Source of the DNA: a bacterium
GTDB lineage: Bacteria > BMS3Abin14
Direction: 5' to 3'
DNA length: 42,596 bases
NCBI GenBank assembly: GCA_029210545.1
Contig: JARGFV010000008.1
Span: 1 to 42,596, forward strand
This document shows positions 1-42,596 of the stretch, piece by piece. Position 1 is the first letter of the stretch; every line of letters starts with the position of its first letter. A model generated the notes under the pieces. It did no database searches and had not been told where the DNA came from. It worked only from the letters and a program-made list of their open reading frames with translations. Made by a program: the position numbers and the translations under genes.

Positions 1-24
1 CTCTCGTGACTATGTCCGCTCAAC

Positions 25-119
25 CCCGCCTAATTCATGATGCTTATAGTGCCATTCCCATTTATCTTTAATTGCCAAACAGTTAGCTGACATCTCATTT
101 GCATCATGAATAAGGCGGG
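25..119. repeat. Spaced 19-bp inverted repeat
   Basis: Arms at 25-43 (CCCGCCTAATTCATGATGC) and 101-119 (GCATCATGAATAAGGCGGG) are reverse complements except for one position, with 57 bp between. The rest of 1-435 shows no convincing gene. The arrangement could be a small palindromic element, the terminus of an insertion sequence lying outside the window, or the end of a flanking gene's terminator. No transposase fragment is visible. Confidence 0.6.
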
Positions 120-314
120 CTAGAGAGTCACTTTTCTCATGTGACGAACGGGCGGTGAATGCCTTTCAGAGTCTTGACGTGACACCGCTCAGGTACGCAT
201 TAACCGGATGAACCCACAGGGAAGAACAGGACTTTGGTTTACCCAGGAACTGGAACTCTGTAGTGCATCCGCTGCCGTTGTGAGGAGGGGAGGTGGACGC
301 AGGGGGTCAGTAAA

Positions 315-331
315 GTGACGAATTTTGTCAC
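315..331. promoter_or_regulatory. Possible upstream activator site for the pilA promoter
   Basis: GTGAC and GTCAC form a short dyad around a 7-bp spacer. It lies about 130-145 bp upstream of the start expected from the -24/-12 promoter at 436-451, which is where enhancer-binding activators of sigma-54 usually bind. Assignment to the PilR-like regulator at 22347-23747 is inference from position. I did not find the same dyad in front of the minor-pilin promoter. Confidence 0.25.
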
Positions 332-435
332 AATAAAAAACCGTGGGAGGGATTCGATTTTTAATATAGCTGGAAAAAGCGCTTAATTACAGCAGGTTAC
401 AAGAAAAAAGTTGAGGATTGGCATTTTTTCCAGAT

Positions 436-451
436 TGGCACAACCCTTGCT
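436..451 (+). promoter_or_regulatory. Sigma-54 (-24/-12) promoter of pilA
   Basis: The sequence TGGCACAACCCTTGCT matches the sigma-54 consensus TGGCAC-N5-TTGCW, with the invariant GG (437-438) and GC (449-450) exactly 10 bp apart. Transcription should start near 462, leaving a leader of about 50 nt before the pilin ATG at 515. pilA is a classic PilR/sigma-54 target, and a PilS/PilR-like pair is encoded at 20571-23747. Confidence 0.85.
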
Positions 452-514
452 CCATACATGGGCAATTGGTAACGAAGCCGACCTAATAACCCATTGAAGA
501 TGGAGGGAAAGAAA

Positions 515-940
515 ATGCTGAGCAAGATGAGAAACGAAAAAGGTTTTACCCTGATCGAGCTGATGATCGTTGTCGCCATCATCGGCATCCTGGCGGCCAT
601 CGCCATCCCCAACTTCCTCAACCTCAAGGACAAGGCCCTGTTCGGTACCGCCAAGGCCAACGTGGACGTGCTCCGCTCGGTGCTCGCTTCCTACGCCGCC
701 GACGATCCCACCAACAGGTATCCGATGTCGCTTGGTGGGAATTACACCTGGATTCGCGGGCTCCTGAAGGAGGCCAACCTCCCAGAGCAGCCGGAAGAGG
801 CCAAGTGGCTGCCCGGCTCCTTCACCTACACCAGTAACGGCACGAATTTCCAGATCTACGTCAAGGCTACAGACAGGTCCCAAGACACCCTCTGGGGGAC
901 CCCGTCCGGCATCACGCCCAACGCCTATCCCTGGCCGTAA
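515..940 (+). CDS. pilA: Type IV major pilin (PilA-like prepilin)
   Basis: The product is a 141-residue prepilin. Residues 1-10 (MLSKMRNEKG) form a short basic leader ending in Gly, followed by the class III signal FTLIELMIVVAIIGILAAIA with Phe+1 and Glu+5, the PilD cleavage and methylation site. The ATG at 515 is preferred over an in-frame TTG at 494 because GGAGG at 502-506 sits about 8 bp upstream of it. The roughly 100-residue head is rich in Pro, Thr and Asn and ends NAYPWP. It contains no cysteine, so the usual C-terminal disulfide loop is absent. The gene stands alone between a sigma-54 promoter (436-451) and an intrinsic terminator (968-1002), fitting a strongly expressed major subunit. 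A type II secretion major pseudopilin is the main alternative, but the pilMNOPQ, pilD and pilSR context favours a pilin. Confidence 0.88.
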   Translation: MLSKMRNEKGFTLIELMIVVAIIGILAAIAIPNFLNLKDKALFGTAKANVDVLRSVLASYAADDPTNRYPMSLGGNYTWIRGLLKEANLPEQPEEAKWLPGSFTYTSNGTNFQIYVKATDRSQDTLWGTPSGITPNAYPWP

Positions 941-967
941 GAACAAACTGGACGACATTGTTTTGTC

Positions 968-1002
968 GGCAGACGGCGGGTTTTACCGCCGTCTGCCTTT
1001 TT
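968..1002 (+). terminator. Intrinsic terminator of pilA
   Basis: A perfect 12-bp stem (GGCAGACGGCGG, 968-979, with CCGCCGTCTGCC, 986-997) encloses a 6-nt loop and is followed by TTTTT. It lies 28 bp after the pilA stop and ends 15 bp before the next start codon. It should make pilA largely monocistronic. Confidence 0.92.
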
Positions 1003-1016
1003 ACCGGGAGGCGGGG

Positions 1017-2804
1017 ATGAAAGACCCAAGGGGCGTTGTGTCAGTCCTGCTGTTGTCGGTGCTCGTCTTCCGTCCCCACCTGTCGGGGGGGACGTACCCC
1101 TTTGCCCAGGAACTGCTCCTCATCCCCCTTCTCGTCGGGTTGGGGCTCTGGCTCCTGGTTCCCCATGGATGTCCGCTGCGCCGGGAAGACCTCCGGTCCC
1201 TGGTCTGGCCATGGCTCCTGGTTATATGGGCCGGCGTCACCCTCCTGTGGGCTCCCGATCCCGGCCAGGGGGTTAGGGACACGGCATCCCTCACCCTCAA
1301 CCTCTCGGCCTTCACGGCCGTCTACCTCCTGGGAAGGAACCCGAATTGGCTGGACAGGGGAGTCGCCTGGCTGTCTGGTCTGGTGGTGCTCCCCGTTCTC
1401 ACCTTTGCCTTTTACCAGAGGGTCTTCGGGTTCGAGGAACTACGGGCCTTGCTGGCCGGCATGTCGGCAGCCGGAGATGACGTATCCGGCCTCATGGGGG
1501 TCATCTCCCAGGGGAGGGTCTTCGCCGGGTTCTTAAACCCCAACATGCTGGCCGGTTTCCTGGCTGTGGTCATTCCGGTGAGCCTCGATTACGCTTTGAC
1601 GGTTCCGAACCGCCGCAGCGCTGCCCTGTACTCGGCGCTTGTCCTTTCCGAAGCAGGGATTCTTCTTCTCACCGGTTCCGTGGGAGGGACTCTGGTTGCC
1701 GTCATGGCCGGCGGGGGTGTCCTCCTCGCCAGGCGGGGTGCCAGGAGTCGGGAGGTCATGGGCATGGGGGCCATCGCCGTTGTCCTTGCCGCGGGACTGC
1801 TCGCGATCCGCGGCCTCGGTCCCATCTTCGGACCGGAAAGTTCCTTTTCCCAGCGGGCCGGCTACATGGCGGCTGGAACGAGGATGGCCCTGGAACACCC
1901 GATCCTGGGATGGGGCGCGGGATCGTCTCCCGGAGCCCTCATGGGGTTCGTGGCCCAAGGTGTCCGCCCGGTGTCTGATCCCCACAACTTCCTCGTCCGG
2001 ATCTGGATCGAAGGAGGTACTGTTGGTCTTGTCCTTATAGGCGGTTTCCTGTGGCTGCTCACCGGAAAAAGTCTGGATGTGATACGGACCACCGGCCTCA
2101 AGACGTCACCGGTCGGTTTCAACGGGCTTCTTTTTGGAAGCGCCGCCTTTCTACTCCACAGCCTGATGGACATGGACTTTTTCGTACCAGAAACGGCGCT
2201 GTTCGGCTGGGGCGCCATGGGCGGACTCCTGGCTCTTTCCATGGGCCATGAAAGGCGAGAGCCTGATGATGTGGTTCCCCTGCCCCTTCGCCAGACCATG
2301 GGAGGGGTCGCCCTGTTCGCCGTTCTCCCCGTGCTGCTTCTTCTCCAGGGCGAGTCTTTGGCTTTTCGGGGTCTCAAGATGTACCAGGCCGGTCAGCACG
2401 CGGCGGCCGCGGACCTTTACCGCGAGGCCGGGAAGCTCCTGCCCTTTAACGGCCGGATCGCCCTGGAGGAGGGGAGGGCCAGGTTCACGGCGGGAGAGCG
2501 TGCACAGGCTTTGGAGCTTTTTGAAAGGGCAGACCGGCTGATGGCAATGAGTCCCTACCCGCCGTGGGAACTGGGTAGGACCGCCCAGGCGGAAGCCAGG
2601 TGGAACGAATCCCTCCCTTACCTTGAAAGAGCCTCCTCCCGCTACCCGACCTCCCCCAGGATCCTCATCGATCTGGCAAGGTCCCACCTGAACATGGGCG
2701 ATCCTGTCCCGGCGGCGGATTACCTTGAAAAGGCGCTGGCGGCCTCCGCCTTCGATCCTCCGGCGGGCGAACTGGCCCGAAACCTTCTTGACAGGATGCG
2801 CTGA
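1017..2804 (+). CDS. O-antigen ligase/polymerase-like membrane protein with TPRs
   Basis: The product has 595 residues. The first ~430 are a polytopic region with about a dozen hydrophobic segments. It carries the Wzy_C/WaaL-type signature: a Gly-rich GWGAGSS segment, then DPHNFLVRIWIEGG around His322 and a further membrane helix. Residues ~450-590 form tetratricopeptide-like helical repeats. Family members transfer a lipid-linked glycan to lipid A, to another glycan or, in the PglL/TfpO branch, to pilin Ser/Thr. The ATG at 1017 is chosen over an in-frame TTG at 963 because GGGAGG (1006-1011) precedes it and the earlier start lies inside the pilA terminator. The stop overlaps the next start (TGATG). 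Position directly after pilA recalls tfpO, so pilin glycosylation is a reasonable but unproven role; sequence alone does not separate ligase, polymerase and oligosaccharyltransferase. Confidence 0.75.
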   Translation: MKDPRGVVSVLLLSVLVFRPHLSGGTYPFAQELLLIPLLVGLGLWLLVPHGCPLRREDLRSLVWPWLLVIWAGVTLLWAPDPGQGVRDTASLTLNLSAFTAVYLLGRNPNWLDRGVAWLSGLVVLPVLTFAFYQRVFGFEELRALLAGMSAAGDDVSGLMGVISQGRVFAGFLNPNMLAGFLAVVIPVSLDYALTVPNRRSAALYSALVLSEAGILLLTGSVGGTLVAVMAGGGVLLARRGARSREVMGMGAIAVVLAAGLLAIRGLGPIFGPESSFSQRAGYMAAGTRMALEHPILGWGAGSSPGALMGFVAQGVRPVSDPHNFLVRIWIEGGTVGLVLIGGFLWLLTGKSLDVIRTTGLKTSPVGFNGLLFGSAAFLLHSLMDMDFFVPETALFGWGAMGGLLALSMGHERREPDDVVPLPLRQTMGGVALFAVLPVLLLLQGESLAFRGLKMYQAGQHAAAADLYREAGKLLPFNGRIALEEGRARFTAGERAQALELFERADRLMAMSPYPPWELGRTAQAEARWNESLPYLERASSRYPTSPRILIDLARSHLNMGDPVPAADYLEKALAASAFDPPAGELARNLLDRMR

Positions 2805-4675
2805 TGGACCGGTCGCGGCCGGCATTCAAGCCAGAAATCCTCCTCAGGTGGATCACCGTCCTGATGATCCCCTTCATCAGCGGGGGACCGGTGCCGTGGC
2901 TCACCGGCGTCTTCAGCCTCCTGGTGGCCCTTGCCTTCCTGCTGCGGATCAGGGAGGTTGGGAGGGGTGCGAGGGTGGAGATCCGGTTTACCCCTCTCTG
3001 GGTCCCCTTTGCCCTGGTCCTGGTCCTGGGTGTCGTTCATCTGGTCATCTCCCCGGTGCCTTACAGCAGCTTTCTGTTTTTAGCCCACCTTTCCCTGGCC
3101 TGGGTCCTGTATCTCCTGCTCCTTGACGGAAAGCACGGCGACCCGTTCCTCCCCGTGCCGGCCTGGACCGGTGCCCTCATCATCTGGATGGCCGTCCAGA
3201 AGTTCTTTCCCGGTCTTTCAACTCCAGCCGGTCCTTTCAGCAACCCCAACTACCTTGCCACGGTGCTGCTGACGTGCATGGCCTGGTCCCTGGGCTCCCT
3301 CATGACGGTCGTTCCGGAAAAACGCCGCCGGACGGTCCTGGTCATCGCCGCTCTGGCTTCCACGGCGGGTCTCGCGGTCATCGGGTCAAGGTCGGCGGGT
3401 CTCGCGATCGTCGCGCTGTGGGGCTTATTCCTCATCTTTGGCAAAGGACGGGTTCGGTTCGCTGCGGTGGCCGTGGTCGTGCTCCTTTTCCTCGTCCCCA
3501 CCACTTTAAAGCACCGGGTCACCGAGGAGTACCGCAAGGACCCCCACGCCTTTTCCCGAATCCTCATCTGGGAAGGGGCCCTGAGGGTAGGGCTGGATCA
3601 TCCCGTAATGGGAGTGGGCCCCGGCCTTTATTACGAGTACGCCCCGCGGTACGCCTTTCCCACCGACAGCCTTCCGGTCCGTTACGGGCGCATCGCAAGA
3701 AAACCCCACAACGAGTACCTGAGAGCCTGGGCGGAGGGGGGTCTCTGGGGCGCGGTGGTGATCTTCGGGTTCCTGCTGGTTACGACCCGTCTTTTTATTG
3801 CCGCCTGGCCGCGTGGCCGGCCCGGACCCGCTCTTGCCGCGGCCGTGTTCCTTTACCAGGCCCTGTTTCACGACCTCAACGAGGTGTTCGCTCTCACGGC
3901 CCTGGGCGCTTTCTGGCTGGCTCAGCTTTCCGGGGAAGAAGGCGGGACGTTGGAGGTCCGTGGCGCTCGTGGAAAAAGGTTTCTGATCCTGTCGGGAGTG
4001 ATGACCTTATTGATGGCCCTGTGGCTCAACCTTGACATGTCGGCCAGGATCATGTGGATGAAGGGGCAGCGGCTCATGGCCGCCGATAGCGGGGAAGCTG
4101 TCCAGGTACTGGGTCGGGCTCACACACTGAACCCCCTGCTTCCCGGAGCGGCCCGGGATCTGGCTGGAGCCCGCCTTGCCGCTTACCAGGCCGCCGGAAC
4201 CCTGAAAGAGCTTAAGATTGCCGAAGCCGCGATCCACAGGGCGCAGAGGCTCAACCGCCTGGACTCGGTGCCCCTGAGAATGGAGGCGGACCTGCTAGTG
4301 GAAAGGTCCGACCAGGAGCCGGAAAAGTCCCGGGTGTACCTGACGGCCGCCAGGGAAAAGCTCATGGAGGCTCTCGAACTGGAGCCATTCAACGCTCTCA
4401 TCATGCTCCGCTTGTCAGAGGTTTATCGGGATATGGGCGAGAGTGAAAAAGCTCTGGAAACCGTTGAGAGATCTTTGGCGATGGAGCCAAACTACCTGGA
4501 GGCCCACAGGATGTTGATCGCGATCCTCCGAGAGTTACGGCTGGAAAATGCGCTGGATGCACAACGTGCCTTTGACAGGGCCCGGGACAGGGTGGAAGAT
4601 TACCGGCCTATGAGTGCCTATGAGGAGATCGTTATCGGAACGGTATCTTCTTCCCTCCACAGGAATCGAAATTGA
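2804..4675 (+). CDS. Second O-antigen ligase/polymerase-like protein with TPRs
   Basis: The product has 623 residues and the same plan as its upstream neighbour: an N-terminal polytopic domain, then a helical TPR region at about residues 420-600 with the typical pattern ALELEPFNALIMLRLSEVYR. The catalytic-type loop is present as GVGPGLYYEYAP, followed by KPHNEYLRAWAEGGLWG with His near residue 301. Arg/Ser-rich GSRSAG around residue 190 is also typical of the Wzy_C family. Its start overlaps the stop of the preceding gene by one base, indicating translational coupling. Two adjacent enzymes of this class may divide the work of polymerase and ligase, or serve two acceptors such as lipid A and pilin. 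Which is which cannot be decided from sequence. Confidence 0.75.
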   Translation: MDRSRPAFKPEILLRWITVLMIPFISGGPVPWLTGVFSLLVALAFLLRIREVGRGARVEIRFTPLWVPFALVLVLGVVHLVISPVPYSSFLFLAHLSLAWVLYLLLLDGKHGDPFLPVPAWTGALIIWMAVQKFFPGLSTPAGPFSNPNYLATVLLTCMAWSLGSLMTVVPEKRRRTVLVIAALASTAGLAVIGSRSAGLAIVALWGLFLIFGKGRVRFAAVAVVVLLFLVPTTLKHRVTEEYRKDPHAFSRILIWEGALRVGLDHPVMGVGPGLYYEYAPRYAFPTDSLPVRYGRIARKPHNEYLRAWAEGGLWGAVVIFGFLLVTTRLFIAAWPRGRPGPALAAAVFLYQALFHDLNEVFALTALGAFWLAQLSGEEGGTLEVRGARGKRFLILSGVMTLLMALWLNLDMSARIMWMKGQRLMAADSGEAVQVLGRAHTLNPLLPGAARDLAGARLAAYQAAGTLKELKIAEAAIHRAQRLNRLDSVPLRMEADLLVERSDQEPEKSRVYLTAAREKLMEALELEPFNALIMLRLSEVYRDMGESEKALETVERSLAMEPNYLEAHRMLIAILRELRLENALDAQRAFDRARDRVEDYRPMSAYEEIVIGTVSSSLHRNRN

Positions 4676-5992
4676 AAGACGTCAAGTGGAATGGAAGCGG
4701 GCAGCTTGCCGGGAGCTTCGCCGCGGTACTGATACTCCTGTCCGTGATCGTAGGGTGGCGATTATTCTGGTTCCTTACCGATGATGCTTTCATCGCCTTT
4801 CGTTATGTGGCCAACAGCATGGAAGGCTATGGTCTGGTCTGGAATCCGCCACCTTTCCGGCCGGTGGAGGGCTACACCAGCTTTCTCTGGGTCATCCTTC
4901 TTAAGATTGTCTGGACCGCCACAGGCTTTCCTCCGCCTGTGACCGCAAACATCCTGTCCCTGGCTTTCGGCCTGATGACAATCATTCTGGTCACTCGGAT
5001 CATCGAAAAGCTGCCTTTGCCTCCAGCCGTTGAGCGGTACCGGTGGATATGCGGTCTGATCGTACTCGTCGGCATCGTGACCAACAGGACCTACCTGGCG
5101 TGGCTCAGTTCCGGGCTCGAGACCTCCCTGTTCAACCTCCTCCTTACATGGTGGCTTTACACCGTGTTCTCCACGGGAGGGACACAGCTCAAAGGATTCC
5201 GGGTTCTTTCGCTGACCTTGAGTTCGGCTCTTCTAGCCTTGTGCCGACCGGAGGGCGTCCTGATGGTTGGGGCCACAGCGGTGATCCTCGTCATCCGGAG
5301 TGTTATGTTTTCACTTCCACGCCTCCGGGAAAGCTGGACCTGCCTCCCCCTTCTGGCGTCTCCCGTACACTTCATCTGGCGGCGTATCTATTACGGGCAA
5401 TGGCTGCCCAACACATACTACGCCAAAAACGCGGGAGCATGGCCCGAAGCGGGCGCCAGGTATCTGGCGAGCTTCATTCTTGAGTATGGCCTCTTGGATG
5501 GCATTCTTCGCGGTGTGGTTTTTCCGCCGTCAGGGATCAAGGAGAAATACCTTTGTCCCGGCGGTGGCCGAAAGGTCAACCCGGATCGTGGCCCTGTCCG
5601 CTGTCGGCTTCGAGCTTTTTTACTACACATTTATCGTGGGCGGCGATCACTTCGAGTTTCGCATCTTCAGCTGGACGGTGCCCTTGTTGTTCCTTACCGC
5701 CATGTACTTCGTGTCGTGGACTGTACGGCGGGCCGTCCTTGCACCTGTGATGCTTATTTTCTTCGTTCTCGCCTCATGGCCCATTCCCTGGACGCACTGG
5801 GCACTGAGCCAGGAATTCACGACCCGGCAGGAAACGTTCAAGCTCACTGTACCGGTGGCACAGCGTCTTCCGGTCTTTCTGAAACCTCTGGGTTCCACAT
5901 GGGATCACCTGCAGTCGTGGCTCATTGACCATTTCGTTTGCGTGAGGCACCAGGAGCACAAGGTCGCCTGGCGGGTCTCCGCTGTCCCTTAA
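4672..5992 (+). pseudogene. Frameshifted, 3'-truncated polytopic glycosyltransferase (AftB/GT89-like)
   Basis: Translation starts at a TTG overlapping the previous stop. The N-terminal part has the lipid-phospho-sugar glycosyltransferase hallmark FLTDDAFIAFRYV (Asp pair near residue 37) and RPVEGYTSFLWV, then membrane helices. The frame is lost near 5495: the original frame reads on as arginine-rich nonsense to 5928, while the +1 frame resumes family-like sequence (WMAFFAVWFFRRQ, then VGGDHFEFRIFSW) to a stop at 5990-5992. Removing one T from CTCTTGG at about 5493-5497 restores a smooth reading. Homologues, as I recall them, are longer beyond the RHQEHK segment (5945-5962). Here the last few codons are antisense to the convergent gene, so the 3' end seems to be lost. 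A one-base assembly error could explain the frameshift but not the truncation. Confidence 0.7.
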
Positions 5993-7537
5993 TGCCCTGG
6001 CGAGAAGAAGAGGGATCAGGGGATCGGCCGGATCCGTTTCCAGGGCCTTTCGGTAAAGCTTCACGGCTTCGGTCCACTCCTGGCGTTTTGCCCGGAGGGA
6101 AGCGGACGCGACAAGGGCATCCCGGTCGGATGGAGAGTACTCCAGGGCCTTCTCCATGGCATTCAGGGCTCCCGCGTCGTCGCCTATCCGGGACCGTTCC
6201 TTTCCTATCCAGGTCCATCCCTGGGCCATCTCGATTCCGGGACTGCTCCACACCGGTACGTGGGTGATAACGAGCGCGACAATAGTCACGGCGCTCCAGA
6301 CCTCCGCCAACCGGCGCGAGCCGTTGTTCCACATGCGCCAGAGTTCCTGAACCCCACATCCGGCAACCAGGGCGAACAGGGGTGCGAGGGGCAGACGATA
6401 TCGGTCAGTAACAAAGAAGAGAACCACTGAAAAGGCGTAGCCGACCAGAGCCTATATCGCCGGTCGCGCGGTTTTCCGCCGGAAGACCGGAGCAAAGCCG
6501 GGGATCGCCAGGGCGACAAGGATGCCAAAATCGAGGGGAAGGGGGATGCTGGCCAACTGGGTCCGAAAGAACCGGTAGCTGATATTGTTGGGTGTCTCCC
6601 AGGCGTGCAGCAGGAGAGCCGTTTTTTTGCCCATGAGGACCAGGCTGCGGGCGGGTCTGCTGAGGATCCCGCGGAGTATGCGGGAGATCCAGAACCGTGA
6701 TGACTCCGAGTAACCCGGTTTATGTCCGAGGATCTTTTCCGGGTAGATAAGACTGGAGACGACAAACTGATCGGCCTCGTTGACGAGGGAATATCCCTCC
6801 GGAATGTTGAATGAGCCGGTGGCTCCCGGTCCGTTTCCGATGAAGAAATTGACGCCGCCCACTGTTGACAGGGGTAAAAACTCGCCTGAGCGCAGGTTGT
6901 GCAGTGTTACCGGGGCGAGGGCGAGGAGGATGCCCAGGGGAAAGAGGAAAAGGGCCTTCTTCCCCCTTTGTGACGCGATCGTGGAAAGACCGATGAAGAA
7001 GGCCAGAGCGGATATGGCCATGTTTGCCTGTGATTGGATCCCAAGACCGAAGATAATACCCGACAGCAGAAAAACCAGGGCCGGCGGAGAGGCGAAGGCC
7101 AGAGGCAGCAGGATTGCCGCAGTAAGGAACAGGGCTGTCCAGGCGGCGGTGACGATCTGGGCTTCCTGGAACAGGAGCGGGCCGTACACCGCCAGAACGG
7201 CTCCGGCAAAAAGGCTGGGGAAAGTCCCCAGGATCCTCTGGCCCAGGGTCAGGACTGTCAGAACAAGCATGATCCCGGCGAGAAACTGGAACAGGTGAAG
7301 GCCATTCAGTCCAATTCCAAGGCTGGTGAGGATCGCTTCAAGTTGAATAAACCACAGGGAGGAGTTGGCCAGCGGGCTGGGAAGATTTCCCCTGATCTGA
7401 TCGAGGGACAGATCGAGAAGGACCTTTTTATCCACGGGGACCAGTTGAAAAAAACCATCGGCACGAAGCTGTAAATAAAATGTCAGCCTGTAGACAACGG
7501 CGATGAGCAGTATGGAAAAACGAGTAGTGTTGATCAA
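5774..7537 (-). pseudogene. GT39-like polytopic glycosyltransferase with TPR tail, interrupted by an amber codon
   Basis: Reading leftward from 7537, the first 361 codons encode a membrane protein of the dolichyl-phosphate-mannose mannosyltransferase-like class (about ten hydrophobic segments, then VGGVNFFIGNGPGATGSF). A TAG at 6452-6454 follows. The same frame continues without further stops as ALVGYAFSVVLFFVTDRYRL and a TPR segment (ALEYSPSDRDALVASASL). The two halves are therefore one gene with a single nonsense codon. TAT or TAC at that place would read RPAIYALVGY. After about 5970 the frame runs antisense through the neighbouring gene to a stop at 5774, so the native 3' end also seems to be missing. 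The start overlaps the GT2 stop by 4 bp (ATGA), so the two form a minus-strand operon. Amber readthrough cannot be excluded but is less likely than decay or a base error. Confidence 0.72.
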
Positions 7538-8460
7538 CGTTTTTCTCCCCGTTCCAGGAACATCCGCCCCAGCCGATGTTCCAGGGCGGCTGCAAGAGCC
7601 CTGGGGTTCTGCATTAAACGTCTGATCTTATAAAACGGCCGCCTCACCGCACGGTCCCAGCCGTTAGGGTCCCGCCCGGTGAAAGATCGGAACGAAACAT
7701 TGATCTCGCTTCCGCGGCGGCGCGCCACCTCCCCTGAACCTGTCAGGCTCCCCTCATGGACCCGGAAACCCGAAAGAAAACCAGGGATATGGACAAAGAC
7801 AGCCCCGGCATCGTACATCCGGTACATCAGATCGTAATCCATAGCGTACCGGAAAAGTTGAAGGCCGCCCACACGATGAAATATCTCCGTGGTCCAGAGG
7901 GCTGACTGCTGGTGGATAATAATGTTGATCTCATAAATAAAATCCCGGATATCGAAGCCGGATGTAAGCACTTTTTTAATCACCTTGTCCGTGCTGTCCA
8001 CCTCGACCTGGTCGCCGTAAACGAGGTCCGCACCAGGGTTGGATCTGAACGCTTCCACCATACGGTTCAGCGCACACGGCATGAGCAGGTCATCGGAGTT
8101 GAGCCACATCATGTAACGGCCGGTGGCCTTTGCTGCCCCCAGGTTGATGGCATCGCTCTGGCCCCGGTCTGGCTCCGAACGCCAGTATGCGAACCTCTTT
8201 TCATATTTCCTCAGGATATCCACGCTTCCGTCCGTGGAGCCTCCATCGATGACGATATGCTCAAGGTTTGGATAGCCCTGGTTGTGAATGGAGATGATGG
8301 TCCGTTCCAGATACCGCGCCTGGTTGCAGGAAGGGGTGATGACGGTAACCCTGGGCCACACCTCGTCCCTTTCAGGCTGGGCCAGAGGATCGAACCGGAG
8401 TCCGGACAGGTGGTTGGCCAAAGCCGTTGTCAGTTTCCTGCTGCCAGGCATGAAGGCCAT
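7534..8460 (-). CDS. Family 2 glycosyltransferase (GT-A fold)
   Basis: The 308-residue soluble protein begins its GT-A domain at residue 38 (VTVITPSCNQARYL). It continues with DGGSTDGS at 72-79, RSEPDRGQSDAIN at 94-106 and the metal-binding region MMWLNSDD at 117-124. These are the nucleotide-sugar-binding and DXD-like elements of GT2 enzymes that add one sugar to a lipid-linked glycan on the cytoplasmic face. The C-terminal third has FRVHEGSLTGSG, common in this subgroup. A GAGG sequence about 8 bp before the ATG supports the start. It is the first gene of a short minus-strand unit and is followed with 4-bp overlap by the interrupted GT39-like gene. It looks intact although its partner is broken. 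Sugar specificity cannot be read from the sequence. Confidence 0.87.
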   Translation of the reverse strand: MAFMPGSRKLTTALANHLSGLRFDPLAQPERDEVWPRVTVITPSCNQARYLERTIISIHNQGYPNLEHIVIDGGSTDGSVDILRKYEKRFAYWRSEPDRGQSDAINLGAAKATGRYMMWLNSDDLLMPCALNRMVEAFRSNPGADLVYGDQVEVDSTDKVIKKVLTSGFDIRDFIYEINIIIHQQSALWTTEIFHRVGGLQLFRYAMDYDLMYRMYDAGAVFVHIPGFLSGFRVHEGSLTGSGEVARRRGSEINVSFRSFTGRDPNGWDRAVRRPFYKIRRLMQNPRALAAALEHRLGRMFLERGEKR

Positions 8461-8480
8461 AGGGGTGTCCTCTTTACCAG

Positions 8481-8529
8481 ACTCCTTCCGTGACAGGCGG
8501 GTAAAGGGTGGCGGGCTTACGGAAGGAGT
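8481..8529. repeat. 11-bp perfect inverted repeat in a divergent intergenic region
   Basis: ACTCCTTCCGT (8481-8491) and ACGGAAGGAGT (8519-8529) are perfect complements separated by 27 bp. They lie between the minus-strand GT2 start and the plus-strand promoter at 8536-8564. The repeat could be an operator for either transcript or a hairpin in the GT2 leader. Confidence 0.45.
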
Positions 8530-8535
8530 TAGGTA

Positions 8536-8564
8536 TTGGATAAGTCAGATTTGTCGGCTATACT
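8536..8564 (+). promoter_or_regulatory. Sigma-70-type promoter of the asnB operon
   Basis: TTGGAT (8536-8541) and TATACT (8559-8564) are separated by exactly 17 bp, giving a good -35/-10 pair. An imperfect dyad, TACTATGAA-N5-TTCATACTA (8561-8583, one mismatch), covers the -10 element and the likely start near 8571 and could be an operator. The leader to the asnB ATG would be about 240 nt and would contain the hairpin-rich repeat at 8626-8784. Confidence 0.6.
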
Positions 8565-8625
8565 ATGAAAATTGTTCATACTAAACCCCGAGGCAGTATA
8601 GGGGACAACAGGAACCCGGTCAACA

Positions 8626-8784
8626 TTGACAGGGTCGCAAAAAGTCCGATCCGGGACTTTTCGCTCCACGGAAAGGGAAAAGCGTCGTTTTCCCTTTCCT
8701 CACGGATCAATGACTTGCGAACCGGGTCATTGATCCGGGCGCCCCGCGCGGGGCGCGTTGATGACTTTTTGCGAAGCCATCAAC
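8626..8784 (+). repeat. Multi-hairpin dispersed repeat, copy A (forward)
   Basis: This is a roughly 159-bp copy of the element found at 12947-13104, 38937-39095 and, in part, at 42183-42219 and 42476-42566. It runs from TTGACAGGGTCGCAAAAAGTC to GACTTTTTGCGAAGCCATCAAC. In order it holds hairpins AAAAGTCC/GGACTTTT, GGAAAGGGAAAA/TTTTCCCTTTCC, CGGATCAATGAC/GTCATTGATCCG, the self-complementary GCGCCCCGCGCGGGGCGC, and a terminal GTTGATG/CATCAAC stem. It lies in the leader of the asnB operon. Relative to copies B and C, the third stem has two compensated pair changes. Confidence 0.9.
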
Positions 8785-8812
8785 ATCGGGAGCCTTTAAT
8801 CAAGGAGCTGGG

Positions 8813-10774
8813 ATGTGCGGAATCGGTGGTCTCCTGAGTCCGGGCGGCCTGGGACCTCATCACCATGATATCCTGGGATCCATGACCCTGTCCCTTGCCC
8901 ACCGCGGACCGGACGGCAGCGGGGTGTGGATGGACGAGGGGATGGGTATCGGCCTGTGCCACACCCGCCTGGCGGTTATCGACCTGAGTTCCCGGGCGAG
9001 CCAGCCGATGACTTCCCCTGATGGACGTGGTGTCCTTTCCTATAACGGAGAGGTATACAACTACCGTGAGTTGAAGTCGGAGCTTGGAAAGACCGGCTGG
9101 AGGTTTGTCAGCGATTCCGACACCGAGGTGGTGCTGGCCGCCTGCCTGACCTGGGGGGTGCCGCAGGCCCTCGGCCGCCTTGTCGGCATGTTCGCTTTCG
9201 CCCTCTGGCACACGCGGGAAAGGACTCTTTACCTGGCGCGGGACCGGATCGGGATCAAGCCTCTTTACTATGGTCGAACCGGAGGGGGCCGGGCGGGAGA
9301 GGATCTTGTTTTCGCTTCCGAACTCAAGGCCCTGTGTGAGCACCCCGGGTTCAGCCGGACGGTTGACCCGAACTCCCTCGAACAGTACTTCATGCTGCAG
9401 TACGTTCCGGCGCCCGGTTCGATCTATCGGGACGCGAAGAAACTGCCTCCCGGTCACTACCTGCGCCTGGCTCCTGAAGGGGAGCGGTTGACGCGCTACT
9501 GGAAACCGGACGAGATGATCGATCCGGCAGGCGGCAGACCGGAGGATCTGGATGAGCGGCTAGCCGACATGATCGACGAGGCCATATCGGCGAGAATGGT
9601 CTCCGATGTACCTCTCGGCACGTTCCTTTCCGGTGGGCTCGACAGCTGCCTGGTGACCGCCGGCATGCGCCGGGCCGTATCCGGGCCTCTCAGCTCCTAT
9701 ACCGTTTCCTACCGTGAGGAGGAGTTCGATGAGAGCCCCTGGGCGATGCAGGCGGCCCGGCAACTGGATGTCCGCCACCACCTCCTGGAAGTTGACAGCA
9801 GAGATCTCCAGGCGGAGATGCACCATATGCCGTGGATCTTCGACGAACCGATGAGCGACCCTTCGGCCCTTCCCCTGGTACTCCTTTCCAGGTTCGCCCG
9901 CAAGGAGGTCACCGTGATCCTGTCCGGGGACGGGGCGGACGAACTGTTCGGTGGATATGACCGTTACCGTTTTCTGGAAAGATACTGGGCAGGGGCAGGG
10001 CGCCTGCCCGCCCCTTTTCGACGCGCACTTTCAGCTCTCCTGGGCTCCATTCCCCCCGGGTTGCCGGGAACCGCCTACGGCCGGTTTTTCGCTGCCATGG
10101 GGCGCCCTCGACCTGTGGAGAACTTCCCGGGCAAATGGGAAAAGCTCATCAGGCTATTGAAGCAGGATACCCGTGCGCAGGCTTACCAGTCCGCCATAGG
10201 GATCTTTTCAGCGAAAGAGACCGCCCGGCTGCTGGGCCGCGAGGGAGAGGTCAAGCTTCCCGGTGCCTTTGAGGAACTCGCATCCGGAGCACCTGGCGAT
10301 TCGGGAGGGATAAAGGCGATGATGGACCTGGACCTGAGGACCTTCCTGCCGGAGGATGTCCTTGCCAAGGTTGACCGCGCCAGCATGGCGGCGGGTCTCG
10401 AGGTGCGCGTTCCCCTCCTCGACCACAGGGTCGTGTCCCTGTCCCGGCAATACCCCGTTTCCGGCCTGTTCGAGGGAAGACGGGGAAAGGCCCCCCTCCG
10501 GCGCCTCGCCCGGCAGACACCGACCAGCGACCTTGTGGACCGTCCCAAGATGGGGTTCACCCTTCCCCTCGACAGGTGGTTCCGGAAGGAACTGCGTGAC
10601 ACTATCCAGGATCGGCTCCTCTCCCCCGGCAGTGTCCTCGAGGGAACGGTAGACCCCGGGATCGTCCGGAAGCTTGTCCAAGGCCACCTGTCGGGGCGGG
10701 GCAACTACCATGAAAAGCTTTACAACCTCATGATCCTGGATGGATGGATGGATAGATGGACCCGGGCCGCGTAA
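8813..10774 (+). CDS. asnB: Asparagine synthase (glutamine-hydrolysing), AsnB type
   Basis: The 653-residue protein begins MCGIGG. Cys2 is the N-terminal nucleophile of the class II glutaminase domain (about residues 2-215), which also shows AHRGPDGSG and SYNGEVYN. The synthetase domain follows with the ATP pyrophosphatase loop FLSGGLDS near residue 272 and LSGDGADELFGGYDRY near 370. It makes asparagine from aspartate, glutamine and ATP. Members inside polysaccharide clusters are often suspected of amidating sugar acids or of an ancillary role, which may apply here because glycosyltransferases and a WecA-like enzyme follow. AAGGAG at 8802-8807 supports the start. The 3' end contains a short TGGA tetranucleotide repeat and overlaps the next gene by 19 bp. 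It is the first gene behind the promoter at 8536-8564. Confidence 0.93.
   Translation: MCGIGGLLSPGGLGPHHHDILGSMTLSLAHRGPDGSGVWMDEGMGIGLCHTRLAVIDLSSRASQPMTSPDGRGVLSYNGEVYNYRELKSELGKTGWRFVSDSDTEVVLAACLTWGVPQALGRLVGMFAFALWHTRERTLYLARDRIGIKPLYYGRTGGGRAGEDLVFASELKALCEHPGFSRTVDPNSLEQYFMLQYVPAPGSIYRDAKKLPPGHYLRLAPEGERLTRYWKPDEMIDPAGGRPEDLDERLADMIDEAISARMVSDVPLGTFLSGGLDSCLVTAGMRRAVSGPLSSYTVSYREEEFDESPWAMQAARQLDVRHHLLEVDSRDLQAEMHHMPWIFDEPMSDPSALPLVLLSRFARKEVTVILSGDGADELFGGYDRYRFLERYWAGAGRLPAPFRRALSALLGSIPPGLPGTAYGRFFAAMGRPRPVENFPGKWEKLIRLLKQDTRAQAYQSAIGIFSAKETARLLGREGEVKLPGAFEELASGAPGDSGGIKAMMDLDLRTFLPEDVLAKVDRASMAAGLEVRVPLLDHRVVSLSRQYPVSGLFEGRRGKAPLRRLARQTPTSDLVDRPKMGFTLPLDRWFRKELRDTIQDRLLSPGSVLEGTVDPGIVRKLVQGHLSGRGNYHEKLYNLMILDGWMDRWTRAA
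10737..10760 (+). repeat. TGGA tetranucleotide repeat at a gene overlap
   Basis: Four perfect TGGA units (10737-10752), then TAGA and TGGA, cover the last codons of asnB (LDGWMDRW) and the ATG (10756) of the next glycosyltransferase. Gain or loss of a unit would shift the asnB C-terminus and alter the coupling between the genes. With only four perfect units the slippage rate may be low. Confidence 0.6.
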
Positions 10775-11907
10775 AGGTACTCCACATTATCAGCGGTTTG
10801 GGCGTTGGGGGGGCTGAGCGTCTCCTCCTCTGGGCCGCAAAATATCATGACAGGGATAAATATCCCATCGGTGTCGTCTCCATGATGTCCGGTGGTGAAC
10901 TTGCCACGGAGATTCGTGACTCAGGGGTGCCCGTTGTCGAACTTGGACAAGCAAAAGGCCGCCTGACCCCCGCGGGATTCAGGAACCTCCTCTCCACAGT
11001 TGCCTCAGTCCGGCCCGAGGTGATCCAGGGGCACATGTTCCATTCCAACCTTCTGACCAGGTTGACAAAACTGTTTGTATCGAAGGATTCCCGTGTAATC
11101 AACACGGTTCATATCGAATGGGAGCCGTTTCGGCGTAAAATAGCTTACGCACTTACTGCGCCTCTGGTTGATGGCACGGTGACTTTTTCTCCCGATGCGG
11201 GAAAAGTATTTACCGAAACTGGCCCCGTGGGAAGGCCCATTAGATATATACCCTACGGCATTGAGGTGGGACCCAGGGCGAAAAAGGATCGAGAGGGTCT
11301 GAGGACTCGTCTGGGTATCGACCTGCCTGGGCCGATGTGGATAACGGTGGGGCGTCTTTCACGTCAGAAAGCGTATCCAGATCTTATTGAGGCCTTTGCC
11401 ATGATCAAACCGGTCCAGGGGGGGCCTACGCTGCTCATTGTGGGCGAAGGTGAAGACAAACCCATTCTTGAAAAGTTGATCCAGGAAAAAGGACTTCTTC
11501 ATCGGGTCAGGCTCCTCGGGGTCCGCCACGATGTTCCAGACCTTCTGGCCGCCAGCGACGCCTTTGTTCTTTCATCTCACTGGGAAGGCAACCCCCTGGT
11601 TGTCCTTGAAGCCATGAGGGCTTCCTTGCCGATTGTTACTACCCGTGTAGGTATGGTCCCAACAATGACAGTTGATGGAAAGACGGCTTTTGTAGTTGAG
11701 CCAAACCGTCCCGATCTCCTTGCATCCGCGATGGAAAAGCTCATGACACTGGGTCACCAGGCTCGAACCATGGGCGAAGCTGGAAGGGAAAGACTCGAAA
11801 GGTATTACGATTTCAGGAGTATGCAGAAGGAACTCGAACTGTTTTACAGTGAATTGATCCGTGATCATGGAAATGCGGGATCTGAGGAGATCGTTGATGG
11901 CGTTTAA
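10756..11907 (+). CDS. Family 4 glycosyltransferase (GT-B fold)
   Basis: The 383-residue protein has the GT4 acceptor-side glycine loop ISGLGVGGAERL at residues 12-23. Its donor domain carries VGRLSRQKAYPDLIEAF and the EX7E motif in SSHWEGNPLVVLEAM near residues 272-286, both glutamates present. Such retaining enzymes add a sugar from a nucleotide donor to an undecaprenyl-linked glycan on the inner leaflet. The start overlaps the asnB end by 19 bp and the stop overlaps the following gene, so asnB, this gene and the WecA-like gene form one translationally coupled operon. Its codon use is less GC-biased than that of its neighbours (more A/T third positions), which may hint at separate acquisition. 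The sugar is unknown. Confidence 0.88.
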   Translation: MDPGRVKVLHIISGLGVGGAERLLLWAAKYHDRDKYPIGVVSMMSGGELATEIRDSGVPVVELGQAKGRLTPAGFRNLLSTVASVRPEVIQGHMFHSNLLTRLTKLFVSKDSRVINTVHIEWEPFRRKIAYALTAPLVDGTVTFSPDAGKVFTETGPVGRPIRYIPYGIEVGPRAKKDREGLRTRLGIDLPGPMWITVGRLSRQKAYPDLIEAFAMIKPVQGGPTLLIVGEGEDKPILEKLIQEKGLLHRVRLLGVRHDVPDLLAASDAFVLSSHWEGNPLVVLEAMRASLPIVTTRVGMVPTMTVDGKTAFVVEPNRPDLLASAMEKLMTLGHQARTMGEAGRERLERYYDFRSMQKELELFYSELIRDHGNAGSEEIVDGV

Positions 11908-12910
11908 CTGGGTATACGTGGCCCTGCCCCTGACCTTCTCCGTTGCCCTGGGGTTATCGCTCGTTCTCACGCCGTGGGTAGCAAAGACCGCCCGGTCAAT
12001 AGGCATGGTGGACAAACCAGACGGGGCTCTCAAAACCCACGAGCAGCCGGTGGCCTACCTGGGGGGGCTGGCTGTTTTCGTGGCGTTCCTCGTCGGGTTT
12101 TCACCCTTTTACGAACTAGACCGGCAGGTGCTGGCCATCATGCTGGGGGGGACCCTCGTCGTTCTCCTGGGCTTCTTGGACGACCTGGGGAACCTGAAGC
12201 CCGCCACCAAGCTCCTGGGGCAGGCCCTGGCGGTCCTCATCGTCATGAAGGCCGGCGTCGCCATCAAGATCGTATACCTGCCGCCTTTCATCACCTATCC
12301 TCTCTCCTTTTTATGGCTCCTGGGGATGACCAACGCCTTTAACATCATCGACATCATGGACGGTCTCTCCGCGGGGGTTGGAGCCATCGCCTGCTTTTTC
12401 CTGTTTATTGTGGCCCTGTCGTCAGGGCAGGCCGGTGTGGCTCACATGACCCTGGCGCTGATGGGGGCTCTCCTGGGTTTCCTGAAGTTCAATACCCGGC
12501 CGGCCGGCATCTATCTCGGGGACGCCGGCAGCCTGTTCATCGGCTTCATGCTGGGCGCCCTGGGAATGATCGGGATCTACGCCAGGGGGAACCCGGTAGC
12601 TGTTCTGGCGCCCGTCCTGATCCTGGGGGTCCCCATCTTCGACACCCTTTTCGTCATGACCCTCCGCTGGATGAGGGGGCAGAACCCCATGAGGGGCAGT
12701 CCCGACCATTTTGCCCTGAGGCTCAGGAGATGGAAACTTTCCGTGGGACAGACCGTGGGCCTGAGTTACCTGGCGTCCCTGCTCCTCGGCGGCGCTGCCC
12801 TGGTGATGATCTTCGGCAGCGAGAAGATGGCCCTTGCTGTTCTATTCGGAGTCAGCCTTGGGCTCATGCTGTCGGCGCTTTGGCTGAAGAGGATCGATAT
12901 GAACCTTTAA
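11897..12910 (+). CDS. Undecaprenyl-phosphate sugar-1-phosphate transferase (WecA/MraY family)
   Basis: The 337-residue integral membrane protein has about ten hydrophobic segments. Motifs in order are KTHEQPVAYLGGLAVF near the N-terminus, LGFLDDLGNL (Asp pair near residue 95), NAFNIIDIMDGLSAG (about 146-160), GIYLGDAGSLFIGF (about 204-217) and SPDHFALRL in the large cytoplasmic loop. These are the Mg-binding and nucleotide-sugar-binding elements of enzymes that start glycan assembly on undecaprenyl phosphate. The ATG at 11897 is chosen over GTG at 11861 because GAGGAG (11883-11888) precedes it at good spacing; it overlaps the previous stop by 11 bp. The enzyme probably starts the glycan made by this locus. 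GlcNAc is the commonest substrate but cannot be proved here. A terminator directly follows. Confidence 0.88.
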   Translation: MAFNWVYVALPLTFSVALGLSLVLTPWVAKTARSIGMVDKPDGALKTHEQPVAYLGGLAVFVAFLVGFSPFYELDRQVLAIMLGGTLVVLLGFLDDLGNLKPATKLLGQALAVLIVMKAGVAIKIVYLPPFITYPLSFLWLLGMTNAFNIIDIMDGLSAGVGAIACFFLFIVALSSGQAGVAHMTLALMGALLGFLKFNTRPAGIYLGDAGSLFIGFMLGALGMIGIYARGNPVAVLAPVLILGVPIFDTLFVMTLRWMRGQNPMRGSPDHFALRLRRWKLSVGQTVGLSYLASLLLGGAALVMIFGSEKMALAVLFGVSLGLMLSALWLKRIDMNL

Positions 12911-12944
12911 AAGCCCACCCGTGCGGATTCGGTGGGCTTTTAAA
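12906..12944 (+). terminator. Intrinsic terminator of the asnB-GT4-wecA-like operon
   Basis: TTTAAAAGCCCACC (12906-12919) pairs perfectly with GGTGGGCTTTTAAA (12931-12944) around an 11-nt loop. The stop codon TAA lies within the left arm. The A/T-rich stem ends on both sides suggest the hairpin may work in both directions. Confidence 0.88.
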
Positions 12945-12946
12945 GA

Positions 12947-13104
12947 TGATGGACTCGCAAAAAGTCCATCAACGCGCCCCGCGCGGGGCGCCCAAATCAA
13001 TGACCCGCACCGTAAGTCATTGATTTGTAAGGAAAGGGAAAACGACGCTTTTCCCTTTCCGTTGAGCAAAAAGTCCCGGATTGGACTTTTTGCGACCCTA
13101 TCAA
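12947..13104 (-). repeat. Multi-hairpin dispersed repeat, copy B (reverse)
   Basis: This is the reverse-oriented, nearly full copy of the element described at 8626-8784, starting TGATGGACTCGCAAAAAGTC and ending GACTTTTTGCGACCCTATCA. It is closest to copy C at 38937-39095, differing mainly in the loop of the third hairpin. It begins directly after the terminator of the asnB operon. With copy A it forms an inverted pair flanking 8785-12946. Confidence 0.92.
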
Positions 13105-13133
13105 AGATAAGTTGTGAAGAAGAGCGAGGATCC

Positions 13134-13207
13134 AAGAACTAAGAACTAAGAACCAGGTGTTAAAACCTGGAACCCGGAACCCGGAACTAAGGATTAAGAG
13201 CCAGGAG
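13134..13207 (+). repeat. Degenerate heptanucleotide array
   Basis: The stretch reads in 7-nt steps: AAGAACT twice, AAGAACC, AGGTGTT, AAAACCT, GGAACCC twice, GGAACTA, AGGATTA, AGAGCCA, GGAG. Nearly all of the gap between copy B and the ATG at 13210 is this array, and its last unit supplies the AGGAG just before that ATG. A local CCAGGT/ACCTGG stem is the only clear hairpin. Confidence 0.75.
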
Positions 13208-13209
13208 CG

Positions 13210-15249
13210 ATGAACGATACCGAGCCTTCTACAGTGGAAAAAACGGGATGGCGGATCGAGCAGGCTGTCGTGCCTGCCGTGATCCTGCTCGTCCCCATAG
13301 GTCTCTTTTTTGGACGGGAGGTGATCCCTCCCATCCGGTTCCTCACCTGGCACCTCGCGTCCCTGGCCTGGTTCGTCGTGGTCCTGGCGGCGGCCTGGGG
13401 CCAGGGCAGGGCGCTTGCGGGGCTCGTCCTTCCGGATACGGGCGACCGCGCGCAGGTCCCGGTCACCGTCATCGCGCTGGGGCTGGGTCTTGGCCTTTTC
13501 GCCCTGGAAACGTTCCTGCTCGGCGCGGCCCGACTCCTGACAACCCCGGCCCTGACCATGCTGGTTCTCCTGGTCTTTCTTCTCACGGCGGCAGGCGCCC
13601 GCCGCCGATGGCCGGAACTCCGGGCTGAGTACCAGGCGGCCCGCCAACTTCCCGCAGGTTCGGGTCTTCCCCTGGCCCTGACGGGTCTGGCGGTTTTTGT
13701 AAGCTGGCCCTTCGTCCTCGTCCCCACCCGCGCCTTCGACGCCCTGAGCTACCATCTCGAGGTCCCTTCGAGATATCTCCAGGCCGGGCGGATCATCGAC
13801 ATCCCTGAAAACCTTTACTCCTATACTCCCCAGCTCAACCACATGCTCTACGGCCTCGCCATGGGGCTGAGCGGTTCGGACCTTGCCGGGCTCCTCAACC
13901 ACCTCTATTTTGTTCTGACTCTTTGCGTCCTGTGGCTGGGCTTCAGGGACCGCTTCGCTCCCCCGGCGGGCGCGTGGGCCGCGGCGCTGACGGCCCTTTC
14001 TCCCCTCATGCTGATGGAGGTCGTCAACGCCGGTGTGGACTGGTCGGCCGCCTTCTACACCCTGGCCGCGTTGTCACTCCTTTCCTCCGGCATCGGGAAC
14101 CGCCGTCTCGTCGTCCTGGCCGGGATCCTGGCCGGACTGGCTGCAGGGTGCCGTCACCAGCCCCTGGGATACGCCATTGCCGTTCCAGTCGCAGCCGGCA
14201 TGATCAGTGGATTGACGGCCGGGAGAGGTGGGAGGTTCGGCCGTTGGGGTCTCTTCCTTGGGGTTGCCCTTCTGACCGCCTCTCCCTGGTACATCAGGAA
14301 CTGGGTCTACACGGGTGACCCCCTGTTTCCTCTGCTCGCGAACCTCCTGGGAACCACCGACGCGGGCGCCGGGTTCGTTTCCGGCCTGGTGGGCGCAAAA
14401 CCTCTGGCCCTGCTCTGGAAGTGGGCTGTTTTACCGTATCAGATGGTCTTCGATCCCCTGTCCTACAGCATGACAGCCACCATCGGTGTCCAGTACCTCG
14501 TCCTTCTGCCCCTCCTGGCGCTGGCGCGCGGGCGGCCGCGGGGCGACCGGTTCCTGCTCTGGTGGGTCATCCTGGCGTTCCTGGCGTGGTACCTGAACTT
14601 CAGGACGGCCCGCTACGCCATGCCGGTGCTCATGACGGCCAGCCTGTGGCTGGGCGCCGCCCTGGCTGATTCCTGTGAGAGCCTGTCTGATGGGAGCCGT
14701 TCGGGCCGGTCGCGGGCCCTTGCTGCCGTTGTAACCGTCCTCCTGGTGGTCAACGGCGCCGTGTTCGTGGGGCTCAACGATCGCGTGAACAGGAGCGTCG
14801 GCGCGGCCCTGGGGATGCGCTCGTCATCCGGCTACCTCATGGAAAACTACGAGATCTATCCGGCCATCGACTACCTGAACCGGCTGGATCCGCCCCCGGA
14901 CAAGGTTCTTTTCGTCGGGGAGATGAGAGGGTTCTACTCCCGGTTCCCGAGGGAGGTGCCTTCCCACAACGCCCCCAACCGGCTCATGGAACTCGCAAGG
15001 AAGAACAGTCCCCCTGCGGAAATTTCAAAGGATCTGGCTGCTGCCGGTATCTCCCACATCCTCCTCAACGAGGCCGAATGGTTCAGGATGGCCTATCGGA
15101 ACGGGAACGCCCCTGACTGGAAACTGTCTCCCGAAGGGCGTGAACGGGTGAAGAGGTTCCTTGAGGACGACACCCGGCAACTTTTTTCCAACGGTCCCGT
15201 TACGGTATACGGGTTGAAAAACCGGGGGGCAGGGGAGGCGGCGCCGTGA
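13210..15249 (+). CDS. Polytopic GT39/GT83-like glycosyltransferase, paralogue 1
   Basis: The 679-residue membrane protein has about 12-13 hydrophobic segments and a soluble C-terminal tail. Its first extracytoplasmic loop region has FDALSYHLEVPSRYL (about residues 176-190) and ENLYSYTPQLNHMLYG, resembling the Asp-containing first loop of ArnT/PMT-type enzymes that use polyprenyl-phosphate sugars. The C-terminal part has YLNRLDPPPDKVLFVGEMRG. The next gene is a clear paralogue throughout, so this is a tandem duplication that has diverged. The AGGAG before the ATG is only 2 bp away, so a start further downstream is possible. The gene follows a repeat-filled gap without a promoter I can defend. 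It probably modifies a lipid-linked glycan or lipid A on the periplasmic side; substrate unknown. Confidence 0.75.
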   Translation: MNDTEPSTVEKTGWRIEQAVVPAVILLVPIGLFFGREVIPPIRFLTWHLASLAWFVVVLAAAWGQGRALAGLVLPDTGDRAQVPVTVIALGLGLGLFALETFLLGAARLLTTPALTMLVLLVFLLTAAGARRRWPELRAEYQAARQLPAGSGLPLALTGLAVFVSWPFVLVPTRAFDALSYHLEVPSRYLQAGRIIDIPENLYSYTPQLNHMLYGLAMGLSGSDLAGLLNHLYFVLTLCVLWLGFRDRFAPPAGAWAAALTALSPLMLMEVVNAGVDWSAAFYTLAALSLLSSGIGNRRLVVLAGILAGLAAGCRHQPLGYAIAVPVAAGMISGLTAGRGGRFGRWGLFLGVALLTASPWYIRNWVYTGDPLFPLLANLLGTTDAGAGFVSGLVGAKPLALLWKWAVLPYQMVFDPLSYSMTATIGVQYLVLLPLLALARGRPRGDRFLLWWVILAFLAWYLNFRTARYAMPVLMTASLWLGAALADSCESLSDGSRSGRSRALAAVVTVLLVVNGAVFVGLNDRVNRSVGAALGMRSSSGYLMENYEIYPAIDYLNRLDPPPDKVLFVGEMRGFYSRFPREVPSHNAPNRLMELARKNSPPAEISKDLAAAGISHILLNEAEWFRMAYRNGNAPDWKLSPEGRERVKRFLEDDTRQLFSNGPVTVYGLKNRGAGEAAP

Positions 15250-17225
15250 AAAGCGGTATTGACCGGTACCGGGGAGAGACGGCTGCCCTGGCTGCTTTGG
15301 GAACGGCCCTGATCCTTGCCGGAATATCCGCCATGGGCTCGGGGCCGGGGTGGCTCCTGGCGCAGAACATAAGGGCCCTGGCGTGGGGTGTCGTTGTGGC
15401 GGCGGCGGCATGGATCCAGGGAACGGTTCTCCTCCATTTTCTGTTTCCGGACCATGGGCTAGACAGAAGCGGCCTCCGCCTCTTCCTGGCCGGGGGGGTG
15501 GGTCTCGCGGCCATGTCCCTGGAAGCGCTATTCCTGGGGCTGGCAGGCCTGTACACACGGCCGGCCCTGACCCTGCTCGTCCTGGCTGTCCTCGGGACAG
15601 GCTGGGCCGCCATGAAGATGCTGAGGGTCCCTTTCCCGCCCCTCCCCGTTCCGAGGGGCAACTCAGCCCTGTTCCCCCTGGGGCTGACGGGGGTGGCCCT
15701 CTTCCTCAACTTCACCTTCGTCCTGGTGCCGCCGGTCTACTTTGACGCCATGTCCTATCACCTGGAACTGCCGTCGAGGTACCTTCAGGACGGAAGGATC
15801 TTTCACATTCCCGAGAACCTCTACTCCGGATACCCCCAGCTGGTGGAGGTCCTGTACGGCGTGGGGCTTGCCCTTGCCGGTGTCGGCACCGCCGGGATCA
15901 TCTCCCTTTTGGGCTTCATCCTGGTCCTTGGCCTGGTCTGGTCCTGGGGCCGGGAGCGTTTCGACGACGAGACTGCCGCCTGGGCCATCGTCCTCGTGGC
16001 GTTCACGCCGCCGCTCATGACTGTGAGCGGTTTTTTCCACAACGACTGGTATATGACCTTTTTCACCCTGGGGACGGTCCTTCTCCTTTCAGGCCTGCCG
16101 GGGGACCGAATGTCGCCGCCCGGAACGATCGTCCTCGCCGGTGTCCTTGCCGGTTTCGCGGCCGGGACGAAATACACCGGACTGGGGTTCGCCATCGGCG
16201 TGCCGGCAGCCGCCGGGCTTCTCCTTGCACTGAAGCGGGAGGAAAAGGGAGCCGCGCGGAAATGGGCCCTGTTCGGGACCATCGCCCTGGCCACGGCCAG
16301 CCCCTGGTACCTGAAAAACATGCTTTTTACGGGGGATCCCCTCTTTCCCCTGATCAGCGGACTCACCGGCCAGATCCCGGGGCTTTCCTCCCTGGCCGGG
16401 GACGCCTATTTCAAGGGGTTCGCCGCGGCCGACCTGTGGAAATGGACCCTGGTGCCCTACCAGTCGGTCTTCCGCTACTGGGAACTCCAGCTGTCTTTGT
16501 CCACCGGCCTCGTCCCCCTCGTCCTTCTCCCCACGGTCGCCTGGCTCTACCGGACCCGGTCGCTGGATCCCTTTCTCCTCCTCTGGACGGGACTTTCCCT
16601 GACGGTCTGGTACCTGACCTTCCGGGCCGGGAGGTTCGCCATGCCCATGGCGGTCATGACACTCCTGTGGTTTGCCGCGGCGTTCAGGGGCACGGTGCGG
16701 GAGGCGCCCCGCGCGGGACCGGTCCTGACGGGGGTGGTGGTATTCCTGGCTTTCATGAACCTCGCCGCCTTTCTCGGTTTCATGGACTCCTACGCCGACG
16801 CCGTGTCGGGAGCGTTCGGCCGCCTGACGTCCCGCGAGTACCTCGAGCGCACCTACGCTCCCTACGGTGCCATCACATATCTGAACCGGGCCGAACCCCC
16901 TCCGGAAAAGGTCCTTTTCCTGGGCGAGATGAAAGGCTTTTATTCCGGGTTCGACAGGGAGGTCGCGACTTTCGAGGTTCCCAACCGCCTGGTGGAGCTG
17001 GTTCGGGCGGGGAAAATGTCAGATGAGATCGCCGATACCCTGTTGGCCAGGGGGTTCTCCCACATCTTGTACAACCCTGTTGAGATGGAAAGGCTGGCAG
17101 CCAAGACTCCCAGTTTGCGCCTCGATCCGGAAGAGTGGGACATTCTGAACACTTTTCTCAAAGAGCGGACGAAAAAGGTTTTTGTCCACAGCGGTATTTC
17201 CGTATGGAAGGTGCAGCATGACTGA
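15246..17225 (+). CDS. Polytopic GT39/GT83-like glycosyltransferase, paralogue 2
   Basis: The product has 659 residues and the same architecture as the preceding protein. Matching blocks are FDAMSYHLELPSRYL (about residues 166-180), ENLYSGYPQLVEVLYG, GDPLFPLISGL and YLNRAEPPPEKVLFLGEMKG. The tail ends in RTKKVFVHSGISVWKV, paralleling TRQLFSNGPVTVYGL in paralogue 1. Translation starts with GTG at 15246, overlapping the previous stop (GTGA), with GGAGG at 15234-15238. Coupling and retained similarity suggest both copies are functional and may add the same or related sugars at two positions or in two growth conditions. No frameshift or stop interrupts either copy. The FAD enzyme downstream overlaps this gene by 8 bp, placing all in one operon. 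Confidence 0.75.
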   Translation: MKSGIDRYRGETAALAALGTALILAGISAMGSGPGWLLAQNIRALAWGVVVAAAAWIQGTVLLHFLFPDHGLDRSGLRLFLAGGVGLAAMSLEALFLGLAGLYTRPALTLLVLAVLGTGWAAMKMLRVPFPPLPVPRGNSALFPLGLTGVALFLNFTFVLVPPVYFDAMSYHLELPSRYLQDGRIFHIPENLYSGYPQLVEVLYGVGLALAGVGTAGIISLLGFILVLGLVWSWGRERFDDETAAWAIVLVAFTPPLMTVSGFFHNDWYMTFFTLGTVLLLSGLPGDRMSPPGTIVLAGVLAGFAAGTKYTGLGFAIGVPAAAGLLLALKREEKGAARKWALFGTIALATASPWYLKNMLFTGDPLFPLISGLTGQIPGLSSLAGDAYFKGFAAADLWKWTLVPYQSVFRYWELQLSLSTGLVPLVLLPTVAWLYRTRSLDPFLLLWTGLSLTVWYLTFRAGRFAMPMAVMTLLWFAAAFRGTVREAPRAGPVLTGVVVFLAFMNLAAFLGFMDSYADAVSGAFGRLTSREYLERTYAPYGAITYLNRAEPPPEKVLFLGEMKGFYSGFDREVATFEVPNRLVELVRAGKMSDEIADTLLARGFSHILYNPVEMERLAAKTPSLRLDPEEWDILNTFLKERTKKVFVHSGISVWKVQHD

Positions 17226-18531
17226 TCCTCGGGTCGTCATAATTGGCGCCGGCCTCGCCGGCCTCACCGCGGGCCGCGCCCTGGGTGAAGCGGGGGTTCC
17301 CTACGTGATCCTGGAGGCGGCCGACAGGCCGGGGGGGCTTTGCCGCACCCGGACCGTGGGGGGATACACCTTCGACTATACCGGGCACCTGCTCCACCTT
17401 AAGGAGGGACAGAGCCGGGACCTCATCATGGAACTCGTGGGGGGGCAACTGGCAGAGCACGGCAGGCGGGCGTCCATCTTCGTTGAGGGCACCTTCGTCC
17501 CTTACCCTATCCAGGCCCACTTCGGTTTCCTCCCGGCCGCAACGGCTAAAGCGTGTCTGGAAGAGCTGAAGACGGTAGCCGGCAAAACCGTTTCGAGGGA
17601 CGTGTCCTTCGACGAATGGGCCGAGGCCCAGTTCGGCGGAACTCTGTCCGACCTTTTCATGATCCCCTACAACCGGAAGCTCTACGGGCATCCCCTGGAG
17701 GAGATGGAGGTCTCGTGGACCTCCTGGTCGATACCGCGCCCAACCGCGGATGAGATCGAGCGGATCGCCGCCGGGGGGGACCCACCGTCCTTCGGGTACA
17801 ACGCCACATTCTTCTACCCGGGGCAGGGGGGCATCGAGCTCCTGCCGCGATGCCTGGCCGCCGGGCAGGAGGAGGCGATCCGGACCGGGGTGAAGGTCAC
17901 CGGCGTCGACGCCGCCCGCAAGGTGGTTACCGTGGAAGGCGGCGGCAGGATACCTTACCGGTCCCTCGTCAGCACCATGCCCCTGCCGGACCTCCTCGCC
18001 ATGACCACAGGCCTGCCTTCCGCCATCGGATCGGCAGCCGGAAAGCTTCGCGCGAGTGCGGTCCTGGGCGTGTGCCTCGGTCTGGACGGCCCCGTGACGC
18101 GGGACGACCACTGGATCTACTTCCCGGACAAGGATCTCCCCTTTTACAGGGTGGGCTTCCCGTCCAACTTCTCAGACCACGTGGCGCCGGCAGGGTGCGG
18201 GTCGTTGTATGCCGAGGCGGCCTTCGTTTCCGGTTCCCCTCCCGACGCCGGCCACCTGTTCACCTCGGTGGTGCGGACCCTGAAAGACACGGGGATCATC
18301 CCGGAGAATACCGGTGTCGCGGCCCGCGTCGACCTGGCCATGCCGTGCGCCTACGTCTTCCACGACCGGTTCCGGGCCCGGGAGCTTCCTGTCATCCTCT
18401 CGGAACTGGGCGAAAGGCAGATCCTTTCGGTGGGGCGCTACGGGGGCTGGGAGTATTCGGCCATGCAGGACGCGGTCCAGTGGGGCCTTGACGCCGCCAG
18501 GGAGGTGCTTGCCCGGGAGACATTGCCATGA
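17218..18531 (+). CDS. FAD-dependent oxidoreductase (protoporphyrinogen-oxidase/UDP-Galp-mutase-like)
   Basis: The 437-residue protein opens with the Rossmann dinucleotide motif VVIIGAGLAGLTAGRAL (residues 5-21), an acidic strand end ILEAADRPGG and the FAD-binding CRTRTVGGYTFDYTGHLLH. A central YNRKLYGHPLEEMEVSW and a C-terminal GRYGGWEYSAMQDAV are shared with NAD(P)/FAD-dependent amine-oxidase-fold proteins common in surface-polysaccharide clusters. Candidate reactions are oxidation or mutase chemistry on a nucleotide sugar or lipid-linked sugar; no residue pins this down. The ATG at 17218 is chosen because GGAAG lies about 7 bp upstream and the dinucleotide motif then begins near residue 5; an in-frame upstream start at 17182 has no ribosome site. 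It overlaps the previous stop by 8 bp and the next start by 4 bp. Confidence 0.78.
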   Translation: MTDPRVVIIGAGLAGLTAGRALGEAGVPYVILEAADRPGGLCRTRTVGGYTFDYTGHLLHLKEGQSRDLIMELVGGQLAEHGRRASIFVEGTFVPYPIQAHFGFLPAATAKACLEELKTVAGKTVSRDVSFDEWAEAQFGGTLSDLFMIPYNRKLYGHPLEEMEVSWTSWSIPRPTADEIERIAAGGDPPSFGYNATFFYPGQGGIELLPRCLAAGQEEAIRTGVKVTGVDAARKVVTVEGGGRIPYRSLVSTMPLPDLLAMTTGLPSAIGSAAGKLRASAVLGVCLGLDGPVTRDDHWIYFPDKDLPFYRVGFPSNFSDHVAPAGCGSLYAEAAFVSGSPPDAGHLFTSVVRTLKDTGIIPENTGVAARVDLAMPCAYVFHDRFRARELPVILSELGERQILSVGRYGGWEYSAMQDAVQWGLDAAREVLARETLP

Positions 18532-19703
18532 CGGCCCCGGTCCCGGTGATCCACATCATCACCAAACTGGAGTTCGGGGGCGCTCAACAGAACACCCTCT
18601 ATACCGTTTCGGCCCTGGACCGGGAGCGCTTCACACCCGTTCTCTTGACAGGTTCCGAGGGCTACCTCATGGACGAGGCGCGCGGCCTGGCGGAGGAGCG
18701 GAAGGTGGCCCTTGAGATCGTCCCCGGCATGGAGCGGTCCATCAGGCCCGGCAGAGACTGGGCAGCCTACCGGGAGATCGTGGGTCTGCTGGATCCTTAC
18801 CGGGGCGGGCCCGCCATCGTTCATAGCCACAGCTCCAAGGCGGGTATCCTGGGCCGGTGGGCCGCCTGGAAGGCCGGTATCCCCGTCGTCATCCACTCCA
18901 TCCACGGGTTCGGGTTCACACCGGCCCAGAGCCCGGCGAAGCGGTGGCTGTTCATGACCGCCGAGAAGGCCACATCAAAGATCACGGACCATTTTATCGC
19001 CGTTTCCCATGCGAACCGGAAAGAGGGCCTCCGCCTCGGCCTGTTCCCGCCCGGGGGCTGCACCGTGATCCGCTCGGGCTTTGACCTGGATCTTTTCCGC
19101 ACGGCGGAAAAGATGTCATTGAACCTTTCTACAATCATTAATATTCCTGAAACTTCTCCTGTCGTTCTTATGGTGGCGTGTCTCAAGCCGCAGAAGGCGC
19201 CACTCGATTTTGTAAGGGTCGCGGCCAGAGTGCATGAAAGGATCCCGGACGCCAGGTTCATCCTTGCAGGGGATGGAGAACTTAAAAATGCCATCAGTAA
19301 TGAGATAAACCATCTGGGTCTGTCGGGGATTGTCCTCCCTCTGGGATGGCGGGAAGACATCCCCCAGCTCATGAAAAGCAGCCGGGTGGTCGTCCTGACC
19401 TCCCTGTGGGAAGGGCTGCCGCGAGTCATCCCCCAGGCCATGGCAGCCGGACGGCCCGTGGTCGCCAGCGCGGTGGACGGGTCGGTCGAGGCGGTCCGGG
19501 ACGGGGTGGATGGTTACCTGTGCGAGCCCGGCGATGTCAAGACCATGGCCGAACGGGTGACAGCACTTCTCCTGGATCCCGACAAGGCGGCCGCCATGGG
19601 CCGTGCCGGGCAGGGAGCGGTGGGGGAGTTCGACCGGGATCTCATGGTGAGGCAGCAGGAGGAACTTTATGAGCAACTCTTAAAGGAGAAAGGTCTATGG
19701 TAG
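18528..19703 (+). CDS. Family 4 glycosyltransferase (GT-B fold)
   Basis: The 391-residue protein has the N-terminal loop HIITKLEFGGAQQNTLYTV, then HSHSSKAGILGRWAAW and HSIHGFGF in the acceptor domain. The donor domain has VACLKPQKAPLDFVRVA and SLWEGLPRVIPQAMAAGRP near residues 287-305. The second Glu of the EX7E motif is Gln, which I recall as usual in this subfamily, so activity need not be lost. It overlaps the FAD enzyme by 4 bp (ATGA). It ends the glycan operon that begins at 13210; an octanucleotide repeat and the prepilin peptidase gene follow. Codons around 19100-19330 are visibly less GC-rich than the flanks, a small mosaic patch. Donor and acceptor are unknown. Confidence 0.88.
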   Translation: MTAPVPVIHIITKLEFGGAQQNTLYTVSALDRERFTPVLLTGSEGYLMDEARGLAEERKVALEIVPGMERSIRPGRDWAAYREIVGLLDPYRGGPAIVHSHSSKAGILGRWAAWKAGIPVVIHSIHGFGFTPAQSPAKRWLFMTAEKATSKITDHFIAVSHANRKEGLRLGLFPPGGCTVIRSGFDLDLFRTAEKMSLNLSTIINIPETSPVVLMVACLKPQKAPLDFVRVAARVHERIPDARFILAGDGELKNAISNEINHLGLSGIVLPLGWREDIPQLMKSSRVVVLTSLWEGLPRVIPQAMAAGRPVVASAVDGSVEAVRDGVDGYLCEPGDVKTMAERVTALLLDPDKAAAMGRAGQGAVGEFDRDLMVRQQEELYEQLLKEKGLW

Positions 19704-19721
19704 CCACAATATCGGTCGCTC

Positions 19722-19796
19722 AGTGCAGAAGTGCAGTTAAGTGCAAAAGTGCAACAGAGACTTTCTGCACCCGTGCACTCATGCACTCATGCACTG
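19722..19796. repeat. Octanucleotide array with two complementary arms
   Basis: The left arm has units AGTGCAGA, AGTGCAG(TTA), AGTGCAAA and AGTGCAAC (19722-19755). The right arm has CTGCACCC, GTGCACTC, ATGCACTC and ATGCACTG in exact 8-nt register (19765-19796). The right arm is the reverse complement of the same unit type, so the whole can fold into one long imperfect hairpin. It fills the gap between the GT4 stop and the pilD ribosome site. Confidence 0.8.
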
Positions 19797-19815
19797 GCCA
19801 TCTGGAGGTGCAATT

Positions 19816-20595
19816 ATGAGTATGCACCACCAGATGGCTATTTTAGCTTTCGCCATCGGTCTGGCCATGGGCAGCTTCGGCAACGTGGTCATCTACCGCT
19901 TGCCCCTGGGACGGTCCGTCGTTTTTCCCGGGTCCCGCTGCCCGGCCTGCGGCACGGCCATCCGGTGGTACGACAACGTGCCCCTGCTCAGCTACCTCAT
20001 CCTGCGGGGGCGATGCCGATCCTGTAGGGAGGGGATCTCGTGGAGATACCCCGGGGTGGAGGCCCTGACAGGGCTTCTCTTTGCGGGGGTCGTCGCCCGT
20101 TTCGGGATCGGTCCCATGACCATACCCCTGCTCCTTTTCGCGTGGGCCCTGGTGGTGATTACCGTCATCGATCTCGACCACCGCATCATCCCCGACGCCA
20201 TCTCCCTGCCCGGGACCGTGGCGGGGCTTGCGGTGAGTTTTCTGCCCGGGACCCCGCGGCCGCTGGATGCTCTTATCGGATGTGCGGCGGGGGCGGGGTT
20301 CCTGTTTTTCGTTCTTTACGCCTACGAGAAGATCATGGGGGACGAGGGGATGGGGATGGGCGATGTCAAGCTCATGGCCATGATCGGCGCGTTTCTGGGC
20401 TGGCAGGCCCTTCCCGTGACTGTCATGGTGTCGTCCCTCACGGGCAGCCTGACGGGAGTGGGGTTTGCCCTGGCAAAGGGAGAACCGGTGAGAAAGTTCC
20501 CGGTACCCTTCGGCCCCTTCCTGGCCCTGGGCGCCATTGTCCACATGTTCTTCGGAGTGGAGATCCTCCTTTGGTATCTTGGAAAGTTCTCATAA
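19816..20595 (+). CDS. pilD: Prepilin leader peptidase/N-methyltransferase
   Basis: The 259-residue integral membrane aspartic protease removes the leader of type IV prepilins after Gly-1 and methylates the new Phe+1. The cytoplasmic loop has the two zinc-binding CXXC pairs CPAC (about 42-45) and CRSC (about 67-70). Catalytic aspartates sit in VIDLDHRIIPD (about 117-127) and GMGMGDVKLMAMIG (about 177-190). About seven further hydrophobic segments follow the family pattern. The ATG at 19816 has GGAGG at 19804-19808; an earlier in-frame GTG lies within the octanucleotide array and is rejected. The substrates in this window are PilA and the FimT-, PilV- and PilW-like prepilins. The sensor kinase gene begins inside its 3' end. 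Confidence 0.95.
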   Translation: MSMHHQMAILAFAIGLAMGSFGNVVIYRLPLGRSVVFPGSRCPACGTAIRWYDNVPLLSYLILRGRCRSCREGISWRYPGVEALTGLLFAGVVARFGIGPMTIPLLLFAWALVVITVIDLDHRIIPDAISLPGTVAGLAVSFLPGTPRPLDALIGCAAGAGFLFFVLYAYEKIMGDEGMGMGDVKLMAMIGAFLGWQALPVTVMVSSLTGSLTGVGFALAKGEPVRKFPVPFGPFLALGAIVHMFFGVEILLWYLGKFS

Positions 20596-22265
20596 AAACC
20601 CTGACGGTTCGGGGACAGAGGGGGCTCAGGTGGGAGATCCTGGTCAGCCTGGGGATCATCATGCTGGCCGGTGTCCTGTTCATGGGCGCCACGGCGCTCA
20701 AATCTGCGGAGAAGACGATCCTGCTCCAGAAACTCGAATCCCTCACCCAGGTCACCCGTTCCCTCCAGTTGGGCCTGTCCGGCTGGTTGGGCGGCGGGGA
20801 GGGGGATGGGGAACTGCCGGGGTTCCTGCGCCAGACGGCGGCCGGGGTCGGGATCTCCGCTTTCAAGGTGACCGACAGCCGGGGGAGGATCGTTGCCGGG
20901 ATGAGGGAACAGGAGGTGGAGTCGGTCACCAGGGAGCCTGCTCTCGTCAGGGCCCTGGAAAAGGGAGCCATGGTGGTTCCGGGTGAGATCGCCGGCAAGG
21001 TGCCCGACGAACCGCGGGGCACCTGGACCTTCGCCGCCCCGGTTTACAGGAAGGGGGTCCTCGTGGGCGCCTTTGCGGTGTCGTACCCCCTGGAGAACCT
21101 GGGGCTGGTCCTCGGGCTGCACAGGAGGATCGTCTTCACCTTCGCCTTTCTGGATGCCATCGTCATCGTCCTTTTCGGCGGGTGGCTCATCGGCCGCGTC
21201 GCCGTGCGTCCCATTGTCCGGATCTCCCATGGCGCCCAGGCCCTGGCCGGGGGCGATTACGACGCCAGGGTGCCCGTCCAGGGTCCGAAGGAGATCGCCG
21301 CCCTGTCCGCCTCCTTCAACGCCATGGCCGACAGGGTCCAGGAGGCCGTTTTGAAGCAGGAGGAGCATCTGACAACCCTCCGAAGGACCAACCTGGAGCT
21401 CGTCCGCACCCAGAGAGAGATGGTGCGGGTGGAAAAGCTGGCCTCGGTGGGGCGGCTCGCCGCGGGCATCGCCCACGAGATCGGGAACCCCCTTTCCGCC
21501 ATCCTCGGCTACGCCTCGATCCTCAGGAGGGAGGCCACCGACCCCGAGGAGCAAAGGCACCTGGGGTACATCGAGGGTGAAACGGAACGGATCCGCCGGA
21601 TCATCCAGGGGCTTCTGGACTTTTCCCGCCCGAGTGATGTCCTCGTCGAGCAGTTCCCGGTGAACGAGCTGGTCCGGATGTCGGTGGAACTGGTCATCCC
21701 CCAGGGTGTTTTCAGGGGGGTGGATGTGAGGATGGAACTGTGCGAAGAGGATCCCCGGATCAGCGGGGACCGGCACCAGCTCGGGCAGATCCTCGTCAAT
21801 ATCCTCCTCAACGCGGCGCAGGCCGTCGAGGGGAAAGGCACCCTGGAGGTGGTCACGGAGGCCAGGCTTCTCACCAGGGAGGATGGGACGGTTCCGAGAA
21901 GGCGGGCCACAGACCGGGCGGAGGACGATTACGCGACCATGAGGACGGTCCTGCCGGACGTCTGCTCCCTCAGGGAAGGCGACCGGGTGGCGGCCGTCAC
22001 CGTCACCGACTCCGGCCCCGGGATCCCGGCCGAGGTCCTGGAACGGATCTTCGACCCCTTTTTCACCACCAAGGGCACGGGGGAGGGGACGGGCCTCGGC
22101 CTTTCCATCGCCTACGGCATCGTGGAGGCCCACGGTGGAAGGCTGCTGGCCGGGAATGTGGAAGAGGGTGGAGCGAGATTTACCATTTTGCTTCCCACCG
22201 GAAGCAAAATGGTAAATACGGACACGGTGACGCGGCGACGCGGCGACGCGGAGAAAAAGCCTTAA
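20571..22265 (+). CDS. pilS: Membrane sensor histidine kinase, PilS/NtrB-like
   Basis: The product has 564 residues: an N-terminal membrane helix (about 22-44), an extracytoplasmic sensor of about 140 residues ([26 protein letters not shown]), a second helix, HAMP (about 205-260), HisKA with [14 protein letters not shown] (His near 302), and an ATPase domain with [15 protein letters not shown] and [15 protein letters not shown]. Two helices with a periplasmic sensor differ from the six-helix Pseudomonas PilS; the name rests on context. The TTG at 20571 is the best start: GGAG lies 8 bp upstream, it precedes the basic segment and first helix, and no better codon lies nearer. It overlaps pilD by 25 bp. 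The last ~20 residues (from GSKMVNTDT) are encoded by a perfect hairpin and an octanucleotide array, an apparent recent extension. Confidence 0.82.
22178..22217 (+). repeat. Perfect 18-bp stem-loop inside the 3' end of pilS
   Basis: ATTTACCATTTTGCTTCC (22178-22195) and GGAAGCAAAATGGTAAAT (22200-22217) are perfect complements around a 4-nt CACC loop. It encodes the [14 protein letters not shown] part of the kinase and directly precedes the octanucleotide array. No T-run follows, so it is not a standard terminator. It may act as an mRNA 3'-end stabiliser or be part of a repeat insertion. Confidence 0.9.
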
Positions 22266-22298
22266 CTCCGTGTCTCCCCTTCTCCGTGTCCCCGCGTC
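22221..22298. repeat. Octanucleotide array with two complementary arms, spanning the pilS stop
   Basis: Left arm: GACACGGT, GACGCGGC twice, GACGCGGA, GAAAAAGC (22221-22260). Right arm: CTCCGTGT, CTCCCCTT, CTCCGTGT, CCCCGCGT (22266-22297). The arms are reverse complements of one unit, GACRCGGN. The pilS stop (22263-22265) lies at the apex. The left arm encodes the kinase tail [15 protein letters not shown], evidence that the array entered coding sequence. Confidence 0.85.
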
Positions 22299-22346
22299 GG
22301 ACGGTTTCCTGGCCATAGATCGGGCCAGAGTTTGAAAGGTTGACCC

Positions 22347-23747
22347 ATGGAGTTGAAAAAGATCCTCATTGTCGACGACGAAGAGAGCGTGCGCTCAATG
22401 ATCGCGGTGCTCCTCCAGAAAGAGGGGTACCAGGTCAGCAGCGCCCCGGACGGGCCGGAGGCCCTGGGCCTTCTTGGGGAGCGGCCCTTCGACCTGGTCC
22501 TTTCCGACATCCGCATGCCGGGCATGGACGGGCTCGGGCTCCTGGACCGGGTCCGCTCCCTGTACCCCGAGATCACGGTGATCATGATGTCCGCCTTCGG
22601 CACGGTGGACCTGGCCGTGGAGGCGCTCAAGAGGGGCGCCTACGATTACATCAGCAAGCCGTTCAAGGCCGACGAGATCCTGCTGACCATCCGCAAAGCC
22701 CAGGAGCGGGAGGGCCTCCGCCGGGAGAACCTTCGCCTCAAGGAGGAGGTTGGCGAGCGGTTCAGCCTCGAGGGGATCGTGGCAAGGAGTCCCTCCATGG
22801 TCAGGATCATGGAGACGGTCCGCAAGGTGGCGGGGTACCGCAGCCATGTGCTCATCACCGGTGAGAGCGGGACCGGCAAGGAGGTCCTGGCCCGGGCGGT
22901 CCACAACCTTGGCCCCTGGAAGGATGACCCCTTCGTGGCGGTGAACTGCGGAGCCATCCCGGCGACCCTCATGGAGAGCGAGTTTTTCGGCCACGCCCGG
23001 GGGGCCTTTACCGACGCCGTGGCCGACAAGGCCGGCCTTTTCGAGGAGGCGAGCGGCGGGACCCTGTTTTTAGACGAGATCGGAGACCTTCCCCTGGACA
23101 TGCAGGTCAAGTTCCTCCGGGCCATCCAGGAGGGCGAGGTGCGCCGGGTGGGCGGCAACACCTCCATCCAGGTGGACGTGCGGATCATCGCGGCCACCGC
23201 GGCCGACCTGTCGGCGGCCGTCCGGCAGGGCCGGTTCAGGGAGGACCTTTTCTACAGGCTCAACGTGGTCCCCATCCAGATCCCGCCCCTCAGGCAGAGG
23301 ACCGAGGACATCCACCCCCTCGCCGATCACCTGCTGGATCGCATCTCCCTGCGCCTTGGAGGCGGGCAGCGCTCCCTTTCCCCCCATGGCCTCAAAGCTC
23401 TCCTCAAATACCCCTGGCCGGGGAACGTAAGGGAGCTGGAAAACCTGCTGGAACGCGCCGCCATCCTCGCGGAGTCGGTGACCCTGCATTCCGGGGACAT
23501 TATCCCCCTTCTCAGCGAGGGGATCCCTGTGGACAGGGAAGAGCTGCCCGAAGACGAACTTTCCATAAAAAAAAGCTCCCGCGTCCTGGAAAAGAGGCTC
23601 ATCGAAAGGGCCCTTGTCAAGACGCAGTACAACCGGAGCCAGGCGGCGCGGCTCCTGGAGATCAGCCACCGGGCCCTGCTTTACAAGATCAAGGATTACG
23701 GGATCGAAGTTCCCAAACAGGGAACTTCAGTTAACGGTTCACAGTAG
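22347..23747 (+). CDS. pilR: Sigma-54-dependent response regulator, PilR/NtrC family
   Basis: The product has 466 residues. The receiver (1-~120) has ILIVDDEES and the phosphoacceptor in LVLSDIRMPGMDG (Asp54). The AAA+ domain carries Walker A GESGTGKE (about 172-179), the sigma-54 contact loop as GAFTDA (about 220-225) in place of canonical GAFTGA, Walker B GGTLFLDEIGDLP, and FYRLNVVPIQIPPLR. A Fis-type helix-turn-helix at about 425-455 (NRSQAARLLEISHRALLYKI) ends the protein. AAAGG lies 7 bp before the ATG. It is the partner of the upstream kinase and the obvious candidate to activate the -24/-12 promoters at 436-451 and 23923-23938. The Asp in the GAFTGA loop may alter promoter engagement, although I believe this variant occurs in other members. 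Its last codons form a 9-bp hairpin. Confidence 0.9.
   Translation: MELKKILIVDDEESVRSMIAVLLQKEGYQVSSAPDGPEALGLLGERPFDLVLSDIRMPGMDGLGLLDRVRSLYPEITVIMMSAFGTVDLAVEALKRGAYDYISKPFKADEILLTIRKAQEREGLRRENLRLKEEVGERFSLEGIVARSPSMVRIMETVRKVAGYRSHVLITGESGTGKEVLARAVHNLGPWKDDPFVAVNCGAIPATLMESEFFGHARGAFTDAVADKAGLFEEASGGTLFLDEIGDLPLDMQVKFLRAIQEGEVRRVGGNTSIQVDVRIIAATAADLSAAVRQGRFREDLFYRLNVVPIQIPPLRQRTEDIHPLADHLLDRISLRLGGGQRSLSPHGLKALLKYPWPGNVRELENLLERAAILAESVTLHSGDIIPLLSEGIPVDREELPEDELSIKKSSRVLEKRLIERALVKTQYNRSQAARLLEISHRALLYKIKDYGIEVPKQGTSVNGSQ
23706..23728 (+). repeat. 9-bp perfect stem-loop in the 3' end of pilR
   Basis: GAAGTTCCC (23706-23714) and GGGAACTTC (23720-23728) pair around AAACA. It encodes EVPKQGTS of the regulator and directly abuts the heptanucleotide array. 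This is the same arrangement as at the end of pilS: a hairpin inside the last codons, then a short-period array over the stop. Confidence 0.8.
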
Positions 23748-23829
23748 ACGGTTTACAGTGAAATTGCAGAGCCCTTATAGAGCGCATAAGGCGTTTGAAA
23801 CCGTAAACCGTGAACTGTAGACTGTAAAC
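23728..23829. repeat. Heptanucleotide array with two complementary arms after pilR
   Basis: Left arm in 7-nt steps: CAGTTAA, CGGTTCA, CAGTAGA, CGGTTTA, CAGTGAA, ATTGCAG (23728-23769). Right arm: TTGAAAC, CGTAAAC, CGTGAAC, TGTAGAC, TGTAAAC (23795-23829). Read on one strand, both arms consist of the unit GTNNACY, so they can pair as a long imperfect hairpin around about 25 nt. The pilR stop (23745-23747) is inside the left arm. Confidence 0.82.
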
Positions 23830-23830
23830 A

Positions 23831-23916
23831 GTTCCCCGAAATGTTTTCTTGGTAACTATGAAAAAAGTATCGGCAAAGATTTAATTGGACGGAAAAAGCC
23901 AAACATTTCGGGGAAC
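23831..23916. repeat. Perfect 16-bp inverted repeat before the minor-pilin promoter
   Basis: GTTCCCCGAAATGTTT (23831-23846) and AAACATTTCGGGGAAC (23901-23916) are exact complements 54 bp apart. The right arm ends 6 bp before the -24 box of the sigma-54 promoter. It could be a paired binding site for an activator or for IHF-assisted looping, a long-loop hairpin ending the pilR transcript, or a small mobile palindrome. Confidence 0.85.
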
Positions 23917-23922
23917 TTAAAC

Positions 23923-23938
23923 TGGTATGCCTTTTGCT
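23923..23938 (+). promoter_or_regulatory. Sigma-54 (-24/-12) promoter of the minor-pilin operon
   Basis: TGGTATGCCTTTTGCT has the invariant GG (23924-23925) and GC (23936-23937) 10 bp apart and the TTGCT -12 box. It matches the consensus less well than the pilA promoter (TGGTAT for TGGCAC). Transcription would start near 23948-23949, giving an unusually short leader of about 15 nt with the ribosome site GGAGG at its 5' end. Confidence 0.7.
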
Positions 23939-23963
23939 TTATCCCCTGTGCGGAGGAAAGATG

Positions 23964-24626
23964 ATGAAACGGGTTTTGAGAAAAGAGCATGGGTTTACCC
24001 TGGTGGAGCTGATGATGGCGGTCTCCATCACCCTCCTGCTGACCTCCATCGCCGTCTACAACATGCTGGGCGACCTGCCCAAGTACCGCCTGCGGGCCAC
24101 GGCCAACCGTATCGCGTCCACTTTGCAGTACCTCAAGATCCGGGCGGTGACCACCAACAAGGTTGCCTGGTTTGACGCGAACTACAATACGGCCGGTAAG
24201 CACTACTTCACGGGGTTCGTGGACAATGATCCACCCAATACGCCCGATTTCCCCGCTGATTACGACGATTCCCGCCTCGATCTTCCGGACTCGATGGATT
24301 CGAGACCCTGTTTCCTGCTTCCGGCCAACGTCACCTTCGGTTTTCCGGACGGGTACACTTCCGGCACGGGTCCGGACAATACTACCTACCCAGGTGCCGG
24401 TAATTTCATCACCAGCTACGCGGAGGGGACCTATGCTTTGGGCAGTGGCGGGTATGTGGGATACCGGCCCACCGGCGTGCCTGTCGTTAACCTCTCGGCC
24501 AATAATACGGTCAATACTCCTGTCGTCATTTACCTGAGAAACAACCTGGGAGGGGGGTACGCCGTCTCGGTCCAGATCACAGGACGCGTCAAGGTGTGGA
24601 GATGGTATGGGGGAGCGTGGCAATGA
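23964..24626 (+). CDS. fimT: Minor prepilin, FimT/GspH family
   Basis: The 220-residue prepilin has leader MKRVLRKEHG, cleavage before Phe, and FTLVELMMAVSITLLLTSIA with Glu+5. The downstream region YRLRATANRIASTLQYLKIRAVTTNKVAW is the GspH/FimU pattern (a long amphipathic helix ending in the ...AR..A..... signature). The remaining head is Gly-, Asn- and Thr-rich beta-strand sequence ending KVWRWYGGAW. A preceding ATG at 23961 is equally in frame; 23964 has better spacing (7 bp) from GGAGG at 23952-23956. It is the first gene of the four-gene minor-pilin operon behind a -24/-12 promoter, and its stop overlaps the next start. FimT/FimU-type proteins help prime pilus assembly and sit near the tip. 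Confidence 0.85.
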   Translation: MKRVLRKEHGFTLVELMMAVSITLLLTSIAVYNMLGDLPKYRLRATANRIASTLQYLKIRAVTTNKVAWFDANYNTAGKHYFTGFVDNDPPNTPDFPADYDDSRLDLPDSMDSRPCFLLPANVTFGFPDGYTSGTGPDNTTYPGAGNFITSYAEGTYALGSGGYVGYRPTGVPVVNLSANNTVNTPVVIYLRNNLGGGYAVSVQITGRVKVWRWYGGAWQ

Positions 24627-25180
24627 TGAAAACGGTGTGCGTACGGGAAAAATCAGGGATTACAATGCCGGGTTTCCGTTCCAGGAGTGCGGGGCAAAGG
24701 GGTTTTGGCCTCCTGGAGCTCCTGATCGCCATGACGATCCTGGCTGTCGGGATCCTGGGGATCATGAAGCTCCAGATGCAGTCGAGCTTCGGCAACACGG
24801 CTTCGCGGAACACATCAGCCGCCGTGAACCTGGCCCGATCCAAGATCGAATCCCTCAAGAGAGTCGGTTCCTATTGCCTTCAGAACCAGAACAATCCGAG
24901 TATCGTGAACTCTGCGGTGCCGGATCTCCAGGACCAGAACGGCAGTACGTCTCTGGACAACTGGACCACCCCCGATTTCACGGATCCGCCCATGAACGAG
25001 TCCCAGGATTCAAGTGGCCTGGGGAAGATCTTCACCAGGAAATGGAACATCGCTGACAATACCCCCATACCCGATTTCAAGACGATCCGCGTACGGGTTG
25101 AGTGGACCTGGAACGGGGAGCCAAGATACCTGGACCTGGAGACCCAGATCGGTTTTAAGGACACGGTATATTTCAATTAG
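24623..25180 (+). CDS. pilV: Minor prepilin, PilV family
   Basis: The product has 185 residues. The leader is long (27 residues, MMKTVCVREK...QRG) before the PilV-typical FGLLELLIAMTILAVGILGI, with Phe+1 and Glu+5. The helix continues as MKLQMQSSFGNTASRNTSAAVNLARSKIE, matching the PilV/GspI pattern of small residues followed by an A..LA...IE segment. The ATG at 24623 overlaps the preceding stop (ATGA). A second ATG at 24665 would give a 13-residue leader and is also possible, though without a clear ribosome site. The head is short, with DSSGLGKIFTRKW and VEWTWNGEPRYLDLETQIG. It belongs to the priming/tip complex with the FimT-, PilW- and PilX-like proteins. Confidence 0.85.
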   Translation: MMKTVCVREKSGITMPGFRSRSAGQRGFGLLELLIAMTILAVGILGIMKLQMQSSFGNTASRNTSAAVNLARSKIESLKRVGSYCLQNQNNPSIVNSAVPDLQDQNGSTSLDNWTTPDFTDPPMNESQDSSGLGKIFTRKWNIADNTPIPDFKTIRVRVEWTWNGEPRYLDLETQIGFKDTVYFN

Positions 25181-25216
25181 AAACAGTTGAACTACTTCTC
25201 GATGGAGGATGGAACG

Positions 25217-28200
25217 ATGTTGCGGTCGCAAAGAACGAGAGCATTGAAGAAAACCGTGGGTGACAAGGGCTTCACCCTCACCGAACTCATGGTTGCCCTG
25301 GTGATCCTCGGGCTCATCATGAGCGTGGTCTACAAGGTGTTCTCCACCCAGGAGCGGTTCTTCCGGACCCAGGAACAGGTTTCCGCAATGCAGGAAAACC
25401 TCCGGGCCACCATGGAGTTTATCAACCAGGAGCTTTCCTGGCTGGGGTACCGGGTGCCCGGGATCGGGGTATTAAAGGCATCGCCCACCGACATCATCTT
25501 TCAGGCCAACATCCCCAACACCGGCCAGACCATCCAGTACATCCGGTACCAGTTCAACCCCACCCTTAATAACATCTCACGGGCCACAGGAGCCTATGTG
25601 ACAGGTGTAGAGGACAACAACCTGAGAGTCATGGCCTCGGACATCGAGGCCATGGCCTTTTCCTACTTCAACGTTCAAAACGAATTGGTGAATGTGAATC
25701 CGGCCAGTCCGCCGTGTGCCAGCACTCTTTCAACCACACTATGCAGCCCCGGGATTCCCGGCGGGGTCGGTGGATACCCCACCGGGGGAGACAAATCCCT
25801 CCTGATGATCCAGCGGGTCAAGGCCCGGGTCACGGCGCGGACCTCCCAGCCGGATTGGCAGTACACCGATCCGGAGAGCGGAGCCAACCCGAATTTCCGC
25901 AAACGCAAGGCGGTGCTGGACCTCAAGGCCCGGAACCTCGAGGACGTGACGACCCAGGCCGGACAGATCGTTTTGGGTTACTGTGGAGAACTGGATCGTA
26001 CTGTTACTCCCCCGACTATCCCGGGTAACGGGAAGTATGCGGCCTGTCGCGACCAACTCGCCATGTTATCCGGGAATGTACCGGATATGACATCCAACTG
26101 GGACGACAATCCCCTGATCGAGGTCTTCGCGAAGAACGCGGACCTCACCACCAATACCAATCCCAACCGGGGGATCCAGGTCTATGCCTATGATGACAAC
26201 AACACTTCATATAATATCTACGATCCCACCGATACTACTGCCATCAATAATCATACTGACACTGGCGAACTGCGGTACCTGGCCGCCCAGGGACTGTCAA
26301 ACGTGACACCAGGCACCTATATCCACCTGAAGTTCGTCTATACGGACGGCGTCTGCACACAGGTTGTCAGCACAATGTCAAATGCCATCCAGATCACCGG
26401 CGGTGCGGCCTCCCATTTTGACAATAGCGGAGACTATTTCAATAGCGGATTATCGGTGAGTTACGTCGACTCTTCCGGCGGCGCGATCGCCCTTTCGGCT
26501 CCGGGAAAAGTTCGCATGTGCCAGGCCGTCAGCGGGGAGAGGGTTCTTCTCGGCGCCAAACTCCTGGACGGCTGTAACGGTTCCATACCGGGCGAAACGG
26601 TGAACTGGAGCCACGGCGGGGCCGGCGGGAGCTTTGTCGACGAGACCGACAACGGGGACGGCACCTACAGCGCCACCTGGATCCCACCCGACACCATGCC
26701 AACGGCGGCTCCAGACTACTCTGTCAACCTTAACGCACTGTGGGGATCGTTCAGCCCCGCTATAGCTGTGACGCTGATCGCGGCTATGCCCCACGACATT
26801 GTCATCGATTCCATAGTGGACATCAGCAAGGCCGGGATCTTCCAGTTCTCCTCCTCGGTTCTGGACCGCGCCAGCCAACTGGGCGGAAACACCGGAAGCA
26901 GTTTTGAGATCGAGCGTATCGACGGGCAGGAGGTCGGTATCCGGTTCCATCTTGAGGATGCCTGCGGGAACCGGGTCTTTGGAGAGACAGTCGACACGGT
27001 GTCGGTGTCCATCGGCCACATTACAGGGCCGACCTACAACCCATCGACGGGCAGTTACGACCTGGCCTGGGAGTCGAACCTCGGGTGCGGTATCGAACAG
27101 CTCGACCAGAACATCTTTATCTCGGTTTCGACCATTGCCGACCCGGCCACAAAGTCCGAGACAGTGGCCTTTAAACTCCTCACCACAAGGTCCCAGAATC
27201 CCGACGCCGGTCCGTTCCTGGTACTTGACTCCAATCCCCTTGGCAAGCAGCTCCAGGCGGGTAACACCAATGACAACGTGACGATCCAGGCTGAGGTGTT
27301 GGAGTACCAAGAGGACTCGGGGTTTTGCGTCAACCTCCACTCCTCCACCTTCCCCCGTGTTTTCCCCGTTAAATTCACTGTGGCCGGAGAGCCCACCGGC
27401 AACGGTTCCTTCGATGCCGTTTCTCCCTTTAACACGGTCTCGAAATCGGTGGATTCGGATAACTTCGCCGTCGCGGCTGTGCAGCTGTACTCCGGTACGG
27501 CCGACTGGGACGGATCACTCATGGTAACGGCGACCGCGACCATCAACGGGGCCGACTATTCCGGCATTATGAATGTTGGCATGAAAGAGACCAACCATCC
27601 GCAGGTAAAAAGCGGCATCTACCGGAGCGGCCTCTACGGTCTATCGGACAAGATCGGGACAGGTGAAAGCTTCAACCCGGGGGATGACCTCTACCTGCAG
27701 ATCTTCGATTACGACGAGAACGAGGAACCCACCGGCCAGGATTCTTTTTCGAGCCCGTACGACGTGGAGGTGACCCTCGAAAGCGCGCTTACGGGCGACA
27801 TCGAGGTCGTAGGTCTCACCGAGTGGAGCGGTAATTCGGCCGAGTTCCGCGCGACCCTCAACACCCGGTTCTTCCCTGCCCTGGCCACGACGGTGGACAG
27901 GGATGACAAGACCCTTCAGGTCCGTGACGGCGACACCATCACCATGACCTACAAGGACAAGGACAACCCGCTGGACAACCCTTCTTGGACCGTCAAGACC
28001 TTAGGGGCGGATACCTTCAGGATCTTCAGGCTGCCGGCTCCGGAAGTGGAGGTCATTGACCCGGCAGATCCGCTCCAGGTAGCGGTATCCCCCGGGGACA
28101 GTCTGCGGCCTGAACTGTCCCTGCCCTTCCTGGCGGGCGACGGCAGCTCCGATGCCGATACCGTCACGATCACCATCGTGTCCGGTTCCGGTGCGGACGA

Positions 28201-30970
28201 CACGGACATCCTGGTCCTGAGGGAAGAGGGGGACACCGGCATCATGGTGCCCGACTGGCTCATCTACAGTGGAAAGTACTTCTCCATGCTCAGGACCGAC
28301 CCGTCCGATTTCGCATATCTGCTGGCCACCCCCACGCTCCCGAGATACGTCACCATGACCTACGATGTGCCGGGCAGCTACCTTCCGGCAAAGACCCGAA
28401 CGTTCTTCATGAAGGACCAGGATCCCCCTCTGGTGGCGATCACTACGCCGAGTGCCGGAGCCGTCCTGTCAAGTGAGGTGCAGGTCATGGTGAACGCCGT
28501 CGACGTGGCCAATGCCACATCGTGGGCGGGCATCGACCACGTCGAGCTGTACATCAACGGGCGGCTGTACCAGACGCTCCCGGGAGCGGGCCTTCCGGGC
28601 GATCACACCTTCACCTGGACCACCGCCGTTGGCAGCATCCCGTACTGGCTGGACGGCGGCCACACCCTTAGCGCTGTGGCCTACGATAAAAGCCTCAACA
28701 TGGGCGCCAGCGCCGCCGTTGGTGTGTCTGTCTCAAACGGTCTGACCCCCATCTGGTTCCCTTATCCGACAAACAACGCAATCTACAGCCAGTCGGTGGA
28801 TATCGGTATGCAGGTGGCCAATATGGCGCCGGCAGCCGGCACCTATACGGTGTCCCTCGCGGTAGGGGGCGCCATCGCCGCATCCTTCGCCGGCACCGGG
28901 GGCGGGACCTATGTGTACAACCTTGACACCATCCCGGCCAGTGGTTCGACACTGGAGGGGGAGATCGAACTGATCGCGACCCTCCAGGACGCCCAGGGGA
29001 ACGATTTCTGGACGGTTTTGCAGATCTTCGGTGACCACGTTCCTCCTGCTATCACATACGGTCCTCCCCCGTCATACCTGACCACTGTCGATGTCATTAC
29101 CAGCCCGCTGAGCGTGGATATTGACATTCAGGATCCGATCATCGCGGCCGGCGATCCCAACAGGGTGGATACCACAACGGTCCTGGCTCATTTCGCCGGG
29201 CCAGGCGCCTGTGACGCGACCGGGCTGACTCCGACAATATCCCCCGCCCTGGGGAACGGCACCTACACTTTTGAATGGCCTGGCAGCATCAAGCTTTGTG
29301 ACGACGTGGAGGGGATCATGACCCTGACGGTGGACGCCGCCGACGTCGCCATGCCGTCGCCCAATCAGGCCTCCACGGCGATCAGCACCAGGATCGACAC
29401 CGCGGAGCCTGTTGTGAAGAACCTGGCCGTTGGCCCCATGGTGGGTCCATCCTTCACAGTATATATGACCGAGTATAACGGCGGCCAGGAAGTGACGGTG
29501 GGCGGCTTCATCACAGGGGACGTCATCGTTTCCGCCGCCGCCAGCGACATGTGGCCACTGCAGGGATCTTTCGAATGGGAGCAGTACTTGGATCAGTGGT
29601 CGTTGGGGAATCAGTATTCTTTGCCCCTGGACGCTTCCTCAGGTACCTTCTCGGTCGCCTGGGCCACTTCCGACTTGGCGGCCCCGATTCCGCCTCCCCA
29701 TGACGAAGGTTTTTACAGGATAACGGCCGACGCATGGGACGAGGCCGGAAACCAGGCCGTCACCCGGCCGTACCTCTGGGTCTACCTGGACAACAATCTG
29801 CCAGGGGCCAGTTTGCCCTCGGTGATCCCGAACGCGTTGCCCACGCAGGGGTATATCAACGTTATAATGGAAGCTTTGGATCAGGGTTTCCTCAGCACCG
29901 TGGAGCACCGCTACATCGAGTCGGGAATGGGTATTGACCCGGATATCGGGCCGTGGGAACACGTGGAGAGTTACAGTTTTACAGCTCAGGAAAAGGTGAG
30001 GGATTTTAGAAAGATCTATTCCATGGACACATGCACCCTGACTCCCGGCAGCACCTACGAGATATGGGCCTATGCCACGGACCATGCGGGCCACGTAGCC
30101 TTGCGCCAGGGGCCCGTAACGATCACGGTGGAGAACCTGATATATGTCAGTCCCCCCAATACCCTCGATCCCGACGGCGCGGACCTCAGCTGGAAGGAAG
30201 CGCCTCCCCCCGGCTCCGGCGACTGGCAACTGACTCTGGACACGGCGACGATCAATGACTGCAACGGGCCGGCAGCCTTCTACTCGGTCAAGGTTTCCTT
30301 CCATCGCTGGTACTGGACCTGCATGGACCCCCCGACCTGTTCATTGTATGATTACGATCTCGACGGGACCATCAAACCTGCGGATGTATACAGCGTGACG
30401 GTGACAACCGATGCCGCCGGCCATGTGGGCACCATCAGCGCCCCCAGCGGCACCTGGACATACAACAGCACGGATATGGCTGCGATACTGTTCGAACCCG
30501 TGGCAGGCCCCTACTGGAACAATTACTGGATCCCCCTGTTCCTGGATCATCCGCAGCCGCCGCCGCCAGACCCCTCTTCCCCTCCTGCCTGGTGGGAGTT
30601 GTTCGGTTCCGATACGCAATACCTTATGGCCACCGGTCTCACGTACGACCTGGCCCCGGCTTTCGCGCCGTCTTACCTCAACCTGACGGTGTCGGGGAAC
30701 CTCATCTGGAACAGCGGGAAACCCGCCGAAGGTTACTCTGTACAGATGGAGTTGAACTACTGGAGCGACTCCCTGCCGGGCTGGATAACGACGATCAGAT
30801 ACTCGGGAACCGATTCAGCGGGCTATTTCAAGTTCACTCCCCCCGATGACCTGCGCAACGACTATTCGGTCAAGTTCCGCCTCTACGGGATCCAGCCGCT
30901 TACTGCCGATTTTCTCAGGGAGGTTTCCTGGGATTGCGTTAAAGACAAGTGGTTGGAGTGGTTAGAGTGA
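25217..30970 (+). CDS. pilW: Giant PilW-like minor pilin fused to a multi-domain Ig-like region
   Basis: The 1917-residue protein starts as an ordinary PilW: leader MLRSQRTRALKKTVGDKG, then FTLTELMVALVILGLIMSVV with Glu+5, MQENLRATMEFINQELSWLG, and a PilW head ending near residue 230 (RKAVLDLKARNLEDV). Usual PilW proteins stop near 250-350 residues. Here about 1,690 more follow, a series of beta-rich Ig-like modules. One at about 485 has DNGDGTYSATWIPPD, an invasin/filamin-like signature. Another at about 1070-1165 has AITTPSAGAVLSSEVQVMV and HVELYINGRLYQTL. The last, near 1810-1900, resembles a carboxypeptidase-regulatory or CNA-B-like fold (VSGNLIWNSGKPAEGYSVQM). GGAGG at 25204-25208 supports the ATG at 25217. 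No PilY1 gene is present; by position and size this protein may be the tip adhesin. Only one stop-free frame spans 5.7 kb, so it is not an assembly fusion of two genes. Confidence 0.85.
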   Translation: MLRSQRTRALKKTVGDKGFTLTELMVALVILGLIMSVVYKVFSTQERFFRTQEQVSAMQENLRATMEFINQELSWLGYRVPGIGVLKASPTDIIFQANIPNTGQTIQYIRYQFNPTLNNISRATGAYVTGVEDNNLRVMASDIEAMAFSYFNVQNELVNVNPASPPCASTLSTTLCSPGIPGGVGGYPTGGDKSLLMIQRVKARVTARTSQPDWQYTDPESGANPNFRKRKAVLDLKARNLEDVTTQAGQIVLGYCGELDRTVTPPTIPGNGKYAACRDQLAMLSGNVPDMTSNWDDNPLIEVFAKNADLTTNTNPNRGIQVYAYDDNNTSYNIYDPTDTTAINNHTDTGELRYLAAQGLSNVTPGTYIHLKFVYTDGVCTQVVSTMSNAIQITGGAASHFDNSGDYFNSGLSVSYVDSSGGAIALSAPGKVRMCQAVSGERVLLGAKLLDGCNGSIPGETVNWSHGGAGGSFVDETDNGDGTYSATWIPPDTMPTAAPDYSVNLNALWGSFSPAIAVTLIAAMPHDIVIDSIVDISKAGIFQFSSSVLDRASQLGGNTGSSFEIERIDGQEVGIRFHLEDACGNRVFGETVDTVSVSIGHITGPTYNPSTGSYDLAWESNLGCGIEQLDQNIFISVSTIADPATKSETVAFKLLTTRSQNPDAGPFLVLDSNPLGKQLQAGNTNDNVTIQAEVLEYQEDSGFCVNLHSSTFPRVFPVKFTVAGEPTGNGSFDAVSPFNTVSKSVDSDNFAVAAVQLYSGTADWDGSLMVTATATINGADYSGIMNVGMKETNHPQVKSGIYRSGLYGLSDKIGTGESFNPGDDLYLQIFDYDENEEPTGQDSFSSPYDVEVTLESALTGDIEVVGLTEWSGNSAEFRATLNTRFFPALATTVDRDDKTLQVRDGDTITMTYKDKDNPLDNPSWTVKTLGADTFRIFRLPAPEVEVIDPADPLQVAVSPGDSLRPELSLPFLAGDGSSDADTVTITIVSGSGADDTDILVLREEGDTGIMVPDWLIYSGKYFSMLRTDPSDFAYLLATPTLPRYVTMTYDVPGSYLPAKTRTFFMKDQDPPLVAITTPSAGAVLSSEVQVMVNAVDVANATSWAGIDHVELYINGRLYQTLPGAGLPGDHTFTWTTAVGSIPYWLDGGHTLSAVAYDKSLNMGASAAVGVSVSNGLTPIWFPYPTNNAIYSQSVDIGMQVANMAPAAGTYTVSLAVGGAIAASFAGTGGGTYVYNLDTIPASGSTLEGEIELIATLQDAQGNDFWTVLQIFGDHVPPAITYGPPPSYLTTVDVITSPLSVDIDIQDPIIAAGDPNRVDTTTVLAHFAGPGACDATGLTPTISPALGNGTYTFEWPGSIKLCDDVEGIMTLTVDAADVAMPSPNQASTAISTRIDTAEPVVKNLAVGPMVGPSFTVYMTEYNGGQEVTVGGFITGDVIVSAAASDMWPLQGSFEWEQYLDQWSLGNQYSLPLDASSGTFSVAWATSDLAAPIPPPHDEGFYRITADAWDEAGNQAVTRPYLWVYLDNNLPGASLPSVIPNALPTQGYINVIMEALDQGFLSTVEHRYIESGMGIDPDIGPWEHVESYSFTAQEKVRDFRKIYSMDTCTLTPGSTYEIWAYATDHAGHVALRQGPVTITVENLIYVSPPNTLDPDGADLSWKEAPPPGSGDWQLTLDTATINDCNGPAAFYSVKVSFHRWYWTCMDPPTCSLYDYDLDGTIKPADVYSVTVTTDAAGHVGTISAPSGTWTYNSTDMAAILFEPVAGPYWNNYWIPLFLDHPQPPPPDPSSPPAWWELFGSDTQYLMATGLTYDLAPAFAPSYLNLTVSGNLIWNSGKPAEGYSVQMELNYWSDSLPGWITTIRYSGTDSAGYFKFTPPDDLRNDYSVKFRLYGIQPLTADFLREVSWDCVKDKWLEWLE

Positions 30971-30992
30971 TTTTCAGGGAGGGTTTGTCGTG

Positions 30993-32735
30993 ATGTCGAC
31001 GGAAAAGAAACAGTACTGTCATGAAAGCTCCCGCGGTCAGCGTGGCACCGCCCTGGTCCTGTCCCTGTTCCTCATCACCGTGCTCACGGTGCTCGGGACC
31101 ATGGTGCTCAACACCTCCATCGTGGAGATCAAGATGGCGGGCAACCAGAAGATCTCATCCCAGGTGTTTTACGCCGCCGAGGCGGGCCTCGAGCGGGGCC
31201 TTCTCATGCTGATAAAAGACTTTGAGAACGACACCTCGACAGGCAGTCCATGGGGCAACACCACCGTCGCCGGTTGGAGCGAATCGGTTACCATGACCAC
31301 CATGTCCGGCGGCACCACCTTCGACCCGGACGTACGGAACCTGGCTATGTACATCGACGGCAACGACGCCCTCGGCAACCTGAAGAAAGTTACCCTTGGG
31401 GGCGGCCACACGGTGAACAACTGCACCTTCGACCTTTACATCTACAACCTGGGGGACAACGAGGTGTGGGTGCTTTCCCACGCCTACGGCAACGGTGGCA
31501 CCGCCGCCGTGGAGTACTATTTGCGGGTGGACAACGTGGCCCCTTACGACAACGCCATTTTCAGCGGTTCGGGGATTCACGGCAAGCCGCAGGGAAGCGT
31601 CAATATCGCCGGGTCCATCTATTCCAGGGGAACCCTTTCCCTGGGCGCAAACAACAATATCCATAATTTATACGGCGGCGGAAGTTGGCCCGGCGGTACC
31701 ATGACCGGCAACCTTGAAAGTCTCCTCAAACCTGAATACGACCTCGAAGCGAAAGTCCGCGTCAATGGAGGTAATCTCGAAGTTGACGCAGCTTCAACTC
31801 AGCTCGGCGACTCTGTTATGGACACCTCCACGGGTGTAAAGGGATCCCTTGCAGGGGTCTACGTGGACGGTGAAAACCAGGCTGCGGGGCTTTGGGGAGA
31901 TCCCCATTACATCGACGACTATCAGCAGGAGGTGCCGGATGTGCCCATGCCCAATGTCCTGGATGGCCTGAAGGGGAAACCGCCCGCGGGTTTCGGCGAG
32001 GCGTTCATAAACAACTGCATCACCACCCAGGGTTATACCGGCAGCGACGCGGCGGTGGCCACCTCCCTTTACGCGGATTGGGCCAACGGCGAGGGCTGCT
32101 GGGCTGCGTCAGACAGCGTGGGTGTCGTTTTTGACGCCAGTACCATAGCCGGTTCAGCGAATCTCATCGACAGCTCGACGGCCGCCTTCGCCTTCAGCGA
32201 CGGTCTGGGCAACGGGATCTTCTGGGATCCGGCCGCGGGAACCTATGGAAAACTGACTATCAAGGGCACCGTGGTCATCGAAGGGGATCTGCAAATCGGA
32301 AAAGGCAACGGCCAGGATGACATTGAATACGAGGCCTACGGTCCGGGCCCCGCCTTCGCCCAGACGACAGGCTCCACCATGTTCTGTAATGGCAACATGT
32401 TGTTCAACGGGACTTTCGCCCCGCCTGCGGGTTCCGGGTACCTGAAGGGGGACACCGGCGATGACATCAACAGCCTCGGTGTCATCACCCCCGGGAATAT
32501 CACCTTCAACGGGGGGCCGAGTGACTTCTTTACGGGGTTCTACTTCGCGGGGAACGAGACAACCTTCATGGGGCAGGCTTCATTGGCCGGGACGACCATC
32601 ACCAAAGCCGCGAATTTCGAGCAGGTACCGGACCTCTTCCAGGTCCCCAATCTCAAGATGTACCGGCCCATGGGTGTGCCGGGGGGATCCGACCTGTTCT
32701 TACTGGACAAGCGGGAGTGGAGGAGGGTGTACTAG
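30993..32735 (+). CDS. pilX: Large PilX-like minor pilin
   Basis: The product has 580 residues. The N-terminus has the PilX_N signature: QRGTALVLSLFLITVLTVLG, then IVEIKMAGNQKISSQVFYAAEAGLERGL, including the conserved MAGN and AAEAGLE blocks. Typical PilX proteins have about 150-250 residues; this one adds a long Gly- and Asn-rich region with short repeats such as SVNIAGSIYSRGTLSLG, KLTIKGTVVIEGDLQIG and LGVITPGNITFNGG, suggesting a beta-helix. ATG 30993 (or GTG 30990) follows the strong site AGGGAGGG (30976-30983). It is the last gene of the minor-pilin operon; a heptanucleotide array and a terminator follow. It may anchor or present the giant PilW at the tip. Confidence 0.83.
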   Translation: MSTEKKQYCHESSRGQRGTALVLSLFLITVLTVLGTMVLNTSIVEIKMAGNQKISSQVFYAAEAGLERGLLMLIKDFENDTSTGSPWGNTTVAGWSESVTMTTMSGGTTFDPDVRNLAMYIDGNDALGNLKKVTLGGGHTVNNCTFDLYIYNLGDNEVWVLSHAYGNGGTAAVEYYLRVDNVAPYDNAIFSGSGIHGKPQGSVNIAGSIYSRGTLSLGANNNIHNLYGGGSWPGGTMTGNLESLLKPEYDLEAKVRVNGGNLEVDAASTQLGDSVMDTSTGVKGSLAGVYVDGENQAAGLWGDPHYIDDYQQEVPDVPMPNVLDGLKGKPPAGFGEAFINNCITTQGYTGSDAAVATSLYADWANGEGCWAASDSVGVVFDASTIAGSANLIDSSTAAFAFSDGLGNGIFWDPAAGTYGKLTIKGTVVIEGDLQIGKGNGQDDIEYEAYGPGPAFAQTTGSTMFCNGNMLFNGTFAPPAGSGYLKGDTGDDINSLGVITPGNITFNGGPSDFFTGFYFAGNETTFMGQASLAGTTITKAANFEQVPDLFQVPNLKMYRPMGVPGGSDLFLLDKREWRRVY

Positions 32736-32738
32736 AGC

Positions 32739-32787
32739 AGTCCAAAGTCCAAAGTCCAGAGTCCAAAGAAAACCTGGAACCGAGAAC
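32739..32787 (+). repeat. Degenerate heptanucleotide array after pilX
   Basis: Units in 7-nt steps: AGTCCAA, AGTCCAA, AGTCCAG, AGTCCAA, AGAAAAC, CTGGAAC, CGAGAAC. It begins 4 bp after the pilX stop. The later units resemble those of the array at 13134-13207. It has one arm only. Confidence 0.75.
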
Positions 32788-32842
32788 CGCTTGTCAGCCG
32801 TAGCTTTATGCGAAGCTGATGGCCCGTGAAAGGTATGCTCCC

Positions 32843-32879
32843 AACCCCGTACACTACATATGGTAGTTTGCGGGGTTTT
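32843..32879 (+). terminator. Intrinsic terminator of the minor-pilin operon
   Basis: AACCCCG (32843-32849) pairs with CGGGGTT (32871-32877), with an inner CTAC/GTAG stem and a TTTT run at 32876-32879. It lies about 110 bp after the pilX stop. Between 32880 and 32985 I see nothing beyond A/T-rich sequence. Confidence 0.7.
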
Positions 32880-32987
32880 CTACAAAATATAGTGTTCAAA
32901 CAGGCAGTTAAATACTAAATCTTGGGCTTTTCCTTGAAGTAATCGCCCCAACAACCTGAAAAAGTAAACCTTTTCCATTTTTTACTC

Positions 32988-33016
32988 TTGACAAACGTTT
33001 TTTTGTTTTCTAAAGT
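32988..33016 (+). promoter_or_regulatory. Sigma-70-type promoter of the regulator-pilMNOPQ operon
   Basis: A perfect -35 box TTGACA (32988-32993) is followed after 17 bp by TAAAGT (33011-33016). TATACA at 33018-33023 is an alternative -10 with a longer spacer. The region is strikingly A/T-rich in a GC-rich genome. The dyad at 33021-33060 covers the expected start. Confidence 0.65.
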
Positions 33017-33020
33017 TTAT

Positions 33021-33060
33021 ACAAATTTTGTGAAATTTAGATAAACTATGCAAAATTTGT
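33021..33060. promoter_or_regulatory. Operator-like perfect 10-bp inverted repeat
   Basis: ACAAATTTTG (33021-33030) and CAAAATTTGT (33051-33060) are perfect complements, with half-site starts 30 bp apart (about three helical turns). They lie just downstream of the -10 box and 25 bp before the ATG of a small helix-turn-helix protein. Autoregulation by that protein is the simplest reading (inference). Confidence 0.6.
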
Positions 33061-33085
33061 CTTTATTTTTGATTCGGGGAAGACC

Positions 33086-33307
33086 ATGAAAAAGGGGAGC
33101 AAGGTGAAGCTCAAAGCCAATAATGTCAGGAACATCAGGGAAGCCAAGCTGATGTCCAAGTCCGAGCTTGCCAAGGCGGCCGACCTGTCCATCCCTACCA
33201 TCGACCGTGTGGAGAAGGGGTACCCGTGCCGTATGGAGACCATGCGGAAGATCATCAAGGCCCTCGGCCTGACCCTGGACGAACGGGACAGGGTGTTCCT
33301 GAAGTAG
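33086..33307 (+). CDS. Small Xre/Cro-type helix-turn-helix regulator
   Basis: The 73-residue protein is essentially one HTH_3 domain: VRNIREAKLMSKSELAKAAD with the recognition region LSIPTIDRVEKGYPCRMETM, then IIKALGLTLDERDRVF. GGGGA lies 5 bp before the ATG. It stands 12 bp upstream of pilM, so it is co-transcribed with pilMNOPQ, and a perfect inverted repeat sits in its promoter. This makes it a probable repressor or modulator of the pilus assembly operon. No ligand-binding or dimerisation domain is present beyond the HTH. Its regulatory sign cannot be told from sequence. A link to the PilS/PilR pair is not visible; no -24/-12 promoter precedes this operon. Confidence 0.82.
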   Translation: MKKGSKVKLKANNVRNIREAKLMSKSELAKAADLSIPTIDRVEKGYPCRMETMRKIIKALGLTLDERDRVFLK

Positions 33308-33319
33308 GGGAGGAGTCAG

Positions 33320-34378
33320 ATGGCACTGTTTGGTGGTTCGAAACCGTTAGCCGGGCTGGACATCGGTTCCAGTTCGGTCAAGCTCGTCGTGCTCAAGGAG
33401 ACTGGGAAAGGGTACCGTCTCGTGAACATGGGCGTGCGATCGCTCCCCCAGGAGGTCATCGTGGACGGCGCCATCATGGACGCCGGCGTTATCAGCGACA
33501 CTCTCCGGGACATGATCCGGGAGATGAAGCTCAAGATCAAGGACGTCGCCGTCTCGGTATCCGGCCACTCGGTCATCATCAAGAAGATCAAGGTGCCCGA
33601 GATGACGGAAGAGGAACTGGAGAAGAACATCCAGTTCGAGGCCGAGCAGTACGTTCCCTTCGACGCCTCCGAGGTCAACATGGATTTCGTCATCATGGGC
33701 ACGGTCGAGGGCGAGGGGAAGATGGAGGTCCTCCTGGTGGTGGTGAAAAAGGACGTCATCAACGACATCACCACCGTGGTGACCGAAGCGGGCCTCAACC
33801 CCGTGGTGGTGGACGTGGACGCCTTCGCTCTTCAGAACATGTACGAGACCAACTACGTCATGAACCCCGAGGACGTGGTGGCCCTGGTCAATGTGGGGGC
33901 CTCCACCACCAACATCAACATCATCAGGGACGGGGTCTCCATATTCACCCGGGATATCTCGGTGGGCGGCAACCAGTTCACCGAGGCGATCCAGAAGCAG
34001 CTCCAGGTCAGCTACGACGAGGCCGAGATCCTCAAGAAGGGCGAGCCTGTGGGGGAAAAGGGGCCCGAGGATGTGGAGCCGATCCTGGGCGTTATCTCGG
34101 ACAACCTGGGACAGGAGATCCAGCGCTCCCTGGACTTTTTCAACTCCTCGAACCCCGACATCCAGATCAGCCGCGTCTCCCTTTGCGGCGGCGGCGCCAA
34201 GGTGGGCAAGGTGATCCAGGCCGTGGAACGGAGGATTGGGATCCAGGTGGAGCTGGTCAACCCCATGGAGGCCATCGTCTATAACAGGAAGAAGTTCGAT
34301 CCCGCTGAGATCGAGGATGCGGCGCCCATGCTGGGGATCGGCGTGGGTCTGGCCATCAGAAAGGCGCATGACCGATGA
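33320..34378 (+). CDS. pilM: Type IV pilus assembly ATPase-fold protein PilM
   Basis: The 352-residue cytoplasmic protein has an actin/FtsA-like fold, with the phosphate-1 segment LAGLDIGSSSVKLVVLKE (residues 10-27). It also has VALVNVGASTTNINII near 190 and RVSLCGGGAKVGKVIQ near 288, the family's nucleotide-binding elements. QFEAEQYVPFDASEVNMDF near 108 is the PilM/competence signature. It binds the cytoplasmic N-terminus of PilN and links the inner-membrane alignment complex to the motor. GGAGG stands about 6 bp before the ATG, and the stop overlaps the pilN start (ATGA). Length and motifs are normal. Confidence 0.96.
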   Translation: MALFGGSKPLAGLDIGSSSVKLVVLKETGKGYRLVNMGVRSLPQEVIVDGAIMDAGVISDTLRDMIREMKLKIKDVAVSVSGHSVIIKKIKVPEMTEEELEKNIQFEAEQYVPFDASEVNMDFVIMGTVEGEGKMEVLLVVVKKDVINDITTVVTEAGLNPVVVDVDAFALQNMYETNYVMNPEDVVALVNVGASTTNINIIRDGVSIFTRDISVGGNQFTEAIQKQLQVSYDEAEILKKGEPVGEKGPEDVEPILGVISDNLGQEIQRSLDFFNSSNPDIQISRVSLCGGGAKVGKVIQAVERRIGIQVELVNPMEAIVYNRKKFDPAEIEDAAPMLGIGVGLAIRKAHDR

Positions 34379-34938
34379 TAAAGATCAACCTGTTACCGGT
34401 CCGGGAAGAGCGGCGCCGCATGGGCGCCAGGCAAGAACAGATGTTCTTCGTCCTGATCCTGATCCTTGTCTTTATAGGGGTATTCTACTGGCACTCCACC
34501 ACCAGCAAGAAGATCAAGAACCTGAGGATGCAGATCACCCAGGCGGAGGACGACATCCGGCGGCTCGACAAGATCGTAAAAGAGGTGGAGCAGTTCAAGA
34601 AGGACAAGAAGATCCTCGAGGGAAAGATCGAGGTCATCGACAAGCTGAAGAAGGGCCGTCAGGTCCAGGTGCATTATATGGACGAGCTCAACAAGGCCCT
34701 GCCCAGCCAGGTCTGGGTGGAGTTCTACCAGCAGCGTGCCGACACGCTGATCCTGAGGGGGAAGTCGCTTTCAACCGATGACATCGCGAGCTTCATGCGC
34801 AACCTGGAGGCTTCCGTCTATTTCGACGATATCCGGCTCGACCAGACAAGCCAGAAGGAGATGCAGCTTGGAGGCCGCTCGGTCAGGGTGAACGATTTCA
34901 GTATCCGGCTGCTGGTTGTCCCGGGTGCCGGCGCGTAA
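34375..34938 (+). CDS. pilN: Type IV pilus alignment protein PilN
   Basis: The 187-residue bitopic protein starts with MIKINLLPVREERR, the conserved cytoplasmic INLLP motif that docks into PilM. A single membrane helix follows at about 22-40 (MFFVLILILVFIGVFYW), then a coiled coil (about 45-105, Lys/Glu-rich) and a small periplasmic ferredoxin-like domain with VWVEFYQQRADTLILRG. It pairs with PilO. It overlaps pilM by 4 bp, and pilO begins 31 bp after its stop. Confidence 0.94.
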   Translation: MIKINLLPVREERRRMGARQEQMFFVLILILVFIGVFYWHSTTSKKIKNLRMQITQAEDDIRRLDKIVKEVEQFKKDKKILEGKIEVIDKLKKGRQVQVHYMDELNKALPSQVWVEFYQQRADTLILRGKSLSTDDIASFMRNLEASVYFDDIRLDQTSQKEMQLGGRSVRVNDFSIRLLVVPGAGA

Positions 34939-34968
34939 CGGATTTTCCAAGCCAGGGAGGGCTTAGGA

Positions 34969-35550
34969 ATGGCAATCGACGTTGAAACCATCACCAACCT
35001 GTCACCGGTCAAAAAGCTCGGCCTGGTGGTGCTGGTAGCCGTGCTGATCGTTGGCGGATACTGGTACAGCTTTTACCGGAGCAAGGCTAAGACCATCGAC
35101 CGCCTGCGGGGCGACCTGAGCAACAAGCAGGCCAAGCTCAACGAGAACGAGGCCATCGCCCGGAACCTGCCGAGGTTCAAGGAAGAGGTGGAAAAGCTGA
35201 ACCTCCGGCTGAGCAAGGTGGTCCAGGAGCTTCCTAACAGCCGTGAGATCCCCAACCTCCTGGAGACCATAAGCAACCTGGGCGCCATTAACGGACTCGA
35301 AGTGCTCTACATCAAGCCCAGCAACGACGTGGACAAAGGGTTTTACGCCGAGGTCCCCATATCGGTGAAGGTCAAGGGCGGCTATCACGAAATGGGGATG
35401 TTCCTCGACGCCGTGAGCAAGCTGCCGAGGATCATCAACGTCAGCGACATCACCATAGGAAACGCCAAGGAGGACGGAAGGACAGGAGCGATCATCCTGG
35501 ACATCAGCGCCCTGGCGACAACCTACAGGTACATGGAGAAGGGGGGTTGA
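34969..35550 (+). CDS. pilO: Type IV pilus alignment protein PilO
   Basis: The 193-residue bitopic protein has a short cytoplasmic N-terminus (NLSPVKKLGL), one membrane helix at about 18-36 (GLVVLVAVLIVGGYWYSFY) and a coiled coil (about 40-85). Its periplasmic domain has LPNSREIPNLLETISNLG and VKGGYHEMGMFLDAVSKLPR, the family signature. It forms heterodimers with PilN and contacts PilP. AGGGAGG precedes the ATG. The stop lies 2 bp before the pilP ATG. Confidence 0.94.
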   Translation: MAIDVETITNLSPVKKLGLVVLVAVLIVGGYWYSFYRSKAKTIDRLRGDLSNKQAKLNENEAIARNLPRFKEEVEKLNLRLSKVVQELPNSREIPNLLETISNLGAINGLEVLYIKPSNDVDKGFYAEVPISVKVKGGYHEMGMFLDAVSKLPRIINVSDITIGNAKEDGRTGAIILDISALATTYRYMEKGG

Positions 35551-35552
35551 GC

Positions 35553-36092
35553 ATGACGATCCCGACACGCCTGACGGCGATCCTCCTGCTGGTCCTGGGC
35601 GTCGGACTTTTTGCGGCTCCGGCGTGCAGGAAGGCCCCGCCCCCGCCCCCGAAACAGGCCCCCGTGGCGGTCAAGCCCCAGCAAGCCGCGCCGCCCAAGG
35701 CCGAAGCGGTGGCAGAGGCCGGGGAGGTCGAGGTGTTCAGGTACAACCCCGCCGGGTACCGCAGTCCCTTCGGATCCCTGCTAAGGGTGAAGCAGGCCGA
35801 GGAAGGGGCGCCCGAGGAATCGCTGACACCTCTTCAGAGGATCCCGGTCACCGACATCCGTGTCGAGGGGATCATCCTCATGGGGAAAAGGTCAGTGGCA
35901 AACGTCATTACCCCGGACGGGAAAGTCCACATCGTTTCGGTGGGCACACCCATGGGGAGGCACAAAGGGAAGATCGTCAGGTTGACCTCCACGGAAGTGA
36001 TCGTGGAGGAACAGTTCGAGGATTACCTGGGAAAAGAGTTCAAACAGGAAACTGTTCTCAGGCTACGCGAGAAAGAAGGGGAGAGTCTGTGA
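35553..36092 (+). CDS. pilP: Type IV pilus lipoprotein PilP
   Basis: The product has 179 residues. A signal peptide (about 1-24) ends in FAAPACRKAPPPP, a plausible lipobox with the cysteine followed by a Pro-rich linker. The PilP domain has YNPAGYRSPFGSLLRV, LTPLQRIPVTDIRVEGIIL and VIVEEQFEDYLGKEFKQE. It bridges PilN/PilO with the N0 region of the secretin. The ATG at 35553 is preferred over TTG at 35547 because of the purine-rich site GGGGGG 6 bp upstream. Its stop overlaps the pilQ start by one base. Confidence 0.93.
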   Translation: MTIPTRLTAILLLVLGVGLFAAPACRKAPPPPPKQAPVAVKPQQAAPPKAEAVAEAGEVEVFRYNPAGYRSPFGSLLRVKQAEEGAPEESLTPLQRIPVTDIRVEGIILMGKRSVANVITPDGKVHIVSVGTPMGRHKGKIVRLTSTEVIVEEQFEDYLGKEFKQETVLRLREKEGESL

Positions 36093-38878
36093 TGAAGCTT
36101 TCGATGGCTAAACTACCGTGGGTACTGGTGGCTTTCGCCCTGGCCTTCAGCGGGTGCGCGGCTCCCGGGAGCCAGATGCGCGCGTCCGTGGAGGAGGCGG
36201 CTGTCGCCGGCGTCGTCTCGGTGACCGGAGAGGAACTGCCTGACAGGGTGCGGCTGAACATCGAAGGGTCCACGACCCTCGCCTATACGGTGTTCAGGCT
36301 TTCCGAGCCGCTGAGGCTCATCGTGGACCTGGCCGATGCCGACGTCACCGGGCTCGGTGAGGAGATCGCTGTGGATCTGGGCAACGTATCCACGGTAAGC
36401 CCCATCCAGTTCGACGAGGATTCCGGCCGGATCGGCCGGCTCGAGATCTCCCTGGTGGAACTGTGGGATTACGAGACATCGCGGTCCGACGGCACTATTA
36501 TCATCGACTTCCTCAAGCCGGTCACGGTTGCTGAGGGGGCGGCTCTGGAGGCTGTTGAGCAGCCTTCGGAGCTCCAGCCCATGGAGGTTCAGGATGTGGA
36601 GGTCGTCGAACTCACTGTACCAGGTGAGGAGTCCTTGACCGGAGCCCCCATGGTTGAAGGGGCCGCCCCTGCCGCTGAGCCCCTGTCCCCGGCCGGATTT
36701 ATCAACGGCGTTCTGTTCGAGGAAACCGACGGCGGGCTCACAGTCAGGTTCGCGGCCGACGGGACGGTAGCCGACTACAGGACCATGGACCTTACCGGCC
36801 CCACCCGGCTCGTTCTGGACGTCCAGGGAGTGGCCAAGGGGTTCGCCCCCAGCCGTATCCCTGTGGAGATGGGCGGGGTGAGCCGCATACGGGTCGGTGA
36901 GCATTACGACCAGAACAAGCTGCGCTTCGTCCTGGATCTTGACGGTGAGGCTGTGCCACCCTACGCTCTGGAATCGGTGGGCTCCGAACTTGTCCTGAGA
37001 CTGGGTGAAGGCGCCGTGGCAGCGGCGCCCGTGGTTCCGCAAACCGTGGAAAGTGAAGAACCTGTCCAGGGCGAGCCTGAACCTGCCGCGGGAGCGGCCG
37101 ATGAGGTGACTCCCGCTCCTGTTGAGGCCGCGCCAGCCCCAGCCCTTATTCCTGTTGTTACACCATCCGCAACTGTCGGCGGCAACGCTGTTACGGACAT
37201 CAGGTACCGGGCGGAGGCTGCGGGCGGGGCTGTGCTCATCATCTCCGATACCCCGGTGGATTACAATATTACCCAGCCCGATGCCGGCCACCTCCTTGTG
37301 GACCTGGCGGGTGTCAGCCTGTCCAGAGGCCTGGTGCGCAGCCAGGATACCCGGGACATGGAGGGGGCCCTGCAGTCGCTGAGTTCCTATAACCCACGGG
37401 GAGCTGACGGTGCCCGGGTCAGCCTGTCTTTCACCGCAGGGACAACCTACGAGGTGGACCAGACCGGCGGAACTTTGACGATCTCCCTGACAGCGTCGGC
37501 ACCCGAGGCGGCGCCTCCGTCCGGGGTAATGTCCGAGGAAAGGCCCATGGCCCGTCCGGAACCGGCCGCGGCGGCTCCCGCACCCGTGGAACCGGCTCAG
37601 GCCAGACAGGCAGCGACCTCGACCTCCATATCCATGAAGACCGATGAAGGTCCCCGGTTCACCGGCGAGAGGATCACCCTGGACTTCCAGAACGCCGACC
37701 TGCTCAACGTCTTGAGGCTCATCGCCGAGGTCAGCGAACTGAACATCATCACGGCTGAGGGCGTCGGCGGCAAGATCAGCATGAGAATGGTGGATGTTCC
37801 CTGGGACCAGGCTCTCGATATCATCCTCAAAACCAAGCAGCTGGGCCAGATCCGCGAGGGCAACGTGGTCCGCATTGCCCCCAGGGCTGTTCTCGAGGGT
37901 GAAAAACTCGCCGCGTTAAAGTCCAAGGAGGCCGAGATCAAGGTCGAGGACCTCATCCTTGAGATCATCCCCATCAGTTATTCCAAGGCGGAGGACCTCG
38001 TAAGCCAACTGGGCTCTTTCCTCAGCTCGCGGGGAACCATAAGCACCGACTCCAGGACCAACTCCCTCATCGTCAAGGATATCGAAGCCAACGTGGCGCG
38101 GGTCAAGGAACTTGTCCAGACCCTGGATATCCCGACACCACAGGTGAGGATAGAAGCCCGGATCGTCATCGTTGACGAGTCTTACATCAAGAACCTGGGT
38201 ATCGAATGGGGTGCGTCCGCCACGTCGGGTGGTACGCAGATCTTCGGCGATTCGGGAGGTACCGGCGTGCCCAACTCCCTGGTTAACCTGCCTGCCTCCA
38301 ACGCCCAGACCGCTCTCGGATTTTCCTTCGGTAGCGTGGGTAACTTCGACAACCTGGATCTGAGGCTCAGCGCCCTGGAACAGAGCAACAACGGCCGGAT
38401 CATCTCCAGCCCGTCCCTCCTGGTGATCCAGGACGAGACGGCCAGCATCGAAGTGAACAACCCGTTCCCCGAGAACCGGTCCTCAACCTCACAGAGCGAC
38501 GCAGGAACCACCACGACCACGGACGTTTCCTTCCCTGACATCAAGACCAAGCTTCAGATCACTCCCCAGGTGACCAGCAACCAGGACATCTTCATGGAAG
38601 TCAAGGTGGAGAAGGACAGCAAGGGCGCGTCCGCCAGTTTCGAAGGGAATACCTTCACGGGGATCAACACCCACAAACTGGATACCAAGATCATCGTCAA
38701 GAACAACGGGACGGCCGTTATCGGCGGTGTCTACACGGAGGAAGAAACCGACGGGCAGGGCAGCGTGCCGTTCTTCTCCAAGGTGCCCATCTTAGGGTGG
38801 CTGTTCAAGAACAAGAACACCAGCAACAGCAGGAACGAGCTTCTGATCTTCATCAACGCCACTATCGTGGGATCCTGA
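36092..38878 (+). CDS. pilQ: Type IV pilus secretin PilQ with three AMIN domains
   Basis: The 928-residue protein forms the outer-membrane pore through which the pilus emerges. A lipoprotein-type signal ends at FSGC (Cys22). Three AMIN-like beta domains lie at about 45-150, 205-307 and 368-467, joined by Pro/Ala/Glu-rich linkers; they probably bind peptidoglycan. Then follow the STN/N0 domain (about 525-603, ITLDFQNADLLNVLRLIAEV), an N1/secretin_N domain (about 623-683, SRTNSLIVKDIEANVARVKE) and the secretin core (about 688-928) with IEARIVIVDESYIKNLGIEWG and VPFFSKVPILGWLFKN. The core's conserved end ELLIFINATI is intact. Usual PilQ lengths are about 650-900. The ATG at 36092 overlaps the pilP stop; the upstream open reading in this frame lies within pilP and is not coding. 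Confidence 0.96.
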   Translation: MKLSMAKLPWVLVAFALAFSGCAAPGSQMRASVEEAAVAGVVSVTGEELPDRVRLNIEGSTTLAYTVFRLSEPLRLIVDLADADVTGLGEEIAVDLGNVSTVSPIQFDEDSGRIGRLEISLVELWDYETSRSDGTIIIDFLKPVTVAEGAALEAVEQPSELQPMEVQDVEVVELTVPGEESLTGAPMVEGAAPAAEPLSPAGFINGVLFEETDGGLTVRFAADGTVADYRTMDLTGPTRLVLDVQGVAKGFAPSRIPVEMGGVSRIRVGEHYDQNKLRFVLDLDGEAVPPYALESVGSELVLRLGEGAVAAAPVVPQTVESEEPVQGEPEPAAGAADEVTPAPVEAAPAPALIPVVTPSATVGGNAVTDIRYRAEAAGGAVLIISDTPVDYNITQPDAGHLLVDLAGVSLSRGLVRSQDTRDMEGALQSLSSYNPRGADGARVSLSFTAGTTYEVDQTGGTLTISLTASAPEAAPPSGVMSEERPMARPEPAAAAPAPVEPAQARQAATSTSISMKTDEGPRFTGERITLDFQNADLLNVLRLIAEVSELNIITAEGVGGKISMRMVDVPWDQALDIILKTKQLGQIREGNVVRIAPRAVLEGEKLAALKSKEAEIKVEDLILEIIPISYSKAEDLVSQLGSFLSSRGTISTDSRTNSLIVKDIEANVARVKELVQTLDIPTPQVRIEARIVIVDESYIKNLGIEWGASATSGGTQIFGDSGGTGVPNSLVNLPASNAQTALGFSFGSVGNFDNLDLRLSALEQSNNGRIISSPSLLVIQDETASIEVNNPFPENRSSTSQSDAGTTTTTDVSFPDIKTKLQITPQVTSNQDIFMEVKVEKDSKGASASFEGNTFTGINTHKLDTKIIVKNNGTAVIGGVYTEEETDGQGSVPFFSKVPILGWLFKNKNTSNSRNELLIFINATIVGS

Positions 38879-38897
38879 TCTTGCTGAAGGAGTAACG

Positions 38898-38932
38898 AAC
38901 GCATCCGTCGATGAGCGGCGGATGCGTTTTTT
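38898..38932 (+). terminator. Intrinsic terminator of the pilMNOPQ operon
   Basis: AACGCATCCG (38898-38907) pairs with CGGATGCGTT (38919-38928), extendable by further pairs around an ATGAG loop, and is followed by TTTTTT. It lies 20 bp after the pilQ stop. Repeat copy C begins 5 bp further on. Confidence 0.92.
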
Positions 38933-38936
38933 AATT

Positions 38937-39095
38937 TTGATAGAGTCGCAAAAAGTCCAATCCGGGACTTTTCGCTCCACGGAAAGGGAAAAGCGTCGTT
39001 TTCCCTTTCCTTACAAATCAATGACTTACGGAGTGAGTCATTGATTTGGGCGCCCCGCGCGGGGCGCGTTGATGGACTTTTTGCGAGTCCATCAA
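38937..39095 (+). repeat. Multi-hairpin dispersed repeat, copy C (forward)
   Basis: This is the best-preserved copy. The 22-nt ends TTGAT...GTCGCAAAAAGTCC and GGACTTTTTGCGA...ATCAA are inverted repeats with two mismatches. Between them lie AAAAGTCC/GGACTTTT, GGAAAGGGAAAA/TTTTCCCTTTCC (12 bp perfect), CAAATCAATGACT/AGTCATTGATTTG (13 bp), the 18-bp self-complementary GCGCCCCGCGCGGGGCGC and TTGATGGACT/AGTCCATCAA. It lies directly after the pilQ terminator. Confidence 0.93.
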
Positions 39096-39222
39096 TTTTG
39101 ACAGGGTCGTAAAAAGTCTCCTCGAGCCATTTTACGAGGAGGGGGATGGATACCCCTCCCCCACCCCAGCTCACGCCTGACAGGCGTGAACTATTTGATG
39201 AACTATTCGCGAGTCCATCAAT
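39096..39222 (+). repeat. Related element with the same ends but a different interior
   Basis: The left end TTTTGACAGGGTCGTAAAAAGTC and the right end TTCGCGAGTCCATCAA resemble the ends of copy C, which it directly follows. The interior is different: CTCCTCG/CGAGGAG, GGGGGA...TCCCCC-type pairing near 39140-39160, and TCACGCCTG/CAGGCGTGA (39172-39190). It looks like a second subtype of the same repeat family placed in tandem. It ends just before the aroC ribosome site. Confidence 0.65.
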
Positions 39223-39233
39223 AAGGAGGGAAT

Positions 39234-40391
39234 ATGCTGCGATTCCTTACCGCGGGTGAGTCCCACGGCGAATCCCTGGTGGCCATCATCGAAGGGCTGC
39301 CCGCCGGGCTGGAACTGAGTACGGAGGCCATCGACAGGGAGCTTGCCAGGCGGCAAAAGGGCTTCGGACGCGGGAAAAGGATGGAGATCGAGACGGACCG
39401 CGTTCAGTTCATTTCCGGGTTGCGTGGCGGCAGGACCCTTGGCAGCCCCATGGCCCTGAGGATCCGGAACCGGGACTGGGAAAACTGGAAGGAAACCATG
39501 GGTCCTGAATCAGGCAATATCGACGTCAGGGCTGTAACGAGTCCCCGACCCGGCCATGCCGATCTTCCCGGCGGGATAAAATACGATCACAAGGACTTCA
39601 GGAACGTCCTGGAGCGGGCCAGCGCCAGGGAAACCGCCGCCAGGGTGGCAGTTGGATCCGTGGGGAGGATCATCCTGGAAAAGTTCGGGATCACGGTCGT
39701 CGGGCACGTCCTTTCAATCGGGGGATCACCACGCCATAAAACAGCACTCTCCCGTCCCCAGGAGGCCAATGAGGCCGAGAAGTCTCCCGTCCGCTGCATC
39801 GACAAGGACGCCGAGAAGGAGATGATACGGCGCATCGAGGAGGCGACACGGGCAGGGGAGACCCTGGGCGGAGTTTTCGAGATCCAGGCTTTCGGTGTCC
39901 CCGTCGGACTCGGGAGCTACGTGCACTGGGACCGCAGGCTCGACACGGACCTCGCAGCCGCGATCATGAGTATCCCGGCCATCAAGGGGGTCCAGATAGG
40001 CGCCGGTTTCGAGGGCGCCGACCTTCCCGGCTCGAAAGTCCACGATGCCATCTCCTATGACAGGCCCAGAGGGTTTTTCAGGGAATCCAACCGGGCCGGG
40101 GGTATCGAAGGCGGCGTATCCAACGGCGAGCCCATCGTTCTTTCGGCGGGCATGAAGCCGATACCCACCCTCAGGTCTCCCCTTGGATCGGTCCATTTTC
40201 TGAGCAAGCGCAAAGTGGAAGCCGCCGTGGAAAGGTCAGACGTCACGGCTGTCCCGGCGGCTTGCGTCATCGGCGAGTCGATGGTGGCGTGGGTGCTGGC
40301 CAGGCATTTCTGCGACAAGTTCGGCGGGGATTCCGTGGACGAGATGCAGCGCAACTACAGCGGGTACCAGGAGTATGTGAGAAAGCTGTAG
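39234..40391 (+). CDS. aroC: Chorismate synthase
   Basis: The 385-residue enzyme converts 5-enolpyruvylshikimate-3-phosphate to chorismate using reduced FMN, the last step of the common aromatic pathway. Signatures are FLTAGESHGESLVAIIEGLPAG at the N-terminus (His near residue 11), RRQKGFGRGKRMEIE, SPRPGHADLPGGIKY near 103-117 and ERASARETAARVAVG near 125-139. GGIEGGVSNGEPIVL near 290 is also present. AAGGAGGG lies about 5 bp before the ATG. It follows the pil operon terminator and two repeat elements, with no promoter I can define, and precedes the shikimate kinase gene by 50 bp. The pilQ-aroC-aroK order matches what I remember of Geobacter. Confidence 0.97.
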   Translation: MLRFLTAGESHGESLVAIIEGLPAGLELSTEAIDRELARRQKGFGRGKRMEIETDRVQFISGLRGGRTLGSPMALRIRNRDWENWKETMGPESGNIDVRAVTSPRPGHADLPGGIKYDHKDFRNVLERASARETAARVAVGSVGRIILEKFGITVVGHVLSIGGSPRHKTALSRPQEANEAEKSPVRCIDKDAEKEMIRRIEEATRAGETLGGVFEIQAFGVPVGLGSYVHWDRRLDTDLAAAIMSIPAIKGVQIGAGFEGADLPGSKVHDAISYDRPRGFFRESNRAGGIEGGVSNGEPIVLSAGMKPIPTLRSPLGSVHFLSKRKVEAAVERSDVTAVPAACVIGESMVAWVLARHFCDKFGGDSVDEMQRNYSGYQEYVRKL

Positions 40392-40441
40392 GGACCGTTC
40401 TCGGCCTGTTGTTTCTTCCATCCTTGATTTGAGTCGAATCG

Positions 40442-40975
40442 ATGCAAAATGACGACAATAAAAACATCATTCTGACCGGATTCATGGCGACCGGGAAGAC
40501 TTCCGTCGGCCGATCCCTGGCAACGCGGATCGGCTATGATTTTGTTGACACTGATCAGCTGATCGAATCGCGCATCGGCATGACCATCGCCGAATTTTTT
40601 CATGAAAAGGGCGAGGCTGCCTTTCGAAAAATGGAATCCGATCTTGCCCGGGAACTGGCGGGACGGGTCGGACTGGTCATCTCAACCGGAGGGCGGTTCA
40701 TGCTGGATGGGGACAATGCCGCCGTCCTGGGCAAAACAGGCCGGGTCTTCTGTCTGGTGGCAACGCCGGAGGAAATTCTCAAGCGCGCTGAAAGCGATAG
40801 CCATGTGCGCCCGCTGCTCCTGGTTCCGAACCCCCTTGAGCATATCGTCGAACTGCTGCAGCAGAGGAAAAAAGGCTACGGGCAGTTCCCCAAAATAGTT
40901 TCCTCCCGGAAAAGTCCGGAGGCTGTCGTCGAAGAAATATTAGAGATAATAGCAGACGACACGGATTTCCACTGA
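40442..40975 (+). CDS. aroK: Shikimate kinase
   Basis: The 177-residue P-loop kinase phosphorylates shikimate at O-3. Walker A is GFMATGKTSVGRSLA (13-27), the shikimate-contacting DTD is at about 36-38 and FRKMESD at about 61-67, with a lid region HVRPLLL near 122. The shikimate-binding GGG motif reads STGGRFML, with Arg replacing the third Gly, as I recall in some deltaproteobacterial homologues. No clear Shine-Dalgarno sequence precedes the ATG, so translation may be weak or the start differ. It shares the pathway with the upstream aroC gene and is probably co-transcribed with it. It converges with the minus-strand dehydrogenase 55 bp away; no strong bidirectional terminator is visible between them. 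Confidence 0.9.
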   Translation: MQNDDNKNIILTGFMATGKTSVGRSLATRIGYDFVDTDQLIESRIGMTIAEFFHEKGEAAFRKMESDLARELAGRVGLVISTGGRFMLDGDNAAVLGKTGRVFCLVATPEEILKRAESDSHVRPLLLVPNPLEHIVELLQQRKKGYGQFPKIVSSRKSPEAVVEEILEIIADDTDFH

Positions 40976-41030
40976 CCTGACGGGTCCGGGAATATATAAA
41001 GGGGAACTTGTTTGAGTGGAACCATGCCCC

Positions 41031-42014
41031 TCAGGGAGTCACCAGGACCTTTAAACGGTCCGGTGCGTGGAAGTTCTTTATGGCACTGTCAAGCTCTTCA
41101 AGTCCTATCACGTCTGAGATAAGGGGAGTGGGGTCGATCTGCCTGCTTTCGAGAAGCTCGAGGACGCCGGGAAATTCGTCGGTGTATATCATCGAACCAT
41201 TAATGGAAAGCTCCTTGCGGACGATCTGGGTGGTGGAGACCGGGTGATCGGGACCGGGAAGGCCCAGCAGCGCGATCCGCCCGCCCGGTGCGGCCAGGCC
41301 GATGGCATCCGCAAGGCCGACCGCCGCTCCGCTGGTCTCGTAGATAAGATCAAATGAGGAAGGCTCCGGTTCCTTTTCACCGCCGACCAGGAATGTGCTG
41401 TCGGCACCCATCTCACTTGCCAGCGACAGGTGCTCGCCCAGAAGGTCCGAAACGCCCACCTCCGCTCCCGCGAGTTTGGCGAGCAGCAGCGTCATGAGGC
41501 CGATGACACCGCCGCCGATGATCATGACCCGGTCCCCATCTGCCGGGGGCAGTATCTTGACGCCGTGGGCGGCGACTGCAAGAGGTTCCGTAAGGACGGC
41601 AGTCTGGTCATCGAGGCTCTCCGGCACAGTCCACACGTACCTGGAAGGGACCTTGACGTACTGTGCGAACATGCCGTTAGCGTCGATTCCCAAACGGATC
41701 TTTTCGGAGCAGATATTATCCATCCCCGAATTGCACAGTTCACAATCCCAACAGGAGAAGTTGGGTTGGATGACAACTCTTTGTCCCGCAGTAACTTTCG
41801 ATACATTGGGGCCGACCTCCTTAACGATTCCAATCCCCTCGTGGCCGGGTATCACCGGCAGGGGAACGTCGAACTTCCCTTTATAAAGCGAATAGTCAGT
41901 GCCGCAGATGCCAGCCAGGGTCACGGCGATGAGCACCTCACCGGACCCCGGTACCGGATCGGGAAGGTCAACAACCGAAAGGTCTGCTGTATTATTCAGC
42001 ACTGCTGCTCTCAT
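41031..42014 (-). CDS. Zinc-dependent medium-chain alcohol dehydrogenase family protein
   Basis: The 327-residue MDR enzyme has catalytic-zinc ligands in GICGTD (Cys37) and PGHEGIG (His58, Glu59), and a structural-zinc site with four cysteines at about 88, 91, 94 and 102. The NAD(P)-binding Rossmann loop is VMIIGGGVIGLMTLLLAKLAG near 168. Substrate may be a polyol, sugar alcohol or threonine-like alcohol (sorbitol/threonine dehydrogenase branch); sequence does not decide. The ATG at 42012-42014 is preferred because GGAGGAG lies just upstream on the minus strand. A longer in-frame reading to 42299 runs through repeat sequence and lacks family similarity. It stands apart from the pilus and aromatic genes in direction and probably in function. 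Confidence 0.88.
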   Translation of the reverse strand: MRAAVLNNTADLSVVDLPDPVPGSGEVLIAVTLAGICGTDYSLYKGKFDVPLPVIPGHEGIGIVKEVGPNVSKVTAGQRVVIQPNFSCWDCELCNSGMDNICSEKIRLGIDANGMFAQYVKVPSRYVWTVPESLDDQTAVLTEPLAVAAHGVKILPPADGDRVMIIGGGVIGLMTLLLAKLAGAEVGVSDLLGEHLSLASEMGADSTFLVGGEKEPEPSSFDLIYETSGAAVGLADAIGLAAPGGRIALLGLPGPDHPVSTTQIVRKELSINGSMIYTDEFPGVLELLESRQIDPTPLISDVIGLEELDSAIKNFHAPDRLKVLVTP

Positions 42015-42182
42015 TTGGCTCCTCCGTGAACGTTTTATGGAAGGACTACAGAGTGCGCTGGCCGCAGCTTGCTCTACGAAAGACAGGCGAAGCATGGGGA
42101 GCAAGTGTGCAGACAACATTATCCCATTTTCCCCCTGGCAGGCAAGTCGCACACCCGGCGCGGGTCTCTCTGGCCGGGTTAC

Positions 42183-42219
42183 GGGGCGCGTTGATGGTCT
42201 TTTTGCGAAGTCATCAACC
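42183..42219 (+). repeat. Multi-hairpin dispersed repeat, fragment D (right end)
   Basis: GGGGCGCGTTGATGG followed by TCTTTTTGCGAAGTCATCAAC matches the right end of copies A and C. The preceding hairpins of the element are missing or replaced by CACCCGG...CCGGGTT sequence. It lies in the 582-bp gene-free stretch upstream of the dehydrogenase. Confidence 0.75.
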
Positions 42220-42414
42220 TTTGACCACCGGGGCAAAGACCGATTGGTGCCGGAAAGGTTCCCTGCCGTGAACGTGGGACATGTACACCTCAACCTCAAA
42301 ATCCAGTTCGCGACCGGTAGCCTTTACCTCTTCGTCTATCTGGGCGAGGGTCTGCCAAGGGAAACTGGGGATTTTGGGGATTTTGGCTGGACCTGACAGC
42401 TTGCTATAAGGCAT
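42214..42414 (-). other. Short open reading frame, uncertain (possible gene remnant)
   Basis: A 66-codon frame reads MPYSKLSGPAKIPKIPSFPW and ends HQSVFAPVVKG. The stop is formed by the TGATGACTTCGC end of repeat fragment D. I do not recognise it. The amino-acid composition is fairly protein-like (IDEEVKATGRELDFEVEVYM), so it may be the tail of a gene cut by the repeat, or chance. There is no Shine-Dalgarno sequence before the ATG. Confidence 0.25.
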
Positions 42415-42475
42415 ACTGTCGAGCGCAACTTACCTGGGATTTTATCGGATTTTACCGAAATTTACACACGGGACT

Positions 42476-42566
42476 TTGATAGGGTCGCAAAAAGTCCAGG
42501 CGGGACTTTTCCTGGCTCCTTAATGTCCTGGGGAAAGGGAAAAGCGTCGTTTTCCCTTTCCTTACA
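42476..42566 (+). repeat. Multi-hairpin dispersed repeat, fragment E (left part)
   Basis: TTTGATAGGGTCGCAAAAAGTC, the GTCC/GGAC hairpin and the perfect GGAAAGGGAAAA-gcgtcg-TTTTCCCTTTCC core are present. Between them CCTGGCTCCTTAATGTCCTGG replaces the usual short linker, and after CTTACA the similarity ends. The remaining 30 bases to the window end are unrelated. Confidence 0.8.
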
Positions 42567-42596
42567 ATGACTGCTGATAGATCACCAAAGTCTGTG

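Follow-up and report, generated by a model that had tools for sequence, protein, structure and literature searches.

Gene Content of the Locus

The window (i.e., the whole stretch of DNA that was analysed, 42,596 nucleotides) carries a minor pilin cassette followed by the genes pilM to pilQ, all on the forward strand. The cassette begins with the genes of a FimT/GspH-type minor pilin (23961..24626; N_methyl 1.1e-6; TIGR01708 1.1e-6, below cut-off) and of a PilV-type minor pilin (24596..25180; TIGR02523 3.8e-10, likewise below cut-off), continues with a giant pilW (25217..30970) and ends with the gene of a PilX/GspK-type minor pilin (30990..32735; PilX_N 7.1e-11; GspK 4e-5), so that the giant does lie between pilV and pilX, as a preliminary description of the window had stated. 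The PilX protein is itself enlarged (581 aa), its PilX_N domain being followed by about 500 residues without a Pfam match. Downstream are found pilM (33320..34378; PF11104 1.3e-78), pilN (34375..34938; PF05137 1.7e-18), pilO (34969..35550; PF04350 2.8e-41), the gene of a PilP-type lipoprotein (35547..36092), recognised by its position and sequence and with homologues at the equivalent place in the family genomes, and the secretin gene pilQ (36086..38878; TIGR02515 6.8e-112, over cut-off).

Two adjacent ATPase genes, of the size of pilB and pilT, are located on another contig of the host genome (C39), while a candidate for the major pilin PilA (148 aa) is encoded in the window itself (494..940, forward strand; N_methyl 4.9e-11; NF041775 PilA_Myxo 1.1e-15, below cut-off). 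The latter is followed by the genes of two membrane proteins with O-antigen-ligase-like and TPR regions (963–2804 and 2804–4675), the second of which weakly matches the O-glycosylation ligase model TIGR03097 (7e-9); they are possibly involved in pilin glycosylation. Finally, a sensor kinase and an NtrC-type sigma-54 regulator are encoded directly upstream of fimT (20040–23747) and are kept there in the relatives, which suggests that the tip genes have a PilS/PilR-like control of their own.

A Complete PilW Pilin with a Long Extension

The giant pilW is a single uninterrupted frame of 1917 codons on the forward strand, the translation of which has no internal stop. Its ATG at 25217 is preceded by the Shine–Dalgarno motif GGAGG, and its GC contents at codon positions 1/2/3 (55/47/76%) fit coding DNA, given an overall GC of 60%. 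The protein is about eight times the usual size for this type IV pilus tip subunit and, once mature, would be a strongly acidic polypeptide of about 205 kDa (computed pI 4.2).

The prepilin leader (residues 1–18; 25217..25270) ends in VGDKG, with Gly18 at position −1, and is followed by FTLTE, with Glu23 at +5. This N-terminus matches N_methyl and TIGR02532 (2.7e-7 and 1.2e-7, over cut-off), i.e., it bears a class III prepilin signal, and the leader would be cleaved after Gly18. The mature PilW-type module (residues 19–243; 25271..25945), composed of the long N-terminal helix and the head, aligns collinearly with canonical short PilW proteins, C-terminal R-N motif included (BLASTP 1e-15 against a 301-aa PilW), and ends at VLDLKARNLED, around residue 243, where ordinary PilW proteins stop. 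In 18 distinct short PilW-like proteins from other lineages, the R-N(-L) motif stands 2–8 residues before the stop; in the giant, R-N-L occupies residues 239–241 and is followed by 1,676 residues, the extension beginning two residues past the motif. The position of the motif and the collinear alignment of the head indicate that the giant is a complete PilW (J-subunit) pilin, lengthened at its natural C-terminus. This bears out the earlier view of one 1917-residue PilW-headed minor pilin, the first ~230 residues of which form a normal PilW prepilin with cleavage site and Glu+5.

The Pfam model for PilW (PF16074) yielded no match to the head up to E = 1. Since the same model misses most short PilW-like pilins (out of seven, two were over cut-off, two below and three without a match), we regard it as narrow, and the name PilW is based on the alignment and the gene order. 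AlphaFold models computed from the single sequence (residues 18–535 and 1060–1655) reached a mean pLDDT of about 36, the N-terminal helix alone being confident.

The extension that follows the head (about 1,670 residues) can be divided into two chains and a tail, with borders between modules drawn by eye. The proximal chain (residues 244–1068; 25946..28420) comprises about six beta modules of ~130 residues with signatures of the Big_1, invasin and filamin types (Invasin_D3 0.03 in the giant itself; Big_1 1.1e-6, Filamin 1.7e-4 and Invasin_D3 0.0056 in family homologues), and its profile matches filamin fragments only (E 0.45). In the distal chain (residues 1069–1650; 28421..30166), about five Ig-like modules are present: Big_7 is over cut-off at residues 1071–1152 (4.3e-6), Big_13 matches more weakly, and the chains of family homologues match Big_13 (6e-12), Big_7 (1.3e-9) and Big_3_3, while the profile of the distal chain matches a bacterial Ig structure (9kvu; E 0.0054) and, weakly, the Ig domains of SiiE (2yn3; E 0.06). 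The C-terminal tail (residues 1651–1917; 30167..30967), which is presumably the distal end, is not recognisably Ig over its ~265 residues, and the extension contains no recognisable binding domain of a known kind, such as lectin or vWA. Altogether, the extension would amount to about 11–13 beta modules, mostly Ig-like. The HMM search proposed in the preliminary description thus supports its ~1,690 residues of Ig-like modules as far as Big_7 in the giant and the Ig families in homologues are concerned, but not for every module, nor for the tail.

Conservation within the Family

The host belongs to a family that is apparently the sole representative of its phylum in our genome set, since its relatives go directly from the same family to the same domain. 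Among the other 11 family genomes, G009 (1681–1697 aa, with its own stop) and G004 (~1630 aa, ending at the contig end) encode a homologous protein with head and chain, and partial copies at contig ends occur in G005, G006, G007, G008 and G011. The readable family loci have the order histidine kinase, NtrC-type regulator, fimT, pilV, giant pilW, pilX and pilM, and the enlarged pilX adjoins the giant in all of them. In G003, there is no match to pilX and only a weak relative of pilM. Runs of N in that region account for the giant apparently lacking from three single-contig genomes (G001, G002 and G008); a genuine loss was rejected, since pilX and pilM are retained in these genomes and a 248-aa piece in G008 matches residues 1822–1916 of the giant, which points to an assembly gap.

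Among the relatives, identity to the window protein is about 60% in the helix, about 38% in the head, 16–43% in the modules (25–43% for most of them, lowest distally) and 15–23% in the tail, the latter also being shorter in G009 and G005. This decrease from helix to tail and the variable length of the tail would suit an exposed distal binding end. After the giant, pilX varies most among the genes of the cluster within the family (35–59% identity).

Absence of PilY1, and Occurrence of Giant PilW Proteins in Other Lineages

The Pfam model for the beta-propeller of PilY1 (PF05567) matched neither the giant PilW itself nor any protein of the host genome and of the other 11 family genomes. Since it also matched nothing in 14 control genomes (0/14), we judged it too weak to be used alone and built a stronger profile from six sequences. 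This profile finds PilY1 in 10/10 positive-control genomes (nine of which had not been used in building it), and none in the 12 family genomes, host included, nor in 14 genomes of other families that encode giant prepilin-headed proteins. The lack of pilY1 noticed earlier in the window therefore extends to the host genome (97.5% complete), where neither model located a copy elsewhere, and to the family as a whole (12/12).

When 386 genomes from across the domain were searched with the profile of the PilW head, the matches listed included prepilin-headed frames of 700–1900 aa in about 23 families. Hence, giant PilW-headed proteins are not unique, which calls for a correction of the earlier view. 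Many of the giants fetched from other families lie in the order fimT/pilV, giant, PilX-like, and in most of them the R-N motif is immediately followed by the chain. The modules are of the Ig, FN3, Calx-beta, SdrD_B/SpaA/carboxypeptidase-regulatory, FG-GAP and MAM-like types.

In the comparison of long PilW-headed proteins with PilY1 that had been suggested, PilY1 turned out to be rare beside giants: among the matches listed (115 genomes), it was found in 1/33 genomes with a giant PilW vs. 28/82 with short heads only (Fisher p = 2.6e-4), from lists compiled by hand, with a 700-aa threshold chosen after seeing the match table, PilY1 scored with the weaker Pfam model and synteny checked for part of the frames. 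Counted by family, which corrects only partly for ancestry, the figures are 2/23 vs. 24/62 (p = 0.008, again among the matches listed). In the one giant-bearing genome with PilY1 (G244), the giant is on another contig, and the contig of pilY1 has a short PilW.

Some of these loci deserve a brief comment. In G046, the neighbours are those of the window (a regulator, pilV-type pilins, a PilX-type protein and the giant, then pilM to pilQ). G046 (L045 5588–10561) and G313 (L127 8744–13726) encode related PilW-headed proteins of ~1660 aa, with chains that look FN3-like by eye and have no Pfam hit, and their gene order is pilV, pilX, giant pilW and pilM, i.e., with pilX ahead of pilW, the reverse of the order in the window. 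G143 (L137 6393–9332) uses a different toolkit, its 979-aa PilW-headed protein combining SdrD_B modules with FG-GAP repeats (integrin-type propeller). Finally, both tip subunits are modular in G115, where an 822-aa PilX-type protein with FG-GAP repeats (L128 740–3208) is found beside a 1798-aa PilW-headed Ig protein.

Proposed Role of the Giant PilW

In model type IVa pili (T4aP), the tip complex is made of FimU/T, PilW, PilV and PilX, and is topped by PilY1 (PMC7541494, PMC13190605). We consider it fairly probable that the giant is a modular minor pilin acting as a tip-anchored adhesive stalk, which does the adhesive work of PilY1 in a lineage devoid of the latter. In such a scheme, the prepilin peptidase would remove the leader, and the PilW head would take its usual place in the FimT–PilV–PilW–PilX tip/priming complex of a PilMNOPQ type IVa pilus, where it might contribute to priming. 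The thin chain of modules would then pass the PilQ secretin along with the tip and hang from it as a stalk, perhaps 40–50 nm long if extended (assuming ~4 nm per module), and the fast-evolving tail would bind a surface or polymer, after which retraction would pull on the giant.

Two published observations have to be set against this role. A PilW3-sfGFP fusion jams the machine in Myxococcus, so that tolerance of bulk added at the C-terminus is no trivial matter (PMC7541494), and PilY1 docks on PilX, not on PilW (PMC13190605). Moreover, PilX is also enlarged in the window, so that the adhesive role could lie there. In addition to priming the extension of the pilus, PilY1 docks on the very subunit that is enlarged here, and its replacement may therefore be shared or partial. 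Of the earlier proposal, a pilin-anchored adhesin functionally replacing PilY1, what stands is the PilW head with an adhesin-like chain, encoded in the tip cassette of a genome without PilY1, whereas the putative replacement fits the inverse distribution of the two.

A rather unlikely alternative is that the stalk serves as a spacer, brake or force sensor, which holds the tip complex at the secretin or reports contact, the binding being left to the enlarged PilX or to another protein. A 581-aa PilX beside the giant in all readable loci, the PilX-type partner with FG-GAP repeats in G115 and the giant's lack of a recognised binding domain are compatible with it, as is the proposal that the Myxococcus tip complex works as a cork (PMC7541494), but a spacer has no obvious need for a fast-evolving distal tail of variable length, and the module types change among other lineages, several of them being typical of adhesins. 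It is less probable still that the pilus mainly serves DNA uptake, with the chain presenting a DNA receptor: ComZ of Thermus thermophilus, a proposed tip pilin, does have an additional, large beta domain for which DNA binding has been proposed (PMC6561018, cited in PMC8179133), yet the mature giant is acidic, unlike most DNA binders, and Ig chains are typical of adhesin stalks.

It is very improbable that the giant works as a pseudopilin in a type II secretion system, even though its head also scores against the GspH, GspG and GspJ models, as prepilin heads do. We rejected this reading, since the operon encodes PilM, PilN, PilO and a PilQ over cut-off, and a separate cluster with GspD/E/F-like genes and its own pseudopilins exists on contig C17 (names judged by sequence, size and order). 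Lastly, an assembly or annotation error that fused a short PilW to an unrelated surface protein is hardly credible, and is refuted by a fusion common to independent assemblies: the host genome is indeed a draft in 241 contigs, and contig ends or N gaps interrupt the gene in several relatives, but the frame also runs continuously from head to extension in G004, G009 and G007 (and over its 5' part in G005), independent family genomes carry the fusion in the order fimT–pilV–pilW–pilX–pilMNOPQ, and the poor assembly of a long, module-rich gene would explain the breaks.

Comparison with Known Systems

Pilins with adhesive modules grafted at their C-terminus have already been described and reported as widespread (PMC8179133, PMC9934059; Raynaud 2021). 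These modular pilins number >1,200 proteins in 264 architectures, the most extreme one cited having 860 residues and 12 repeats (PMC8179133). With Big_7 at residues 1071–1152 and Ig families in its homologues, the giant likewise joins extra domains that are not specific to type IV pili to a pilin module. PilB and PilC of S. sanguinis (PMC8179133, PMC9934059) share with it a class III prepilin signal, a pilin module that comes first and C-terminal adhesive-type module(s) (in PilC, an Ig-like module, then a lectin), along with a proposed tip location and the lack of PilY1 in their hosts, which are monoderms. However, they are only ~450–500 aa long, with a short pilin moiety and one or two extra modules, whereas the giant has a full-length PilW head and 11–13 modules, and belongs to a secretin-type (diderm) system.

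PilC/PilY1 of diderm T4aP (PMC7541494, PMC13190605) is also large, modular and presented by the tip complex, and in other bacteria its gene is part of the same minor pilin cassette, but it is not a pilin: it is a protein of its own, with the PF05567 beta-propeller at its C-terminus. As for ComZ, it is a T4aP minor pilin proposed to sit at the tip, the beta-solenoid of which is inserted within the pilin beta-sheet (PMC6561018), while the chain of the giant follows the pilin C-terminus. CofB and TcpB (as described in PMC8179133) are tip minor pilins with extra C-terminal beta domains too, yet they belong to T4bP, are trimeric, act as adaptors for a secreted effector and are far shorter. Finally, adhesins built of Ig chains (SiiE, invasins and intimins, for instance) consist of a tandem bacterial Ig stalk with a distal end. 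Whereas SiiE leaves the cell by type I secretion and invasins are anchored in the outer membrane, the anchor of the giant is a pilin.

The claim of an undescribed system was thus overstated, considering that giant PilW heads occur in many families and that modular pilins are already known; we therefore regard the giant as an extreme new variant. Its novelty is the combination of a full PilW head, 11–13 modules and family-wide conservation in the absence of PilY1. In the open-licence literature, which makes for weak evidence of novelty, we found no paper on giant PilW proteins or on their inverse relation to PilY1.

The tip adhesin and priming factor regarded as standard for diderm T4aP is PilY1, even though many genomes with prepilin and pilus genes have no detectable PilY1. 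If the adhesive role is correct, the recurrent giant PilW would explain how pili hold on to surfaces in such genomes, the prediction being that, where PilY1 is missing, PilW carries an adhesive chain. More tentatively, and with less confidence than for the family itself, giant PilW proteins could represent a second general solution for the T4aP tip, in which PilY1 has been repeatedly replaced, in many bacterial lineages, by interchangeable adhesin-type chains (Ig, FN3, Calx-beta, SdrD_B/SpaA, FG-GAP or MAM-like) on the natural C-terminus of PilW. The giant would also be an example of a tip pilin that naturally tolerates a very large fusion at its C-terminus, unlike the engineered PilW3-sfGFP of Myxococcus.
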